Below, one piece after another: positions 1 to 64,000 of a stretch of 64,000 bases of DNA. This DNA comes from Bacilli bacterium (GTDB lineage Bacteria; Bacillota_I; Bacilli_A; RFN20; CAG-826): the NCBI GenBank assembly GCA_024399115.1, contig JAKSHZ010000004.1:64052-128051 (forward strand), written 5' to 3'. Both the position numbers and the translations under genes were made by a program. Positions within the stretch are counted from its first letter, which is position 1, and every line of letters begins with the position of its first letter. The notes under the pieces are model-generated. The model ran no database searches. It saw nothing but the letters and a program-made list of their open reading frames with translations, and was not told the DNA's origin.

Positions 1-335
1 AATTTATTATCTTCATTTCCATATAAAGGATTGCATCTATCCAAAAATGTTTTCATCATTCCTGACATCTCATAATAATAAATTGGTGTTGAAAAAATTA
101 TCACTTCTGCGTTTGATACTTTTTTAATTAGCTCTTCCATATCGTCTTTAATAACGCATTTATGATTAGTTTGGCAAGCTAAACAGCCTCTACAAAATCT
201 AATATCTTTGTCTTTTAAAGAAACAAACTCAACATCATTACCAGCATCTATTCCCCCTCTATATGCCTCTTTAGCTAATATCTCACTATTAGATCCATTT
301 CTTAAGCTCGTTGATATAATTAATACTTTCTTCAT
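1..335 (-). CDS. Flavodoxin/NADPH-dependent FMN reductase family protein (3' end missing)
   Basis: About 111 N-terminal residues are present; the gene runs off the left edge. It begins MKKVLIISTSLRNGSNSE, the phosphate-binding loop of FMN-binding flavodoxin-like reductases, and carries a CRGCLACQ cysteine cluster (about residues 49-56) typical of iron-sulfur flavoproteins of this superfamily. A later stretch, IIFSTPIYYYEMSG, matches the second FMN-contact strand. The start codon follows the upstream stop by one base, so it is the last gene of the operon marR-lipoprotein-reductase. Such MarR/flavoprotein pairs are commonly redox or xenobiotic responsive; that role here is inference. Confidence 0.8.
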   Translation of the reverse strand, partial: MKKVLIISTSLRNGSNSEILAKEAYRGGIDAGNDVEFVSLKDKDIRFCRGCLACQTNHKCVIKDDMEELIKKVSNAEVIIFSTPIYYYEMSGMMKTFLDRCNPLYGNEDNK

Positions 336-336
336 T

Positions 337-846
337 TTAAATAGCCTCTCCTATCATAAATGTAATTTCTATGTTTTTTTCTGATAATGCGCTAGTTAAT
401 CTAGCAACATCGTCTATATGTCCAAGCTTCGTATACGACCATGAATTACTTCCATAGAACACAACGATATTATTGCCGTTATATAAAACTACATCACCAG
501 GATTTGTTGTCATTTGCTTGTCATCTCTTGGTAAGGAGAATCCTAAGCTTCCTACTTTTTCAAAGCCACCATAGTCGCTAAACGATACTGTTAACGGAAG
601 TTTTTTTACCAATTCCTTTGTCGCGGAATTATCATCAAGTTTCATAGAAAACTCTTCTTTATCAATCTTTAAAATAATTGATTCTGTCATTTGTTCTTCA
701 CCTTTCACAATATTTTCACTTTCGATATTTTCACTTGAGTTATCGTCAAATGAGTTAGTAGAATCACCAAAATTACGAAGAGTGCATCCTGAAATCAATA
801 GGGTCGTAAATAATCCAATCATAGGGAAAAAGATTCTTCTATTCAT
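337..846 (-). CDS. Cyclophilin-like fold lipoprotein
   Basis: A 169-residue protein with a lipoprotein signal peptide: basic start, hydrophobic segment, lipobox LISGC with the lipidated Cys near residue 21. An acidic, Ser/Asn-rich linker follows, then a cyclophilin-like domain (about residues 55-165) with the stretches FSDYGGFEKVG, NPGDVVLYNGN and VVFYGSNSWSYT. The family is of unknown function and differs from true prolyl isomerases. A close paralogue lies at 40287-40793. Its start overlaps the end of the MarR gene by 8 bases, so translation is probably coupled. It is expected to sit on the outer face of the membrane. Confidence 0.8.
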   Translation of the reverse strand: MNRRIFFPMIGLFTTLLISGCTLRNFGDSTNSFDDNSSENIESENIVKGEEQMTESIILKIDKEEFSMKLDDNSATKELVKKLPLTVSFSDYGGFEKVGSLGFSLPRDDKQMTTNPGDVVLYNGNNIVVFYGSNSWSYTKLGHIDDVARLTSALSEKNIEITFMIGEAI

Positions 847-1270
847 GATCTACCGCCAAATTTTTTCTTAAGCCATTAAGTACTTCTATCATTTTATCTA
901 TTACGTCTTTGCTCAATAATTCATTAAATGTTTTTCTTTCAATTTCGTATAATTCAGCTAAAAGGCTAGATGCATAATCTTTCCCTTTTTGAGTAAGTTT
1001 TACTTCTAATTCTCTTTTTTGACCTTTGATTTGTACCAACTCGACATAACTATCACTTTCTAGTTCCTTCATAATTGTATTAACCGTACTCCTCGGTAAA
1101 TCCCAAGTCTCGCATATTTCTTTTTGACTATGAACTTTATTATCGTTTAGTGCATAAAGAATCCATAATAAGTTTTCCTTAACGCCTGAATTCTTTGCAT
1201 ACTCTGCATAAAATCCATCTATTTTATATAAAACTCTTCCAAATTCATAAAAAAATGTTTTGCTATTCAT
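839..1270 (-). CDS. MarR family transcriptional regulator
   Basis: A 143-residue protein with a winged helix-turn-helix: a helical N-terminus, then SQKEICETWDLPRSTVNTIMKELESDSYVELV (recognition helix and start of the wing) and a basic wing ending in LTQKGKDYA, as in MarR proteins. The open frame extends upstream, but an AAGGGGA ribosome binding site at 1277-1283 sits about 6 bases before the ATG at 1270, so that start is chosen. It is the first gene of the operon and probably represses it, releasing on an aromatic or oxidant ligand (inferred from family). The stop TAG overlaps the lipoprotein start. Confidence 0.88.
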   Translation of the reverse strand: MNSKTFFYEFGRVLYKIDGFYAEYAKNSGVKENLLWILYALNDNKVHSQKEICETWDLPRSTVNTIMKELESDSYVELVQIKGQKRELEVKLTQKGKDYASSLLAELYEIERKTFNELLSKDVIDKMIEVLNGLRKNLAVDHE

Positions 1271-1375
1271 AAACATTCCCCTTTTTGAAATCCTAATTCG
1301 TATTTTAACGTAATTAAAATTCACTGTCAATTTTGAAGCATTTTAAATCGTTATTATATTTGAACCAAAAATAAT

Positions 1376-1413
1376 CAAAAAAGACAATACTTTCTATCGT
1401 ATCGTCTTTATCA
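1376..1413 (-). terminator. Intrinsic terminator after the PBECR4-like gene
   Basis: Read on the minus strand, an 11-bp stem AAAGACGATAC / GTATTGTCTTT (one G-T pair) closes an 8-base loop and is followed by a T-rich run. It lies between the PBECR4-like gene and the MarR gene. Confidence 0.7.
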
Positions 1414-1504
1414 TTCAATATGGAAGAAACGCCCAGAAATGATACAAATGAGCCCCCTTATCTCAAAAAGTGAACCCTCCTTATTTTATTTCTTCGTAAC
1501 GATT

Positions 1505-2011
1505 CTATTTAACAACTTTCTCAATTTTGAAATTAGTAATTGCATTTTCTATTTTAATTTGATTTTTGTTAAGCAAAGTTAATGGTACATGAACATCATT
1601 TTTAATTTTAATAAATCCTAGAGTGCATTTGCCGTCACTTGTTGCAATTTTGCACTTCACTCTATTTTTCTCGAAAGACTCCTGAAAAATTAATTCACAA
1701 TCAAAGAAATTTCCTATGTTGGAGAGATTTTTCATCTTTTCTTTAACCTTGCCTTTAATTTCATCATTATTGTCGCAATCAAATTCTTCTAATTTCAACG
1801 TCTTGTGTAAACATTTGCAAAAGAATTCTTCGGCATACAATTTTGTAGTCACGCCAGTTAAATGTAAAAAATTATCCTTATGAAATCTTAGCAAATAGGC
1901 ATCTTTATTAACAAAATATTTTGAAGTAATTACAAAATCAATACCAATAAGCTTGTTATACTCATTAGCACATATGAATAATTTTGCTAAAACAGATTCT
2001 TTAAAAGCCAT
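1505..2011 (-). CDS. PBECR4-like (BECR-fold nuclease-related) protein
   Basis: A 168-residue soluble protein. It has the hallmark pattern I associate with PBECR4 (phage-Barnase-EndoU-ColicinE5/D-RelE-like nuclease 4): an N-terminal helix LFICANEYNKLIG, a strand pair ending in HKDNFLHLTGV (about residues 44-54), a long helical middle, and a C-terminal strand CTLGFIKIKNDVHVPLTLL. The conserved His in FLHLTG is a candidate functional residue. It is monocistronic, followed by its own terminator and preceded by a structured leader. Nuclease activity is not established for this family; the assignment is from motif memory. Confidence 0.55.
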   Translation of the reverse strand: MAFKESVLAKLFICANEYNKLIGIDFVITSKYFVNKDAYLLRFHKDNFLHLTGVTTKLYAEEFFCKCLHKTLKLEEFDCDNNDEIKGKVKEKMKNLSNIGNFFDCELIFQESFEKNRVKCKIATSDGKCTLGFIKIKNDVHVPLTLLNKNQIKIENAITNFKIEKVVK

Positions 2012-2033
2012 AAATAAAAAAACGTTTTTAGGT

Positions 2034-2112
2034 GCGTCACCACCGCGCGAATAGGTTTTAAGTCTCTATTCCGACCAATCTTGAAGAAATTTTAAAGTCT
2101 TCTTCTTGACGC
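2034..2112 (-). other. Structured 5' leader of the PBECR4-like gene
   Basis: On the minus strand the leader opens with GCGTCA (2112-2107) and closes with TGACGC (2039-2034), a potential 6-bp outer stem. Inside are two hairpins: GAAGAA..TTTCTTC with an AT-rich loop, and GGAATAG..CTATTC. Only about 22 bases separate it from the start codon. The pattern suggests a folded regulatory RNA, but no known riboswitch class is recognised. Confidence 0.35.
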
Positions 2113-2195
2113 TTATATTATAACAAGTAATAAAAAATCTGCAAATAAAAGCATCTCTAATTTTCTTGGGTCAAAAGCACCATTTTGATACAAAG

Positions 2196-2222
2196 TTCGT
2201 ACACCTTCGTACAGTTCGTACA
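2196..2222. repeat. Three tandem TTCGTACA copies
   Basis: The octamer TTCGTACA occurs at 2196, 2206 and 2215 (9-10 bp spacing) in the gap between two minus-strand genes. Helical spacing would suit protein binding. Confidence 0.5.
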
Positions 2223-2263
2223 GCTTTCGTTTCTATATATAACTAGCTTTTTTAGAAAAACTA

Positions 2264-3793
2264 TCAATGTCTCATCCTTAATGATTGGCTTCTAATTTCT
2301 TCCTCACAGTCATAATGAGCCTCTGTGATAGTGATTACATCCAAAGGACAATTGAATTCTTTTAATTCTTCAAACGCGGATGAACGGCAGAAACTGCAAT
2401 AAGAGTTTTCATAAACAAATATCAGCAGTTCTTTAGATGGCTTATTCATGAGCATTATTGGAGAAACGATATTGTGCCACTTTCTAGTGTTGAAAGATAT
2501 CTTGGTTTTAAGAACATATTTTGTGATAAGTGGTAAGTCTTCTTCTTTTGAATTATCCATTAATAAAGGCAAGAGTTCTAAATAATTATCATTAGTTAAA
2601 TGAGTAAGGACATGTTCTCTAATATCCTCGCTTCTAATTCTTGAAAGGAGTTCTAATATATTAGCTTTTCTTTTTGGTGGTACTTTATCTAATTCGCCTA
2701 AAAGTACTAATACATCTGGTGGTTCACTTTTAGTTCTTTTCTTAGATTTAACGTCATCTTTCTCGCTCTTTTTCAAAAGAACATTTAATTTATAAGACAA
2801 CTGATTTTTATTTGAAATCACTTCTTTTTTATAATCTTCATAATAGGTATCTATATACCAAGCAAACTTTTGGACATCAATCTTTTTGCCGTTGAACAAT
2901 GAAAGAATGTCCTTAGAAATACGTTCGTAATCCTCAAAATTATTAGTGAGAGTAAAACAAACTGAAACAAAGTTATCCACTACTTTTGGATTAGTGGAAA
3001 TTAGATCGTGCATTTCAGAATATAGTGATTCTAATTTATCTTGAGCCTTTTTATAACCATCCAAGCTGAAACAAAAGAGAAGCCAACTAAGATGAGCAAA
3101 GAGAAAACTCTTATTAGAAATTGAAATGGTTTTAATGATTTTATCTAAGAATGGTTCTTTGTCTTCGTATGCCGACAAGGCTTCATAAATATAATCAGCA
3201 TGTGTACCATTGCATTTATCCCACGTAACATCATGAGTGCAAGCATACATTATTAGTTTAGAATACTTTTTAGGATTGTTTTTGATAATGGCTAAAGCCC
3301 TGCCTTGCCCTTTTAATAAACTTTGTTTAACATCATTAAGTTTATAGTGTTTATAATGTTGTGCTAAAAGGTACATTTCATATTCTTCTAACAGGGACAA
3401 AGCTTCTTCATCAGCTTTTTCATCGAGCATTTTTTGGCTCGTGGTCTCCTTAGAAATCCACTGAAAATACATCGATAGACCATAAAACAAATAATAAATT
3501 ATCTCTCTTCTCCAGTTAGCTTTTGATTCTTTCGCGGCAACGTAAAGTTGTGGAAGGACATTCCTCTCTTCGTTATCATAAAAAACGCAATATGATTTCT
3601 GTCCATCTTTTGGATCTACAAAATACTCTTTGTTGATAAAATAAACGTTGCACTTTTTGGGAAAGAAAAAGCGTTTCTTCAAGAACGAGACAATGCTAAT
3701 TATTTCACTTCTAATAGAGTCTTTTGCTCCGCTTTCAAAATGAAGTTGTAGTTTGTTAGTGTTAGACGCCTGACTAGTGTTTTGTATAAACAT
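2264..3793 (-). CDS. Unknown protein with a possible degenerate peptidase-like N-terminus and HEAT-like C-terminus
   Basis: A 509-residue soluble protein I do not recognise with certainty. Residues 30-120 form an alpha/beta region with YYLFYGLSMYFQWI at the place where related Firmicutes proteins might carry an HExxH helix; no HExxH is present here. The C-terminal third (from about VLVLLGELDKVPPKRKANILELLSRI) reads as paired amphipathic helices typical of HEAT-type solenoids, and the tail has a CSFC cysteine pair. The ATG at 3793 lies only 8 bases after a TATAAT box (3802-3807) without a ribosome binding site, so the transcript may be leaderless. Confidence 0.6.
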   Translation of the reverse strand: MFIQNTSQASNTNKLQLHFESGAKDSIRSEIISIVSFLKKRFFFPKKCNVYFINKEYFVDPKDGQKSYCVFYDNEERNVLPQLYVAAKESKANWRREIIYYLFYGLSMYFQWISKETTSQKMLDEKADEEALSLLEEYEMYLLAQHYKHYKLNDVKQSLLKGQGRALAIIKNNPKKYSKLIMYACTHDVTWDKCNGTHADYIYEALSAYEDKEPFLDKIIKTISISNKSFLFAHLSWLLFCFSLDGYKKAQDKLESLYSEMHDLISTNPKVVDNFVSVCFTLTNNFEDYERISKDILSLFNGKKIDVQKFAWYIDTYYEDYKKEVISNKNQLSYKLNVLLKKSEKDDVKSKKRTKSEPPDVLVLLGELDKVPPKRKANILELLSRIRSEDIREHVLTHLTNDNYLELLPLLMDNSKEEDLPLITKYVLKTKISFNTRKWHNIVSPIMLMNKPSKELLIFVYENSYCSFCRSSAFEELKEFNCPLDVITITEAHYDCEEEIRSQSLRMRH

Positions 3794-3979
3794 ACAACTC
3801 AATTATATCAAAACTCTAAGGTGTTGATTCTATGTTTTTCAGATTGATAGATAAACCTCATGTTACGTCTTTCGTTTTTGGTAATTCCTATCGTTTTACA
3901 AAAAGAGCTTTTTCATCAAAAGATATCAATTAAGGCAGTTTTACTCATTTTACTCTGTTTTTCATCAAAAATGCCCAAA

Positions 3980-4017
3980 AATGAAAAAATTCTGACACTT
4001 TTTATCGTATCAGAATT
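3980..4017 (-). terminator. Intrinsic terminator after tRNA-Leu
   Basis: Minus-strand stem ATTCTGATAC / GTGTCAGAAT (10 bp, one wobble) with an 8-base loop followed by six Ts, immediately downstream of the tRNA. Confidence 0.75.
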
Positions 4018-4027
4018 ATCTTCTAAA

Positions 4028-4112
4028 TGGTGCGGCTAGCAGGAATCGAACCTGTACGGGTCACCCCACTAGATCCTAAGTCTAGCGCGTCTGCCAGTTC
4101 CGCCATAGCCGC
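4028..4112 (-). tRNA. tRNA-Leu (anticodon UAG)
   Basis: The 85-base minus-strand sequence folds as a class II tRNA: acceptor stem GCGGCTA/TAGCCGC, encoded CCA, anticodon loop CTTAGGA (anticodon TAG), a long variable arm and T-loop TTCGAAT. It reads CUA leucine codons. It has its own promoter and terminator. Confidence 0.95.
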
Positions 4113-4122
4113 AACTTTTAAT

Positions 4123-4151
4123 ATTCTAAAAGATAACAGAGTTATTTTCAA
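4123..4151 (-). promoter_or_regulatory. Promoter of tRNA-Leu
   Basis: Minus-strand TTGAAA, 17-bp spacer, TAGAAT, with the tRNA 5' end 11 bases downstream of the -10 box. Confidence 0.6.
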
Positions 4152-4154
4152 AGA

Positions 4155-4742
4155 CTATTTAGTGTTAAGTTGCTTTCTTAAATCTTTGAATACTGTTTTC
4201 CTTAAGAAAATAATAGAAATAACAAACACAGTGACGCCAAGTGCTGCAAGAACTACGAACATCCACTTAACTTTTATAGCGTCACTAAACATACCGACAA
4301 TTCCTGCAACAATACTAGAAATAGTAATTAATACAAATGGAACTGCGTTATGTTTTTGTCTATTAAAATCACTGAAGAACATAATAGAGCAAAGGATTAA
4401 TCCACCAAAAGAAACGATAGGAATGACTGTTAATCCCCAACCACCATCAGTCAATAATAAGTTAATTAAGATTAACATGATGATGACATTTAAAACTTGT
4501 TTAATTGTTTGATATGTTCTATTTAACTCATATAAAGATGGAGAGATGAATGTACTCCAAATCATGTAGATACCAAAGATAGCTACAACCGACCAGGCCT
4601 TTCCGCCTGCCCAAATATTTATAAGTGGTAAAACGATGATAGCTAGAACAAAGAAGATGTTGAAAATAAAGGAAAACACTTTCCAGAATTTACGTCTTCT
4701 TTTTCTTGGAGGATAAGTGACTTTAATTTCCATTGTATTCAC
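4155..4742 (-). CDS. DUF6320 membrane protein
   Basis: A 195-residue polytopic membrane protein with a basic cytoplasmic N-terminus (PPRKRRRKFW) and about six hydrophobic segments spread over residues 20-185. Sequence and context match DUF6320 proteins, which are found beside condensation-domain-like acyltransferases. Here the acyltransferase gene lies directly upstream and overlaps it by 20 bases, so the two are co-translated and probably work together at the membrane. The biochemical role is unknown; handling of a lipid or cell-envelope acyl acceptor is inference. Confidence 0.75.
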   Translation of the reverse strand: MNTMEIKVTYPPRKRRRKFWKVFSFIFNIFFVLAIIVLPLINIWAGGKAWSVVAIFGIYMIWSTFISPSLYELNRTYQTIKQVLNVIIMLILINLLLTDGGWGLTVIPIVSFGGLILCSIMFFSDFNRQKHNAVPFVLITISSIVAGIVGMFSDAIKVKWMFVVLAALGVTVFVISIIFLRKTVFKDLRKQLNTK

Positions 4743-6264
4743 TCCCTTCTACGACTACATCTAAGCCGTCATCTTTAAAGATGTTATATAATCTTTCTTC
4801 AAATGAAGGATCTTTTGTATATTTTGAAATTGATAAAGTAGTAACACCATTGACAGCGCATCCTGTAACTTGAGCTCTATGGAAGAAACTTGTTCCTAAG
4901 ATGAAGTCCATTCCGAGGACTTCTTTTGCCATATCTTCAGGTAAATCAACTTTACCCAAATTTGAGAATGGGCAAGTGAAAACGTTATCACCGAAGATTT
5001 GATATAAAGTTCTAGTTCCAAATACTTTTAATGGTAATGGTAAGAACCTCATGTTATTCATCAAACCATTTGTACCTGCTGCCATAGCTAACATCTTTTC
5101 TGCAGTGACATTTTCTTTTAACTTTTCACTGTTTTCTTTACATAAGCTATCAAAGTCATGAATCTCTCCGATTGGAGATCTTAAACCTGTATAAAGCGAA
5201 AGGTTTCTTAAAGTGATTGATGGGATAAACTTTCTCATGTTAACAGGCATAATGATTGCAACATCGCCTTGAATCTCATCGATTGCGTCTTTACACGCAA
5301 ACATAATCGCTGTTGTGACGTAAGGAGTTAATCCAACTCCATATTTAGCAGCGACGTCTTTTAAACTTTGAGTGTTAATTCTAAAGTGAAGAACCTTGCA
5401 TGGCCTATTTTTTGATAAAGGTCCACTTAATTGGAGCGCTCTTTTATTGATGTATCCTGCAGGATTATTTTTTCTTTTTACTTTTAAGAAATCATTAGCA
5501 AATTCTGCGTCATCAACCATTGAATTGCAATCCATAACTAATGGGCTTGGTGCAATTGGTTTATCAAGTAACTTTAAATAAGTTGCTGTAAGACACTTTA
5601 AAAATTCCTTAGCACCCGTTCCGTCAGTTAGACAATGGAAGAATTCTACACTTAATCTATTTTGATAATATAAAACTCTGAATGTTTTAGAACCACTTAC
5701 AGCAATAGGAATTCTTTGAACAGGTAATGGTCCTTCTTTTTCTACTGCAAATCTTCTTCTGATTGAGTCTAAGTAATGCCAAAATAAACCTTTTTTAACT
5801 GACATTGCAAAATATGGGAATCTTTTAATAGTAAATGTAAGAGCCATTTGCAAAAGCTCTGGACGAATTACATCTTTTAAATAGAAAGCTTCACGGAACA
5901 CTGCCATATTACTTCTATCTAAGAATTGAGTATACGATTTTCCGACTTCATCTAAAGGTAACCAGAAATCAGGGTTTCTTGAATAGAAACCGCCTAAATT
6001 TGTTAAATCTAATAACTCTAAAGCTTTATCTAAAGAAAAGCCCATAGAAAAATATTCAATTAAAGCGTTTTCAAAATCGTTTTTGATCTTTTTTCTATCT
6101 GATCCTAAAACGTATAATCTATCGTCAAGTTCACCAAAAAATTTCTTAAGTTTATTTTGATCTTCCACCCCTAATGAAATGAAATATTTATAAAACTTAG
6201 GATTCTTCTTTCCAAACTTAATCTTTTTCTCTTTTTTTGTTTTTTTAATCTTTTTGTCGCCCAT
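4723..6264 (-). CDS. Condensation-domain/PapA-like acyltransferase
   Basis: A protein of about 513 residues of the CoA-dependent acyltransferase fold (wax-ester synthase, PapA, alcohol acetyltransferase group). The catalytic pattern HxxxDG is present as FFHCLTDGTGAKEF (about residues 207-220). Other family features are FTIKRFPYFAMSVKKG near residue 150 and the C-terminal NLGKVDLPE. The Lys-rich N-terminus could contact membrane. The first ATG (6282) lies inside a TATAAT box, so the internal ATG at 6264 is preferred; a second TATAAT ends 9 bases before it. It is paired with the downstream DUF6320 gene. The acyl donor and acceptor are unknown. Confidence 0.78.
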   Translation of the reverse strand: MGDKKIKKTKKEKKIKFGKKNPKFYKYFISLGVEDQNKLKKFFGELDDRLYVLGSDRKKIKNDFENALIEYFSMGFSLDKALELLDLTNLGGFYSRNPDFWLPLDEVGKSYTQFLDRSNMAVFREAFYLKDVIRPELLQMALTFTIKRFPYFAMSVKKGLFWHYLDSIRRRFAVEKEGPLPVQRIPIAVSGSKTFRVLYYQNRLSVEFFHCLTDGTGAKEFLKCLTATYLKLLDKPIAPSPLVMDCNSMVDDAEFANDFLKVKRKNNPAGYINKRALQLSGPLSKNRPCKVLHFRINTQSLKDVAAKYGVGLTPYVTTAIMFACKDAIDEIQGDVAIIMPVNMRKFIPSITLRNLSLYTGLRSPIGEIHDFDSLCKENSEKLKENVTAEKMLAMAAGTNGLMNNMRFLPLPLKVFGTRTLYQIFGDNVFTCPFSNLGKVDLPEDMAKEVLGMDFILGTSFFHRAQVTGCAVNGVTTLSISKYTKDPSFEERLYNIFKDDGLDVVVEGSEYNGN

Positions 6265-6287
6265 GACTAAATTATTATACATTATAG

Positions 6288-6303
6288 TTTAGATAAATCT
6301 AAA
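6288..6303. promoter_or_regulatory. Palindrome at the acyltransferase promoter
   Basis: Perfect 7-bp inverted repeat TTTAGAT-AA-ATCTAAA directly upstream of the TATAAT boxes of the acyltransferase operon. It is a candidate operator; no cognate regulator can be named. Confidence 0.45.
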
Positions 6304-6319
6304 CAATTACACTTATACA

Positions 6320-6348
6320 AAAACAGTAACCTCATCAGTTACTGTTCA
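6320..6348 (-). terminator. Intrinsic terminator of the RCK protein gene
   Basis: Perfect 9-bp stem AACAGTAAC / GTTACTGTT with a 7-base loop followed by Ts. The gene's TAA stop lies inside the stem. Confidence 0.75.
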
Positions 6349-7361
6349 ATTTCAACTACCTCTTGTTTTGTATTCATATCGAATAAGTACTTAATATTCT
6401 TATATGGACCAAACACCATTAAGTCATCTCCAGGTAAGATTTTTGTGCTTCTTGTGACGTTAACTATACCTTCATCTCTTTTGATAAGAACGATGTTAAT
6501 GTGGTACTTTGTCTTAATCACTGTATCCGCTAATTCTTTATCCTTTAATTCATCAGGAACTATCTTAACAGCGATTTCCACCATCGCTTTATCTTGATAG
6601 TTTCTAATAATTGAAATTTCATTATTGATGCTGCTCTTGAGTTCGTTTTCTTCTTCTTTACTAATTTTAAATCCGCCGAAGAAAGTATTAATTGATTTGT
6701 TATTTCCGAACACAACTACAACATCCTTCTTTTGGATGATTGTATCTTTATTGATGCTAACGTTAAGGTTCTTTCTTCTAATAAACATAACGTTGATTGA
6801 GTATTGATCCTTAATGTGTGATTCAAACAAAGTCTTATCTTGGAGTTGTTCTGGGACATTGTTTAATAAAACTTCAGCAATACATTCATCGCCATAGCTA
6901 TCTAAAATTGTAATGACGTTACCACCGTTTTTACGAGCGTAGAAATAATAACCAATCTTTTGAATAACACTTTCAATTGGCTTTTTAACGAAAGGTAAAT
7001 TAATAAGGATAATAAATAAAATAAACACTCCAAATGCGATAAGTAAGAATCTAGAGTCTCTATTTAAAGTGTCGATATCAAAGCTTGAAACTGTATCTAC
7101 AACAAGAGAAATAACAACGATTGAAAGCAAATTACCGATCAACATGCAAGTTACAGCAAGTCTTCTACGTGTTGGGTTTGATGTAATGGTTTCACTTTCT
7201 GTAGTAGTAAAACCAACAGAAGTTAATAACGAAATTGTCTGAAATAAAGCTTTGTTTGCGTTTAAACCAGTAATTCTAAAAAGAGTAGAAAAAAGCCCTA
7301 CTAATGCCATGTAAATAATAATAATTACCATGAATAACACTAATAAGGTTGTAATGTTCAT
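6339..7361 (-). CDS. K+-channel-like membrane protein with two RCK-C (TrkA-C) domains
   Basis: A 340-residue protein. The N-terminal 130 residues hold hydrophobic helices at about 3-25, 67-90 and 103-125, with a pore-loop-like segment ALFQTISLLTSVGFTTTES (about residues 38-56) resembling the P-loops of TrkH/KtrB potassium transporters. Two tandem RCK-C/TrkA-C domains follow (about 150-225 and 250-330), each with the INVMFIRR or INIVLIKRDE strand and a DVVVVFG or DDLMVFG motif; in other proteins these bind ligands such as c-di-AMP. A ribosome binding site GAGGAAAG precedes the ATG. Too short for a full TrkH; transport is inferred. Confidence 0.7.
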   Translation of the reverse strand: MNITTLLVLFMVIIIIYMALVGLFSTLFRITGLNANKALFQTISLLTSVGFTTTESETITSNPTRRRLAVTCMLIGNLLSIVVISLVVDTVSSFDIDTLNRDSRFLLIAFGVFILFIILINLPFVKKPIESVIQKIGYYFYARKNGGNVITILDSYGDECIAEVLLNNVPEQLQDKTLFESHIKDQYSINVMFIRRKNLNVSINKDTIIQKKDVVVVFGNNKSINTFFGGFKISKEEENELKSSINNEISIIRNYQDKAMVEIAVKIVPDELKDKELADTVIKTKYHINIVLIKRDEGIVNVTRSTKILPGDDLMVFGPYKNIKYLFDMNTKQEVVEIEQ

Positions 7362-7430
7362 CGTTTCTTTCCTCTTATAGAAATATATTAATGCAAATTT
7401 CCTATAAATAAAGATTTATTTTATAAATAT

Positions 7431-8165
7431 TTATGATTTTCTCTTCTTGGATTTTTTCTCGCTGAATTGTTCGCCTAATTCATTAGCTCTATCACAGAAT
7501 TTTTGCGCCATTCCTTTATAATCTCTTCCAAACTCTTCTCTTAATTGAGAGAAAGGAACACCCTTATCAATGACAAATGTTCTTGTCTTTTTAACGTAAT
7601 AACAGTTGTATAACTTGATGTCGCAATTGAAGTTTTCACAATATCTACTTGCAGCTAAGAAACCTCCACCGAAGTATTTATTCAAATGCTTATGATATCC
7701 ATCATGAGAATCTTCTGGATAAATAATGATGCTTTCACCTTCGTTTAAAGTCTTTAAAGTTTCATCAATTGTATATAAGAATCTATAGTCAGTATATGTA
7801 GGAATTAGTTTCATTCCACGATAGAAAATTCTTACGAACGGAGTAATGATTCCAGCTAAAATTTTTGATATGAATGGACGGAAACCTTTTTTAAGAGGTA
7901 AATAAATTCTAGAAAGATAACGATAGTTTTCTTTGAAAGTTCCAGTCATCTCATGTGTACCCCAGAATCTCATTTTAATAGGAGCGTAAAGTTCGTGGAA
8001 AACAGGAGCAGACGCGCCTACGTGATTCGAAAAAATGATACAAGTTTCTTTGGGTTCTTCTCCTAAGAAAACATATTTACGTCTTCTAAAGAAGATTCTT
8101 AAGAATCCTAATAATATACGGAACCATCTTTTTCTGTTATTTCTAACTACTCTGATCTTTGCCAT
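7431..8165 (-). CDS. PlsC-like acyltransferase
   Basis: A 244-residue protein of the glycerolipid acyltransferase fold. The block I equivalent is SNHVGASAP (about residue 47), where the usual NHxxxxD has lost its Asp. Block III is IIIYPEDSHDGY (about residue 157), in place of PEGTR. A basic N-terminus and a hydrophobic patch suggest peripheral membrane association. The divergent catalytic boxes make the substrate uncertain and leave activity open. The start has no clear ribosome binding site. Confidence 0.7.
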   Translation of the reverse strand: MAKIRVVRNNRKRWFRILLGFLRIFFRRRKYVFLGEEPKETCIIFSNHVGASAPVFHELYAPIKMRFWGTHEMTGTFKENYRYLSRIYLPLKKGFRPFISKILAGIITPFVRIFYRGMKLIPTYTDYRFLYTIDETLKTLNEGESIIIYPEDSHDGYHKHLNKYFGGGFLAASRYCENFNCDIKLYNCYYVKKTRTFVIDKGVPFSQLREEFGRDYKGMAQKFCDRANELGEQFSEKKSKKRKS

Positions 8166-8253
8166 ATTTTATTTAATAAATAAACCAAAGAAAAAAGAAA
8201 ATGTCAATCAATGAGCATTATTCAAGTTGGATAAAATATAAAAATTTAATCTT

Positions 8254-8787
8254 TCATTTTTTGTTTCTATAACAAATTGAATTGTTGATCTTTTTTGCGG
8301 ACGCTTCAGATAACTGCAATTTAAAGTCTTTAGGGTTTGGATAGTTTTCTTTATTTCTTTCAAAATCGGCCAGTTTGCGTACATAATCATCGAGAATATC
8401 AACATAATTACAAAAGCCTATTTGGTAATAATATTCCAATCCCATAGGAACAAAATCGTTTTCATTCTGTTTTGGTAAAAGGGAAATAACACCGTTTTCA
8501 AATAATGCGGTTATACAATTAATAATTAATTTACCCTCGTTATTTGTTGAAATAATAGGTTTTTCTTCTCCTTTCCCTGAATAGAGTTCATCCATTGTAG
8601 TACCAGTCGCATCAGCTATTTTTTTAAGAGACAATAATCCTATATTTCTATTTCCGTTTTCATAAGCAGAAATTTGAGTAATTGAAATATCAGTAATTTC
8701 ATGTAAACGGCTTTGTGTTAGTCCAGCCTTTTCTCTTGCTTCCTTAATTCTTTTTCCAATTAAGATATTATCAGTTTCGTAAACCAT
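8254..8787 (-). CDS. XRE family transcriptional regulator
   Basis: A 177-residue protein. Residues 9-64 form a Cro/C1 helix-turn-helix (IGKRIKEAREKAGLTQSRL then ITQISAYENGNRNIG). The C-terminal 110 residues are unrecognised and may sense a ligand or bind a partner. A ribosome binding site AAAGGA precedes the ATG. The leader contains a palindrome overlapping the likely transcription start, pointing to autoregulation. The next gene on the other strand is a toxin-like cassette 220 bp away. Confidence 0.85.
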   Translation of the reverse strand: MVYETDNILIGKRIKEAREKAGLTQSRLHEITDISITQISAYENGNRNIGLLSLKKIADATGTTMDELYSGKGEEKPIISTNNEGKLIINCITALFENGVISLLPKQNENDFVPMGLEYYYQIGFCNYVDILDDYVRKLADFERNKENYPNPKDFKLQLSEASAKKINNSICYRNKK

Positions 8788-8822
8788 GCATTATCCTTTC
8801 CGTCAATAAGTATTAACTAATA

Positions 8823-8836
8823 AGTAAATGTTTACT
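8823..8836. promoter_or_regulatory. Candidate XRE operator
   Basis: Palindrome AGTAAATGTTTACT directly downstream of the minus-strand extended -10 (TGTTATCAT) of the XRE gene, where a repressor would block initiation. Confidence 0.5.
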
Positions 8837-8900
8837 CCTATGATAACACATATTTACTGTTTTGCTATTATTTTTCGCGTGGTTTGCTTTTTCATCAGAT

Positions 8901-8916
8901 AAAGTGATTTCACTTT
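8901..8916. promoter_or_regulatory. Palindrome between the XRE gene and the toxin-like gene
   Basis: Perfect 7-bp inverted repeat AAAGTGA-TT-TCACTTT about 90 bp upstream of the plus-strand toxin-like gene. It is a candidate operator different in sequence from the one at 8823. Confidence 0.4.
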
Positions 8917-9008
8917 TCTATCATCTAGTTCCTGTTTTAAGGATTTTTTAGACTATTTTTGTGATTAAGAAGCAGTCTAATTTTCACAGAAAGGAGGTGA
9001 AGCTCTTA

Positions 9009-9461
9009 ATGTCTAATTCTTATAAACCAGGTGGAGGAAATAAACCACAGCCTTATATTCCTGCAGGTAATGGCGACAAAAGCGGAGAATATACAAATAA
9101 GTCTACCAACCAAACAAGTATCAATCAGAAACGTGGTGTTATGAACTGTAACATTAGGAACAAGAGATTCAGTTACAATTTTTGCCATTCATCACTTGTT
9201 CAAAAAGTAACCGATACTTTTATTTCAGACCAAGGGGTTTCCATCCCAAAAATTGGAAAACCCAACTCAGTATCTAAAAAAATAATAGATGGTTATGTTG
9301 TAACAGAAAGATATTATAATAGTAAAGGCGAAGTTTATTTGGATATTGACTATACATGTCATGGGAATCCAAAAAGACATCCAATTGTTCCACATATCCA
9401 TAGGTGGAATAAAAATGAAGCTGGTATTTTAGAACGAGGCGGATGGGAGGTTTTTCAATGA
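9009..9461 (+). CDS. Orphan polymorphic-toxin-like C-terminal domain
   Basis: 150 residues from the ATG at 9009, which has a strong AAAGGAGGTG ribosome binding site; the frame extends further upstream without one. The N-terminus MSNSYKPGGGNKPQPYIPAG is a Gly/Pro-rich linker like those before toxin modules of polymorphic toxins. The C-terminal 80 residues, with VTERYYNSKGEVYLDIDYT and HGNPKRHPIVPHIHRWN (a His-rich end), resemble nuclease toxin domains, but I cannot name the family. There is no secretion or delivery domain. Plus strand, and overlapping a small downstream gene by 4 bases, in toxin-immunity fashion. Confidence 0.6.
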   Translation: MSNSYKPGGGNKPQPYIPAGNGDKSGEYTNKSTNQTSINQKRGVMNCNIRNKRFSYNFCHSSLVQKVTDTFISDQGVSIPKIGKPNSVSKKIIDGYVVTERYYNSKGEVYLDIDYTCHGNPKRHPIVPHIHRWNKNEAGILERGGWEVFQ

Positions 9462-9703
9462 AAGCTGAATGTATTGAATGTTTGATTGAATGCAATCGAG
9501 AAATTGAATTTTCTTATTTAGGGCACCGCTACTCAATTACATACTTTAGAACCAATGATCAAAAAATGATTTCTATTTGCGAATTTTACAAAAAACCAAT
9601 TGAGGTAAAATCAGCATTTGAAGTACTAAATTTAAAAATTGGGTCTTTAACACTTGAAAAAATCTTTGCAAAGTTGCCCGACTCAGCATTTGACATTTTC
9701 TAA
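9458..9703 (+). CDS. Putative immunity protein of the 9.0-kb cassette
   Basis: 81 residues starting at the ATG that overlaps the preceding TGA (ATGA), with ribosome binding site GGGAGG upstream. A small soluble protein with an N-terminal CIECLIEC cysteine cluster and aromatic-rich strands; family unknown. The assignment as immunity partner rests on the overlap, size and order after a toxin-like gene. A plus-strand terminator follows at once. Confidence 0.55.
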   Translation: MKAECIECLIECNREIEFSYLGHRYSITYFRTNDQKMISICEFYKKPIEVKSAFEVLNLKIGSLTLEKIFAKLPDSAFDIF

Positions 9704-9713
9704 TATTATTAAT

Positions 9714-9752
9714 AAAACCGCTAATACGACTGCTATAAAAGGCGGTTTTTTA
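9714..9752 (+). terminator. Terminator of the toxin/immunity-like cassette
   Basis: Stem AACCGC / GCGGTT with a 20-base loop followed by a run of Ts on the plus strand, 12 bases after the stop codon. Confidence 0.65.
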
Positions 9753-9790
9753 AAATTAAAGGCTTAGTCGATAAATCCAACTAAGCCTAA
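9750..9790 (-). terminator. Terminator of the tRNA cluster
   Basis: Perfect 9-bp inverted repeat AGGCTTAGT / ACTAAGCCT with an 11-base loop and T-rich tail on the minus strand, downstream of tRNA-Thr. Confidence 0.65.
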
Positions 9791-9799
9791 TTATTCTCG

Positions 9800-9875
9800 T
9801 GGTGCCGTCTATCGGAATCGAACCAACAACCTACTGATTACAAATCAGTTGCTCTGCCAATTGAGCTAAGACGGC
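9800..9875 (-). tRNA. tRNA-Thr (anticodon UGU)
   Basis: 76 bases including encoded CCA. Acceptor GCCGTCT/AGACGGC, anticodon loop TTTGTAA (anticodon TGT), T-loop TTCGATT. Last tRNA of a three-gene cluster. Confidence 0.95.
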
Positions 9876-9880
9876 TTCTC

Positions 9881-9955
9881 TGGGGGACACTATTGGGATT
9901 GAACCAATGACCTCTTCCGTGTGAAGGAAGCGTTCTCCCACTGAACTAAGTGTCC
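9881..9955 (-). tRNA. tRNA-Val (anticodon CAC)
   Basis: 75 bases including encoded CCA. Acceptor GGACACT/AGTGTCC, anticodon stem CTTCC/GGAAG, loop TTCACAC (anticodon CAC, reading GUG). The base before CCA appears to be C, whereas bacterial tRNA-Val usually has A73. Confidence 0.88.
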
Positions 9956-10004
9956 AGCTCTAGTGCCTTTATGTAAACAACCTCTTTTGAGGATTTTAAC
10001 TGCT

Positions 10005-10081
<77 letters not shown>

Positions 10082-10102
10082 GTCTATTAAGACAGCGTTA
10101 AT

Positions 10103-10131
10103 AATATACTATTCTTATAAAGAAAAATCAA
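10103..10131 (-). promoter_or_regulatory. Promoter of the tRNA-Ile/Val/Thr cluster
   Basis: Minus-strand TTGATT, 17-bp spacer, TATATT, with the -10 box ending 21 bases before the tRNA-Ile 5' end. Confidence 0.6.
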
Positions 10132-10144
10132 TATGTAATTTTAA

Positions 10145-10178
10145 AGAAAAAAGGAAGATTTTTTGCAATCTTCCTTAA
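10145..10178 (-). terminator. Terminator of rplM-rpsI
   Basis: Perfect 10-bp stem AAGGAAGATT / AATCTTCCTT with a 6-base loop followed by a T tract, about 25 bases after the rpsI stop. Confidence 0.8.
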
Positions 10179-10203
10179 TTTCAGTTTCAAGTTCAATAAA
10201 CGA

Positions 10204-10605
10204 TTAACGTTTAGAGAATTGTGGAGCTCTACGAGCAGCTTTGAGACCGTATTTCTTACGTTCTTTCTTTCTTGAATCTCTAGCTAATAAACCAGCGACT
10301 TTTAAAGTTGAACGATCACAGCCAGCTTCTAATAATGCTCTTGCGATACCTAAGCGGATAGCACCAGCTTGACCAGTGAATCCACCACCCTTAACATCAA
10401 CAGTAACGTCGTATTTTTCTTCAACGCCTGATAATACTAATGGTTGTTTTAAGTCCATAACTAATGTTGCAAATGGCATATATTCGTTAACGTCTTTACC
10501 ATTAACTGTGATTTTGCCTTTGCCTGAAGTGATATAAACTCTAGCAGTAGAAGTTTTTCTTCTACCTGTTCCGTAATATTGGATATCAGATTTCTTTGCC
10601 ATCAT
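10204..10605 (-). CDS. rpsI: 30S ribosomal protein uS9
   Basis: 133 residues, full length for S9. The N-terminus [16 protein letters not shown], the central [19 protein letters not shown] and the C-terminal [25 protein letters not shown] tail (which reaches the decoding P site) are diagnostic. A GGAGG ribosome binding site precedes tandem ATGs; either may be used. It is co-transcribed behind rplM with a 10-base gap, the universal bacterial arrangement. Confidence 0.98.
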
Positions 10606-10615
10606 TTAATCCTCC

Positions 10616-11056
10616 TTAGAAGTTGAGCTCAAGAACTTCTGGTTTTTGAGCTTCATGTTTGTGTTCAGGACCTTCATAAACGAATAATTTCTTTTCGATA
10701 GCACGGCCTAAACGACCTTTTGGACACATACCGTGAACTGCTCTTTCGACCATTTCACATGGGAATTTTTCGACCATTTCCTTTGCTGTACGTGTTCTTA
10801 AACCTCCATCATAACCAGAAACATTATAGTATTTCTTTGTGTGGAGTTTGTCTCCTGAGAGACCGACTTTTTTAGCGTTAACGATGATGACGTAATCACC
10901 ACAGTCAACGTTTGGTGTCCAAGTTGGTTTATTCTTACCAATTAAAACTTGGGCGACATAAGAGACTAATCTTCCTAATGGCTTGTCTGTTGCATCGATG
11001 ACATACCATTTTCTTTGGATTTCTTGTGCTTTTGCAATTGTTGTTTGACGTTGCAT
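10616..11056 (-). CDS. rplM: 50S ribosomal protein uL13
   Basis: 146 residues, full length. Diagnostic segments are [47 protein letters not shown] and the region ending [20 protein letters not shown]. It is the first gene of the rplM-rpsI operon, with ribosome binding site AAGGAGGA 11 bases before the ATG, a consensus-like promoter at 11133-11161 and a leader of about 70 nt. L13 itself may bind the leader, as reported for Firmicutes L13 leaders (inference). Confidence 0.98.
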
Positions 11057-11126
11057 AACTGTAAATCCTCCTTTATCAAACTAACTTTTTCCTTACCGGG
11101 GACTTCGCTAATTTGCTTTTGTGCCG
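11057..11126 (-). promoter_or_regulatory. rplM leader, possible L13-type autoregulatory element
   Basis: The untranslated region of about 70 nt between the predicted start site and rplM contains short self-complementary blocks around CCCCGG. Position fits the L13 leader RNA of Firmicutes, but I could not confirm the fold. Confidence 0.35.
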
Positions 11127-11132
11127 AGTAAA

Positions 11133-11161
11133 ATAATATGTTAAATATTGCCTAATGTCAA
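11133..11161 (-). promoter_or_regulatory. Promoter of rplM-rpsI
   Basis: Minus-strand TTGACA, exactly 17-bp spacer, TATTAT: a near-consensus sigma-A promoter, as expected for ribosomal protein genes. Confidence 0.75.
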
Positions 11162-11213
11162 ACATTTATTTCATAGAAATGAATGCTACATATTATATGA
11201 GACTAGAAGGCAA

Positions 11214-11240
11214 CAAAAAAATGGCCCTTCCGGCCATTAA
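11214..11240 (-). terminator. Terminator of yebC
   Basis: Stem AATGGCC / GGCCATT with a 5-base loop and a run of seven Ts on the minus strand, 14 bases after the stop. Confidence 0.75.
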
Positions 11241-11252
11241 TTTTTGAATCAA

Positions 11253-11957
11253 TTAGTCAACGTTGTGATATACGTTTTGAACGTCTTGAAGTTCATCTAA
11301 CATATCGCATAATTCATCGAATTTGCGTTTGTCTTCTGGATCATCAAGAGTGACTGGATCGTTAGCTAAGAAAGTGATTTCTGCAACATCGAATTCAGTA
11401 ATTCCTAAATCATTTAAAACTGATCTAGCATCAGCAAATGCTGATGGTTCAACGATAACTTCAATTTTTCCATCTTCTAAAGTAACTTCTTTAACATCAA
11501 CGTCGCCTAAGATTAAATTTTCTTCGACTTCGTCTCTATTTGTACCTGAGAAAGAGAAAAGACCGACTTGTGTGAAGTTGAAAATTGTAGAACCTAAGTG
11601 ACCACCTTTTTTAGTGATTGCTTGTCTAACTTCGATGAATGCACGGTTTGAGTTATCTGATAATGTGTCGATGATGAATAAAGATCCACCAGGACCGAAT
11701 GCTTCGTATCTACCAGCAGTATATGTTTCAGCGTTTCCGCCTTTTGCTTTTTGAATAGCTCTGTCGATAACGTCTTTAGTAACGTTTTGACCTTTCCATT
11801 TATCAATTGCACTTCTAAGTGCTAAGTTCATATCTGGATTAGGTTCACCAGACTTTGCAGCCATGTAAATTTCTTTACTAGCTCTCATAAATAAAGCACT
11901 TCTTTTTGCGGCTGTAGCAGCCATTGCTTTTGCTCTTACTTCATGTGCTCTTCCCAT
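11253..11957 (-). CDS. yebC: YebC/PmpR (TACO1) family protein
   Basis: 234 residues, normal length. The N-terminus MGRAHEVRAKAMAATAAKRSALF is the family signature (normally MAGHSKWANI or MGRAHEV in Firmicutes-type members), followed by NPDMNLALRSAIDKWKG and GNAETYTAGRYEAFGPGG. YebC proteins were annotated as transcription regulators and have more recently been linked to translation of proline-rich stretches. Single gene with ribosome binding site AGGAGA and its own terminator. Confidence 0.93.
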   Translation of the reverse strand: MGRAHEVRAKAMAATAAKRSALFMRASKEIYMAAKSGEPNPDMNLALRSAIDKWKGQNVTKDVIDRAIQKAKGGNAETYTAGRYEAFGPGGSLFIIDTLSDNSNRAFIEVRQAITKKGGHLGSTIFNFTQVGLFSFSGTNRDEVEENLILGDVDVKEVTLEDGKIEVIVEPSAFADARSVLNDLGITEFDVAEITFLANDPVTLDDPEDKRKFDELCDMLDELQDVQNVYHNVD

Positions 11958-12012
11958 AATATTCTCCTATTACCGCCAAAAATAATATCACATCTTCATT
12001 AACAATGAAATA

Positions 12013-12744
12013 TTAATAATACACTTTAACTAAATACAACCCTTGTGGAGGTGCTTTGTATTGAACGATTTCTCTAACTTTGTCTTCTTTAAGATGATAA
12101 GAAATGAAATCTAATTCTTCATTTTTACTAGCGATTGCAAGCGCTGCTCCCATCATATTTCTAATCTGGTAACGCATAAATCCTGTGCCAGTAAATTCCA
12201 CAACAATGTCATTATCTTGTTTCTTTAAAACAACAGAGAAGATTTCTCTAACATAATTATCTTCATCTTCTTCTTTACTAGTAAAATCTTTGAAGCAATG
12301 CATTCCTTCAAATTGCTTCAATGCTTTTGAAAACAAATCATAGTCAAAAGAGAATGGATATACATATTGATATTCGTTTTCAAAAGGGTCTTTTACCCCT
12401 AAACGAATCTTGTACATATATGTCTTTCCTTTAGCAGAAAATCTAGCATGAAAATCATCATCTACTTGCTTAAAAGAAAGAATTTTTATGTCTTTATCAA
12501 TCATTCTGTTAATTGAATAACATAACTTATCTAGATCTATTTCCTTATTAATATCGAATGTGAATGTCTGCTCGAGAGCGTGTACACCCGCATCAGTTCT
12601 TCCAGAACCAAAGATAGTTGTTTCCGTATTTAAAACTTGCGAAAGAGCTTTCTCAATTTCGCCTTGAACAGTTATAACAGTTGGTTGTTTTGCCCAACCT
12701 AAGAATTTTGTTCCTTTATAAGATACAGTACCTAATACTCTCAT
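12013..12744 (-). CDS. truA: tRNA pseudouridine(38-40) synthase TruA
   Basis: 243 residues, full length. The catalytic Asp lies in the motif GSGRTDAGVHALEQTF (about residues 45-60). VSYKGTKFLGWAKQP at the N-terminus and the C-terminal FTGTGFMRYQIRNMMGAAL complete the fold. It modifies uridines 38-40 of the tRNA anticodon arm. It is the last gene of ecfA1-ecfA2-ecfT-truA, an arrangement conserved in Firmicutes, with 7 bases after ecfT. Confidence 0.96.
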   Translation of the reverse strand: MRVLGTVSYKGTKFLGWAKQPTVITVQGEIEKALSQVLNTETTIFGSGRTDAGVHALEQTFTFDINKEIDLDKLCYSINRMIDKDIKILSFKQVDDDFHARFSAKGKTYMYKIRLGVKDPFENEYQYVYPFSFDYDLFSKALKQFEGMHCFKDFTSKEEDEDNYVREIFSVVLKKQDNDIVVEFTGTGFMRYQIRNMMGAALAIASKNEELDFISYHLKEDKVREIVQYKAPPQGLYLVKVYY

Positions 12745-12751
12745 AACTCAC

Positions 12752-13603
12752 CTAGAAAAATACAATTTGTGCGACATGGCTATCGTAAACCAATAAGAAG
12801 ACAATGCCACCGAATATTAAAAGAGAAAATACGATAGCAACAATGTCTCTCCAAGAACCTTTTAAAACTTTATATCTTGAACGTTTTGCTTTTGGATCAT
12901 ACCCTCTAGCTTCCATAGCGTTTGCGAGTTGTTCACTTCTCTCAATAGCCGAGACAAATAGAGGAATGATAAGCGAAATAATTGCTCCAAATCTCTTGAA
13001 AATTGAACCATGTTTGAAGTCCGCACCACGAGATTCTTGAGCTTTCATGATACGATTTGTCTCGTCTAAAAGCGTAGGAATAAATCTCAAAGCGATAGAT
13101 AAAGTCATAGCAATTTCATGAACCGGGAAACGGATAACTTTTAAGGGATGCATATACCACTCAAAAGCGTATGTCATATCCATTGGTCTAGTAGATGAAG
13201 TTAACACCATTGCTAAAGAAATTAAAAGCATTAATCTCACTATGATATAGCCCATATTCACAAAAACATCCCAATAAACCACCTTACCAAAGATAGTAAA
13301 TGCGACTGGTAAATTAGGCTCTGGAACAGGGGTAATAATATAAATTATTAATAAGAAAAGCATCATAAACCACATCATAGAGAGCGACTTAAATAGCTCT
13401 AAAATGTTGATCTTGCTGCATATCATAAGTACAAAAACTAAGACTAAGTATCCAACAGCCATCAATAAACTTGTAATGTTATTTGTGAAATGTAAGAAGA
13501 CTGCGACAGAGAAAAGAATCAACAAGAAAATCTTTGTTCTTGGATCAAGTTTATGAACAAAAGTTTTCTCACTGACGTAACGGCCAAATACCATGCTACT
13601 CAT
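12752..13603 (-). CDS. ecfT: ECF transporter transmembrane component EcfT
   Basis: 283 residues from the ATG at 13603, which has GGAGG five bases upstream and overlaps the ecfA2 stop (ATGAGTAG). Hydrophobic helices are at about 25-60, 70-95 and 105-135, with one at the C-terminus. The two coupling-helix signatures AQESRGAD and NAMEARGYD (the Ala-Arg-Gly motifs that dock to the ATPases) are both present. It forms the shared energising module for vitamin or metal uptake with EcfA1/EcfA2; substrate-binding S components are not in this window. Confidence 0.95.
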   Translation of the reverse strand: MSSMVFGRYVSEKTFVHKLDPRTKIFLLILFSVAVFLHFTNNITSLLMAVGYLVLVFVLMICSKINILELFKSLSMMWFMMLFLLIIYIITPVPEPNLPVAFTIFGKVVYWDVFVNMGYIIVRLMLLISLAMVLTSSTRPMDMTYAFEWYMHPLKVIRFPVHEIAMTLSIALRFIPTLLDETNRIMKAQESRGADFKHGSIFKRFGAIISLIIPLFVSAIERSEQLANAMEARGYDPKAKRSRYKVLKGSWRDIVAIVFSLLIFGGIVFLLVYDSHVAQIVFF

Positions 13604-14453
13604 GTTTTGACCTCCACTCCTCAATTTGATTGATTAATGTTTTAACGTCTCTAACTCTGTTAATATCGATATCTATGCCTTTTTTAGCTAAGCTTCTTGC
13701 AAAACTAATTACTTCTGGGATTTCAATAATCTTACAAACCCCTTCGTCTAAGAAGAATTCGTCAGGAGTACCATCAAAGAAAATCTTACCACCATCAATT
13801 AAAACAACGTGGTTAGCGTATTTTCTAACAATTTCCATGTTATGGGTAACTAAAATAACTGTTCTACCTTCTTCGTGGAGAGACTTAATAAATTCTAAGA
13901 TTTCTTTTTTACTTCTTGGGTCAAGTCCAGCAGTTGGTTCATCAAGAACTAGAGTCTTTGGTTCAAGCGCTAAGATACCTGCTATAGCGACTTTACGTCT
14001 TTCACCACCCGATAATTCGAATGGAGATCTATTAAAATATGACTCATTTAATCCAACTTTAAGAATGTACTCTTTTGCTTTTTCATAAGCTTGTTCTTTG
14101 TCCATTCCATTATTGATTAATCCGAATGCTACATCTTTAACAATAGTTTCTTCGAACAATTGGTATTCTGGAAATTGGAAAACAAGTCCAACTTTTTTAC
14201 GTAACTCTTTTGTAGTTTTGTTTTTCTTACATAAAAGTTGAGTGCTGACTCCATCAACAAAAATCTCACCTAATGTAGGCATCTCAAGACCGTTTAACAT
14301 TTGGACTAAGGTAGATTTTCCACTACCAGTTTGTCCAACAATAGTTAAATAATCTCCATCATTGATTGTTATGGAGACATTAGTCAAAGCCTCATAAGCA
14401 TTAGCAGACTTTGGAGAATATGTATATGATACGTTCTTTACTTCGATTGCCAT
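13596..14453 (-). CDS. ecfA2: ECF transporter ATPase EcfA2
   Basis: 285 residues. ABC ATPase motifs: Walker A GQTGSGKST (about residues 38-46), Q-loop QFPEYQLF, signature LSGGERRKVAIAG, Walker B LVLDEPTAGLD, H-loop VTHNM. The Q-loop variant FPEYQLFE is typical of EcfA2. It overlaps ecfA1 by 16 bases and ecfT by 8. It powers vitamin uptake in a complex with EcfA1, EcfT and an interchangeable S component. Confidence 0.95.
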   Translation of the reverse strand: MAIEVKNVSYTYSPKSANAYEALTNVSITINDGDYLTIVGQTGSGKSTLVQMLNGLEMPTLGEIFVDGVSTQLLCKKNKTTKELRKKVGLVFQFPEYQLFEETIVKDVAFGLINNGMDKEQAYEKAKEYILKVGLNESYFNRSPFELSGGERRKVAIAGILALEPKTLVLDEPTAGLDPRSKKEILEFIKSLHEEGRTVILVTHNMEIVRKYANHVVLIDGGKIFFDGTPDEFFLDEGVCKIIEIPEVISFARSLAKKGIDIDINRVRDVKTLINQIEEWRSKHE

Positions 14454-15259
14454 ACAATATCCACCATCTCATCAAGTGATTTAGAATTATCGACATCATA
14501 GCCGATTTCACCTAATGCTTTTCTAACTTTATATATAAAAGGAGTTGTTAACTTATTTTTAAGAATTAAATCCTCATTACTAAAAATTTCTTCAGGAGTA
14601 CCAACTTTTGATACCTTGCCTGAAGAAACTAAAATTATCTTGTCACTGAAAAGAGCTTCATTGACATCATGAGTAATTGAAATAATTGTTAATTTTGGAT
14701 TTTCTTTTCTAAGGGAATAAATGAGTTCGTTAATCTCTTTTCTACCCTTAGGATCTAACATTGAAGTAGCTTCATCCAAAATTAAAATTTCTGGGTTTAG
14801 TGCTAATGCTCCGGCAATTGCGACACGTTGCTTTTGGCCTCCAGAAAGATTACTTGGTTCCTTATCGAAGTATCTATCCATGCCAACAAGCTTTAAAAAC
14901 TTGAAAATTACATCGTGCATTTGTTCTGTAGGAAATTGTCTATTTTCCAAACCAAAAGCAACGTCTTCTTCGACCGTAGAACCTATAAATTGATTGTCAG
15001 GGTTTTGGAAAACCAATGACATCTTATTACGTATAGTTGAAACAGAAGTTTGAGTTAATTGTTCTCCATCAATGAAAATCTCTCCAGCTTTTGGATTTAA
15101 TAAACCCATAAGAAGCTTAGCCAATGTTGATTTACCAGAACCATTATGGCCAAGGATTGAGACATATTCCCCAGCTTCGATTTCAAACGATAAACCCTTC
15201 ACTACTGGCTCTTGATTGCTGTATGAGAATTCTAGATTTTTGACTTCTATTTTTTTCAT
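14438..15259 (-). CDS. ecfA1: ECF transporter ATPase EcfA1
   Basis: 273 residues from the ATG at 15259. ABC motifs: GHNGSGKSTLAK, Q-loop FQNPDNQFIG (the EcfA1 form), LSGGQKQRVAIAGAL, LILDEATSMLD and ITHDVNEAL. First gene of the ECF-truA operon. A TATACT box with an extended TG ends seven bases before the ATG and there is no ribosome binding site, so the mRNA is probably leaderless. Confidence 0.95.
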   Translation of the reverse strand: MKKIEVKNLEFSYSNQEPVVKGLSFEIEAGEYVSILGHNGSGKSTLAKLLMGLLNPKAGEIFIDGEQLTQTSVSTIRNKMSLVFQNPDNQFIGSTVEEDVAFGLENRQFPTEQMHDVIFKFLKLVGMDRYFDKEPSNLSGGQKQRVAIAGALALNPEILILDEATSMLDPKGRKEINELIYSLRKENPKLTIISITHDVNEALFSDKIILVSSGKVSKVGTPEEIFSNEDLILKNKLTTPFIYKVRKALGEIGYDVDNSKSLDEMVDIVWQSK

Positions 15260-15334
15260 GGCCAAAAGTATAACACAACTTTACGTGTTAATAAAATATT
15301 ATTGCCTTGTCACTATGTGGAAACTGAATAGCAG

Positions 15335-15964
15335 TTATTTAATTATGTGTTTTAATTTATTTCCGATTTTAGTTCTTATTGAGTTGATAATTCTGCAATA
15401 TTGAACATAAGTTAAATCGAATCGTTCTCTTGCTTCGCTTGGAGAATATCTTGATGCTAAGACGATGCAAATCTCTTTTTCTAATGGTGTTAAGCGATAC
15501 TTTTTATTTGAAATCACTTCCATTACTTCATTTGCAATAATTTCGGTTTCAATATTGTGGTCTTCTGCACCGAATCTTTCACCAATGCTAAGTGGATCTT
15601 CATTATCCCTGTAGGTTATATCGAGCGATACGAATTTGTTAGGATCTTCATTTAAATAAAAACGATTTCCTTCTCTTCCTAAGCTGCGCATTTCGCATTC
15701 TGCCCATACCCTTACAAACGGATAAAAAGCGTCTGATTTTTCATAACAGAACCTGTTTCTTGCTTTGCAATAGCCAATGACTGCGCTATTAAAGAAATCT
15801 TCAAAAGAATACCCATAATTGCTATGAGTATCGCAAAAATTTCTAGTTAAGCTTCTTAAATAAAGATAATAGCGTTCGTCTAATGTTTCTTTAGCTTTTA
15901 AGTCACCTTGTGCTATTAAAAGCAAAAGTTCAGCGTCTGTTACTCTTTTTTCGTCGTTTTCCAT
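15335..15964 (-). CDS. Sigma-70 family factor, SigH/ComX-like
   Basis: 209 residues. A sigma region 2 is suggested by LLIAQGDLKAKETL, GYSFEDFFNSAVIGYCKA and YPFVRVWAECEMRSLGRE (about residues 15-100). Region 4 (about 150-205) is weaker but has TPLEKEICIVLASRYSPSEARERF. It lies downstream of rlmB and cysS, the place of sigH in Bacillus. It may therefore be a divergent stationary-phase or competence sigma factor (inference). Ribosome binding site AAAGGGGGGG. Confidence 0.82.
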   Translation of the reverse strand: MENDEKRVTDAELLLLIAQGDLKAKETLDERYYLYLRSLTRNFCDTHSNYGYSFEDFFNSAVIGYCKARNRFCYEKSDAFYPFVRVWAECEMRSLGREGNRFYLNEDPNKFVSLDITYRDNEDPLSIGERFGAEDHNIETEIIANEVMEVISNKKYRLTPLEKEICIVLASRYSPSEARERFDLTYVQYCRIINSIRTKIGNKLKHIIK

Positions 15965-15982
15965 TCCCCCCCTTTCCCAGAT

Positions 15983-16693
15983 TTACTTTCGGATGTTGGC
16001 TAGGAGAATGCCGGCCGCTACTGAAGCGTTCAATGAATTTACCTTGCCTCTCATAGGAATTTTAACCACATAGTCTGAGTTCTTGAGCACTAATTTTGAA
16101 ACTCCAAATCCTTCACTGCCGATGACTAAAGCGCACTTAAAATCGTACTCTAAATCATTGTAGTAGGTGTTGGCATTTCCATCACTGCTAACAATCCAAT
16201 ATCCATCTGATTTTAATTTTTCTATTGCTTGATTTAAATTATTAACCATGCAGACAGGAACGTAATTAATAGCTCCCGCTGATGTTTTAGCAACTGTTGA
16301 ATTAAGTGGGATTTGATTATGCTTTGATATGATTACCGCACTTACGTTAAAAATATCAGCACTTCTTAAAATCGCACCGAAATTGTGTGGATCTTCAATT
16401 CCATCTAGAATTAATAAAACTGGGTTTTCTTCTTTAGAAGCGAGTCTTAAAGCTCCTTCTAAATCGATATATTCATAAGGTTTTGTTATTGCTGCAACAT
16501 TTTGATGAACACCATCACATGACTTATTCATCTCTACTGCATCGATGTATTTAACGACAACATTGTTGCTAACGAAGTCTAAAATTTTCTTGTCTGAAAA
16601 TCCCTTTACGAGATAAAGGGTAACGACTTTATTAGCCTTTAATGCTTCCATTACAGCATTTCTACCGAAGATTAAATTATCTTTCTTAATCAT
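15983..16693 (-). CDS. rlmB: 23S rRNA (guanosine-2'-O)-methyltransferase RlmB
   Basis: 236 residues of the SpoU/TrmH SPOUT family. The N-terminal substrate-binding domain starts IFGRNAVMEALKANK. The three SpoU motifs are present: LDGIEDPHNFGAILRSADIFN, ALVIGSEGFGVSKLVLKNSD and VKIPMRGKVNSLNASVAAGILL. It methylates G2251 of 23S rRNA. It starts exactly where cysS stops; the mrnC gene that lies between them in Bacillus is absent. Confidence 0.94.
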   Translation of the reverse strand: MIKKDNLIFGRNAVMEALKANKVVTLYLVKGFSDKKILDFVSNNVVVKYIDAVEMNKSCDGVHQNVAAITKPYEYIDLEGALRLASKEENPVLLILDGIEDPHNFGAILRSADIFNVSAVIISKHNQIPLNSTVAKTSAGAINYVPVCMVNNLNQAIEKLKSDGYWIVSSDGNANTYYNDLEYDFKCALVIGSEGFGVSKLVLKNSDYVVKIPMRGKVNSLNASVAAGILLANIRK

Positions 16694-18027
16694 TACATAA
16701 TTCCTTTTTCGATTAAGACTTTTCTAAGTTCATCGCTCTTAGCAAAATCCTTGTTTGCTTTGCTTTGGTTATATTCTTCGTAAAGTTTTTTATATTCATC
16801 TGTTAAAGAAACATACTTAATATCTAAACCTAGGCAATAGAACATATCAGTTAAAGTTTTAAAATTGTTATTCAATTTTCCAAAATCAATTGGTCTAGTT
16901 CTGAGCAATTGATTTGTTTCTTTAACGACGTTATATAACTCACTGAGTGCATTTGCAGTATTAAGATCATCTGCTAAAGCACTAACAAATTTTTCCATAT
17001 TTGGTTTGCCTTCTTGTAGGTTATATCCATTAGTTTGAAGTGCTAATGCTGCTTGTTTATAAGCCATAACCATCTTATTAACTTCTTGAGCAGCAGCTTT
17101 AACTGTATCTTCAGTGAAGTTAACTGGCATTCTATAGTGTGTATTTAAAATAACAAGTCTAGTGACGACGCCACCAACTCTTTCAATCATATCTTTAGCG
17201 TAAACTACGTTACCTAATGACTTAGACATTTTCTCACCGTCAAAATTAATGAAGCCATTGTGCATCCAGAATTTTGCGATTTTGTTGTTATGAGTTGCTT
17301 CAGCTTGAGCAATTTCATTTTCGTGATGAGGGAATTTTAAATCATATCCACCACCATGGATGTCAATATAATGGTCTGGGAAAATTGTATCGATCATAAC
17401 GCAGCATTCTGTGTGCCAACCTGGTCTTCCTTTACCCCAAGGTGAATCCCAGTTTATGCCTTCTGTTGTCTTTTTCCATAAAGCGAAATCTAATGGAGAT
17501 TCTTTCTTTGAGTTTTCTTCAACTCTAGCTCCGGCGATTAAGTCTTCAGTGTTAATTCCACTTAAAGCACCATAATCTTTGATTTTGCTAACTCTAAAAT
17601 AGACGTCGCCATCGACAACATAAGCTGCACCGATTTTGACTAAATTATCAACGTAATTAATAATTGCTTGAATGTATTCTGTAACCTTTGGAGTAATGTT
17701 TGGAACCATTGATCCAATGCCAGTTGTGTTCTTTTTAAATTCTCCAATAAAGAATTCTGAGAGTTCTTTTTCAGTAATATTTTGAGCTTTTGCAGCGTTG
17801 ATAATCTTATCATCAACATCTGTAAAGTTACTTACATAAGTTACTTCATATCCAACATAAGTTAAGAATCTTCTTAATGTATCGAAAATAACGACAGGGC
17901 GCATATTACCGATATGAGGATAGTTATAAACTGTAGGGCCACAAACATACATTGAAACCTTGCCCTCGTGTTGAGGAACAAACTCTTCTACTTTATTTGT
18001 TAATGAGTTATAAAAGTTGATTTTCAT
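16693..18027 (-). CDS. cysS: Cysteinyl-tRNA synthetase
   Basis: 444 residues, slightly short at the C-terminus. Motifs: YVCGPTVYNYPHIGN (Zn ligand Cys and the HIGH-type signature), GRPGWHTECCVM and HGGGYDLKFPHHENEIAQ (other Zn ligands), and KMSKSLGN (about residue 264). It charges tRNA-Cys. There is a good AGGAGG ribosome binding site and no T-box in the 150-base leader. First gene of cysS-rlmB, probably continuing to the sigma factor. Confidence 0.97.
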   Translation of the reverse strand: MKINFYNSLTNKVEEFVPQHEGKVSMYVCGPTVYNYPHIGNMRPVVIFDTLRRFLTYVGYEVTYVSNFTDVDDKIINAAKAQNITEKELSEFFIGEFKKNTTGIGSMVPNITPKVTEYIQAIINYVDNLVKIGAAYVVDGDVYFRVSKIKDYGALSGINTEDLIAGARVEENSKKESPLDFALWKKTTEGINWDSPWGKGRPGWHTECCVMIDTIFPDHYIDIHGGGYDLKFPHHENEIAQAEATHNNKIAKFWMHNGFINFDGEKMSKSLGNVVYAKDMIERVGGVVTRLVILNTHYRMPVNFTEDTVKAAAQEVNKMVMAYKQAALALQTNGYNLQEGKPNMEKFVSALADDLNTANALSELYNVVKETNQLLRTRPIDFGKLNNNFKTLTDMFYCLGLDIKYVSLTDEYKKLYEEYNQSKANKDFAKSDELRKVLIEKGIM

Positions 18028-18120
18028 AATGACCCTCCTACATAAAAAACTTTTTATACTTAAAATGTTTTTAATGAGTTTTCAGCGTTATATATTATAT
18101 AACATCTTTCATTGTGCGCA

Positions 18121-18158
18121 ATAAAATTAAAAGAGAAGCCAATTAGCTTCTCTTATAT
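18121..18158 (-). terminator. Terminator of the DUF1846 operon
   Basis: Perfect 9-bp stem AAGAGAAGC / GCTTCTCTT with a 6-base loop and T-rich tail on the minus strand. Confidence 0.8.
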
Positions 18159-18176
18159 AAAATAACCTACAAATGA

Positions 18177-19661
18177 CTAGAAATATAATTTGTGAGCGTA
18201 TGCTACAGGTTCTTCTGTAACATCAATTCCAAGTGACTTCAAAGTCTTTAAATCGGTTGTAGACATGATGCATGAAGAATGTGCTTGAGCATGTCTTAAT
18301 TTTGGTAATTGAGCAAGAGCTTTTTTAGCATCTTCACTTGTTACAGCTTGAATAGCTAAAGCGATCAAAATTTCTTCTGCTCTAATTCTTGGATTATGCT
18401 TTTCAAATGGACCTGTTTTAAGTTCGCAGATTGGATTTAAAATCTCAGGAGAGATTAATAAAACTTTCTTATCAATATTTGCTAAATACTTTAAACAGTT
18501 AAGTAATGTTGCAGCTGCTGCACCAAGTAAAGGAGTTCTCTTACCTGCGATAATTTTCTTATCTTCTAATTGGATAGCCATTGCTGGTTCTCCTGTTTTT
18601 GCAGCCTTTGCTAAACACTTAGCAACGCAGAATCTATCTTCTTCTTTAAGATCTTGCATTTGCATTAAATAGTCGATTCTTTCATCGATTTTTGTAGTAA
18701 TTTTGCCTAAATATGCATTCTTTTGTGCATCATAGTGTCTTCTAAGAATTTCTTGGTTAGAAGCAACGATGACACCAACTTCATCTTTAATAGCGAAGCC
18801 AACCATGTTAACGCCCATGTCTGTTGGTGACTTATAAGGTGACTTTCCATAAATCTTTTCAAAGATATTTTTTAAGATTGGGAAGTTTTCAACGTCACGG
18901 TTATAGTTAGTTGCTACGATACCATATGCTTCTAAGTGATATGGGTCGATCATGTTAACATCTTCTAAGTCAGCAGTAGCTGCTTCGTATGCTAAGTTAA
19001 CTGGGTGTTTAAGTGGTAAATTCCAAACAGGGAATGTCTCATATTTTGCATAGCCTGAAGTAATTCCGCGTTTAAAATCATGATAAAGATTAGACAAACA
19101 AACCGCCATCTTTCCACTACCTGGACCTGGAGCTGTAACAACAACTAAAGGACGTGTTGTTTCAACGTAATCGTTATGAATAAATCCATGATCTCCGAAT
19201 ACATTTTGAGTATTTTGTGGATAACCTTCAATTGCATAATGTTTGTATGTTTTAAAACCTGATTTATTAAGTTTTCTAATGAATGTATTAACTGCAGGAT
19301 TATTTTCGTAGAATGAGAAAACAACTCCACCGACATAAAGGCCACAATCAGTATAAGCGTCGATAAGTCTCTCAACTTCTGATGTATACGAAATGCCTGA
19401 GTCTGCTCTAACTTTATTTGCGATAATGTGTCTTGAATTGATAGCGAAAACAATCTCAGCTTTATCCTTCATAGATAATAAAACTTTAAGTTTACTATCT
19501 GGTTGGAAACCTGGAAGAACTCTTGATGCATGATAGTCATCAAAGAGTTTGCCACCGAATTCGAGATATAATTTACCACCAAAAGAGGCAATACGTTTTG
19601 TAATATTGTCTGTTTGGATCTTTAAATATAAATCGTTATCGAATGGTTTAGTCGTTTGCAT
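18177..19661 (-). CDS. DUF1846 family protein
   Basis: 494 residues, the usual length of DUF1846. A P-loop-like segment VVTAPGPGSGKMAVCLSN lies near residue 172; other conserved pieces are GKLYLEFGGKLFDDYHASRVLPGF at the N-terminus and NPRIRAEEILIALAIQAV near the C-terminus. Its biochemical function is not established. It overlaps the preceding CofE-like gene by 14 bases and is the last gene of a four-gene operon with the CofE-like ligase, an FAD protein and a small P-loop kinase. Confidence 0.88.
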   Translation of the reverse strand: MQTTKPFDNDLYLKIQTDNITKRIASFGGKLYLEFGGKLFDDYHASRVLPGFQPDSKLKVLLSMKDKAEIVFAINSRHIIANKVRADSGISYTSEVERLIDAYTDCGLYVGGVVFSFYENNPAVNTFIRKLNKSGFKTYKHYAIEGYPQNTQNVFGDHGFIHNDYVETTRPLVVVTAPGPGSGKMAVCLSNLYHDFKRGITSGYAKYETFPVWNLPLKHPVNLAYEAATADLEDVNMIDPYHLEAYGIVATNYNRDVENFPILKNIFEKIYGKSPYKSPTDMGVNMVGFAIKDEVGVIVASNQEILRRHYDAQKNAYLGKITTKIDERIDYLMQMQDLKEEDRFCVAKCLAKAAKTGEPAMAIQLEDKKIIAGKRTPLLGAAAATLLNCLKYLANIDKKVLLISPEILNPICELKTGPFEKHNPRIRAEEILIALAIQAVTSEDAKKALAQLPKLRHAQAHSSCIMSTTDLKTLKSLGIDVTEEPVAYAHKLYF

Positions 19662-20838
19662 AGTTGTCGAAGTAACCTTGTACTAAAATAACTGGAGTAC
19701 CTTTATCACCAGAACCTGATGTTAAGTCACATAATGAACCTAAGAGATCAGTTAATTGTCTTGGTGTAGTGCCTTGAGAAGCCATGTTTCCAACTAAGTT
19801 AGAACCTTTAGCTTTAATAGATTTTTTAGCAGCTTCAACTAAAGCATCTCCTTGGAGATCTTTATAATCGTTGTCTGCTAAGTATTTTAATTTTAATTCG
19901 TTTGGAGTACCGACTAAACCAGCTGTATGGAATGGAGAAACAACTGGATCAGCTAATTCCCAAATCTTACCTTGAGGATCTTTGAAAGCGCCATCGCCAT
20001 AAACCATGACTTCAACATCTTTTCCTGTTAAGTCTTTCATTTCTTTTTGAATTTCTTCAACTAATCCTTGAGCGTCTCTTGGGAATAATTTGACGATTTC
20101 ATCAGTTGATTTGTTACTACCTAAAAGACCATAGTCTTTGTTGTAGCCAGAACCATTAATTGAAGAAGTCATAATGTCATCTAAGCCTAAAACACATTCA
20201 GCACCTTTAGCTTTTAATAATCTCTTTGAAGATGCTCTTGTGTGGATATCAGCTGTAATAACTGTTTTTGTGTAGTTAAGAACTGCATCAGCGTGATTAG
20301 CGAAGATAACTTCGATATCACAACCGACTGATTTAACTAATTCAACGTAGTAGTCGATATAATCGACACCTGTGAATTCGTGAACACGAGTTCCGAAAAT
20401 TTCTCTATATTGTTTTAATGAGAGAACGTCTGTATATGGGTTAACACCACTTTCATAGATTTGATCATCTGTTAATAATGCGTTACCAACTTCATCTCTT
20501 GGGTAAGAAAGAACTAAAACGATTTTCTTACATCCTTTTGCGATACCCTTTAAGAGGATTGAGAATCTATTTCTAGAAAGAATTGGGAAGACAACACCGA
20601 CAGTTTCTCCGCCAGTTTTTGCTTTAACATCTGAACCGATATCAGAAGTTGTGCAGTAGTTTCCTTGAGTTCTTGCGACGATTGATTCTGTAATTGCGAT
20701 AACGTCTTTATCATGGAAGCTAAAACCTTCTGATTTACTTGCTTTCATAAGAGAATCAACAACGTTATAAACTAAATCATCACCAGTTTTAAGGATTGGT
20801 AATCTAATTCCTCTTGATGTAACACCTACGTATCTCAT
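19648..20838 (-). CDS. CofE-like (F420-0:L-glutamate ligase family) protein
   Basis: 396 residues. VTSRGIRLPILKTGDDL, DVIAITESIVARTQGN and TADIHTRASSKRLLKAKGAECVLGLDD match the F420-0:glutamyl ligase fold, but the protein is longer than archaeal CofE. No other F420 biosynthesis gene is visible, so a true F420 role is unlikely; ligation of glutamate or another amino acid to some other substrate is inference. Tight operon with DUF1846 (overlap of 14 bases) and the upstream FAD protein (one-base gap). Confidence 0.75.
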   Translation of the reverse strand: MRYVGVTSRGIRLPILKTGDDLVYNVVDSLMKASKSEGFSFHDKDVIAITESIVARTQGNYCTTSDIGSDVKAKTGGETVGVVFPILSRNRFSILLKGIAKGCKKIVLVLSYPRDEVGNALLTDDQIYESGVNPYTDVLSLKQYREIFGTRVHEFTGVDYIDYYVELVKSVGCDIEVIFANHADAVLNYTKTVITADIHTRASSKRLLKAKGAECVLGLDDIMTSSINGSGYNKDYGLLGSNKSTDEIVKLFPRDAQGLVEEIQKEMKDLTGKDVEVMVYGDGAFKDPQGKIWELADPVVSPFHTAGLVGTPNELKLKYLADNDYKDLQGDALVEAAKKSIKAKGSNLVGNMASQGTTPRQLTDLLGSLCDLTSGSGDKGTPVILVQGYFDNYAND

Positions 20839-20839
20839 A

Positions 20840-22258
20840 TTATTCTCCTTTTTTATCTAAGATATTTCTTGCGACATAAACGCCTGAAGCACCAGCTTGA
20901 GCTAATCCTCTAGTTAAGCCAGCACCATCACCACCGACGTATAAGTTTTTGATAGCTTTAACTTCAAGTTTGTCGTCAATTTCTGGGTGAGCACTATAAT
21001 ATTTAGCTTCAATACCATAAAGTAATGTATGTTCTGTAGCAATACCTGGAGTGATGTAGTCTAATGCTCTAATCATTTCAATGATTGATTGAAGTGTCTT
21101 TTGTGGCATACATAATGCTAAGTCACCAGGAACAGCTTCTTTTAATGTTGGTCTAACGAAGCCTTCTTTAATTCTCTTTTCAGTTGATCTTCTACCTTTT
21201 AATAAATCACCGAATCTTTGAACAAGAACTGAACCGCAAGCTAATTGGTTAGCTAATGATGAAACTTTTAATGCGTATTCATTTGGTTTCTTGAATGGTT
21301 CTTCGAAGTGATGAGTAACTAATAATGCGAAGTTAGTATTTTCACTTAAGAGTTTTGGATCGCTATATGAGTGTCCATTAACGTTAACAACGCCTTCATA
21401 GTTTTCCATAACGACGTGTCCACCAGGGTTCGAACAGAATGTTCTAACAACTGAACCATTTGATGTCTTATATAAGAACTTACCTTCGTAAAGATTTTGG
21501 TTGATTTCTTCCATGATCATGTTTGGACATTCAACACGGACACCGATATCAACGCAGTTTTGTTTCATAGCAACGCCATGTCTATCGAAGACTTCAGTAA
21601 GCCATTCGCTACCTTCTCTACCAACGCCTAATAAGACATAATCAGCTTCGATTATGCTTCCATCTGGCATGATAACACCGCGAACTTGTCCGTCTTCAAC
21701 GACGATATCTTTAACTGCTGTGCCGAATCTCATTTCAATCTTCTTAGCTAAATCATTGCTGATTCTAGTTAAGATCTTGAGGTTTTCTTCAGTACCTAAG
21801 TGTCTGACCTTACTTCTTAATAATTTAAGACCGACAGACATTGCTTTTCTTTCGATTTCGTGAACTTTTTCAGTTTCAGGATTTGTAATAACTTCAGTAG
21901 CGCCGTACTTTAAGTTAATTTCATCAATATATTTAATAAGTTTTAAGAGATCGTCTTTATCAATATAGTCTTGTAACCATCCACCAAATTCGGTTGTGAT
22001 ATTGAATTTACCATCTGAATAAGCACCTGCGCCACCAAATCCATTAGTGATTGAACATGCTGGATAACATTCGTTATATCCTTTTGGATTAACTGGACAT
22101 TTTTCGAGTTTGTGTTCTAAGACAGGGCATCTTCTTCTTTCAATTGGATTTCCCTTATCAATAAGTAAAACTTTTAAATTAGGGTTTTTCTCAAGTAACT
22201 CATAAGCTGAGAAATAACCGCAAGGTCCAGCACCGACAATAATTACATCGTATTTCAT
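20840..22258 (-). CDS. NAD(P)/FAD-dependent oxidoreductase (COG2509-like)
   Basis: 472 residues. The N-terminal dinucleotide-binding motif VIIVGAGPCGYFSAYELLEK is followed by RRCPVLEHK and NPKGYNECYPACSITNGFGGAGAYSDGKFN. The C-terminal FAD motif is NLYVGGDGAGLTRGLAQAGASGVYVA. This matches the large FAD-dependent dehydrogenase family without an assigned substrate. It lies second in the operon, five bases after the kinase gene. Confidence 0.88.
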   Translation of the reverse strand: MKYDVIIVGAGPCGYFSAYELLEKNPNLKVLLIDKGNPIERRRCPVLEHKLEKCPVNPKGYNECYPACSITNGFGGAGAYSDGKFNITTEFGGWLQDYIDKDDLLKLIKYIDEINLKYGATEVITNPETEKVHEIERKAMSVGLKLLRSKVRHLGTEENLKILTRISNDLAKKIEMRFGTAVKDIVVEDGQVRGVIMPDGSIIEADYVLLGVGREGSEWLTEVFDRHGVAMKQNCVDIGVRVECPNMIMEEINQNLYEGKFLYKTSNGSVVRTFCSNPGGHVVMENYEGVVNVNGHSYSDPKLLSENTNFALLVTHHFEEPFKKPNEYALKVSSLANQLACGSVLVQRFGDLLKGRRSTEKRIKEGFVRPTLKEAVPGDLALCMPQKTLQSIIEMIRALDYITPGIATEHTLLYGIEAKYYSAHPEIDDKLEVKAIKNLYVGGDGAGLTRGLAQAGASGVYVARNILDKKGE

Positions 22259-22263
22259 TAGAC

Positions 22264-22749
22264 CTACCTCCTATACATGCTTTCTTTCCAACGAATCTCC
22301 CAAACCTCATCAAAAAGAGATTTGATTTCTTCTGTTGGTTCTTCAAATTTCTTAACTAGGTTAATCATAACCTCTTCAGGAACTTTTTTGCCACCAACTC
22401 GCTCACTATTAAGTTTAATTGAGCGATCAACAACACCAGGGAATGTAACTAATACGTATTTATCGAATTCAGGATTCTCAACTACGTACTTTTTTCTAAT
22501 CTCATTAGTATCATTCAATGCATCAAGAATAACAGTGGCGTTTTCTTTCTCGCCATATTCATGAATTCGATCAGAAAAAACCTTCCAAACCTCAGGTTGT
22601 TTACTTCTATCTGTGTAACAACCAGTGAGCTCGAATCTAATCTCGTCACTGGAAATAATGAAAACATCTTTATGCTCTTTTGCATAGATTCGTGCCCAGG
22701 TGGATTTTCCACTTGCTGGGATTGCTGTGCACATTATCAATGTTTTCAT
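22264..22749 (-). CDS. P-loop kinase (zeta-toxin/polynucleotide-kinase-like AAA_33)
   Basis: 161 residues. Walker A is AIPASGKSTWAR (about residues 8-19), followed by FIISSDEIRFELTG and VILDALNDTNEIRKKY, the pattern of small AAA_33 kinases related to polynucleotide kinase. The start at 22749 is preferred over an in-frame TTG because GAGTGG lies upstream. It heads the operon with the FAD protein, the CofE-like ligase and DUF1846. Substrate unknown. Confidence 0.8.
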   Translation of the reverse strand: MKTLIMCTAIPASGKSTWARIYAKEHKDVFIISSDEIRFELTGCYTDRSKQPEVWKVFSDRIHEYGEKENATVILDALNDTNEIRKKYVVENPEFDKYVLVTFPGVVDRSIKLNSERVGGKKVPEEVMINLVKKFEEPTEEIKSLFDEVWEIRWKESMYRR

Positions 22750-22857
22750 AAAATTACCACTCAAATATTGTAATATGCGAAGCGCTTATAAGTCTATATA
22801 TAATTAAATTAATTTAATTAGTGTTTATTCTAATTTAGAAAAGATGAAAATTGCCAA

Positions 22858-23367
22858 TTATTTATCATTTCTTCCGATAAAGTTTCCGTGTTCATCGTAC
22901 ATATAGCCATCTTTATCAATTCGACCAGTATTGTGACCGTGTTCGTCGTACATATAGCCGTCTTTATCAATTCGACCAGTATTGTGACCGTGTTCGTCGT
23001 ACATATAGCCGTCTTTTTCGATACGTCCAGCATGATTTCCATGCTCATCGTACATATAGCCATCATCGTCAACCTTACCAGCATAGTCACCATGTTTGTT
23101 TCTTAAAGAAGTTCCTCTCATTGCCCCTCTCAAATCTTCTTCATTTGAGTCATAAGAGTTTTCTGGATATGAATTATAACTTGTTCCGCCTCTGACGCCA
23201 CCTCTAATTGGAGATCTTCCACCACTAGAATGTCCTTTACTGCCAAATAAAGCACCAAGGATAATTATGACAACAAAGATACCAAGGATATAACCAAGAA
23301 GTGTACCGACGAAAGTAGCGTATTTTTCACCATTAACAGCAGGAACTGCAGCACCAGTAGCGATCAT
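22858..23367 (-). pseudogene. C-terminal part of a frame-split repeat membrane protein
   Basis: This 169-codon frame has one hydrophobic helix (TFVGTLLGYILGIFVVIIILGAL) and a Gly/Ser linker, then four 17-residue repeats starting DGYMYDEHGN or DGYMYDEHGH (22861-23064). It overlaps the end of the 23333-24280 frame in a different register. Removing one base from the A7 run at 23377-23383 would join the two into one natural membrane protein (LFFGLAMIATGAAVPAV). So it is a frameshifted gene, a phase-variable switch, a slippage site or a sequencing error. Confidence 0.7.
22861..23064 (-). repeat. Four tandem 51-bp coding repeats
   Basis: Each unit encodes 17 residues of the form DGYMYDEHGxxxGRxxK. 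The two central units are nearly identical at DNA level, indicating recent duplication. Confidence 0.9.
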
Positions 23368-24280
23368 AGCAAGACCAAAAAAATAATGTGTATCCTTTTG
23401 CTGCTTGGCTCTTTGCGTTCTTAACAGTTTTAATCATGAATACGACACCAGCAATTAAAAAGATGAATGCAACAATAACACCGACAATTTGAGGGACTTC
23501 AAAATTTTGGTTAACTTCAGGATCATATGTAAATGCAGCTATACACCATCCTGCAACCGCTAATATGAGTAAGAAAAATACTCCGACAATGTTTCCAACA
23601 TCTTTATTATTGAAGTTATTGAACTTTGCATTAAGGACACCAGATTTTGAGCGAAGCATAGCGATAGTTTTTTCTTTGTCCTTTTTACTAATTCTATAGA
23701 CAGCAAAAATAATAGGATCAAGAACATCTGGAAATTGAGCTTTAATTTCTTTTAAAGTGTCGATGCTACGTTTATAGTTTTTAATCGCAACAATTGGGAA
23801 AATGATAGACATGATACCAAAAAGTATTAGAGCAATCATCGTTGGGAGTATGGAAAAAATAATATCTGATCCATATAGAGGTCCATGGCCACTGAGAACT
23901 TCAAGAATTGTTGTATCATAATCTGCAGCCATTGCATTCATTAAAAAGAAAAGAACGATTCCACCTAATAGCAAGAAAACACCTAATGCAATTGTAATGT
24001 AATTTCCAACCAATGGAACCTTAAACTCAACATTAGCAGGATTAACTGCTCTTGGTTGATAAGGTTGATTATTATATGTTGGTTGAGGAGCTTGTTGCAC
24101 TTGTGGAGCACTAGCGGGTTTATTAACGCTAGGAGCTGGAGCAGCGCCTTTTTTGTCATTAATTAAAGCCATAGCTAAATCGTAATCTTCATTAGCTTCT
24201 CTTAAAGCTTGAGCGGCTTCAGGTAATGAGCAACCTGTTTCGTTCATGAGTTGTTTTGCCTTTATTAATAAATCCGACAT
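23333..24280 (-). CDS. N-terminal part of the frame-split membrane protein (TS-N/UBA-like domain plus TM helices)
   Basis: 315 codons. Residues 1-42 (LLIKAKQLMNETGCSLPEAAQALREANEDYDLAMALIND) resemble the TS-N/UBA domain of EF-Ts. An Ala/Pro/Gln-rich linker follows, then four hydrophobic helices (about 93-115, 140-165, 228-248, 262-283). The last 15 residues (FFWSCYDRYWCCSSCC) are atypical and arise after the homopolymer run at 23377-23383, so the true product probably continues into the 22858-23367 frame. Ribosome binding site GGGGAGAA. Confidence 0.75.
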   Translation of the reverse strand: MSDLLIKAKQLMNETGCSLPEAAQALREANEDYDLAMALINDKKGAAPAPSVNKPASAPQVQQAPQPTYNNQPYQPRAVNPANVEFKVPLVGNYITIALGVFLLLGGIVLFFLMNAMAADYDTTILEVLSGHGPLYGSDIIFSILPTMIALILFGIMSIIFPIVAIKNYKRSIDTLKEIKAQFPDVLDPIIFAVYRISKKDKEKTIAMLRSKSGVLNAKFNNFNNKDVGNIVGVFFLLILAVAGWCIAAFTYDPEVNQNFEVPQIVGVIVAFIFLIAGVVFMIKTVKNAKSQAAKGYTLFFWSCYDRYWCCSSCC

Positions 24281-24586
24281 AATTTTCTCCCCTTTAGAAA
24301 TTTCTTAAAACATTATAAATGAAATTCACTATATTGAGAATCAAAACAGCTTGTATATGCTAAAAATTGAATTTGAAAGCAAAAAAATCAGCGGTTTTGT
24401 CCAGAAATCTTATAACTGCCACTATTACCATTCCAGTTATTTCAATAACATATTTGGCATAAGATACTCTGCATTTGTCAAACTTGCTTTTCGAAAAAGA
24501 GCTATAGAAATAATACAAATGTATACGCCTTAGCAGACTATAAATAGATTTTTCATAGTTGTATACACTACTTTTCAGAATGCTTA
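24281..24586. other. 306-bp gap upstream of the split membrane gene and after the fic gene
   Basis: No credible gene; a 60-codon plus-strand frame here lacks a ribosome binding site. It holds the left copy of a 27-bp direct repeat (24501-24527) and probably the promoter of the membrane protein gene. Confidence 0.6.
24501..24527. repeat. Left direct repeat flanking the fic cassette
   Basis: 27 bases identical to 25583-25609 (starts GCTATAGAAATAATAC, ends GTATACG), in the same orientation, 1082 bp apart, bracketing fic and its promoter. Confidence 0.9.
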
Positions 24587-25438
24587 TTAAACTTCCTCAT
24601 AATAATAAGAAGTGTCAATGCCTTTCATGAATAATTCTCTATTATCGATATCATTTGTTAATGCACCATAAAGAAGTTTTTTGATCTTACTATCATTAAT
24701 GTGACTTTCTTTCATTGCGGCAAAATAATCATTTTTATCAATAAGTGACCAATCAACACACTTCTTCATATTTTTGATAAAGATTAAATCTAACCAGATA
24801 CGAGTTGCTCTTCCGTTTCCTTCCATAAAAGGATGCGCAATATTCATTTCAACATATTTTTCAACAATATGATCAAATGTGTCTTCTACCATTTTGTCAA
24901 TACTAGGGAGTATTTGAGGCAAAAAATCTCCATTCGCAAACATAAATCCACCTTTTGAGATAGTTAATGTTCTTACTTGTCCTGCAAAAGGATAAAGACC
25001 CTCGAATAAAAAAGCATGAATCTTTTGCAAAGAAATAGTTTTTCCAATCTCATCATCCGAAATCAATTTTGTTTTATAAAGTTGGTATGCTTTCTTTTTG
25101 CTTTGCTCATCGATAGGATCGAGCATCCCTTGAATCCAATCTTGAATTTCTTTTTTATATTTTGAAGGAATAATCGTAAGTAATAATTTGACCCCGTTTT
25201 CATTAATGACATCTGATAGGTATTTTTTACCATCAGAAGCATATAATTTCAGTTGTCCACAAAATTGAGACAACTCAGGATTTCTTACTTTAACATTGTT
25301 CCAGTATCGACGAGGAGAATTAGGACCAGTTAAAACGCGAATAAAATCAATAGCTGAATACCACCAAATTGATTTATCATTATCCCAAACAGCTCTGATT
25401 TCTTGGTTATTAAAATATCTTATTGAATGCTTTATCAT
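24587..25438 (-). CDS. Fic family protein with BRO-like N-terminal domain
   Basis: 283 residues. The first 90 resemble the BRO/Bro-N domain of phage proteins (WWYSAIDFIRVLTG, RRYWNNVKVRNPELS, LKLYASDGKKYLSDV). The Fic domain follows with the complete catalytic motif HPFMEGNGRATR (about residues 200-211), which typically transfers AMP from ATP to a target protein. No clear inhibitory S/TxxxEG/N helix or separate antitoxin gene is seen. A TATCAT box lies 6 bases before the ATG without a ribosome binding site. Flanking direct repeats suggest a mobile cassette. Confidence 0.88.
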   Translation of the reverse strand: MIKHSIRYFNNQEIRAVWDNDKSIWWYSAIDFIRVLTGPNSPRRYWNNVKVRNPELSQFCGQLKLYASDGKKYLSDVINENGVKLLLTIIPSKYKKEIQDWIQGMLDPIDEQSKKKAYQLYKTKLISDDEIGKTISLQKIHAFLFEGLYPFAGQVRTLTISKGGFMFANGDFLPQILPSIDKMVEDTFDHIVEKYVEMNIAHPFMEGNGRATRIWLDLIFIKNMKKCVDWSLIDKNDYFAAMKESHINDSKIKKLLYGALTNDIDNRELFMKGIDTSYYYEEV

Positions 25439-25444
25439 ATATAT

Positions 25445-25473
25445 ATGATAGCATAAACATTTTCAGTTGTCCA
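25445..25473 (-). promoter_or_regulatory. fic promoter
   Basis: Minus-strand TGGACA, exactly 17-bp spacer, extended -10 TGCTATCAT. The -35 lies inside a 12-bp inverted repeat at 25461-25493. Confidence 0.6.
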
Positions 25474-25493
25474 CAAAATTAGGACAACTGAAA
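25461..25493. promoter_or_regulatory. Inverted repeat over the fic -35 box
   Basis: Perfect arms TTTCAGTTGTCC / GGACAACTGAAA separated by 9 bases. The first 20 bases recur exactly inside the fic coding region at 25247-25266. Candidate operator. Confidence 0.6.
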
Positions 25494-25582
25494 TCGATAG
25501 CTGTTTTCACAAAAAAGCCCCCGTCTTTTGTACCAATTTCTAGTTCAATTTTTGGGAACATATTCATTTTAATTGGAAAAGG

Positions 25583-25609
25583 GCTATAGAAATAATACAA
25601 ATGTATACG
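25583..25609. repeat. Right direct repeat flanking the fic cassette
   Basis: Second copy of the 27-bp repeat at 24501-24527, lying just after the small basic gene at 25619-25747. Confidence 0.9.
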
Positions 25610-25618
25610 TCCTATAAA

Positions 25619-25747
25619 TTATTTAAAACTTCTTCTTGTATTTTGAATATAAGTTCCTTTGCGTGATGAAGAGTATTTTTTGCATCCTTTTGAAGAAGGC
25701 ATTTTTTGCCTTTTTGCAATCTTATAACGATTTGAGCCAAACATCAT
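25619..25747 (-). CDS. Small basic protein (42 residues)
   Basis: Reads MMFGSNRYKIAKRQKMPSSK then a Lys/Arg/Ser-rich tail ending RRSFK. The ribosome binding site GAGGAG lies at the end of the preceding gene and the start overlaps its TGA, so translation is coupled. Very basic, possibly nucleic-acid binding; family unknown. Too short for automatic frame lists but well supported by signals. Confidence 0.55.
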   Translation of the reverse strand: MMFGSNRYKIAKRQKMPSSKGCKKYSSSRKGTYIQNTRRSFK

Positions 25748-26478
25748 TCTTTCTCCTCGATGAAACTTGAAAAATTTGACAAAATTTTATTGAAATCATC
25801 ATTATTGAGTTCCATTTTGTGTTTTGTTAATGCCAATCTTTCCGTCTTATTAAGAGGCAAAAACAAGCTCATTTCTCTATTAGCAGTCAATCCAAGAAGA
25901 TAGTTGAACCCATAATTGTCTTGTTCGATAGCCACTACTAGTAATTCGTCTTGTATCCCTTCATTTACAATATTTACAATTCGCTCTTGTTTGATAGCAT
26001 CTTTTACTTTCTTAACAAGAGAATAATATAAAAATAGCTCTCTTTGTGGATTGGCCCTCGAACAATATTCATGAATAATTGATCGTATATAGGAAGCAAA
26101 ATCCATATCGAATTTTTCTAAAGCCTCATAAAATATATTTTTTATATAAGGCATAAACTCTTTGCTTACTCGATACCCAACATCGACATATGTGTCATCG
26201 CAAATATAATTTAGTTTTTTGTGATATATGTTAAAAATATTACTTTCAATATTTCTAACAGTCGCCTCGTTGTTGCTATTATTTTTCAAAAGTTCTTCAT
26301 GTAAATCTGCACGATATTCAGTTAGTTCTTTAGCTAGCTTGCTAATTATATAAGAAATATTGGGTTTGTTATTTTTAATAAAGCCATATTTAAAGCAATC
26401 TTCAATTAGAATATCGTAAGCTGAAGAGGATAAGCGTATATTTGTTGAACCGCCTTCTAATAAACTGGATTTTAACAT
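25744..26478 (-). CDS. WYL-like regulator (uncertain)
   Basis: 244 residues from the ATG at 26478. The N-terminal 60 residues (STNIRLSSSAYDILIEDCFKYGFI) look like a ribbon-helix-helix-type DNA-binding element. The C-terminal half, LVKKVKDAIKQERIVNIV then LLVVAIEQDNYGFNYLLGLTANREMSLFLPLNK, resembles a WYL-type ligand-binding domain. WYL regulators often sit in defence loci. A TATTAT box 6 bases before the ATG suggests a leaderless transcript. It is followed by the coupled small basic gene. Confidence 0.5.
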   Translation of the reverse strand: MLKSSLLEGGSTNIRLSSSAYDILIEDCFKYGFIKNNKPNISYIISKLAKELTEYRADLHEELLKNNSNNEATVRNIESNIFNIYHKKLNYICDDTYVDVGYRVSKEFMPYIKNIFYEALEKFDMDFASYIRSIIHEYCSRANPQRELFLYYSLVKKVKDAIKQERIVNIVNEGIQDELLVVAIEQDNYGFNYLLGLTANREMSLFLPLNKTERLALTKHKMELNNDDFNKILSNFSSFIEEKE

Positions 26479-26484
26479 ATTAAT

Positions 26485-26513
26485 ATAATACATTTTGTAT
26501 TGCAAAAAATGAA
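26485..26513 (-). promoter_or_regulatory. Promoter of the WYL-like gene
   Basis: Minus-strand TTCATT, 17-bp spacer, TATTAT, with only six bases to the ATG. Confidence 0.45.
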
Positions 26514-26642
26514 TAAAATTATTTCAATATAAAATTTTACTAAGTAATTGTTGCCATTTTGTATTTCAATTTTTATTAATTATTCAATATTTTCAATTAT
26601 ATCTTAAACAATGATAATAAGACCGAAAGGAGGAATTCTTAT

Positions 26643-26939
26643 ATGAAAGCGTATTTCCCTAGAAAGTCTTATAGAGTAAGTGGATATAAAGTTGGAAATC
26701 ATGCAATTAAAAGGATGAGATCTCGTGGAGTTACTAAATCAGCGATGAGATACAATCTAACACATAAGCCTCTACATACTTCACAAATACGATATAATAA
26801 AAAAGGTAGACCATCATATCTAAGATATTCTAGGAACAAAACCGTTGTGGCAATCAATCCAAGAACAAAACACATAAACACTACTTGGAGATATCACACT
26901 AGACTAATGAACAAATTTTTAAAAGGAGGAAAGAAATAG
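26643..26939 (+). CDS. DUF4258/BECR-like orphan toxin domain
   Basis: 98 residues, strongly basic, with ribosome binding site GAAAGGAGG. The order NHAIKRMRSRGVTKSAMRYNL, a Lys/Arg-rich middle, then TVVAINPRTKHINTTWRYHTRL follows the pattern of DUF4258 and related BECR-fold RNase toxins (H-x3-RM helix and a C-terminal strand with Thr/Trp). No delivery domain is attached. Plus strand, overlapping by one base a small acidic gene, as expected for toxin-immunity pairs. Confidence 0.65.
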   Translation: MKAYFPRKSYRVSGYKVGNHAIKRMRSRGVTKSAMRYNLTHKPLHTSQIRYNKKGRPSYLRYSRNKTVVAINPRTKHINTTWRYHTRLMNKFLKGGKK

Positions 26940-27181
26940 TGACAGTCAATTTAAAATATGAATATGAATTTTCCGATGATGTAATCTATTTTATAGAAAA
27001 CACAATTATGACAGCTTTAAACTTGAATGAACTTAATGATGACAACATTGATGACATTGGCGAATACGCCGCTCAAATTGAAATTGAGTTTGTTGATAGA
27101 AAAGGTTTAACAAAAGAAGAAAAAGAATTATTCAAAATCGCAGTTAAAACAGTGACAGAATTAAGCTTATACAACAACTAA
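26939..27181 (+). CDS. Putative immunity protein of the 26.6-kb cassette
   Basis: 80 residues starting at GTG, which overlaps the last base of the preceding stop; ribosome binding site AAAAGGAGG. Highly acidic (DDNIDDIGEYAAQIEIEF), complementary to the basic toxin-like partner. Family not recognised. A plus-strand terminator follows. Confidence 0.6.
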   Translation: MTVNLKYEYEFSDDVIYFIENTIMTALNLNELNDDNIDDIGEYAAQIEIEFVDRKGLTKEEKELFKIAVKTVTELSLYNN

Positions 27182-27199
27182 ACACAAAAATTACATAGT

Positions 27200-27234
27200 T
27201 GACCGCTATTGCCTTGTTGTAATGGCGGTTTTTA
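27200..27234 (+). terminator. Terminator of the 26.6-kb cassette
   Basis: Stem ACCGCTATT / AATGGCGGT with a 10-base loop followed by Ts on the plus strand. Confidence 0.7.
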
Positions 27235-27235
27235 T

Positions 27236-27270
27236 ATAAAAAAGACTTAGTCGTTAGTTCGAACTAAGGC
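27236..27270 (-). terminator. Terminator of the RNase III operon at 27.4 kb
   Basis: Minus-strand stem CTTAGT / ACTAAG with a T-rich tail, convergent with the plus-strand terminator just before it. Confidence 0.55.
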
Positions 27271-27285
27271 TTATTTCAATTGTTG

Positions 27286-27375
27286 TGTCAAAGTAGAAAT
27301 GTTTTAATACAATTTAGCACCCCTACTTCAAATCGTGTAAGATTTTAGCACCTTTTTAGCACCCTTATTTATAGC
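27286..27375. repeat. Long direct repeat, copy 1
   Basis: Begins TGTCAAAGTAGAAATG and ends CTTATTTATAGC; about 79 bases are shared with 41105-41183. This copy has an 11-base internal duplication. Minus-strand reading shows three GGTGCTAAA motifs. The TGT end and repeated internal motif resemble an IS21-type terminus (inference); no transposase lies nearby. Confidence 0.8.
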
Positions 27376-27413
27376 ATAATCGCCCATCAGACCATATGAG
27401 CTATGCTTTTTTA

Positions 27414-28472
27414 TTAATCTTCGTATTCGTTATAAAGATCGAATTCTTCGCAAAGTGCTAGGTATGCGGCATACTTCTTTGCATTTTTCTTAACTGTTGA
27501 ATTCGCTGCAGTTCTTATTCCTTTATTAGGAACTATGCACTCGCATTCCCATCTATATGAGCCATCATCATAAAGCATTGCCTTCTCTGATTCTCTATAG
27601 ATTGGCATGTCCTGATATCCTTTCTGAGCTAGCTCTTGAAGGACGTTGATTGCGTTATCCATATTTATTTCATCCGGTAATTCGTCGTTGATAGTCCATA
27701 GCAAGTTATTCTCATATAGATATTTGTAGACGTTTCTAGCACATTCATATCTGGCAATTTGCTTGCTGTAGCCATCGCCTTTGAAGTTTCTTAAATTCCC
27801 GTTTATAGTGAAATTGATAAGACATCTGAAATTGCCGTTGTCTAAGTGCATGAATTCATATGTTGGTGGGTAGCCATTATTCTTTTGACTCCATTGTTGA
27901 ACCAAAGCCACGTAATCGACTCCGTCATCGTGTTCAGTTTGAAGCCTATAACCTAAGCTGAGCATGAGGTCAACTGAGTTTTCCAAGCAGGCATAATCCC
28001 AACCCGAATCAACTGCAATAGCGCCTATGATTGCTTCGAATAAATCCTCTTTAACCGATGGCTCATTTTCCATGTGGTTCTTGATGTCGCCCTCACCCAT
28101 CCTAAGGTATTGTGCGATGTCTAACCTGTCTATTGCCTCAGCTAATGATTTCTTGCTTACTATCTTCGCTTTCTTCTTGGATAGCGATCCTTCATTTTGG
28201 CCGTCAAAATAAAAGCCATCGCATCCTTCGTCGCTCGAATCGCAGTCATCGTCATTCCATGAATAGCAACCATAGTTGTCATAGAACGCCTTAACGGTCA
28301 TCATGTTAAGGATGCTGTCTCCTATGAACTCGAGTTCCTCATTGTTTAATCCGCCATGTTCTTCCGAATATGAGCGTCTTGTAAAAGCCTGAACTAAAAG
28401 TTCGCTGTTTCTGAACTGATAACCGATTAAGTCTTCGATTTCGTCTTGTTCGTCGTAATTGTAATCTCTCAT
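27414..28472 (-). CDS. Ribonuclease III with two dsRNA-binding domains
   Basis: 352 residues; typical bacterial RNase III has about 230. The nuclease domain (about 1-180) has the signature NNEELEFIGDSILNMM and the second metal-site motif EDLFEAIIGAIAVDSG, so the acidic residues are intact. Two dsRNA-binding domains follow: residues about 188-265 (GYPPTYEFMHLDNGNFRC, KQIARYECARNVYKYL) and about 272-345 (SYRWECECIVPNKGIRT, STVKKNAKKYAAYLALCEEF). It lies in accessory DNA behind a promoter with a long leader. Confidence 0.85.
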   Translation of the reverse strand: MRDYNYDEQDEIEDLIGYQFRNSELLVQAFTRRSYSEEHGGLNNEELEFIGDSILNMMTVKAFYDNYGCYSWNDDDCDSSDEGCDGFYFDGQNEGSLSKKKAKIVSKKSLAEAIDRLDIAQYLRMGEGDIKNHMENEPSVKEDLFEAIIGAIAVDSGWDYACLENSVDLMLSLGYRLQTEHDDGVDYVALVQQWSQKNNGYPPTYEFMHLDNGNFRCLINFTINGNLRNFKGDGYSKQIARYECARNVYKYLYENNLLWTINDELPDEINMDNAINVLQELAQKGYQDMPIYRESEKAMLYDDGSYRWECECIVPNKGIRTAANSTVKKNAKKYAAYLALCEEFDLYNEYED

Positions 28473-28695
28473 CTTAAAATCCTCCTGTTACGTCTTTTTG
28501 TCAGGAAGATAAATAAAAGGCCCACACTATGGATACACTACTCCCCATTTAAAAGAGTCGTCTCCATTGAAGGCCTTAACTTTGTAAAAATGTTTACATA
28601 ATCCATCCGCATTTACACAGGCCGCACGCAGCTTGAAGTAAATGAATTTGTTTTATGTCCCGATTTTTAGGTCTGCAAAGCCATCTATCTTCGAC
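28473..28695 (-). promoter_or_regulatory. Long leader of the 27.4-kb RNase III gene
   Basis: About 223 untranslated bases. GGCC-containing segments can pair, and one possible stem is followed by GGGCCTTTTATTT, an attenuator-like arrangement. RNase III control of its own leader is known in E. coli; whether it applies here is inference. Confidence 0.4.
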
Positions 28696-28701
28696 GCAAT
28701 T

Positions 28702-28731
28702 ATTATACCATCCGAATCCGTGTTTTGTCAA
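28702..28731 (-). promoter_or_regulatory. Promoter of the 27.4-kb RNase III gene
   Basis: Minus-strand TTGACA, 18-bp spacer, TATAAT with an upstream TGG: both hexamers are perfect consensus. Confidence 0.75.
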
Positions 28732-28750
28732 TAAATCTACCCTAGTCACC

Positions 28751-29335
28751 TCACACATAAGCTTTTAGCATATTTCTGAGTTCTTCAAGAGCGTACGATC
28801 TTCTTATTTGAACTGTTGACCTTTTCATTCCTATGATCTTTCCTATTTCAGCATCACTTAATCCTTCGAAATACGATAGTTCTATGATTCTTCTTTGGGT
28901 AGGCGATAGTTTATTCAACGAATTATGTAATGCTTTCATCAGCTCGCTTTGTCGATAAACTTCTTCAGGAGTTGGTTCGTCTGACGGATATTCCATCTCG
29001 TAGTTGTCATACAAATAATCGATTGAAGAAACGAAGTTCTGCCTTGTAGTGTATCCGTATGGGCAATTAGAGCAATCCTCAAGACATCGTTTTAAATGAG
29101 TACGTGTGCTAGGCACGAAGCACCTAGTTTCAATATCTCTCTTTCTTCTGATATTTCTTTCATAATTCCTACTCCATATGAATAGTTCCTTACTTACGGC
29201 TGCATATCTTATTTCCCTATCCGCATCTACAAAGCTTAGATAATACGTTTCGCTTCCATCTTCATTCTTAGGTATATCTTCCGGGCTTTTGTAACCATAG
29301 ATTTCTGGATATTTATCTTTTTCTTTTCGAATCAT
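28751..29335 (-). CDS. Sigma-70 region 4-type factor
   Basis: 194 residues from the ATG at 29335 (ribosome binding site AAAAGG). The C-terminal 60 residues are a clear sigma region 4: LNKLSPTQRRIIELSYFEGLSDAEIGKIIGMKRSTVQIRRSYALEEL. The N-terminal part has a Cys-rich stretch CLEDCSNCPYG but no obvious region 2. Proteins of this shape occur in integrative elements and phages of Firmicutes. It lies between the RNase III promoter and a small membrane protein gene. Confidence 0.75.
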   Translation of the reverse strand: MIRKEKDKYPEIYGYKSPEDIPKNEDGSETYYLSFVDADREIRYAAVSKELFIWSRNYERNIRRKRDIETRCFVPSTRTHLKRCLEDCSNCPYGYTTRQNFVSSIDYLYDNYEMEYPSDEPTPEEVYRQSELMKALHNSLNKLSPTQRRIIELSYFEGLSDAEIGKIIGMKRSTVQIRRSYALEELRNMLKAYV

Positions 29336-29349
29336 TTCAACCTTTTCTA

Positions 29350-29386
29350 AAATAAAAAAGCACATAACCTATAAGATTACGTGCTA
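29350..29386 (-). terminator. Terminator of the small membrane protein gene
   Basis: Minus-strand stem AGCAC / GTGCT extended by GTAA/TTAT, followed by TTTTTTATTTT. It lies directly upstream of the sigma-like gene. Confidence 0.65.
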
Positions 29387-29398
29387 GGACTCGCAGAA

Positions 29399-29566
29399 TT
29401 AGTCCTTAGCTTCAACAGCCTTGAACTGATTCTTAGAAGCATCAATCATACGATTGAAAGCCTCAGTTGCATCCTTAACAGGCATCTTAGCAGCTAAGAT
29501 AACTGCAGGAATGACAAGCACTAATGCAACTGCGAATTTAGAGTTTAAAAAAACAGATAAATTCAT
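29399..29566 (-). CDS. Small single-pass membrane protein
   Basis: 55 residues from the ATG at 29566, which has AAAGGAGG upstream. One hydrophobic helix (FAVALVLVIPAVILAA, about residues 9-24), then an amphipathic charged tail ending AVEAKD. Own terminator. Function unknown. Confidence 0.6.
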   Translation of the reverse strand: MNLSVFLNSKFAVALVLVIPAVILAAKMPVKDATEAFNRMIDASKNQFKAVEAKD

Positions 29567-29656
29567 GTCAATCCTCCTTTCTAGACTCAAAGGTCCTTTG
29601 GGGATTCCAGCTGCACGTCCTGCATATATTATATCAAATTTTTTATATAAATTCCA

Positions 29657-29688
29657 GACAGTGGCGTCCCATAACCACTGCCTTTTTT
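29657..29688 (+). terminator. Hairpin with T tract, plus orientation
   Basis: Core stem CAGTGG / CCACTG, a 10-base loop, then TTTTTT on the plus strand, but no plus-strand gene is visible upstream. It could end a short unannotated RNA. Confidence 0.4.
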
Positions 29689-30051
29689 CTAATCTATATA
29701 AATAAGATCATATTTTATGAGCCAGGAACCTAAAAAGTTCTCTACCTCACCAACCGTTACGGTCAGATTATCTCCTTCTTTCACTCCAGGATTTGTTTCT
29801 GAAATAAAGTTTAGGTGTTCGCCAGCCCAGATGTTAAATCCAAAAGCTGAATCTGGTTTTATAGTGTCTGCAACGAAGCAAACTGTCTTGCCTATCGTAT
29901 CTTCACCAGCATTAAGAGCAGATTCAAACAGTTCAGCATTGACGTAGTCTGGAACTATTTTTTCTGTTGTTTCTTTATTACCACATGAAGACAATGCTCC
30001 AACAAATACAAGGCAAGCGCATAAAGTTGGTATTAATCTACGTAATCTCAT
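29689..30051 (-). CDS. Small lipoprotein with OB-like domain
   Basis: 120 residues from the ATG at 30051 (ribosome binding site AGGAGG). The signal peptide MRLRRLIPTLCACLVFVGAL ends in the lipobox LSSC. The mature part has VNAELFESALNAGEDTIGKTVCFVADTI and GDNLTVTVGEVENFLGSWLIKYDLI, a layout like tRNA_anti/OB-fold lipoproteins. The substrate is unknown. It lies in the accessory region between the small membrane protein and a HEPN-motif gene. Confidence 0.65.
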   Translation of the reverse strand: MRLRRLIPTLCACLVFVGALSSCGNKETTEKIVPDYVNAELFESALNAGEDTIGKTVCFVADTIKPDSAFGFNIWAGEHLNFISETNPGVKEGDNLTVTVGEVENFLGSWLIKYDLIYID

Positions 30052-30116
30052 ATGAGGCCTCCTTATGAATGAGAGTGTGGGACTCACTCATTAAGGCACA
30101 TGTAAATTATGCGAGA

Positions 30117-31814
30117 TTACTTTTTGCTAAAAACAAACCTTCCATGATCTACTATCATATTTTCAGGACCTGTTGGCCTTATTGTAATTGGTAAATCTTT
30201 ACTTATTTTCAATCTCCCCTGACGGATAGTAAGTTTTTTCATTTCATCGGAATTAATTCTCATTTTCTTAATTCCATTATCACTTAGACTGTGGATATAT
30301 AAACCCGAATATTCTATTTGGCCATCTTCAGCAAAATTTCTGCTTGGATCAGGATCAACAAGATAGAAGTTATAGCTGTCTTCTGTATTAATATAAATGA
30401 TCGGTAATTCTAATGGATCAAAGTTTCGTGCGAGATTATCGAAGTGTTCGCATATCAATTCAAAATCATCTCTTGAATAGTTCGAAGGCGACAAGTTACA
30501 GGCTGGAGGAAATTTAAATAGACTCAAAAGGATAAAAAATGAAGTAAATGCAAGTACTCTATCATTTTCGATCTTTTCCCAATCTGTGATATTGTCCTTA
30601 TGGAAGAATCCATTACGCTGCTCTTTAATGTTATTTATCACATCATATCCAAATAATACCGTTTCTTCTTCTATACCATCTCTAATGATATCTTTGTTAA
30701 AGCTGCTTGTAAGGAATTTAGCCATTGGTCCGAATGTAAATGACTTTTTGTCATCCCTAATCAAGTCATCTGTAAGCGGAACTAGCCTCTTTGGAAAGGT
30801 GATTTTTCTATCCTGATAGCCTTTATCAATTGTGTACATTGATATCATTTCAAACATGAATTGTTCTAGAGCTTTATAATAACCCATAGAAATTGCAGTA
30901 AGGTCTATCGAACCGGCTAGATTGCCAAATGAACTGTATAACCAATCGGATGTAAGAAAACACCTTGCAAACTCGCTATTTCCAATCAACAATTCATAAT
31001 ACTTCTCGTCAATGAACTGCTGGTGTAATAACTTCAGTTGATCATCACTTATATGATGTTCGCTAAATCTGCTCTCATATTTTCTATAATCGAATTCTTT
31101 TAATTTCTTTCTTAAATCATCTTTATAGGAAAACAAGGTGTTTGGATGTAATGTTTTGACAACAGCAATACCAAAGTACTCTTTTACAAGGTCGGAATAC
31201 TTATTAAAGTACGACTTGAATAAAGGATATTCCCCTTTTCCAAAAACCAAATCAAAAAAGTATTTTAACGAAAAGCAGTTTGTTCCACGAGATTCGTCAT
31301 TAACATCATCATTGTGATTCAAAATATCCGAATAGGCATTTCCCTCGATCAGTGCAATATATTTATGGTTCTTTATTCCACTCCTGTTTTTAATTTCTTT
31401 CAGCAATTCTTGATTTAAGTAGTTTTGCATTCCATATTTTTTAAAAATAAAGAGAGTATCGCTGCAAACTAACAGAAACACATTTTTTTCATTTTCTCTA
31501 TCAAGAAAAATCGGTTCTTTTGATTTAGATGATATCCTTATATTTTTCCATGGGATAAGAAGGTTTTTGTATTTGATTTCATATAAGTTAAGAAGCTTAA
31601 TAATTGTGTTTTCTATGACTTCAACATTTAATTCTTCCACCTGCTTCATCACAAAGAGATAAGAATCATCGTTGACACCCGCAATAACTGAATAATCGCA
31701 AACGATATTATTATTGAATCCACTTATAGTTTCATTCATACCATCTCTTAGATTTTTCATTTTTCTAAGGCCGTTATTTAATAGTGTTTCTTCATAAACT
31801 TTCACTCCATCCAT
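30117..31814 (-). CDS. HEPN-motif protein of unknown family (565 residues)
   Basis: I do not recognise the full family. Around residue 400 there is VINNIKEQRNGFFHKDNI, the RNxxxH motif of HEPN domains, preceded by long helices (SMGYYKALEQFMFEMISMYTI) as in a HEPN four-helix bundle. The N-terminal 250 residues are mixed alpha/beta; the C-terminal 130 residues look beta-rich. HEPN proteins with intact RxxxxH are usually RNases or toxins. Adjacent to the restriction-like island, so an abortive-infection role is plausible (inference). Confidence 0.55.
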   Translation of the reverse strand: MDGVKVYEETLLNNGLRKMKNLRDGMNETISGFNNNIVCDYSVIAGVNDDSYLFVMKQVEELNVEVIENTIIKLLNLYEIKYKNLLIPWKNIRISSKSKEPIFLDRENEKNVFLLVCSDTLFIFKKYGMQNYLNQELLKEIKNRSGIKNHKYIALIEGNAYSDILNHNDDVNDESRGTNCFSLKYFFDLVFGKGEYPLFKSYFNKYSDLVKEYFGIAVVKTLHPNTLFSYKDDLRKKLKEFDYRKYESRFSEHHISDDQLKLLHQQFIDEKYYELLIGNSEFARCFLTSDWLYSSFGNLAGSIDLTAISMGYYKALEQFMFEMISMYTIDKGYQDRKITFPKRLVPLTDDLIRDDKKSFTFGPMAKFLTSSFNKDIIRDGIEEETVLFGYDVINNIKEQRNGFFHKDNITDWEKIENDRVLAFTSFFILLSLFKFPPACNLSPSNYSRDDFELICEHFDNLARNFDPLELPIIYINTEDSYNFYLVDPDPSRNFAEDGQIEYSGLYIHSLSDNGIKKMRINSDEMKKLTIRQGRLKISKDLPITIRPTGPENMIVDHGRFVFSKK

Positions 31815-31865
31815 TCTTTACCCCTCCTTACCATTAAACGTGATTTTTATTATTTTCGTCACTAT

Positions 31866-32267
31866 TTATTCATAAAAATTATCTTTTAGATACTCTATGA
31901 ACTCTTTTTTATAACTTTTTGTAATTATATTGTCTCTGTAATATCTCCCACTGCATATCAACCAAATAATCTTGTCGAGCTTATAAGGAGTCATATTTTC
32001 TTCTCTTGCTGCTTTGACAATACATTTAAACACATCGTATGCATTAGCCTTGCTTAATCCAGTTTCATTGAAAACCTCGATCATATGCACATCTGGTTTG
32101 CAATAATCATAAAAGCCTAATTCCTTCAAGAAATCACAGCACAGCGCAAACCCTAGGCCTGATAATTCATGTTCCATTAACATTGGTAAAGACACTTTGG
32201 TTAAATCGTTATATGAGAAGCATCCTACAAAGTTTCTGAAATCATCTATATTTTCAAACTGACTCAT
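31866..32267 (-). CDS. Short HhH-glycosylase-like protein
   Basis: 133 residues. The segment ELSGLGFALCCDFLKELGFYDYCKPDVHMIEVFNETGL resembles the HhH-GPD core of base-excision DNA glycosylases: a Gly-x-Gly hairpin, then a Pro-Asp-Val-His motif whose Asp would be catalytic. It is shorter than normal enzymes (about 200 residues), so it may be a minimal or truncated form. It overlaps the preceding gene by 4 bases and is the last gene of the C5-methyltransferase operon, where a T:G mismatch repair role would make sense (inference). Confidence 0.45.
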   Translation of the reverse strand: MSQFENIDDFRNFVGCFSYNDLTKVSLPMLMEHELSGLGFALCCDFLKELGFYDYCKPDVHMIEVFNETGLSKANAYDVFKCIVKAAREENMTPYKLDKIIWLICSGRYYRDNIITKSYKKEFIEYLKDNFYE

Positions 32268-32854
32268 GAATTCTGCAGCAGTAATAATTGATTTTGAGAA
32301 CTTATACCATGATTCTTATATTTTCTCTTATCGTATGATTTTGATTCTAGCAAGAGCACATACTGATTAGATTCTTTTGAGAAATAAACATGCTTTCCAA
32401 CCTCTTCATATGTGGATTCTAGTGGATTAACATTAATACCTTTTTCAAGCTTATGAGTACCTTTTTCTTTTGATTTAACATCAGCCTTTTCATTTTGTAA
32501 TGAAATTGCTTGTTTAAAAAATAGGTTTTTATAATCATTGTTTAAATATGCTAAAAAGCCGTCATTGAGAGTGCCCTCATTTGCATCAATTATTTTCTTA
32601 ATTGTTGCTTTTGAGATGATGTTAATAACACCGTAAGATTCTTCTGAGTCGTTATCGCTTATAGCAATAATCTTAGAATAATTTTGATATAGCCTTACGT
32701 CTTTCAAAGATGAACTAGTCTCGTCAAAAAATGGGAATATACATAGCTTTCCGTCTAATGCGACATAATCATTAACCTCTTCAAACTTATAGTCATATTT
32801 TTCCGCTATCTTTTCTATTAACGACAATCTTTCTTTGATTTCTTTAATTTCCAT
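32264..32854 (-). CDS. Unknown protein of the restriction-like operon
   Basis: 196 residues, not recognised. It starts with a charged helix (EIKEIKERLSLIEKIAEKYDYKFEE), has a beta-rich centre with IIAISDNDSEESYGVINIIS, and ends KNHGISSQNQLLLLQNS. It overlaps both neighbours (11 bases with the HNH gene upstream, 4 with the HhH-like gene downstream), so it belongs to the operon. Confidence 0.55.
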   Translation of the reverse strand: MEIKEIKERLSLIEKIAEKYDYKFEEVNDYVALDGKLCIFPFFDETSSSLKDVRLYQNYSKIIAISDNDSEESYGVINIISKATIKKIIDANEGTLNDGFLAYLNNDYKNLFFKQAISLQNEKADVKSKEKGTHKLEKGINVNPLESTYEEVGKHVYFSKESNQYVLLLESKSYDKRKYKNHGISSQNQLLLLQNS

Positions 32855-33659
32855 TTTTCTGATCCTCCATTATTGCTTTTAACTCATCTACCGTATAAGG
32901 AGGGTTCTTTTTATGAATCATAGAATGGCAATTTGAACATAATGGAGTCAAATCATTTATTGGATCAACTATGTAATGAGGTCCCATCTTAGAGACTGGA
33001 ACAATATGGTGAACTTCTATAAAGTTCTCTCCAATTTTCCCATAAGTATTTTTAAAATTAAATCCGCAGCAAGAGCATGTATAGCCCTTTGCATACAAGC
33101 ACAATTCTCTATTAATTGGATTTCGCTCATATTTTTTGCTTGCCACTTCTATCACATTACCTTCTTCATAACCTTCGACTTTGTAATCTATTAATGAAAG
33201 CATCATGCTACATATTAATACGGTATATGACACTATAATGCTTTCTTTATCAGAATCATTTTCATAAAAAGGTGACTTTGTAAATCTAATATTAAATTTT
33301 GACCAATCGCTGGAATCACTCAAAAAACTTTCTATTGTATAGGGAAGTTCATTAATTCTTACATTTATTTTGTTATTTTTTAAAGAAATTGTTTCCCAAT
33401 ATTTTACAAATAATTTTCTTTTTTCACCATCAGACGAATTCATTAGTTGCAAGAAATTTGCACCATACTTTTCAGGCTCAGCGTAAATCGTTAATCTAGT
33501 ATCATCTTTTATTTCTACCTTAATATAGAAACAATCTTGCTCTGAATTATTCAAAGTTATCACATAGGACGTTAAAGAAGGTGATGTATTATCAGAAATA
33601 TTAAATTGAAATCTAAATGTTGATTCTAAGCCGTCTTTCAACAAATGCTTTAAATTCAT
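32844..33659 (-). CDS. HNH endonuclease
   Basis: 271 residues. The C-terminal 75 residues are an HNH/McrA-like nuclease: YTCSCCGFNFKNTYG (first Zn pair), FIEVHHIVPVSKMG (catalytic HH), DLTPLCSNCHSMIHKK (second Zn pair, Asn and His). The N-terminal 190 residues are unrecognised and may recognise DNA. With two C5-methyltransferases, a SNF2 helicase and a GHKL ATPase in the same operon, it is the most likely cleaving subunit. Confidence 0.85.
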   Translation of the reverse strand: MNLKHLLKDGLESTFRFQFNISDNTSPSLTSYVITLNNSEQDCFYIKVEIKDDTRLTIYAEPEKYGANFLQLMNSSDGEKRKLFVKYWETISLKNNKINVRINELPYTIESFLSDSSDWSKFNIRFTKSPFYENDSDKESIIVSYTVLICSMMLSLIDYKVEGYEEGNVIEVASKKYERNPINRELCLYAKGYTCSCCGFNFKNTYGKIGENFIEVHHIVPVSKMGPHYIVDPINDLTPLCSNCHSMIHKKNPPYTVDELKAIMEDQKNGN

Positions 33660-33680
33660 AATAATACACCTCTCTTTCTA

Positions 33681-35297
33681 CTACTCTTCTTCATCAGTCT
33701 TTGGATCAGGTAAATCGTTTACTAATTTTTTAAGAATTCTAGATACTTGAACTCTCATATCTTCATATTGTTCTTTTGTATCTTCGTTATATGTCGCCAT
33801 TTCAGCTTCAGCTAAAGCCCATAGCAATGCATCCATACCAGTAATTAATACTGAGTTATCTAACACAGGAGCATAAACTTTTGAATAATATGGGTGTGAT
33901 TGATTGATAGAAACAGCGTGTTTTCCCTCTACAATTGTCGGTTCCCATAGCATGCCACTCTCAATAGTATCAACTGGTATTACACGAGTTTGTCCTGGCT
34001 TTGATGAGGCTTGAATTTTAATTACACCCGTAAAGCTTCCTTGAGAATTTGTGACTTGGACTTTTCCTGTATTTGCATCAATGACATCTACTTTTGCTGC
34101 TTGAACTGCTGATGCTTTTGAATCTATATTTTGATTTGATGCTTCGTGTGCACCTCCAGAACTTTTTTGGATTGCAGACGTTTGACCTTTTCTGTATATA
34201 TCTTCTGCAACTCTTCTAGGAGAAGGAATGAACTGATCCTTTAGATATTCGTAAATATCTTCATTAAGCAAAATTCTTGATTTCTTAATATCAACATTGA
34301 AAGCATCGTCCAAAGTGTGGTCAAACGAAAACTTAACACGCAATAAAGAAATATGCGGGTCGCTTATAAACATTCCAAGCCAGCCACCATAATGTATCAA
34401 ACGGTTTTCACGATAGACATAAAAACCTTCCATGTCGTTACTAACTTTAGCTTCTGACTTAGCTGTTGGGCTTGAAAATTCATCTTTTCTTGGCAATAGC
34501 CATGCTTCAATTTCAAAAAATGTCTTATCGCCATTAGGTAATTCAACTTCTATTTTTTCTTTTGCTAATTGTTGGCTTTTTGGTTCAGCTTCGCAGAATG
34601 GGTCCCATGGCTTTACAATTTCATCATTAATATAAATAGTGATATGTTGTGTACCTTCAAAAGATGTATCAATATATCTCTGATAAACCATAGCAAAATG
34701 TTGTTTGACTCCATTTACTATTTTTTGGAACGCTTTATTTAAGGCTTTTGTTTGAGAATATGATTTCATCAATCTATCAACTTTTTCCCAAATTACCAAT
34801 GTTCCACTACCACCGCCAGAAACATCTTCCAAGATATCGATTTCATCTTGATCTAATTCTGGTTGTAATAACTTCCATTTATTGATTTTGCAAATCTCAT
34901 CCAAATCCCATTGAACCTTATGATAATTTGAATCCTTGGTTTTTGATAATAAAGATAAACTTCTACAGAAAGCTGTAGATGCTGTTTTCAAACCAAGACC
35001 AAATTTTCCCAAACTACTAGGATCATCTCGCTTTGCAGAACCATATTTCATAGCATTTTTTAATCCACTCATATCCATTCCGTGACCATTATCAGCAATG
35101 TACACAGAAATTTCTTGAGATGGACTTAAATCGATTTTAACCTTAATAACTGTTGCTTTAGCAGCAATAGAGTTGTCAACCAAATCCGCCATTGCGGTAT
35201 TAAAGTCATAACCAGTATCTCTAAGTCCTTCCATTACTCTCGCAGGATCTGGTTCTAAAATTATTTCTTCAATTTGCTTATCATCTAACATACTCAA
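33681..35297 (-). CDS. MORC-like GHKL ATPase
   Basis: 538 residues. GHKL ATP-binding motifs are clear: N-box FNTAMADLVDNSIAAKAT, G1 YIADNGHGMDMSGL, G2 SSLGKFGLGLKTASTAF (all within residues 28-110), followed by a transducer-like region with ENRLIHYGGWLGMF. This matches the prokaryotic MORC/MutL-related ATPases described in restriction systems together with SNF2 helicases, methylases and nucleases. Ribosome binding site AGGAGG; 6 bases after the EcoRII-N-like gene. Confidence 0.85.
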   Translation of the reverse strand: MSMLDDKQIEEIILEPDPARVMEGLRDTGYDFNTAMADLVDNSIAAKATVIKVKIDLSPSQEISVYIADNGHGMDMSGLKNAMKYGSAKRDDPSSLGKFGLGLKTASTAFCRSLSLLSKTKDSNYHKVQWDLDEICKINKWKLLQPELDQDEIDILEDVSGGGSGTLVIWEKVDRLMKSYSQTKALNKAFQKIVNGVKQHFAMVYQRYIDTSFEGTQHITIYINDEIVKPWDPFCEAEPKSQQLAKEKIEVELPNGDKTFFEIEAWLLPRKDEFSSPTAKSEAKVSNDMEGFYVYRENRLIHYGGWLGMFISDPHISLLRVKFSFDHTLDDAFNVDIKKSRILLNEDIYEYLKDQFIPSPRRVAEDIYRKGQTSAIQKSSGGAHEASNQNIDSKASAVQAAKVDVIDANTGKVQVTNSQGSFTGVIKIQASSKPGQTRVIPVDTIESGMLWEPTIVEGKHAVSINQSHPYYSKVYAPVLDNSVLITGMDALLWALAEAEMATYNEDTKEQYEDMRVQVSRILKKLVNDLPDPKTDEEE

Positions 35298-35303
35298 TTC
35301 CTC

Positions 35304-35735
35304 CTAAATTTTTACGCAATGCCATCCAGAACCAAGGACAATTTTCTTTGGTTCATTCTTTTCTTCTTTTTCTTGTTTAATAAATCCTATATGCCTAATT
35401 CCGTTATCATCTATCGAAAACCAAATAGAATCCCCTGATTTAATGTTGTTTTCTTGTATGTATTTTCTAACACACGTAAGTCTGTGCTCGTTATGGGCTT
35501 TTTCCTTTGGTTTTCCAAAGAAAACATCGTTGTAGTAGATATATTGAAATTCCCATCCCATCTTGTTTTCGTCGAAGAATAAAACATTTTCACGAGGGTT
35601 TAGAACGTCAACACCTAGATTCGGAAAAATTCCTGTGTCAGCAACTTTCTTCGGAATAGTTATGCCAGATTGATGAGAGTGTGTTTCCCCGGTGTCATTT
35701 CTAGTTAAAACTTTAAAAACTTTAATACTATACAT
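35304..35735 (-). CDS. EcoRII-N/B3-like DNA-binding protein
   Basis: 143 residues. The start FKVLTRNDTGETHSHQSGITIPK, the NPRENVLFF strand and the ending YIYYNDVFFGKPKEKAHNEHRLTCVRKY are characteristic of the N-terminal effector-binding (B3-like) domain of EcoRII restriction enzymes. It stands alone without the EcoRII catalytic domain, so it probably serves as the specificity subunit. Overlaps the SNF2 gene by 8 bases. Confidence 0.7.
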   Translation of the reverse strand: MYSIKVFKVLTRNDTGETHSHQSGITIPKKVADTGIFPNLGVDVLNPRENVLFFDENKMGWEFQYIYYNDVFFGKPKEKAHNEHRLTCVRKYIQENNIKSGDSIWFSIDDNGIRHIGFIKQEKEEKNEPKKIVLGSGWHCVKI

Positions 35736-37602
35736 TTGATTTTCCTCCTATAGGTGATAACGATAATGCTCGAATTAAATCTTTTTTGTCTTTGTCGCTT
35801 CCGACATTACCGACTACGGCAGTCTCTGATAGTTCTCTTTTAAATTGAATTCTATCATTGATAACTTCATCTATTGTATTAGCGTAGAATAATCGGTGTA
35901 CAAACACCGTTTTTTGCTGACCACGTCTATAAGCTCTAGCTGATGCTTGGTCTTCAATTGCTGGGTTCCATTCTAAATTATAGTGTATTACATGATTTGC
36001 TGCAGTAATATTTAACCCCGCACCTGCAGCGTGAGGATTTAACACTAGAATTGCACTTCCGACAATATTAGTGAATGAGTCTATTTTATTTTGCCTATCC
36101 TCGATAGGAGTGCTTCCGTTTATAGAATCAACCGGTACACCGAACCTATTTTTTAAATCGCTTACCATTAACTCACTCATTTTGTTAAATGATGTAAAAA
36201 TAATAATTTTTTCTTCATTCGATACAATTTCTTCAACTAAGTCGCATAGCAAAGAGTATTTATTGCTAACTTCTTTTATCAGAGAAGGATCGATAGGAGC
36301 ACCATACACAATTGGGTGAGTGCAAAACATTCTCAACTTTTGAATTGTATCAATTGCTATATCTTGCATTTTTTCTAATGCATTGCACTCAGTTCTTCCT
36401 TTTTCATAATATGAAGCTTCATCTTCAGTCATTAATATAGGATGTGGAATATCAATTCTCTCAGGAAGATCCTTTGCGACTTCTTTTACTCTTCTTCTTA
36501 TCATAATCGGAGAAAGTACTTTTTCTATTTGTAAGGCCGCTTCGTATGTATCCTCATACATATTTTCGTATTGTGATAATGTTCCAACGTATCCAGGAAT
36601 TACAAAATCAATAATAGACCACAAGTCAGTCATATGATTTTCAAAAGGAGTTCCTGTTACTGCAATTCCTATACGCTTTTTGATTTTTTTAGCATCCTTG
36701 CTTCTATTTGAATATGGATTCTTGATGTTTTGTGCTTCATCAAGAACAACAATATCCCAATTAATCATATTGAACATTGATAAATCAGAATGAAGATTTG
36801 AGTAAGAAGTAACAATAACGTCATAATTCTCTAAATCTTTATATAATCCAGTTCTTAGTCGTCCGTGATGAATCAACACTTTTAAAGAAGGATAAAATTT
36901 ATTTATTTCTCGTTTCCAATTTTCTAACAATGAAATTGGTGCAATTACTAAATAAATGGATTGTGGATTCTCTTTCTTGTTTTTACCAAACAAAGCAATA
37001 ATTTGTAGAGTTTTACCTAATCCCATTTCATCAGCTAAAATGCATCCGCAGTCGTTGCGAGACATAAATTCAAGCCATGTGGATCCGTTTTTTTGATATT
37101 CAAATAAATCCGCCTTTAAATTGTCGTCTTTTTCAAACTCTTTAGAATTTTTTGAAACGCCAACAACCTCTTCCTCATAAAGAATGTCATTAACTTTCAA
37201 AAATTTACAAAAATTCATAAAATCTACATAAGATATTTTTTCTTCGACTAATATGTGATTTTCTGAAATATAATCATTGATTAGTGAGAATGTCCCAGAC
37301 AAAAAATACACAGTCTTTTCAATCAAAATGTAATCGCAAAACTTATTTTCGTTTTTTGATATTTCAAAAGAGTTAGCCCCTTTGATTGCACAAAGCTGAA
37401 TTTCCACACTGCTCTCAACCATCGTAAAAATAGGTTTTACGTTCAATCCGATCTTAGAACAGCGAAATGAATTCTTATTCTCTATAGGTGCATCTTGAAA
37501 CGAGCCTGTATTAATGCATTGTGCGATTTCTTTAGCACATAAATATTTTTTTTCATTCCCATTGGAAATAAAGAACTTACCATTTAATATTTCTAAATCC
37601 AT
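35728..37602 (-). CDS. SNF2-family helicase
   Basis: 624 residues. Helicase motifs in order: I CILADEMGLGKTLQI (about residue 190), Ia VIAPISLLENW, II VVLDEAQNIKN (about 288), III AVTGTPFENHM, V VLNPHAAGAGLNITAANHVIHYNLEWNP, VI DQASARAYRRGQ. The first 170 residues are system specific. A DNA translocase of the restriction-like operon. It starts 10 bases after the second methyltransferase. Confidence 0.93.
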   Translation of the reverse strand: MDLEILNGKFFISNGNEKKYLCAKEIAQCINTGSFQDAPIENKNSFRCSKIGLNVKPIFTMVESSVEIQLCAIKGANSFEISKNENKFCDYILIEKTVYFLSGTFSLINDYISENHILVEEKISYVDFMNFCKFLKVNDILYEEEVVGVSKNSKEFEKDDNLKADLFEYQKNGSTWLEFMSRNDCGCILADEMGLGKTLQIIALFGKNKKENPQSIYLVIAPISLLENWKREINKFYPSLKVLIHHGRLRTGLYKDLENYDVIVTSYSNLHSDLSMFNMINWDIVVLDEAQNIKNPYSNRSKDAKKIKKRIGIAVTGTPFENHMTDLWSIIDFVIPGYVGTLSQYENMYEDTYEAALQIEKVLSPIMIRRRVKEVAKDLPERIDIPHPILMTEDEASYYEKGRTECNALEKMQDIAIDTIQKLRMFCTHPIVYGAPIDPSLIKEVSNKYSLLCDLVEEIVSNEEKIIIFTSFNKMSELMVSDLKNRFGVPVDSINGSTPIEDRQNKIDSFTNIVGSAILVLNPHAAGAGLNITAANHVIHYNLEWNPAIEDQASARAYRRGQQKTVFVHRLFYANTIDEVINDRIQFKRELSETAVVGNVGSDKDKKDLIRALSLSPIGGKSNV

Positions 37603-37612
37603 AAGACTTCAC

Positions 37613-38608
37613 CTACCAATTATTCTTTTTATATTTTTTTATATATGCCATAACTGACTTTGCAACTTCATAGCTGACATTAACGGTTACAGCATTACCA
37701 AATTGTTTATATGCTTGGCAATCAGAAACAACTTGCTTCCAATCTCCAGGAAAACCTTGCAATTTTCTACACTCGTTCGGAGTTAGTTTTCTTATATTAA
37801 CCCTATTATCTTTGCAATGTTTTTTATAATTAACATCGTCGGTAACATAGTTGTCTTGACTAGCTCGATGCATTTTATGCATGGTAGCCGTAAGCGTCTT
37901 GGATATAGGTAAGTCAATAGTTGGTTTTACTATATAATTCTTAGTTCCGCACCCCATTATTGTCTTTTCGATATTTTTCGTTAGGAAATATTTTTCTTCA
38001 ACATCTGAATCAAGCAAATCTTGAGTAGTAATTGTTAATTTTTGAGGTTTAGGGAATTCGAAATCACCATCATTAAAATATTCACCCCTAAAAGCAACAA
38101 TGTAACATCTATTTCTTCTTTGAGGAACTCCGTAATCTGCACTGTTAAAAATATGATAATGGCAAACAAAACCAAGCGACTCTAATTCGTGAATAATCTT
38201 CTTAAAAGTGTTTCCGTGATCATGGTTAATGATGTTTTTAACATTTTCTAAGACAACAACTTTTGTATTGTGTTTCTTAATAATATCCTTTATCTCAAAG
38301 AAAAGAGTTCCCCTTTCTTCATCATCAAATCCTTTTAAGGCACCCAATGTGCTGAAAGGCTGACATGGGAATCCACCTATTAATACATCATGATTTGGGA
38401 TGTTTTCTTTCTCAACGCGGATATCACCGCATACAATATTTTTAGAAACGTTTTCTTTGTATGTAGCACAAGCATATTTATCAAAATCATTAGCCCAGAT
38501 AAGATTAAAGCCAGCATACATAAATCCTAAATCAAAACCACCAATTCCGGAAAATAAGCTAACAACTCTGTAATTAACTTTTTTTGGTTTAATTCTTTCC
38601 ATCATCAA
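37613..38608 (-). CDS. DNA (cytosine-5)-methyltransferase
   Basis: 331 residues with all main C5-MTase motifs: I VVSLFSGIGGFDLGF, IV GGFPCQPFSTLGA (catalytic Cys), VI VVLENVKN, VIII QRRNRCYIVAF and X YKQFGNAVTVNV. It overlaps the partner methyltransferase gene by 20 bases. Two methyltransferases in one system may modify the two strands of an asymmetric or differently read site (inference). Ribosome binding site AGGAGG before tandem ATGs. Confidence 0.95.
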   Translation of the reverse strand: MMMERIKPKKVNYRVVSLFSGIGGFDLGFMYAGFNLIWANDFDKYACATYKENVSKNIVCGDIRVEKENIPNHDVLIGGFPCQPFSTLGALKGFDDEERGTLFFEIKDIIKKHNTKVVVLENVKNIINHDHGNTFKKIIHELESLGFVCHYHIFNSADYGVPQRRNRCYIVAFRGEYFNDGDFEFPKPQKLTITTQDLLDSDVEEKYFLTKNIEKTIMGCGTKNYIVKPTIDLPISKTLTATMHKMHRASQDNYVTDDVNYKKHCKDNRVNIRKLTPNECRKLQGFPGDWKQVVSDCQAYKQFGNAVTVNVSYEVAKSVMAYIKKYKKNNW

Positions 38609-39725
38609 ATCCTCCTGTGGCCTTTATGATATTTTCAGTTATTCGCATCAAAACATCTACAACGATAGAATTTCCACTTTGTTTATATGATTGGGCACGA
38701 GAAACAGTTATTTTAAATGAATCTGGAAAACCCATTAATCTCAAGGATTCTCTAGGTTCCAATGCTCTGATTTTTCCGTTAGTTGTAACATAGTTATTTA
38801 CGCTTGCACGATGAGTATTTCCTTGGGTTTTTAATATTGCTCGGGCTATTGGTAAATTAATTTTCGTATCGTTAGGATGCATAAAGTTTTTTGTTCCTGG
38901 AGACATTACATAATTGACTAATTTTTCAGATAGGAACCTTTCAACTTTCTCTCCACCTGGAATCAACTCGATATTTCCTTTTTCGTCGGTAACAAAATTC
39001 CCTTCTTTGCAGTTATCTAATAAAAAATCTTGCATTGTGAATTTCAATTCAATCGGTTCTGGAAAGGAAAACTTTTCATACTCATTCTTATCTTTGAACC
39101 CGATAACAAATAATCGTCTTCTACTTTGTGGAATGCCGTAATTCACTGGATTTAAAATTTGCCATTTAAAATAATATCCTAGCTCGGAAAATACATTTTT
39201 CATTATTTCCCAAGTTTTCCCTTTATCATGAGTTAAAACTCCGTAAACATTCTCATAGATGAAGACTTTAGGTTCGATTTCTTTTATTGTTCTAACATAA
39301 TCATAGAAAAGCGTACCTCTTGTATCTTCAAACCCGCCTCTTGCACCCGCAATGGAAAAACTTTGGCAAGGTGAACCACCCACAAACAAATCAACTTGAT
39401 TGCAAAAATCTGTTCCATCTAATAATTTGATGTCATAAAAGAAATTGTTGTTTTTAAGATTATCGCCATAATTATTCAAATAGGTTTGTTCTACATAATT
39501 TGTTCTTCTAGTTTTTTTATAAAAAGAATTTGCATATTCCTTCTTTTCTTGAATTGTACGCATCTTCTTAACCTTTTTTAATTCGTTTTCACTGTCAATA
39601 GAAACATCAATTTCGCCATTATCGCATGCAAAAACAACCTCATAATTTTCATTCATTCTTAATAATGCTTGCTCAATTGCACCAATACCGCTGAAAACAG
39701 TAGCTAATCTTATCTTTTTATGCAT
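38589..39725 (-). CDS. DNA (cytosine-5)-methyltransferase, first gene of the island operon
   Basis: 378 residues. Motifs: I ATVFSGIGAIEQALLRM, IV GGSPCQSFSIAGARGG, VI IYENVYGVL, VIII QSRRRLFVIGF, X YKQSGNSIVVDVLM. Compared with its partner it has about 45 extra residues between motifs I and IV. It has an extended -10 TGCTATAAT at 39772-39780 and a repeat-rich upstream region. Confidence 0.95.
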   Translation of the reverse strand: MHKKIRLATVFSGIGAIEQALLRMNENYEVVFACDNGEIDVSIDSENELKKVKKMRTIQEKKEYANSFYKKTRRTNYVEQTYLNNYGDNLKNNNFFYDIKLLDGTDFCNQVDLFVGGSPCQSFSIAGARGGFEDTRGTLFYDYVRTIKEIEPKVFIYENVYGVLTHDKGKTWEIMKNVFSELGYYFKWQILNPVNYGIPQSRRRLFVIGFKDKNEYEKFSFPEPIELKFTMQDFLLDNCKEGNFVTDEKGNIELIPGGEKVERFLSEKLVNYVMSPGTKNFMHPNDTKINLPIARAILKTQGNTHRASVNNYVTTNGKIRALEPRESLRLMGFPDSFKITVSRAQSYKQSGNSIVVDVLMRITENIIKATGGFDDGKN

Positions 39726-39989
39726 GCTTTACACCTCATTTATGCCTGCGTCTTGTAGTATTTGTTCCTATATTATAGCACTTTTTTGAGAAAAAATCTA
39801 TTTAATCGACATAATATTTGAGATAAATGTTGGAGATTTTATAAACATTTTTTAGAATTTTCATAAAACTACAAGACTACAACTTTTTCCTATATGACCT
39901 ATTTGCGTATGGGGTATTATTTGTATCTATCTACACCAATTTGCTCTATATAGAAAAAGTTGTAGTTGTAGTCGGAGGTTGAACAGTCC

Positions 39990-40116
39990 TGTAACAAGTT
40001 GTAACAATGTAACGTGAATTTCTTATATAGGCAAATTGACTTGAATAGATAGAAATAAATATGCACCTGCATACGCGTATATAGGAAATGGTGTTACACT
40101 TGTTACAGTTGTTACA
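39990..40116. repeat. Inverted array of TGTAACA motifs
   Basis: Three direct and three inverted heptamers at 8-10 bp spacing, symmetric about 40053; the flanking ATTTC and TATATA blocks are also inverted. Confidence 0.75.
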
Positions 40117-40239
40117 AATATTTTTATGAAATATGCAAGGTCTACAAGGTCTATTACCAAGAGTTCCCTTAGAGCAAAAATATTTTATAAAATGTTATAG
40201 AGAAAAGTTTAGTCAGTGACCTCGTAGACGTTGTCATTG

Positions 40240-40279
40240 CGAATAAAAAGCATGAAACGGAAAGTTCCATTTCATGCCA
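40240..40279 (-). terminator. Terminator of the second cyclophilin-like lipoprotein gene
   Basis: Minus-strand stem GCATGAAATGG / CCGTTTCATGC (11 bp, one wobble) followed by TTTTTATT. Confidence 0.75.
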
Positions 40280-40286
40280 AATTACT

Positions 40287-40793
40287 CTATTTTAGATTAA
40301 ATGTGATAGTCACGTCACCGTCGCCTAACGCTGATGCAAGATTGGTAATATCATCTATATGACCTAACCTTGTATAACTCCAGGAATTCGAACCATAGAA
40401 CACAACGATATTGTTTCCGTTATATAAGACGATGTCGCCAGCTTCAGTTGTAGTTTGCTTATCCTCTCTTGTTAGGTTTGTTCCTAATGGACCAACCTTC
40501 TCGAATCCGCCATAGTCGCTTAATTCCAGTGTTAACGGTTTGTTTGCCATCATATCTAACAATTCATTAACGGCTTGATTCTTTTCTAGTGCAACAGTGA
40601 ATGAATATCCGTTTGCGATCATCGTAATCTTGGTATTCATGTTCTCTTCATCTCCTTTGATATCCTCATTGCTTTTATCTTCGGTATTAATGCTTGTGCC
40701 AGGTTCGTTGGTTGAGCTTTGAGCTTTGTTTTTGCAAGATGCCAAACTAATAGAAAATATGCATATGAGCAATGCCACAATTATCCTTTTCAT
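40287..40793 (-). CDS. Cyclophilin-like fold lipoprotein (second copy)
   Basis: 168 residues. Signal peptide with lipobox SLASC (Cys about residue 20), an acidic linker, then the same domain as the protein at 337-846: LSDYGGFEKVG, GDIVLYNGNNIVVFYGSNSW and YTRLGHIDD are near identical. Here it stands alone between the restriction-like island and the RNase III-helicase operon, with a TATAAT promoter and a four-copy array of 20-bp period upstream. It may be a domesticated or co-mobilised gene. Confidence 0.8.
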   Translation of the reverse strand: MKRIIVALLICIFSISLASCKNKAQSSTNEPGTSINTEDKSNEDIKGDEENMNTKITMIANGYSFTVALEKNQAVNELLDMMANKPLTLELSDYGGFEKVGPLGTNLTREDKQTTTEAGDIVLYNGNNIVVFYGSNSWSYTRLGHIDDITNLASALGDGDVTITFNLK

Positions 40794-40843
40794 ATGATCA
40801 CCAATCCTTCACCCAAATTATATCATAATTCTTTGTTTTTTCA

Positions 40844-40914
40844 TAATCGTGTAATCGTAGGGGTAATCGTGTAAATGTAGCCCTAATCGTGTAATTGTGG
40901 CTATATCGTGTAAT
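40844..40914. repeat. 20-bp-period array of TTACACGATT
   Basis: Four copies of TAATCGTGTAA (minus reading TTACACGATTA) start at 40844, 40864, 40884 and about 40904, directly upstream of the lipoprotein promoter. Two-helical-turn phasing suggests cooperative regulator binding. Confidence 0.8.
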
Positions 40915-41063
40915 CGTGATATTTCAGCTGTAATTACACCTTAAAAATCATCTTGATTTCTTCCTTATTTTCTTTAAAAACAGCTCTTAAAACGACAAAA
41001 AAGGGACTCAAACCAGATAAAACCACTTGTTTTACCGTAGTTCAAATCCCCTAAATAATAAAA

Positions 41064-41094
41064 AAAGACCTTGATAGCATTGTATCAAAGTCGT
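41064..41094 (-). terminator. Terminator of the RNase III-helicase operon
   Basis: Minus-strand stem GACTTTGATA / TATCAAGGTC (10 bp, one wobble) with a 6-base loop, then seven Ts. Confidence 0.8.
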
Positions 41095-41104
41095 TCTTTC
41101 AATA

Positions 41105-41183
41105 TGTCAAAGTAGAAATGTTTTAATACAATTTAGCACCCCTACTTCAAATCGTGTAAGATTTTAGCACCCTTATTTATAGC
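41105..41183. repeat. Long direct repeat, copy 2
   Basis: Matches 27286-27375 except for an 11-base internal duplication there. It includes the last codons of the 41.2-kb RNase III gene, and both copies lie at the 3' end of an RNase III gene. Confidence 0.8.
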
Positions 41184-41673
41184 GTTCTAGCAAAGGAAGT
41201 AACCATTTTAATATCCATCTTCTTGTTGTATCGTAGTTGGAGTCATAATAGACCGCACCAACTATCGCTTCAACATATGGATCATGTTCCTTGCATACGA
41301 CTTTCTCATGGTCAGGAATATTTGGATCTTTGTAAAAATGAAGATCGTTGTACGAATAAGCTATCAAACCTTCGCCAAGCATCATCTTATGCATAGTCGA
41401 ATTATTCTCTAAGTCACTCTTCGCTGTTGTTATCTCACCTTTAGTTCTAATGTTCTTGGTTCTATAAAGATGGTCTGCAATCACTGATTTAAGCATCGTA
41501 TCACCAACAGTTGCAAGACCTTCATTTGAATACTCTGAGCCATTCTTGCCTTGTCCAGGAACCTCAATTTTTATAGAGCCCATAGCCTTAGCAAGCCAAG
41601 ATATATCGTTGAAGTGATAATGAATCTTTAATTCCAGCTCTCTCATTTCTTTTTCTATTCTTTTCTTGTCCAT
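41173..41673 (-). CDS. RNase III-domain protein without dsRNA-binding domain
   Basis: 166 residues, only the nuclease fold. The signature helix reads NEGLATVGDTMLKSVIADHLY: the first Glu and the Asp of the usual NExLExxGD are kept but the middle Glu is Ala. The second metal motif reads HDPYVEAIVGAVYYDSNYD, with Asp shifted by one position against the usual DxxEA. Activity may be altered. It resembles Mini-III in domain content but is longer. Last gene of the operon with the radical SAM, AAA+, HEPN and helicase genes (2-base gap). Confidence 0.78.
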   Translation of the reverse strand: MDKKRIEKEMRELELKIHYHFNDISWLAKAMGSIKIEVPGQGKNGSEYSNEGLATVGDTMLKSVIADHLYRTKNIRTKGEITTAKSDLENNSTMHKMMLGEGLIAYSYNDLHFYKDPNIPDHEKVVCKEHDPYVEAIVGAVYYDSNYDTTRRWILKWLLPLLERYK

Positions 41674-41675
41674 GA

Positions 41676-42221
41676 CTAATCTCCGTTAATGAATATGTAA
41701 TCCTCAGCTGTAATCTCTTCAATAGAAACGGGATTATTAAAATAATCAACTTCCGATTCATATCTGTCTGTTATAAATGTAAGGTTCTTATTTTTAGAGC
41801 CTAATAACACTCTGTCGGTATCTAATTCTGATTCAATGAATGGACCATCGATAAGAAGGTCTACGGAATTTATCAACTCTGGATTCAACGCATCTTTGCT
41901 TCTTCCAGAAAACATGATTATTCCTAAGCCTAAGTCATGTATCGCTTTATTGAAGTCGATTAGTCCTTTCTGAAGTGAAGGTTCGCCTCCGCTAAGAGTG
42001 ACACCCTCAATTCCAAAATTATCCCTTGCCTCTTTTACTATTTCGACAAGCTTATCAAAGTCAATGATGTGATTAGGAATCAAGGCTTGCAGGTCCTTGT
42101 TGCAGCAACCTTTGCAGTTTAAATTACAGCCTTGAAACCAAATGCAGCATCTATTAAATGGTCCTTCAGTTTTTGTGCATAGCTTTATGTATGCAACATT
42201 AAACTTATTCTGAGAACTCAA
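41676..42221 (-). CDS. NrdG-like radical SAM activase
   Basis: 181 residues. The 4Fe-4S motif CxxxCxxC is present as CNLNCKGCC (about residues 31-39), preceded by RCCIWFQG, with the SAM-contact SGGEPSL (about 78-84) and the NrdG-like ending LLIDGPFIESELDTDRVLLGSKNKNLTF. NrdG enzymes make a glycyl radical on anaerobic ribonucleotide reductase, but no glycyl-radical partner is nearby. It overlaps the AAA+ gene by 17 bases. Its substrate in this operon is unknown. Confidence 0.85.
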   Translation of the reverse strand: MSSQNKFNVAYIKLCTKTEGPFNRCCIWFQGCNLNCKGCCNKDLQALIPNHIIDFDKLVEIVKEARDNFGIEGVTLSGGEPSLQKGLIDFNKAIHDLGLGIIMFSGRSKDALNPELINSVDLLIDGPFIESELDTDRVLLGSKNKNLTFITDRYESEVDYFNNPVSIEEITAEDYIFINGD

Positions 42222-44025
42222 AAGAGAAACCTTCCTTTGTTACCTTAGTGACAATCTTGCTTCCTCTTAAAGAGCGAAGATCATCCTTGTTTTCAAATAA
42301 GAACATTGCAAGTGGATCAAGTAATCTGTCGTTGATTGCATTTAAGATATCACGACCACCCTTTGCAGAATCTACTGCTGAAAGAATGTAATTGATTGCA
42401 TCCATTTCCTTTTCAAACTCAAGGTCGAGTTTGTACTTTTCTTCGATACCACGAATTACTGGTTTTAATTTTGATTTGCAGATTTTGTATTGGAATTCCT
42501 TATCTTGGATAAAGTTGAATGGAACGATGTTGTTGTAGCCAATACGTCCTAACAATTCAGGTCTCTTTAACTCTTGATCGAAGTATTCCTTAACGATGCG
42601 GATGAATTCCTTTGCTACGCCTTCTTTATCTGCACTAGCTTGTACTTGGTTTGCACCTAAGTTAGATGTAAATACGATGATAGTATCGCTGAAATATACA
42701 GTCTCACCCTTTGAATCAGTTAAACGACCATCTTCTAAGATTTGTAAGAAGATATCTAAAATTCTAGGATTTGGCTTAGCAGCCTTTTCGATTTCGTCAA
42801 ATAAAACAACGCTGAATGGATGTTCTTTGATTGCATTAGTCAATTGTCCGCCTTCTTCATATCCAACGTATCCTGGAGCAGCACCGATTAACTTTTGATC
42901 GCTGTTTTCCTGTGCATATTCAGACATATCGAAACGGATACATGCTTGTTCATCACCGAATAAGAACTTCGCTAATGCCTTTGATAACTCTGTCTTACCA
43001 ACACCAGTAGGTCCTACAAAGAAGAATACTCCCTTTGGCATTGATCTCGATGAAGTCTTATGTAAGCCAGTTAAACCCATATAAGCCTTAACGACAGTCT
43101 TTTCAATCTTTTCGATTGCTTCATCCTGACCAACAACTCTGTCTGCTAATTCTTTCTTTATATTCTTTACACGAGCTTGTTCTAGCTTTTCCCATGGGTT
43201 TTCTTTTTCACCATATTTAAATAGATAGAAAAGCTTATCAAATGACATCTTATCTTCTTTTCTAGACATTCTAGAAAGTTGGATAATTTCTCTGTTAGTG
43301 AAGTCTTCCATCATGTCGATGCAGTCGATATTCTCATTATCTAATAATGAGCTTGTTCCGCTCTTTAAACGCACTTCAAATGAGTCTTCAATCTTCTGTA
43401 CCATTTGCTTGCGTTCTTCTCTATCAGGTTTTTGAAGTGTTACGATTTCAACCTCAGGATTTCCTTGATAGAAAGAAAGTGGTAAGCCAGAAGCTTTATT
43501 TAAAATGATTACCACAACGCTCTCATTGCAATCAGAGCTTAAATAATCAATCTTTCTGTCTTTTAATGCCTTACCTAAAAGCGTGATATTTTGTCTTTCG
43601 TCTTCAGATAAACCATTAGCACTGAATAGGTATTCAGACCAGTTGATGATGAATGCTACTTTCTTTTTCTTGTCGATAACATTCTTATAAACAACATTTA
43701 GGATTTCAGCAGGGCTCTTGAATAATCCTTGTTGAGCCTTTGGAGTTTCTTCTTCCTCATCTCCCAAATCATAAGCGTCGCCCTCGACCTCAACTTCATC
43801 TGTTAAAGTCAACTTATCAATGGCACCAGTTGCACCTTCAACTCTATCCCAATAAACGATATCTTGATAGTCCATGTCTTTAAACATAGCCTCTAAGAAT
43901 TCTCTCAAAGTGACAATCTTATTTTTATCATCAAGATAAACATCACCAACATTACCGTCGATCATGACGCATTTCTTGATACCAGCATTTCTTCTAATTT
44001 TATTAAAACTATTTTGTAATGACAT
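42205..44025 (-). CDS. ClpB/ClpA-like AAA+ ATPase
   Basis: 606 residues. Residues about 290-520 form an AAA-2 module: Walker A GPTGVGKTELSKALA, pore-loop region GAAPGYVGYEEGGQLT, Walker B VVLFDEIEKA, sensor TSNLGA, followed by a C-terminal small domain. Residues 1-270 look like a degenerate first AAA domain (VMIDGNVGDVYLD, VAFIINWSEYLF) without a Walker A. No N-terminal Clp repeat or M-domain, so it is not a housekeeping ClpB. Inferred to remodel partner proteins of this operon. Confidence 0.85.
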   Translation of the reverse strand: MSLQNSFNKIRRNAGIKKCVMIDGNVGDVYLDDKNKIVTLREFLEAMFKDMDYQDIVYWDRVEGATGAIDKLTLTDEVEVEGDAYDLGDEEEETPKAQQGLFKSPAEILNVVYKNVIDKKKKVAFIINWSEYLFSANGLSEDERQNITLLGKALKDRKIDYLSSDCNESVVVIILNKASGLPLSFYQGNPEVEIVTLQKPDREERKQMVQKIEDSFEVRLKSGTSSLLDNENIDCIDMMEDFTNREIIQLSRMSRKEDKMSFDKLFYLFKYGEKENPWEKLEQARVKNIKKELADRVVGQDEAIEKIEKTVVKAYMGLTGLHKTSSRSMPKGVFFFVGPTGVGKTELSKALAKFLFGDEQACIRFDMSEYAQENSDQKLIGAAPGYVGYEEGGQLTNAIKEHPFSVVLFDEIEKAAKPNPRILDIFLQILEDGRLTDSKGETVYFSDTIIVFTSNLGANQVQASADKEGVAKEFIRIVKEYFDQELKRPELLGRIGYNNIVPFNFIQDKEFQYKICKSKLKPVIRGIEEKYKLDLEFEKEMDAINYILSAVDSAKGGRDILNAINDRLLDPLAMFLFENKDDLRSLRGSKIVTKVTKEGFSFEFSE

Positions 44026-44037
44026 ACGACTACCTCC

Positions 44038-45156
44038 TTAGTTTGTGCCTTTATTTTTATTTACGTATTGATACTTTTGAGTTTGGATTTTATCTGGATT
44101 TGACCATTCAACTTCCTCATGAAGAATATTTATGTCGTATACATTCTTCAAATCTTCGATAAATGGAGTGATATCCTTATTACAAGCTAAACCTTCATAG
44201 CCTTCAAAGTGATACATGAATTTTCCGTTTAGCTGAATTTCAAACTCTGCAGTTTGGCCTGAAGCCTTCAAAGCAACAAGTTTTACGATGTTTTTCTCTT
44301 TGTCGATTTTAAGGTTCTTCTTTGTATCGACAATGAATCCACGCTCTTTTATCGCCTTAATGATGACCTTTAACGTTTCCTTACGTACCTTTTCATCTGT
44401 TATTGCAGCATTCATCATAGCGTTCGCTTCATCAACAGTCTTAGCTTTTTGGACAACCTCTGGAGCTACTCCGTTGGCTTTTAATTCAGCCTTGCATTCT
44501 TCGATTACTTGTCTAGTCTTCTTACCAACTAGTATATCGTATTCAGCTTGAGCTTTTGAAACCAATTCATCAAATCCTAGTCCAGCATTGGCTTCATTCA
44601 CCATTTCACGATATGCCAATTCTCTTAATGACACATCGTCGATTTGATTTATTTTTTCAATGACGGACTGTGAGATATTCAACACTCCATTCATCTTGTT
44701 TAATAGATTTTGTGTTGATTCCTGACCTGCATTTAGCAAGCCTTCATTTATCATTTGGTCTATAACTTCAAGTTTAGAACCAGTCAATTCATTAACTGTT
44801 CTTACGAGGTTCTCGCCTTGTGTTCTTAATGTTGTATTTAGCTGGTTGTATTTTTCAGCTAACGCCTTGCTGTCGGCACCGCCATATCTAACATCCATGT
44901 CGAATGATTGTTTCTTTAATGCCTTATACTCCTCAAGGGAAGCATTGAACTCATTAATCAGTCTTTGGATTTGGTCTTTAGACTTCAATAAATAAGCCTC
45001 ATATTCTTTGACTTTTGAAGTTTCCAATTTGCTTGCAGTCTCATGGATTCTATCCAAGACCTTATCAATCTTACATAATGAATGTGCTGCGGTTTCGCAC
45101 TGAGATTGAATTTGGATAGTTAATCCTTCAAAGTCCACTGTTACCTTATGACTCAT
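44038..45156 (-). CDS. Coiled-coil protein of the helicase operon
   Basis: 372 residues, not recognised. Residues 20-240 are predicted long helices and coiled coils (KIDKVLDRIHETASKLE, KALAEKYNQLNTTLRTQGE). The C-terminal 110 residues (FIVDTKKNLKIDKEKNIVKLVALK, GKFMYHFEGYEG) look like a small beta-rich globular domain. It overlaps the HEPN gene by 4 bases and precedes the AAA+ gene by 12, so it may be an adaptor between them (inference). Confidence 0.6.
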   Translation of the reverse strand: MSHKVTVDFEGLTIQIQSQCETAAHSLCKIDKVLDRIHETASKLETSKVKEYEAYLLKSKDQIQRLINEFNASLEEYKALKKQSFDMDVRYGGADSKALAEKYNQLNTTLRTQGENLVRTVNELTGSKLEVIDQMINEGLLNAGQESTQNLLNKMNGVLNISQSVIEKINQIDDVSLRELAYREMVNEANAGLGFDELVSKAQAEYDILVGKKTRQVIEECKAELKANGVAPEVVQKAKTVDEANAMMNAAITDEKVRKETLKVIIKAIKERGFIVDTKKNLKIDKEKNIVKLVALKASGQTAEFEIQLNGKFMYHFEGYEGLACNKDITPFIEDLKNVYDINILHEEVEWSNPDKIQTQKYQYVNKNKGTN

Positions 45157-47333
45157 TTCTTTTCCTCCCCTAATTCAAATATTTCTTTGCTCCATCTTCT
45201 TAAATCATCTGCTTTAAAGTTTGCAGATCTATCTTCAGGATGGATATAAGCGTTTCTATTCTCTCTGAAATCATGAAGATCTGTAGCAATGTTTCTCTCG
45301 ATAGCACCGCTTCTTCTAGCCTCACTTAACATATCAGAAAGCTTTCCATCTAGTTTGTATTTGTTTTTAAGGATGATTTCCAACTTTGCAGAAAGATTGA
45401 CAAAAACAAATTGATAGTCACCAGATGTAATTTTCTTTTCTACTAACTCTGGTTTTATGTTATTCGGATTTGCTAAAGCAGCATCTAATATATTGAAATC
45501 ATCATTGATTGTTCCGAATAAAGTCATGAAGCCATCAAAATCTTTGAATAGTTCTTGATTTTGTGCTCTGAAGAAATCCACCGTTTTTTGTACACCTTTG
45601 GCTGTATTGAACGTCTTTTTGAATTCAGCTCTGTTTACAGACTCCTCCTCAAATACGTATTTTCTATAATCCTTGATGCCTGTTAGTTCCTTCATCTTGG
45701 AAATACAAGTGTCATAATTGATTAAATCCAATAATGATTTATCTGTCGCCATTCTTGTTCTTAAAGCATCATCAACAGGGTTTACATATAAAACGACAAT
45801 CGACTTATCAAAGCCCTTTTCAACCAATGTTTCATATACTTCCTGCTTGTTTTTGATTTCCTTCAAACTATCAAACAAGCGTGAGATTACATCCTTCAAA
45901 GGAATGTTAAGGAACTTAGGAATAGTATTTGTGATCTTCAATACAGTCTCCAAATTATCCTCGGTTACTGTTTTCAAATAAGCGGAATAGTTTTCTTGAA
46001 GCATTTCTTTGTACTTAGCCATGATGTTTGCGTTCATCATAGCTGTAGGCTTCATTTCATTTAATAGAACTATATTGCTCTCGTAATCTCTATTCAAATA
46101 ACCACTCATGATTTCAGTAGCCTTTGCATAGTCCTTAGACACATTGGTTACTCTTACAAGCGTCTTAAAATTATCTTCAGAATACTCATTAAGATTATTT
46201 ATATAGGATTCAAGTACCTCTTTTAATTGTTCTGAGCTTACCTTTAACCTCAAAACAAGAGGAATTGATATAGTTCCAAGATCCTTATTATTAAAGTTAA
46301 ATACACCAGGAATAAAAGCAAACTTGTTATCTGCTTGGTCTACAACAATGAATTCACAAGATGGATCGTATTTCTGAAGACCTGATACACTTTCCACTGT
46401 GTAATAGTTGCTTCCATTATAGTTACCCTTAGTGATAAGCATCTGTCCTTTTTGCTTCAAAACATCGTCGATTTCCTTTGGAATGATGATGCTAGCAATA
46501 TCTTTATTGGCAAATGCTGATAAATCCAAGCCATCAGAATATGCTGATTTAAACTTGAACTTGTTCTTATAGCCAATGGCTTTGTTTACCATTTCACCTG
46601 TGTAGTTCACGTCGAAGAAGCTTTGTACTGCTTTCTCTTCAAATTCAAAAGATAGCGTGTTGCCTTCCAAAACTACTGTGCAGTCATATTTTCCAGTCCA
46701 GTTCTCTTTTGAGATTTCCTCGACTTTGGTAATAATCTCTTCCTTTTTTATAAGCTCATTCTTTACGACTTTGCCATTCTCATAAATAGGAATTCTCACA
46801 CCTTTATTTTTATTGACGAAATCTTCTACACTCTTATCACATTTGAAAGATGACATAAAATCTTCTGTAATAGCACTATCCATTAATGGCTTAGGTTCAA
46901 AACTTGCTGGGATAGCTAAAGCGAGCTGTCTCATTGCAATGTCATAATAAACAGGTATTTTTGCTTCTTTTGTAACTCCAGTTGGGATTGATTCTTCAGC
47001 GAAGATCTTCTTTCCTTTAGGAGTAAAAGCTAAATCACCTATTCTAATCGTACTAAACATGTTGCGATCATAGTAACCGCCATATCTGGTAGTTAAAATA
47101 TCCTGAGAGATCAGGTTTGCAATCGTGTCTGAATAAATATAATGCAATGAATGAGGAACACCGAAGTTCTCTAACAACTGAGATAACAAAACATTCTTAT
47201 CATTTGACTCGTTGATGAGAACCAAAAGCATGTATGCGATACCTGAAGGCTTTTTAACTTCTGAATACGAAACTATCTCATTTAATTTGAAAAAAGGGAA
47301 TTGTAATGATGTTTCTAATTTGAACTTATCCAT
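45153..47333 (-). CDS. HEPN-domain protein with N-terminal winged helix
   Basis: 726 residues. Residues 1-115 resemble a winged helix-turn-helix (IAYMLLVLINESNDKNVLLSQLLENFGV then IRIGDLAFTPKGKKIF). The middle is mixed with long helices. The C-terminal 100 residues are a HEPN/DUF4145-like bundle with LSAKLEIILKNKYKL and the motif DFRENRNAYIHPEDR (RNxxxH at about residues 692-697), the catalytic signature of HEPN RNases. It overlaps the helicase gene by 8 bases and the coiled-coil gene by 4. Predicted RNA-cleaving effector (inference). Confidence 0.65.
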   Translation of the reverse strand: MDKFKLETSLQFPFFKLNEIVSYSEVKKPSGIAYMLLVLINESNDKNVLLSQLLENFGVPHSLHYIYSDTIANLISQDILTTRYGGYYDRNMFSTIRIGDLAFTPKGKKIFAEESIPTGVTKEAKIPVYYDIAMRQLALAIPASFEPKPLMDSAITEDFMSSFKCDKSVEDFVNKNKGVRIPIYENGKVVKNELIKKEEIITKVEEISKENWTGKYDCTVVLEGNTLSFEFEEKAVQSFFDVNYTGEMVNKAIGYKNKFKFKSAYSDGLDLSAFANKDIASIIIPKEIDDVLKQKGQMLITKGNYNGSNYYTVESVSGLQKYDPSCEFIVVDQADNKFAFIPGVFNFNNKDLGTISIPLVLRLKVSSEQLKEVLESYINNLNEYSEDNFKTLVRVTNVSKDYAKATEIMSGYLNRDYESNIVLLNEMKPTAMMNANIMAKYKEMLQENYSAYLKTVTEDNLETVLKITNTIPKFLNIPLKDVISRLFDSLKEIKNKQEVYETLVEKGFDKSIVVLYVNPVDDALRTRMATDKSLLDLINYDTCISKMKELTGIKDYRKYVFEEESVNRAEFKKTFNTAKGVQKTVDFFRAQNQELFKDFDGFMTLFGTINDDFNILDAALANPNNIKPELVEKKITSGDYQFVFVNLSAKLEIILKNKYKLDGKLSDMLSEARRSGAIERNIATDLHDFRENRNAYIHPEDRSANFKADDLRRWSKEIFELGEEKK

Positions 47334-50300
47334 TTATTCTAGCCTCCTTGTCCTCTAATACATCGATATCATCTATCACCTTGCCATACTGCTCGATGGT
47401 ATATAAGATTTCTTCATAAACTCTGAAGTTTCTTCTATCGTTTCCTCTACCGTTTACATCTGGCAAATCAATGACACCCTTAGACTCAAGGTATCTTCTA
47501 TTACCAACCATAACAAGCATTCTTCTGGCTCTAGATAAAGCAACGTTAATTCTTTGATAAGCAAGAATGAATCCAGGATTTGACTTAGCAGGATTTTCTG
47601 GATTTCTTACGGTTGAAAGAATTATTATGTCTCTTTCGTCACCTTGGAAATCATCTACCGTACTAACAATCATCTTTTCTACATCAGTCTTGAAAGCATC
47701 TGTTTTAACTTTCTCGCTCTTTAATATTTCTTTTATTCTTCTTGCTTGGTCACCATATGTACAGATGACGCCAATACTTAGTTTTTCTCTGTCAGGGTTG
47801 CGTTTGAAATAATCATTTAATTTTCTGATTAACTCAGCAACAACCTTAGCCTCGCCAGTGTTATACATAGAGGTTGAATCTTGTTCATGAGTTTCGTTCT
47901 TTTTGCAATCTACAAAATAGATATGTTTATCAGGTTCGATGATGCTTCTACCATTTGAGATAAGCTTAACGTTATGTTTCTTGGTGTTGTTTTGACCAGC
48001 AAATCCAAGTTTCAACTCACCTTGATAGAAATGGTTAAATACATTCATGATATGCTCATGGCAGCGGTATTGCTGTACAAGCATCGTCTTATAGCTTTCA
48101 GGAATTCTTTCAAATAATGTCTTAAAGAAGCATTCTTCATAAAGGGCAGTAAACTTTTTATTTATGTCCTTGTTGATGATATTTTCATCTAATCCTTCAA
48201 AGTCATCGTCTCGCAATTTAGAGAATTCGTACATTGGAGGTAATTGTCTGTGGTCACCAACCAAAATTACTGTCTTACCATATAAAATTGGAATAAGCAG
48301 ATCAATGAAGCTAGACTTTGAAACCTCATCAATGATTACCACATCAATACCAACAGACTTTATATCTACATCATCGATGTTGTATTCAGACAATGCATCG
48401 ACGTTTCTTCCACTAAATCTATCGTTTGAAGTACAAGTGATACCGAAAACATTAGCATTATCAAATAAATCCTTAGTGTATTCTTTACGGTCAGCTTCAA
48501 TAACATCTTCCATTGATAGATAGTTAGATATCTTTTCGTACATAGGAATCTTTTCTTTATTTTCCTGCTCCTTACGTACAAAATCGTTCTCAAGTTCATC
48601 CCATCTTCTCTTGATGATTGTCAAAGCTTCATCGATATCCTTATATGGTTCTGCAATTTCAAAATCCTTGAAGAACTTATTGATTTCAGATTCAAGCTTA
48701 CCCTTGTTCTCTTGGATATCTTGCACGTCGTCACGTTCCTGTATTTCAATGATTGAGTCATTAATTCCCTTAATCTGGTTTTTAAGAACTGCGATTTTCT
48801 CTTCAACGCTATTAAATTTAGTCTCAACCGCATTTAGCGATCCATTGACTTCCTCAATATACTGAACCTTTCTTTCAATGATATGTTCCTTCAATGATTC
48901 TATGGTTCTCTTAATTGAGTCAACATTTGCAACCAAATATGCGTAATTGAAGATAGTTCCTAACTTTAAGTCAGTCGGAGCAGAATCTGTTGTTGCATCA
49001 ATTTGCTTTTTGATGGAAATCAATTCTTTACGTAATGCATCATATTCGTCTTGCTTTTCTGGAATTACATCATCGTATTCGTCTTTGCAAGCGTCCATTT
49101 TGCTCTTTATTTCTCTTCGCTTAACTTCAAGGATAGTTTTGTTTGATTCAGGATTTACAACAGCGAGTTCTCTTTCAACCTCGTCCATCTTTATCTGGTT
49201 GATATTCTTAACTAGTAAGCCAAGGTCAATGTCTACAAATGTATTCTTGTCGAATAAAGAACCTAAATCATCACGCAATCTAATGATGAATTGTGTACTA
49301 ACATCTTCATCAGGTCTTAGATTATCGTTTTCAATATGACGTTTTGTTCTTCTCAAAACATCAAGTTCAATTCTAATATCATCTCTAGAGTCTGATAATG
49401 TCGAAATTTGAGAATTAAGCTCTTTAGCTTTCAATTCCAATCCAGTGATTTCCTTATTGGCATCGTCTAAAACCTTTTGAGACTTTTCAATTTTTGATTT
49501 CAATAGCTTTAATTTATCGTATGTTTCTGAGAACTCTTCCTTATTTCTTCTGAAGTTTCTATACCTATCAACGGCTTTTTTCATGTTTGTACTGATATTT
49601 CCATAGAAATTATCGACAAGGAATTTAGGATCGTACTCATTATCATTCTTTTTATTATTATTTGATGGAATAAGTCTAATAGGTACAATTTCAGCTATTT
49701 TTGGCAATCTCTCAAATACGTTATCAATAGCCTTATGTGTTTCAGAAGATATAAGTACCTTCTTACCTTTCTTTACCATCTGAGCAACCGTCTCTGCTAT
49801 GACTTGTGTTTTACCAGTTCCTGGAGGACCTTGTAATAAGAATATTCCATTACTAGACACAGCTTTTCTTACAGCTTCTTTTTGTTTTTCATTTAACGAT
49901 TCCAAATACCATGTCCAATCACCGTACTCTGCTTGCACACTAGATAAGCTTTCTGGATTAAAAAGATATGTTGAAAGATATGGGTTCTTTACAAATCCAC
50001 TATAGAAGTTATTCAATGCAGTTTCTTGTCTAGAAATCTTTGCTTTTTCAGCTCTGTTATCATAAACAATATACTTACATGCTTTGATTGCTTTTATTTG
50101 TTTATCGTTAATAACGTTATTAGCATCGCCAAGTCTGAAGTATAAAGAGAATCTGATGATTGTTTCTTCTTCAATCACTTTTTCTTTGTCAGCTTTTAAT
50201 TGTGTATCTAATTGCTCTTTAATAGAAACTTTCTCGGTTCTAATATCGTCTTTGTATTTGTTTCTTAGCTCAGTATTCTTTTTAGCTTCGTATTGAGTTA

Positions 50301-51861
50301 CTTGGCGTTTTGCAGCAGATATTAATGATGCTTCATAATCAGCCAGCATCTTAATGTTTCTCTCAATATATAGAGCTTTGACATCGATTTCTGAATAGGC
50401 ATCCTCGATTAACGAATTTAATCGTTCCTTATAAGCCTTTTCTTCTTCATCTTTTGCCTTCTTTGTTTCTTTAGTTAATTTCGCTTTAATTTCAGCTTTT
50501 AGCTTAGCTATTTTTGAAAGAACGCTTGAGTCAGCGTTGATCTTAACATCATCATTTAGAGAATCATCTAGCTGTTTTTTTCGTTCTAATAATTGCTTCT
50601 TAACCTCGCCATCAACTTCGTTTTGGTATGCTGCTATAGCTTTGCTTAATTCGTCTTTGATGACTTTCTCATATTTTGCATCAATTGCTTTATACGATTT
50701 ATCTATATCAGATTCATATTGGTATGCTAATTGTTCCAAATGCTCATCTGGTTGTATATCAAAGGAAACAATTCTAAATCTATCTCCTAAAGCATAGCCA
50801 GCATTCAATAATTCGCCAAATTGAATTCTTTGTAGATTTCCATTTCGATCTCTATATTCAGAATTTCCTTCTGGATTTTTTGCAGTAATAAATACATTAT
50901 CGCTAGCTAATGAACGGATTTTTCTTTCTTCTTCATTAACCATTCTGCCACGCTTACTTATACGTGCTTCATAGAATGCTTTTTTGTTTCTATCAATATT
51001 TAATCTTACTAATGGGAATGGTTCAGCATCCTCAATTTTTGAAGACAATACAACCATTTCACCTTTAGTAAAGTCTTGAATCCCATCCAATATATAATCA
51101 TCGTAAATAGATGAGTTTTTTCTATAATCTTTTCTGTTAACAGCATATGCTTCAACATAATCAGCTGAATCTAATAAAAAGTTTCTTTTAGATTGCTCAT
51201 CAAGATAATATTTTCTAAAGTTAATGTATTGATTCCATTCTTCAAAAGTTCTACGGATCTCTGAAGGATTCTTGACTGTATAACAAGATTGAATAAGTTC
51301 GTATACGAAATTTGGAGTGAACAGAGTATTACCCATATCAACTCTATCTATAGTCCACACGCTAAAAGTAACCATTTGTCCCATTCTGCTCATGCTTTGA
51401 GACTTTGCAAATGAACTACATGCTTCCGCATTTACTATCATGTCATTAGGAGATGACATCGATGCATCTATAAACTGGATTCCTTTAATTTGAAGAACCT
51501 TTGCTTTATTACTCTCGTAGATATCTCCAACCAATATAATATTTTGATTGTCAGGAAGATACCTTCTCATGCTTAAAGTAAGTTCAGGTCTTACTACAAC
51601 ATTTCTTAAATACGAAGGAGCACCACTTTCTCTTTGTTCCTTTTCACGTAAAAAGTTAGGACAAGAAATATAATATTTCTTTGTCATACCTGTCGGAAAG
51701 CAAGCTTCGATAAAAGATTGGAATGAGCTTGTTTGTCTATCTAATGGTATTCGTTTTTGAAGAAGTTTGAATTGTTCGTTTAATGATAAATTGTAGAACT
51801 CATTTTTTATATTTGTAGTTCTATCAAGATGATCCACGAACGATAAAAATAAATACGCCAT
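47326..51861 (-). CDS. Giant UPF1/DNA2-like SF1 helicase with coiled-coil insertion
   Basis: 1511 residues. Residues 1-390 are unrecognised; 395-590 are coiled coil. The SF1 motor begins at LNEKQKEAVRKAVSSNGIFLLQGPPGTGKTQVI (motif I about residue 685). A coiled coil of some 370 residues is inserted before motif II VVIIDEVSKSSF (about 1175). QYRCHEHIM (IV region), STVDDFQGDERDIIILS (V) and INVALSRARRMLVMVGN (VI) follow. No nuclease motif is seen. It overlaps the HEPN gene by 8 bases. The family acts on RNA or DNA; the substrate is open. Confidence 0.88.
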   Translation of the reverse strand: MAYLFLSFVDHLDRTTNIKNEFYNLSLNEQFKLLQKRIPLDRQTSSFQSFIEACFPTGMTKKYYISCPNFLREKEQRESGAPSYLRNVVVRPELTLSMRRYLPDNQNIILVGDIYESNKAKVLQIKGIQFIDASMSSPNDMIVNAEACSSFAKSQSMSRMGQMVTFSVWTIDRVDMGNTLFTPNFVYELIQSCYTVKNPSEIRRTFEEWNQYINFRKYYLDEQSKRNFLLDSADYVEAYAVNRKDYRKNSSIYDDYILDGIQDFTKGEMVVLSSKIEDAEPFPLVRLNIDRNKKAFYEARISKRGRMVNEEERKIRSLASDNVFITAKNPEGNSEYRDRNGNLQRIQFGELLNAGYALGDRFRIVSFDIQPDEHLEQLAYQYESDIDKSYKAIDAKYEKVIKDELSKAIAAYQNEVDGEVKKQLLERKKQLDDSLNDDVKINADSSVLSKIAKLKAEIKAKLTKETKKAKDEEEKAYKERLNSLIEDAYSEIDVKALYIERNIKMLADYEASLISAAKRQVTQYEAKKNTELRNKYKDDIRTEKVSIKEQLDTQLKADKEKVIEEETIIRFSLYFRLGDANNVINDKQIKAIKACKYIVYDNRAEKAKISRQETALNNFYSGFVKNPYLSTYLFNPESLSSVQAEYGDWTWYLESLNEKQKEAVRKAVSSNGIFLLQGPPGTGKTQVIAETVAQMVKKGKKVLISSETHKAIDNVFERLPKIAEIVPIRLIPSNNNKKNDNEYDPKFLVDNFYGNISTNMKKAVDRYRNFRRNKEEFSETYDKLKLLKSKIEKSQKVLDDANKEITGLELKAKELNSQISTLSDSRDDIRIELDVLRRTKRHIENDNLRPDEDVSTQFIIRLRDDLGSLFDKNTFVDIDLGLLVKNINQIKMDEVERELAVVNPESNKTILEVKRREIKSKMDACKDEYDDVIPEKQDEYDALRKELISIKKQIDATTDSAPTDLKLGTIFNYAYLVANVDSIKRTIESLKEHIIERKVQYIEEVNGSLNAVETKFNSVEEKIAVLKNQIKGINDSIIEIQERDDVQDIQENKGKLESEINKFFKDFEIAEPYKDIDEALTIIKRRWDELENDFVRKEQENKEKIPMYEKISNYLSMEDVIEADRKEYTKDLFDNANVFGITCTSNDRFSGRNVDALSEYNIDDVDIKSVGIDVVIIDEVSKSSFIDLLIPILYGKTVILVGDHRQLPPMYEFSKLRDDDFEGLDENIINKDINKKFTALYEECFFKTLFERIPESYKTMLVQQYRCHEHIMNVFNHFYQGELKLGFAGQNNTKKHNVKLISNGRSIIEPDKHIYFVDCKKNETHEQDSTSMYNTGEAKVVAELIRKLNDYFKRNPDREKLSIGVICTYGDQARRIKEILKSEKVKTDAFKTDVEKMIVSTVDDFQGDERDIIILSTVRNPENPAKSNPGFILAYQRINVALSRARRMLVMVGNRRYLESKGVIDLPDVNGRGNDRRNFRVYEEILYTIEQYGKVIDDIDVLEDKEARING

Positions 51862-51888
51862 GTTATTCCTCCCTAAATCTATGCAGTA

Positions 51889-52401
51889 TTACTTGTTCTT
51901 GTATGCTTCGAATATTTCAAGATAATCAATAAACTGCTTAATTTCAGCTGTTGAAGAACCATCAGCTATTTTTGCTACTTTATCTAATAATACAGTTCTT
52001 GTAAATTCATCTAATCCATCAAATTTTTGAAGTGACACAAGTTGACGTTTAAGAGCAGCATTTTCTTTACTTAATGTTTCAATCTCCATAGATAAGCTTT
52101 CTATAGATGCAATAGATTCTTTTTTGTCCTGAATAGAACCCTTTAGAATGCTTGAAATTCTATTAACATACTGTGCCAAAATATCGTTATCTGACTCGTC
52201 TAAAACTAATTCAAGATCTTCTTTTGTTTCCTTACCGAAAAGATAAAAAATCTTAAACTGTTTATCACTTGGAATATCTCCAAAATCATCTAGATTTCTA
52301 TAATTGTAAATTGTAGCTTTTGATATTTCTAAGTATTTAGCAAGGTCATTTACTTTAATTGAAAACTTTGTAACTAATCTTTCAAATAATTTTGTTGTCA
52401 T
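51889..52401 (-). CDS. HTH-coiled-coil protein heading the helicase operon
   Basis: 170 residues from the ATG at 52401 (ribosome binding site GAGG). Residues 8-45 suggest a helix-turn-helix (SIKVNDLAKYLEISKATIYNYRNLDDFG). Residues 90-135 are a coiled coil, and the tail is helical. It lies 27 bases before the helicase gene and directly after the promoter at 52434-52462. Probably an operon regulator or a small subunit. Confidence 0.65.
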   Translation of the reverse strand: MTTKLFERLVTKFSIKVNDLAKYLEISKATIYNYRNLDDFGDIPSDKQFKIFYLFGKETKEDLELVLDESDNDILAQYVNRISSILKGSIQDKKESIASIESLSMEIETLSKENAALKRQLVSLQKFDGLDEFTRTVLLDKVAKIADGSSTAEIKQFIDYLEIFEAYKNK

Positions 52402-52433
52402 ATATATCACCTCAAGGATTTGTCTTTTACACT

Positions 52434-52462
52434 ATTATATTACATTTTTCTAATTTGGTCAA
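52434..52462 (-). promoter_or_regulatory. Promoter of the RNase III-helicase operon
   Basis: Minus-strand TTGACC, exactly 17-bp spacer, TATAAT, 33 bases before the HTH gene. Confidence 0.7.
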
Positions 52463-52544
52463 TAATTCGGCATTTAAAACATATCAAAAAGAGTAAAAGA
52501 ATGAATACAATATTCTAATTTAGACTATTTTAGACTGTTTTAGA

Positions 52545-52582
52545 TAAATAAAAAGCCCTATATTTAGTGTTTAAGGGCTAAT
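52545..52582 (-). terminator. Terminator after the tail/recombinase chimera
   Basis: Minus-strand stem AGCCCT / AGGGCT with a 14-base loop followed by TTTTATTT, 10 bases after the stop. Confidence 0.7.
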
Positions 52583-52589
52583 TTTATTC

Positions 52590-54500
52590 TTATTTTGTTA
52601 TTTCTATTCCGTTCTTGAATACAAACTTAATTGTTCCATTCTCATCGACTAATGCATCCTGAATCATCAAGTTCCATAGGTCTGTTGAGAATTCATCTAT
52701 GACGGCTTCTTTATCTTCTAAGGAAGCTATGAAGGCATTGAGTATTTCAATCCTGTCTAGCTTTGATTGCTTTTCCTCTAGCAAGGATTCCATTTTGGCT
52801 TTAGATGAATTGAATTGGTTTACCAGTTCTTTGTAGTGCCTTTCATACTCTTCTTGGTCTTGGTTTCTTCTGGCGTTGTCGTGGATTAGGTTCTCTACCA
52901 ATAGCTGAACCTCCTCCATCTCGTTTGCTAAGGCTTGAACCTTTGCGTCTATTTCTTCTGTTGAGGTTAGCATTTCGACTACCGCTTTGGTGTCCTCTAT
53001 CAACCCTTCCTTGTTATCCATCACCTGGTTGTAGACTTCTATGAACTTCCTGTTGACCTCGTCTTGGCTAAGGTTGGGTGACTTGCATCCGCATTTGTAT
53101 TTGCCGTTGCATTGCAATACCTCTTTTCTGTGGATCGAGTTGGAATGCCATACCTTGATCCCGAAGAAGTGCCCGCATTCGGCGCATCTTAGCTTTGCCA
53201 AGCCTAACCCTCCTAGATTCCATCGCCAGACATTTACAGCACTTCCGATGTCCTCTGAATCCATTATCAGCAATTCATATGGCTCGCCGGTTGGACTTGA
53301 ATGAAGCACCACGTTGCCTCCAGAGTTTCCGGTTATAAGTTTTGTAGCTGTTGATACGGCAGAGTTCACTAAGCTAGGGAATCTGTCCACACTCTTTTTC
53401 GTTGTTTCAACCTCATTGCTTATTGTTCTTACGTCGTCAGCTAGGTTGGCTTTTGAGCTTCCTAGTGTTATCGACGTGTATTTTTCAAGCAATGTGTCAT
53501 AGGATGTTTTGACCACCTTAGTTTTTATCGTCACACCTAATTCTGAGTGTCTGACCGTTACCGTATCGCATAGTGACACCCTTTCTAGAACAGCGACGAA
53601 CTCTGGTTGCTTCCAAAGGGCCTCAAACGAGATGTTTATCGTTGGCGTTTCGATGCCTAAAGGATTGTTTTTTAAATATTTCTCTGCCTTTGCCCTTAGA
53701 TGTTCTTCGTCTATAGGCTCGTCATCATCGAACGAATCAGTAAAATCCTTAATTACGTTCTTTCTTTTTTCCAACGTAGTAGATATTGGTATTAGCTGTT
53801 CGGGAAGTGTGATGACCACATCGTTTCCTTCTTCATCTTGTTTGACCGCGTAAGGAAGCAAATCCGTATAAACGTCAGAAACATCGGAGTCGTGGTCGAA
53901 TTTGGTTAGGTTTTTGCCATATTCGATTACTACTCCGTTATTGTTGCCTCTCCCTTGATGATGGATGATTTTGAAGTTGTCCCACTCGAACTCACCGCCC
54001 CACTCGCTCATCAAACTTCCTGCAGAACCGCCTAGACATGCTCTTATGCTTTTGGGCTTATCAACCATGAAGTCCTTGGCGGATGAATAGTCGGTTCTAA
54101 ACGTGAATTGATGAGGGATTGTTGCATTCCCTAGAACAGCCTCCATTGCTTGCGTTGGTGTGGCGCCAGTTAATGAAAACGGAGTGACCGCGATGCCCGC
54201 GAGATCGTAAGAGATGTGCTGAGCATATACACTAACCACCCCATTGATAGGTATTGTAATTCGGTAGATTCTGAAAGCTTGGTTGGATGACGTATCATTA
54301 GGTTTTGCCTTTATGATTCTCTCCTTCTTTAGTTCACGGTAAAGACTACCGTTTGTCGGATATTTCAAGGTAAGCTCGTATTTGCCGTTTCTTTCTTCAG
54401 TTACAATGCATGACGTCGTTTCCGATAAAGCACCAATACCATAGGTATTGAAATTGGTTGCATCAGCTTTATATAGAATTGGTATCATAAGCTCACCCAC
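52590..54500 (-). pseudogene. Chimeric ORF: phage tail protein N-terminus fused to large serine recombinase C-terminus
   Basis: 636 residues. Residues 1-430 match siphovirus tail-endopeptidase/minor structural proteins (MIPILYKADATNFNTYGIGALSE, YAQHISYDLAGIAVTPF, then VWRWNLGGLG as in tail spikes). From about residue 432 it changes to the zinc-ribbon and coiled-coil C-terminus of a large serine recombinase: RCAECGHFFGIKVWHSNS, LQCNGKYKCGCKSP, NARRNQDQEEYERHY and the ending GTIKFVFKNGIEI. The catalytic resolvase domain is missing. An in-frame prophage deletion best explains it; unlikely to work as either protein. Confidence 0.75.
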
Positions 54501-55201
54501 CTTGGTATTATCTCGACGCTAGTTATCCCTCCTTCAAAAGATATAGAGTTTAATCCAGGTTGCAATTCAGGGAATCCATCGCCTGAGACCGTATCGTTCT
54601 TAGGAGTTGTGTCATGATAGAAATTCATTAATTCAGAGTCGCATTCCGTATAACCGTTTAGAGTTTCAAATTGCCATACCTTATTGTTGATGATAAGGCT
54701 TCCTGATCCTCTTCCAATCACCTTGATGTAAGGTTTTGAAGAAAATGCAAATTCATTATTTAGAGTGAAGGATGAATCGTGAGTTTCCTTTGCTAAGCCA
54801 GAAAGTAGATATCTGAATGGAACGCACGAGAAAGTAATGGTAAAAACCCCAATCTTTAGTGCTTCATCGGTTATATCAAGTTTGCTGTTGAACACCGCTC
54901 TTCTCTTGAACTTCGCGTCATAACTGTCAGTTAAATCGTGGTATCTGTCTGGTTCCTTGTAGAGCCAGTTTTTAATTTTTGTTAGCTTGTCGCATAGTTC
55001 ATCTATGGACTTTGCTGGTACATAACAGGTATAGGAAACAGTGACGTTTGCGTATCTTCCGTTTGGAGATATTAAGTCACCGTTCCTTCCTGGTATTGTT
55101 GTAAGATTTGCATCGTACTTAGGAGCTGAATAGATGTTTTTTGTTTGAATTCTGATACCTAAGCTTTCACTAGATATTCCATTGTAGATTAAATAACTCA
55201 T
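54485..55201 (-). CDS. Phage distal tail (Dit-like) protein
   Basis: 238 residues. Start SYLIYNGISSESLGIRIQTKNIYSAP, then TTIPGRNGDLISPNGRYANVTVSYTCYV and the C-terminal galectin-like PYIKVIGRGSGSLIINNK, as in siphovirus distal tail proteins of Firmicutes phages. Apparently intact. It overlaps the tape measure fragment by 4 bases and the chimera by 16. Part of a decayed prophage. Confidence 0.82.
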   Translation of the reverse strand: MSYLIYNGISSESLGIRIQTKNIYSAPKYDANLTTIPGRNGDLISPNGRYANVTVSYTCYVPAKSIDELCDKLTKIKNWLYKEPDRYHDLTDSYDAKFKRRAVFNSKLDITDEALKIGVFTITFSCVPFRYLLSGLAKETHDSSFTLNNEFAFSSKPYIKVIGRGSGSLIINNKVWQFETLNGYTECDSELMNFYHDTTPKNDTVSGDGFPELQPGLNSISFEGGITSVEIIPRWVSL

Positions 55202-56217
55202 CCGAAAACCACTCCTTTCCTCTTTGCAAAATTACTTGCTGTTTCCATTATCTCTTCAGTAAGACTGTTGATGTCTTCCTTTGAGTAATTGTTAAAGTTA
55301 GCTATGCTAAGTTGTAACGATAGACCGCCTAATGGTTGACTTATGCCGTTTCTAATGCTTCCTGCAGTACTTGAAACATTGAAGTCTGTAGGAACACCGC
55401 TCATGTCAGCGGATAAGTCATCAAACACGGAATTCAAATCCTTAGTCATATCATTCGCTGAATCGATGACCTCGCCTGCTGTCTCATCAATGCCTCCGGC
55501 TAAGCCCTCCATCAACATATCTCCGATCCATGCCATCTTCTTTGATGGTGAATGAATACCGAAGAAGTTCTTTATTCCGCTCCATAGATCACTAGCCCAG
55601 TTTGAAACCTTATCCCATATCCAACCAGCTAAGCTTTGTATACCTTCCCATAAGCCTTTTACTAGGTTCTTTCCTACATCGGCCATTTGTGAGAAACCGG
55701 ATGCAAAACCATTAATGATTGACGATAGGATTTGAGGTATTGCCTTAACAATTTCTATTATGATTGTCGGTAAGTTTTTGATTAAACTTGTAAACAAATC
55801 GATACCGCATTGGATAATCAGCGGGATGTTAGATACTAAAGCATTTATTATCGAATTGATGATCGTTGGAATAGAAACAAGCAGCAACTCTATGATGGTT
55901 GGTAGAGCTTGTATCAATGAAGTAAATAGATTAATGCCTGCCTCAATGATTAATGGCAGGTTCTCTACTATCGCATTGATGATTCCGTCAATGATCACAG
56001 GTATTGCCGTTAATATCCCCTCTATGATGGTTGGAAGCGCCTCGATAAGACTGGTAAATAATTTAATGCCAGTCTCAATGATCTGCGGTATTGATCCTAT
56101 TATGAAATCCACTACAGAAACGATTAACTCCGGAAGCGCCTCAATTAACACCGGAATTGCATCAATAACCCCTTGTGCCAGCCCACTGATTAACTGCAAG
56201 GCTGCATCAAGAATCAT
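55198..56217 (-). pseudogene. Tape measure protein, C-terminal fragment
   Basis: 339 residues. Tandem helical repeats of the type GLAQGVIDAIPVLIEALPELI and LFTSLIEALPTIIEGILTAIP fill residues 1-180; the end GIHSPSKKMAWIGDMLMEGLAGGID is the usual tape measure tail. The frame begins inside the last codons of the upstream chimera in another register, so the gene is cut from its N-terminal half and the central part is missing. Confidence 0.8.
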
Positions 56218-58486
56218 TCTTCATTGCAGTGATATTCTTCTTCATCGAGCCAGTCAAAGTCTCAACAGATACGTCCACAAGTTCAGCAGCGTACATATAC
56301 TCTTGAAGTTTCTCAGCAGATATTCCAGTAACTGTGCTTTCTGTAAGAACGGTATCAGCATAAGCTGCACCTTCCTTTGTCATGTCGACTAAGGCTTTTC
56401 CTGCCGCAACAGCCGCAGCTGTGACCGCCGCAAATGCTGCAGCCATTGTCGCACCAACCGCTTTACATACGCCGCCTAATGCCTCGAATTTGCCCTTGGA
56501 ATCGTCTGCCTTATCCGCTGCATCTTCAATATCCTTGCCCATTCCCTTTGCAGAATCACCGGCTTCATCCATGCCTTTATCGGTCTTACTCAAGGCTTCA
56601 TTGTTGTCCTTGAGTTCCTTTTCCATCTTATTCAACTCTGCTTGAGCATTGTTGAGCTGGATTTGCCATGCTTGGGTTCTCTTATCGTTTTCACCAAAAG
56701 ATGATGCGGCATTTTCAAGAGCTGAACGCAAGACTTCTATCTTTTGCTTTTGTGTATCTATGGACTTCCTTATATCCATTTGTTTCGATTCACCGCTTAA
56801 ATATCTGGACATCGATGCGGCTGTGATGCCGTTGGTTTCAAAATGCTTAGTGTTGTACTCGTAAAGATCAATTAGCTCCTTAATGCAACTACTTAGACTC
56901 TCTGAATCCTCAATCAATCTAATGACCTTCTTTTCGGCATCTAGATTTCTCTTTTTCATTTCTGCCAAATCGCTGCGAGTAAGCATATTGTCAAAGTCAT
57001 TGGATAAGGTAATTTCGTATTTCATATCGTCTTCTATGCCTTTGCATAGGTAACAGAACGTTGTGACATTCTTGCTTGAGATGTATGATTTGCCGCTTTT
57101 AACCTTGAATTTAAGAGCACATTCATCCATGTGCCTCTTCGCATATTCTGTGATTACCGCATCGCCGTCATCGTCCCTGATTACATATTTTTCATCATCG
57201 TAAATGACATGGTTATCTACGTAGATGAAGTTCTGCAGATATATCATGCCCAGAAGGTTGTAATCGTTCCTCTGGCTGTATGCTTTTATGAATTCTTCTT
57301 CTGTTATCGAATAGGATTCATCATACTTTAACGAGCCTTTTTTATAAGAATGGGCATCTATATACCTTTCTTTCTCTCTATCCCATTCGAATACGCTTAT
57401 CCCATCAAGGAAGCCCAACTCCCTTAGTCGCTTCTTTATCGCTGGAATGGTGACACTGAACTCAGATCTAAGATCGCTAATCATCCTATCCATGAATTCT
57501 ATAGGCTCGGCTTTTTCGCTATAGGTTTTATAAAGATATTTGGCTCTGTTCTTGAATGTCTCCTCTGGCATTACCAAATATGGAGCAATACCATTCGCTT
57601 GAGATTCCATGAAGGACTCATTTTCGTTTGTTTCCTCTATCCCGCTAACAGTTCCACCGTTGACACAAGAAATACAGGAAATATGACCATTAGTTATGAA
57701 TTTGGCAAATATGAATGCTTTCTTATGCAAAGCGTAATGGACGCATTCATGAGCTATAGTGATCTCCTCGCTTCCGTATGAATACACAGAGTGACATGCA
57801 GGATCATATAGGATGGTATTTGCTGGAACCGTAACTTCAACTTGCTCATCTCTGTTTTTGTCATAGAAAGTGGTCTTTGTTTCTGCAAAATAAATCTGAC
57901 CGAATATCGCTTTGCCTTTTTCAAAAGCGAACCCTGAATTCAACGGTTTAACCGCTAGCCCCATCTTGCTGGCGAGTTCTCTTGCCCTTATAGGCTTATT
58001 CAAGTCATAATCTGGACCATAATACTGTTTAATGATATCGACAGCATATTTAGAGTATTCTGCTGCGCTAATTATCGGAACCATATCTCCATTCAGAGGT
58101 TTATGTTTTGCTTCTTTTTCATATGGCTCTGGACCATATAGCCTTGCTTTCTTCAGCGCATTTAATTTCGCAGAGCCGTGGATGACGATCCATATATTCG
58201 AAGCACAGTCCGAATCATGGTCCGCTCTTCTTTTAACGTATCTTATGAATTCATAGTTAACATCGCATCTGCACACGACATCAAAATCAATGTCGTTTTC
58301 GCCTTTATCCTCGATATACACCGCTTCAACACTGTAATCTTCGAGTTCAGGATGCATAACTCTTACGTCATCGTCAATTTGATCGCGTATGAAAGAAGGG
58401 TGTGATGAAACATATCCATTTAATCTCTCATAAATGGAATCATAGTAGTATTCTTCAATAAATGATTTAAACGTATTATTTTTCAT
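56207..58486 (-). pseudogene. Chimeric ORF: ImmA/IrrE-like metallopeptidase fused to tape measure N-terminus
   Basis: 759 residues. The first 550 hold an ImmA/IrrE-type peptidase with zinc motif HECVHYALH (about residues 246-254) and NESFMESQANGIAPYLVMP (third-ligand helix). From about residue 567 it becomes the coiled-coil start of a tape measure protein (RKSIDTQKQKIEVLRSALEN, then an Ala-rich membrane-like segment), ending out of frame with the next fragment. A large deletion between the immunity and tail regions of a prophage explains it. The peptidase part may still be functional. Confidence 0.72.
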
Positions 58487-58503
58487 TGCTCTCCTCCTAA
58501 CTA

Positions 58504-58533
58504 TAAAAGGGGATCATCCAAAGATAACCCCCA
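58504..58533 (-). terminator. Terminator of the AIPR-GHKL operon
   Basis: Minus-strand stem built on GGGG/CCCC with GTTATC/GATGAT pairs and a 4-base loop, followed by TTTTAT, just after the GHKL gene. Confidence 0.6.
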
Positions 58534-58538
58534 TTTAG

Positions 58539-60746
58539 TTACATTACCTCCACTACTTTCGCGTCGACAGTGCTGACAAATGCTTTGATGAAGGACAGGA
58601 TCACTCTATTCTTATCTTCGTCTTTCTCGATAGCATCGTAGAATTCTCCGTAGAATAGAGAGAATAACACAATCGGTTTAATGATTTTGTTTTTTGTCTT
58701 AGAAATTTCATCTGATGATGCAGATAAACCATAGACCTCGCTTCTTAATTGATCGGAATCTAGGCACAACTTAACGGTAATTTTCTTATTGACCGTATCT
58801 CTAGCCACGTCGCATATCAATGTTGCTTCATCTAAGATTTTAATATCTAAATCTAGGCTTTTTGCAGGGTTATTGTTTTCTTTTTCTGGAGTCTTTTCGT
58901 TTTTAATCTCGAAGGTGATCTTCTCTGATTCAAGCGAATAAGCGTTATTCTTGAAATACATGAATTGGAACGTGTAAGTTCCTGGCTTTAAGACTCCCGC
59001 ATTAATAGTGTATTGTATTCTTCCGTTCATGAAGTTTCTTTGGATGTCTCCAAAGTTTCTGTCATTCATGAACGTATAAATTAAAGCTTCCTCGTTGATG
59101 TGTTTTTGAGCCTTTGTTGTAACAACAAAGACAACATTTTCGTCCCTATAGAACTCTCTTTTTGGCGAAGTGATATCTAAAGAAACGATATGGTCTTCGT
59201 ATATTTCTTCTGGAGTTGGATTGTAGTGATGCCCAGGCTTGCCAGGAAGCACTGTACCAGTCTTTAAAAACTTGCTGTACTCGTTCTTTACCTGGCGAGA
59301 AACTTCATCTAACAAATCTTGGTCTATTGATGACGAAACAGACTTCTCACCAATAATACCATTGATTTCAATCAGTTTTTCGGTTGAGGCAAGAGCCTTG
59401 ACTACCTTATCTAAGAAACCATGAGTAAGGTCGCTATCAACGATTCTTGCTCTATCCGTAGTGAAGAATTTGTATTTTTCTGTTTCCAAAACGTCAAGAT
59501 TAATTACTACCATTAATCTATAACGCAGGAAATTTAGACCAGCGTTATTAAGTTTTGTGTATCTCTCTGTTGTAATAGTTTGCCCGTTTACTGTATAGAT
59601 GATCGGATCATAATATACATTGAACTGCTCAAACACTTTCTTACATTCAGATTCGCTGCCCCACTTCGCTTCATCGTTCGGAAGGAGCATATAGTAATCT
59701 ATATTATACAAGCGATTATTGTGCTCAATTTTGATAGTTCCACAGTAATCCTTCTTAACGTAACGTTTGGAAGTTTTTAATTTGAGTTGAGAACCGTATA
59801 CCGATCTGTTTTGCAAATGGGCATTTGATGAATAATCTGCTCTGTTTTCTATCACCTTAACAGGCAAACCAACGTTGAATAACTCTGTATTAAGATAGTC
59901 GCCAAGCATTCCTGGCTTTGTAACTTCATTATCTCTGAATCTTTTTGAAATTTCAGATTCAACCATCCTAACTAGAGTTCCGGACTCCTCTTCTGCAATG
60001 AAATCTTCTAAGTATAGGTCATCACATTTGAAACCATCAAATTCGACTTCAGGAATTTGATCTTCTAATGTCATATAGACATATACCATGTTCTTATAAT
60101 CTGTCAATTCAACACGCTTGATGACAGTAAATGACACCTTACCATTCTTCTTTGACAAGATTATTGTCGCATATGTAAATGGCAAAGAGGTTGAACCACC
60201 TTGACCGAATGCACCAATCAAATAAGACTTATCTCTAGATAATTTATTACCATGATTGATGGATAAGATCGTATTCTCGAATTCACTTCCAAGTAGACCA
60301 GTACCTTTATCAATAATGTCGAATGTTGGCTTGTTTGATCTTGAACCGTCGTTTACAGCTAATATTACTTGGTCTTCAGCATCTTTTGCAGATGATCTAT
60401 CAGCGCTGTCGTTCATGACATCCTGCATATTGGAGTAATAATTAGGGAACGCCTTTTTAATGATTACTCTAGAATCTTTTGCTGTTCCAATACCGCATTT
60501 GTTCTTTTGCTTTTCAATGACAGCATCAATAGCATTAGTGATTCGCTCTACTAATCCTTTCTCTCCACTTGTAAGCTGACCTACGTTTGAGCCGTTAGAG
60601 CTGCTGTTTCCTAAAAAGCGGTAATTCGCTTTGATTTTGTCGTAAGAGAGGTCTCTCTCGTTAAGATCGAGACCTGTGTACTTCTTTAAGAAGGCATCAA
60701 CTTGCGACTCTTTATAAATAGAAAGCACTTCTTCAATTCTAATCAT
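58539..60746 (-). CDS. GHKL (HSP90-like) ATPase partner of AIPR
   Basis: 735 residues. GHKL motifs: N-box LVERITNAIDAVIEKQ (about residues 66-81), G1 FDIIDKGTGLLGSEF, G2 LIGAFGQGGSTSLPFTYA. The centre has RYKLMVV-type strands typical of the ATPase-transducer fold, and the C-terminal 250 residues are beta-rich then helical with no recognised nuclease. It follows the AIPR gene by 18 bases and shares its promoter, so the two form a two-gene defence-like unit. The partner's phage-resistance role is known for the AIPR family; the joint function is inferred. Confidence 0.78.
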   Translation of the reverse strand: MIRIEEVLSIYKESQVDAFLKKYTGLDLNERDLSYDKIKANYRFLGNSSSNGSNVGQLTSGEKGLVERITNAIDAVIEKQKNKCGIGTAKDSRVIIKKAFPNYYSNMQDVMNDSADRSSAKDAEDQVILAVNDGSRSNKPTFDIIDKGTGLLGSEFENTILSINHGNKLSRDKSYLIGAFGQGGSTSLPFTYATIILSKKNGKVSFTVIKRVELTDYKNMVYVYMTLEDQIPEVEFDGFKCDDLYLEDFIAEEESGTLVRMVESEISKRFRDNEVTKPGMLGDYLNTELFNVGLPVKVIENRADYSSNAHLQNRSVYGSQLKLKTSKRYVKKDYCGTIKIEHNNRLYNIDYYMLLPNDEAKWGSESECKKVFEQFNVYYDPIIYTVNGQTITTERYTKLNNAGLNFLRYRLMVVINLDVLETEKYKFFTTDRARIVDSDLTHGFLDKVVKALASTEKLIEINGIIGEKSVSSSIDQDLLDEVSRQVKNEYSKFLKTGTVLPGKPGHHYNPTPEEIYEDHIVSLDITSPKREFYRDENVVFVVTTKAQKHINEEALIYTFMNDRNFGDIQRNFMNGRIQYTINAGVLKPGTYTFQFMYFKNNAYSLESEKITFEIKNEKTPEKENNNPAKSLDLDIKILDEATLICDVARDTVNKKITVKLCLDSDQLRSEVYGLSASSDEISKTKNKIIKPIVLFSLFYGEFYDAIEKDEDKNRVILSFIKAFVSTVDAKVVEVM

Positions 60747-60764
60747 AAAGCACCTCCGCAGCGA

Positions 60765-61979
60765 TTATCTGCCCATCATCATGGTAGTCATCTTGACTTG
60801 CATGAATAATGTTTGCCAAAGGTTGCTGTTCTTTCCTGTTGCATTAGGATTGTTACCTAAGTCACGTGACATTTGGATCGTGCTAGCAACTAAGCTATTT
60901 CCAAGTTCATTTAGTAATGCAATTGGATCTGATAACCATTCGTATTTGCCGTTTTTTTCAACAACTAAAGCTCTGAATGCTCCGATAATCGGATAAAGGA
61001 ATCCATTAGGAGAGCTGTAGTCCATTTCATATTCATAGAACTTGGATTTGTATTTTTCTTTTCCAGGCTTTACCATGCTTACGCCAGTGATTGAACCGTA
61101 TTTCTTAACGCCGGTTGCTTCACCTTTATAGAATTCAGGCATTCTTCTCTCTAATTCATCATAAAGCTTAGCAATTTGAGGCATAATGTCCTTCATTTTG
61201 TAATATGGGTTAGTTGTTTGGTCGTTTTCGTGCTTCTTATGCTCCTCAATATAGAAATCAGTGCATGACTTCTTGCTTGAGTATGAGTTAATTGGCATAG
61301 GTGAAAGCTTGTCTGTTGGATACTTATCAATATTGAATAAGTTAAGAACGGCAAGAATATCAGCGACATCGATTCTCTTGACATCGTTTTGCTTATAGCT
61401 GATATCCCCGAAGAATCTTTCGTTTCTGAAAGCATCCTTGATCAATTCGAATCTATTCTCTAATTCAGCGATAGATTGATCGTTAACTTGAACTGAAGTA
61501 TTTCTAGCGCCAGCTAATTGTTCGAACATATCTTCGATGCCTGTTAGAACTTCCACTTTAACATATTGTTCGCCAGCCTCTAATTGATCTCTGACGTCTT
61601 TGATAATTGTGTAAGTGTGTCCACCATCGACGTTTCCGTGCACTGTTAAATCTTCAAATAAAACAGTTACTACATTCTCTTCGTTGTTATAGCTGACTGA
61701 TTTTGCAGAAAGCAAAATTCCTCTATTGAGAAGATAGAAATTTCTTTCTGTATGGTTAGTTAATGATGTTTGAATCTTCTTTGCGACTTTAGTCTTCTCG
61801 TTTTGCATTCTAGGATTTGTTCCCATTGGGATGTCTGTTGGTAAATCCTTAACGTCGCAAATTAATACGTACATTTCTGGTTTAGTTTCACCTACATTTT
61901 CAGACTTAATGTAAGGGTTTGGAATCTTTCTAAAGCTTGAAACTTTGAACTTTAGTTCCATTCTGTTGTTATTGCTCAT
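60765..61979 (-). CDS. AIPR (abortive infection phage resistance) family protein
   Basis: 404 residues. The segment NFYLLNRGILLSAKSVSYNN, the motif HGNVDGGHTYTII and the later GARNTSVQVNDQSIAELENRFELIKDAF are characteristic of AIPR proteins. The family is linked to abortive infection systems; its enzymatic activity is not certain. First gene of the AIPR-GHKL pair, with ribosome binding site AGAGGTC and promoter at 62059-62087. Confidence 0.85.
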   Translation of the reverse strand: MSNNNRMELKFKVSSFRKIPNPYIKSENVGETKPEMYVLICDVKDLPTDIPMGTNPRMQNEKTKVAKKIQTSLTNHTERNFYLLNRGILLSAKSVSYNNEENVVTVLFEDLTVHGNVDGGHTYTIIKDVRDQLEAGEQYVKVEVLTGIEDMFEQLAGARNTSVQVNDQSIAELENRFELIKDAFRNERFFGDISYKQNDVKRIDVADILAVLNLFNIDKYPTDKLSPMPINSYSSKKSCTDFYIEEHKKHENDQTTNPYYKMKDIMPQIAKLYDELERRMPEFYKGEATGVKKYGSITGVSMVKPGKEKYKSKFYEYEMDYSSPNGFLYPIIGAFRALVVEKNGKYEWLSDPIALLNELGNSLVASTIQMSRDLGNNPNATGKNSNLWQTLFMQVKMTTMMMGR

Positions 61980-62058
61980 CTGTGAGACCTCTTTCTCTGC
62001 TTCATTTTCTTAGCCAAGCAGTGGCTTCAATGCATACAGGATTACCTCATGCACTTAT

Positions 62059-62087
62059 ATTTTATTCTAATCGTGTATTTCTCTCAA
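62059..62087 (-). promoter_or_regulatory. Promoter of AIPR-GHKL with embedded TACACGATTA
   Basis: Minus-strand TTGAGA, exactly 17-bp spacer, TAAAAT. The spacer contains TACACGATTA, the motif arrayed at 40844-40914. The divergent XRE gene starts 59 bp away. Confidence 0.6.
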
Positions 62088-62145
62088 CGTCATATATAGC
62101 GTTTTGATATTTATTTTGATATAATATCTTTAAGAAGGTGATAGA

Positions 62146-62400
62146 GTGTCTAAGAGAAAATCCAACAAGGATCTGGGTTATCGATATAGATTAGGGCAGA
62201 ACATCGCTCGAATCAGAAAACAGGAAACCGGATATACTCAAGAAGACATGGAATTGTATACGGGCGTTTCACGTGCCTATTATGGAAGGATCGAGCTCGG
62301 AGTTCACGCTGCATCAATTGATGTGCTAATAAAAATAGCGGACGCGTTAAACGTTCCGCTATATAGATTATTTTTAGATGAGAATGATAAACCAATTTGA
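62146..62400 (+). CDS. Cro-like XRE regulator
   Basis: 84 residues starting at GTG with ribosome binding site AAGGTG. A single helix-turn-helix domain: YRLGQNIARIRKQETGYTQEDMELYTGVSRAYYGRIELG, then AASIDVLIKIADALNVPLYRLF. Close to the small controllers (C proteins) of restriction systems in size and layout. Divergent from AIPR-GHKL and next to the DpnII-type operon, so it may control either. Confidence 0.82.
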   Translation: MSKRKSNKDLGYRYRLGQNIARIRKQETGYTQEDMELYTGVSRAYYGRIELGVHAASIDVLIKIADALNVPLYRLFLDENDKPI

Positions 62401-62474
62401 TTATTAATCTGTAAATAATATATGGACCAATTCTTCTAAAAAAGGCACACCAGATTATTGATGTGCTTTTTCAG

Positions 62475-63017
62475 TTATATCAAATTATTATTTTTTAATC
62501 CATCAAATAACATTTGTCTACCAGACCAATTCCAATATGTCATATCTTGTTCGATAAACAACCATTTGACACATAAAATAATTATTTCTATAGGTCGTTG
62601 TGTACCAGAATAATCCGTGAAATGGCCCAAACTAGTCGACGAGAAATTAACATTTTGACAATTAAAGATATCCAATAATATAGGTTTAATTTTAGAATCA
62701 TAATGTTTGGTATTTTGATTTCTGCAATCTGAAAGTGCTAAGAAAATATCATTATGAGACGGATCTGTGTGTCTCTTGTTCTTTTTAAAAAACATTCCAT
62801 TTACATGAACTGTAAAATCAAAACCTTTATTTAAAGTCGCAGGACGATGAAGTTCTATTGAAATTCCATTGTAGCTATCTACTGTATAATGCACTTTAGA
62901 AGCTAAAGCGCCAGTTCCAGTTCCAGGATTTTCAGCTAAAAACCAATTTATTACCTCGTCTCTGATAGTTGCTCTTGTCGTGGAACTAAGTGTTTTATTT
63001 AATGTAACTAATGGCAT
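62475..63017 (-). CDS. Unknown protein downstream of the DpnII-type nuclease
   Basis: 180 residues, not recognised. N-terminal helix ATIRDEVINWFLAENPGTG, a beta-rich middle (VHYTVDSYNGISIELHRPATLNKGFDFTVHVNG), then PSHNDIFLALSDCRNQNTKHY and an aromatic C-terminus. It sits 9 bases after the restriction gene in the same operon with its own ribosome binding site (AGGAGG). It may be an accessory restriction subunit. Confidence 0.55.
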   Translation of the reverse strand: MPLVTLNKTLSSTTRATIRDEVINWFLAENPGTGTGALASKVHYTVDSYNGISIELHRPATLNKGFDFTVHVNGMFFKKNKRHTDPSHNDIFLALSDCRNQNTKHYDSKIKPILLDIFNCQNVNFSSTSLGHFTDYSGTQRPIEIIILCVKWLFIEQDMTYWNWSGRQMLFDGLKNNNLI

Positions 63018-63026
63018 ATTTTCCTC

Positions 63027-63878
63027 CTAGAACTCGCTTAAAATATTATTTTCTAGCTCTTTTATACAATAGATGGTATCTAAAACATCAAAAGTTTCTT
63101 TAAGGTTATTTCTTGCAGAAATCCAGCCTAAGCCATCGGTAAACCAAACAAACTTAAATCCATCTATACCTTTAGACTCTAAAGCTAAAGTTTTGTAACT
63201 TCTTGCTGTTTCGTTTAATTTCGATCCACCAGAAGCATAGAAATTGCATTCGCACGCATAGATGCATTTGTCAGAAATGATAACGTAATCAAATCGCTTT
63301 GCTGTATTACCAGAATTTGATAATGCAGATAAATCAAGTCCAGTTCGCTTTTCCAAATCGGATAAATACATTTCTTTAAAGTAGGTTTTGTTTTTGATGA
63401 AACCAGCTTTTTTTATGTAGGATTCAACTAAATCTTCCATAAGATGTCCACCACGATTTTTTCTTCCGTTTGAATTTAATCCGGCTTCAACACCTATAAC
63501 ATAATCATACAAATTACTAACAAGGTGCTTTTCCATTAACTCAAACAGACCTGTTTTTCTCATGAATACTACATATTCTTCTACTGAATAATTTAGTTTT
63601 TTAAAATCATATGTGAATGAGCCTTCTTCATCCATGCAAAAAATATTCATTTCTCTTTTTGCAAGAAGAATTGGAATACATCTCAATACAGAAGGATATT
63701 TGGATACCAAATTTCTGAAATCAACTTCGATACTTTGTGAGCCGATTAGTGAATTCATCATATTAAGTTCGATTTTAATTGAATCTGCATTTTTATAGAC
63801 AGTGTCAAATTCAACATAATATGAATAATTAGCTATGCTTTCTCTAAACGAAGAAAGCCAAACATTAAAATCCTTCAT
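63027..63878 (-). CDS. DpnII/MboI-type restriction endonuclease
   Basis: 283 residues from the ATG at 63878 (ribosome binding site AAAGGGG, overlapped by the methyltransferase end). Family features: MNSLIGSQSIEVDFRNLVSKYPSVLRCIPILLAKRE, GLNSNGRKNRGGHLMEDLVESYIKKAGF and the catalytic core FDYVIISDKCIYACECNFYASGGSKLNE with KSYKTL-like helix. It cleaves GATC in known members. It follows an adenine methyltransferase by 2 bases, as in DpnII operons. Confidence 0.9.
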   Translation of the reverse strand: MKDFNVWLSSFRESIANYSYYVEFDTVYKNADSIKIELNMMNSLIGSQSIEVDFRNLVSKYPSVLRCIPILLAKREMNIFCMDEEGSFTYDFKKLNYSVEEYVVFMRKTGLFELMEKHLVSNLYDYVIGVEAGLNSNGRKNRGGHLMEDLVESYIKKAGFIKNKTYFKEMYLSDLEKRTGLDLSALSNSGNTAKRFDYVIISDKCIYACECNFYASGGSKLNETARSYKTLALESKGIDGFKFVWFTDGLGWISARNNLKETFDVLDTIYCIKELENNILSEF

Positions 63879-63880
63879 AG

Positions 63881-64000
63881 TTAAAAGCCCCTTTCTGTAC
63901 ATAAAGCATCTATTTCTCTCCACCCCATACCTCGCATGAAGTTGGCTGCTTCATAAACCGAAGCCCCTTCGAACAGAAGCTTATAAATGCCTAATCTTTT
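63881..64000 (-). CDS. C-terminal end of a DpnA-like DNA adenine methyltransferase (5' part outside)
   Basis: The last 39 residues are visible, ending YEAANFMRGMGWREIDALCTERGF. This resembles the C-terminus of the second (DpnA-type) N6-adenine methyltransferase of DpnII systems, and the position directly before the nuclease agrees. The catalytic part is beyond the window edge. Confidence 0.6.
   Translation of the reverse strand, partial: KRLGIYKLLFEGASVYEAANFMRGMGWREIDALCTERGF

Follow-up and report, generated by a model that had tools for sequence, protein, structure and literature searches.

The core head genes of "Candidatus Heliusviridae" encode the terminase, the portal protein, a Clp protease, and the major capsid protein (PMC9226167). 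The term "grounded" prophage, together with the argument attached to it, has been set out elsewhere (PMC6379469). An intact relative of the locus described here is Anaeroplasmataceae phage NatCom_34063 (PV036447.1; 63,197 bp), which belongs to "Candidatus Heliusvirales" and carries the following genes.

6441-8348, ImmA-like gene
47977-50613, tape measure
50610-51326, Dit
51323-53836, Tal

Downstream of Tal come a holin gene, further genes, and two genes for serine recombinases; the stop of the second one is at 63081 of 63197. In the window (the whole stretch of 64,000 nucleotides that was analysed), a set of phage ORFs maps to PV036447.1, all of them in unchanged order and strand.

52590-54500 (read from 54500), minus strand, fused Tal/recombinase ORF, 636 aa, GTG start, open throughout
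52593..53198, minus strand, large serine recombinase C terminus, ~200 aa, with zinc ribbon and coiled coil (residues ~435-636 of the fused ORF); PF13408, phrog_95
53193..53207, minus strand, junction J3, Tal to recombinase
53202..54500, minus strand, Tal (prophage endopeptidase tail protein), truncated, making up residues 1-433 of the fused ORF; PF06605, PF18994, phrog_1067
54485..55201, minus strand, complete Dit (distal tail) gene; PF05709, phrog_33; 72% identical to that of NatCom_34063
55198..56217, minus strand, tape-measure C-terminal part, 339 aa; 76% identical to the C terminus of the NatCom_34063 tape measure
56205..56225, minus strand, junction J2, internal tape-measure deletion, out of frame
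56210..56770, minus strand, N-terminal part of the tape measure, starting near residue 59 of the full-length protein, with the frame kept across J1; phrog_10613
56764..56782, minus strand, junction J1, where the ImmA-like protein runs in frame into the tape measure
56770..58486, minus strand, ImmA/IrrE-like (Peptidase_M78) regulatory protein without its C-terminal ~68 aa; PF06114, phrog_4031

A tail protein fused to a recombinase C terminus

The original prediction of an in-frame fusion between a tail protein and a large serine recombinase, with no stop between them, is borne out by the 636-aa ORF, whose halves are assigned by Pfam and PHROGs. Translation passes from AVNVWRWNLGGLG directly into LAKLRCAECGHFFGIKVWHSN, and the sequence spanning the join is VWRWNLGGLGLAKLRCAEC. 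Both N-terminal domains of Tal are present (Prophage_tailD1, PF18994, at residues 26-95; Prophage_tail, PF06605, at residues 162-355, E value of 1.2e-20), TIGR01665 of NCBIfam matches the Tal part with an E value of 4.6e-37, and Tal-type PHROGs families reach residue ~435 (phrog_1067 at 8e-124). This part amounts to about half of the ~750- to 900-aa protein of relatives; the C-terminal half, after the GLG motif, is missing, and recombinase sequence stands in its place. Here, Zn_ribbon_recom (PF13408) matches residues 436-490 (E value of 8.6e-6), and the integrase family phrog_95 matches residues 436-635 with positions 376-580 of its 651-position profile. The retained recombinase part is thus the equivalent of residues 321-525 of 529. 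The resolvase catalytic domain (PF00239), which is present in a relative (L083:41493-43079), was absent from the fused ORF in the Pfam search, and the "Recombinase" domain is lost as well. Judged from the sequence, the fused arrangement is not a matter of chance, the two halves being strongly homologous to two different proteins. With neither the resolvase nor the "Recombinase" domain, and with Tal deprived of its C-terminal half, the fused protein most likely has no activity or function.

When the codons are aligned with those of relatives of Tal and of the recombinase, J3 falls within ~5 codons. In the Tal relatives, GLG is followed by a conserved [FY]S..GYNGP[YF]ET stretch, and the recombinase relatives have a short stretch of the F[SA][SA]K type ahead of the zinc ribbon. 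The junction can be confined so narrowly because the window reads GLG-LAKL, while the relatives continue differently on each side.

Three probable deletions within 6 kb

When the window is aligned to NatCom_34063, three gaps appear within 6 kb, corresponding to J1, J2, and J3; the Tal/recombinase fusion is only one of these junctions, and the other two had been missed by the original prediction. The tail genes are collinear and 65 to 76% identical overall (67% for Tal, and 65% over 106 aa for the tape-measure N-terminal part). The recombinase C terminus is 37% identical to residues 321-525 of the NatCom_34063 recombinase, and the ImmA-like part matches the gene at the left end of that phage with 32% identity across ~570 aa. 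The ImmA-like protein of the window keeps an HExxH motif (HECVH). J1 joins residue ~573 of the ImmA-like protein to residue ~59 of the tape measure. At J2, relatives have at least 855 nt between two conserved parts of the tape measure (~1 kb in NatCom_34063), whereas in the window these parts abut in different frames; the C-terminal frame can restart at an ATG that overlaps the stop of the preceding ORF. Compared with NatCom_34063, ~40 kb are missing at J1 and ~9.8 kb at J3, and compared with relatives, ~0.9 to 1.1 kb are missing at J2; these sizes are approximate, the recombinase and ImmA-like parts being only 37% and 32% identical to those of the reference phage.

The expectation that the fusion arose by a deletion inside a prophage agrees with the layout of intact relatives, in which Tal and recombinase are separate genes on the same strand and in the same order, 6.2 kb apart in two viral contigs (L070 and L073), 9.7 kb in a third (L012), and ~9.8 kb in NatCom_34063. 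Because the collinear alignment shows three gaps, one of them at J3, the fused ORF is, on this comparison, one of three deletion scars. J1 produced a second in-frame deletion fusion (56207-58486), of the ImmA/IrrE-like protein (phrog_4031) with the tape-measure N terminus, which would appear in an annotation as a chimera of 759 aa.

The two halves occur apart in relatives

A homologue covering the full fused architecture in many intact phages would have spoken for a natural protein family, that is, for a phage tail protein that carries a recombinase zinc ribbon; such homologues were sought and not found. Matches in genomes of the host family (224) and of the order (279) cover either the Tal part up to residue 435 or the recombinase part from residue ~429, and in the order set the break between the two sets of matches lies near residues 430-436, with no true homologue over both halves in the 279 genomes. 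One weak match that spans the junction (residues 397-459, in genome G244) proved on inspection to be a frameshifted recombinase gene and was rejected as a fusion. Neither half is present in the two other genomes of the host genus. A protein search of six loci from genome contigs likewise yielded no homologue of both halves.

Among viral contigs, the Tal half has 262 related loci; searches there with the recombinase half and with the ImmA-like part, by a method that detects close relatives only, returned no relatives. A degenerate pattern of the J3 junction, which was validated by its recovery of the window itself, had zero matches in the viral contigs and, with two mismatches allowed, none in the family's 223 remaining genomes. 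A few records of the phage collection align beyond residue 435, which could be taken in favor of a natural family. However, the best two (H2 and H19) lack the zinc ribbon and are ordinary Tal proteins, and the recombinase half searched by itself gave no significant match to them, so that they were rejected as fusions. The halves are kept apart in the 61 matching genomes of the order as well as in the 262 viral relatives of Tal, which themselves continue after GLG with the conserved stretch described above. With a true two-half homologue found nowhere in the material searched, a natural family is extremely unlikely and was rejected.

A single chimera might also be maintained for a function of its own, e.g., with a recombinase-derived DNA-binding part placed on a tail-protein fold, and the 636 open and undamaged codons are compatible with this. 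However, the arrangement occurs once, the neighboring junctions reflect the same process, and the outcome of J2 is out of frame. Furthermore, a chance deletion preserves the frame with a probability of one in three, and for two or more of three deletions to do so the probability is 7/27. We found no positive evidence for a functional chimera and rejected it as very unlikely.

Apparently recent deletions, with misassembly unlikely

The four phage ORFs contain zero stops in 1,972 codons, and ~235 nonsense changes are expected in them per substitution per site, which would put neutral drift since the deletions at under about 1.3%. Among 150 residues that are invariant in 28 to 37 distinct relatives (61 in the tape measure, 27 in Dit, and 62 in Tal), none is changed in the window. 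Taken together, and assuming no selection, the two counts would put neutral divergence since the deletions at roughly half a percent or less. Because the ORFs are free of stops and the invariant residues unaltered, the deletions look recent. The original prediction had offered a choice between a recent deletion and a maintained product. The first agrees with these counts, and the second is not needed, because once the join is in frame (one chance in three), the next 200 residues are simply the native recombinase frame.

Genes without decay are also what would be expected of a live phage, and the genome is fragmented (188 contigs, 91.5% complete), so that a metagenome assembler might have joined nonadjacent pieces of an intact prophage. 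However, such an artefact would require the assembler to have erred three times independently, always with collinear pieces of the same strand, and the missing pieces that were tested are on no other contig. A query with the major capsid gene has no match in the assembly, while the same query finds a match of 75% identity in a relative (G117) as a positive control. A full-length recombinase query finds only the fused C terminus, and hence neither a second copy nor the N terminus. A portal query, run without a positive control, also has no match in the assembly. Because three collinear false joins would be needed, misassembly is unlikely.

A probable grounded prophage remnant

We consider it very probable that the locus is a grounded (cryptic) prophage remnant derived from a "Ca. 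Heliusvirales"-like temperate phage, with three deletions, of which J3 created a fused ORF most likely devoid of function. According to this model, the three internal deletions would have taken out ~51 kb of a ~60-kb prophage. The one at J3 would have run from the middle of Tal across the lysis-side genes and ended shortly before the zinc ribbon of the recombinase, where the frame was presumably kept by chance, leaving an open frame of Tal N terminus and recombinase C terminus. Loss of its own excision enzyme would have grounded the prophage, and the ImmA-like regulator and the cargo genes to its left may still be able to act.

The recombinase required for excision is inactivated, retaining only the part described above, with no further copy in the assembly. 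The virion genes are lost or broken: the tape measure has lost its frame, Tal is cut short, and the major capsid gene is absent. We infer that neither self-excision nor particle production is possible for the remnant. A tailocin was considered as well and rejected, given the broken tape measure and the absence of further tail genes from the remnant. Because the capsid gene is absent and a portal gene was not found, the remnant is best described as derived from "Ca. Heliusviridae"/"Ca. Heliusvirales" and not as a member.

Prophage ends and adjoining defense genes

The recombinase lies at the right end of NatCom_34063, in agreement with the proposal that the fusion marks the probable right end of a serine-integrase prophage, although the flanks share only words of 11 to 13 bp, with no convincing att repeat. 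Because the contig stops 2.65 kb beyond the window, the left end of the prophage may be outside the contig. Left of the ImmA-like gene, the following genes were found.

58539..60746, minus strand, 735-aa protein between AIPR and the ImmA-like regulator, in the probable left-end cargo slot
60765..61979, minus strand, AIPR (abortive infection phage resistance) protein, probable cargo; PF10592, E value of 1.5e-30
63027..63923, minus strand, DpnII restriction endonuclease, probable cargo; PF04556, E value of 2.6e-101; PADLOC REase_II

Directly beyond the window, the adjoining locus L104 carries two genes for adenine methylases (PF02086, PF01555) and one for a DUF7004 protein. The probable cargo (60765-63923 and L104:932-3366) comprises the DpnII endonuclease, the two adenine methylases, one of which has an N-terminal HTH_3 domain, DUF7004, AIPR, and a 180-aa unknown protein. 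The 735-aa protein has zero matches in Pfam, PHROGs, PADLOC, and NCBIfam and is perhaps an uncharacterized defense gene. Homologues of the ImmA-like protein stand to the right of the cargo region, at the left end, in NatCom_34063, phi-SsUD.1, and phi-SC181. Because the same slot holds cargo in these three phages, the DpnII system, AIPR, and the 735-aa protein are by analogy probable left-end prophage cargo, and this cargo may be the reason why the remnant persists. A further step would be that selection keeps the remnant as a stripped, locked prophage whose ImmA-like regulator and restriction/abortive-infection cargo protect the host, the fusion then being what a selected grounding event left behind; we regard this as conceivable but doubtful.

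Two further gene clusters of the window were noted. The prophage's right end is adjoined by an operon-like run resembling a defense-type cluster (41676-52410), which encodes a small HTH-like protein, a 1,511-aa superfamily 1 helicase (best PADLOC match, MkoA), 726- and 372-aa proteins without a Pfam match, an AAA_2 ATPase (PADLOC PDC-M37B), and a radical-SAM protein. Two C5-cytosine methylases beside an SNF2-type helicase (35728-39725) form another restriction or defense cluster.

Comparison with known systems

The remnant is of a kind already known, namely, ordinary prophage decay, caught early. It provides a clean example of prophage reduction in which large deletions preceded nonsense mutations and point decay is not yet visible, and it cautions that annotation may take the open frames left by such deletions for chimeric proteins; knowledge of serine recombinases and of phage tails is unchanged by it.

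NatCom_34063 shares with the remnant the order of ImmA-like gene, tape measure, Dit, Tal, and, after further genes, serine recombinase at the right end. It likewise has restriction-type cargo left of the ImmA-like gene (a DNA methylase and GmrSD restriction genes), whereas the restriction system of the window is a different one. It differs in having full tape measure, Tal, and recombinase genes as well as head and lysis genes, compared with which the window is short by ~51 kb. In Streptococcus suis phi-SsUD.1 and phi-SC181, the flank gene rum is followed, as in the same scheme, by a cargo region, the ImmA-like homologue, and the phage genes, and in phi-SsUD.1 two serine recombinases come after the lysis genes. 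However, these two carry resistance genes as cargo, are deposited as complete phages, and are free of fusions in the parts consulted. Grounded (cryptic) prophages resemble the remnant in that excision functions are lost while other prophage genes persist; those compared represent another phage type and host, and in the remnant of the window a serine recombinase is truncated by fusion with a tail gene.
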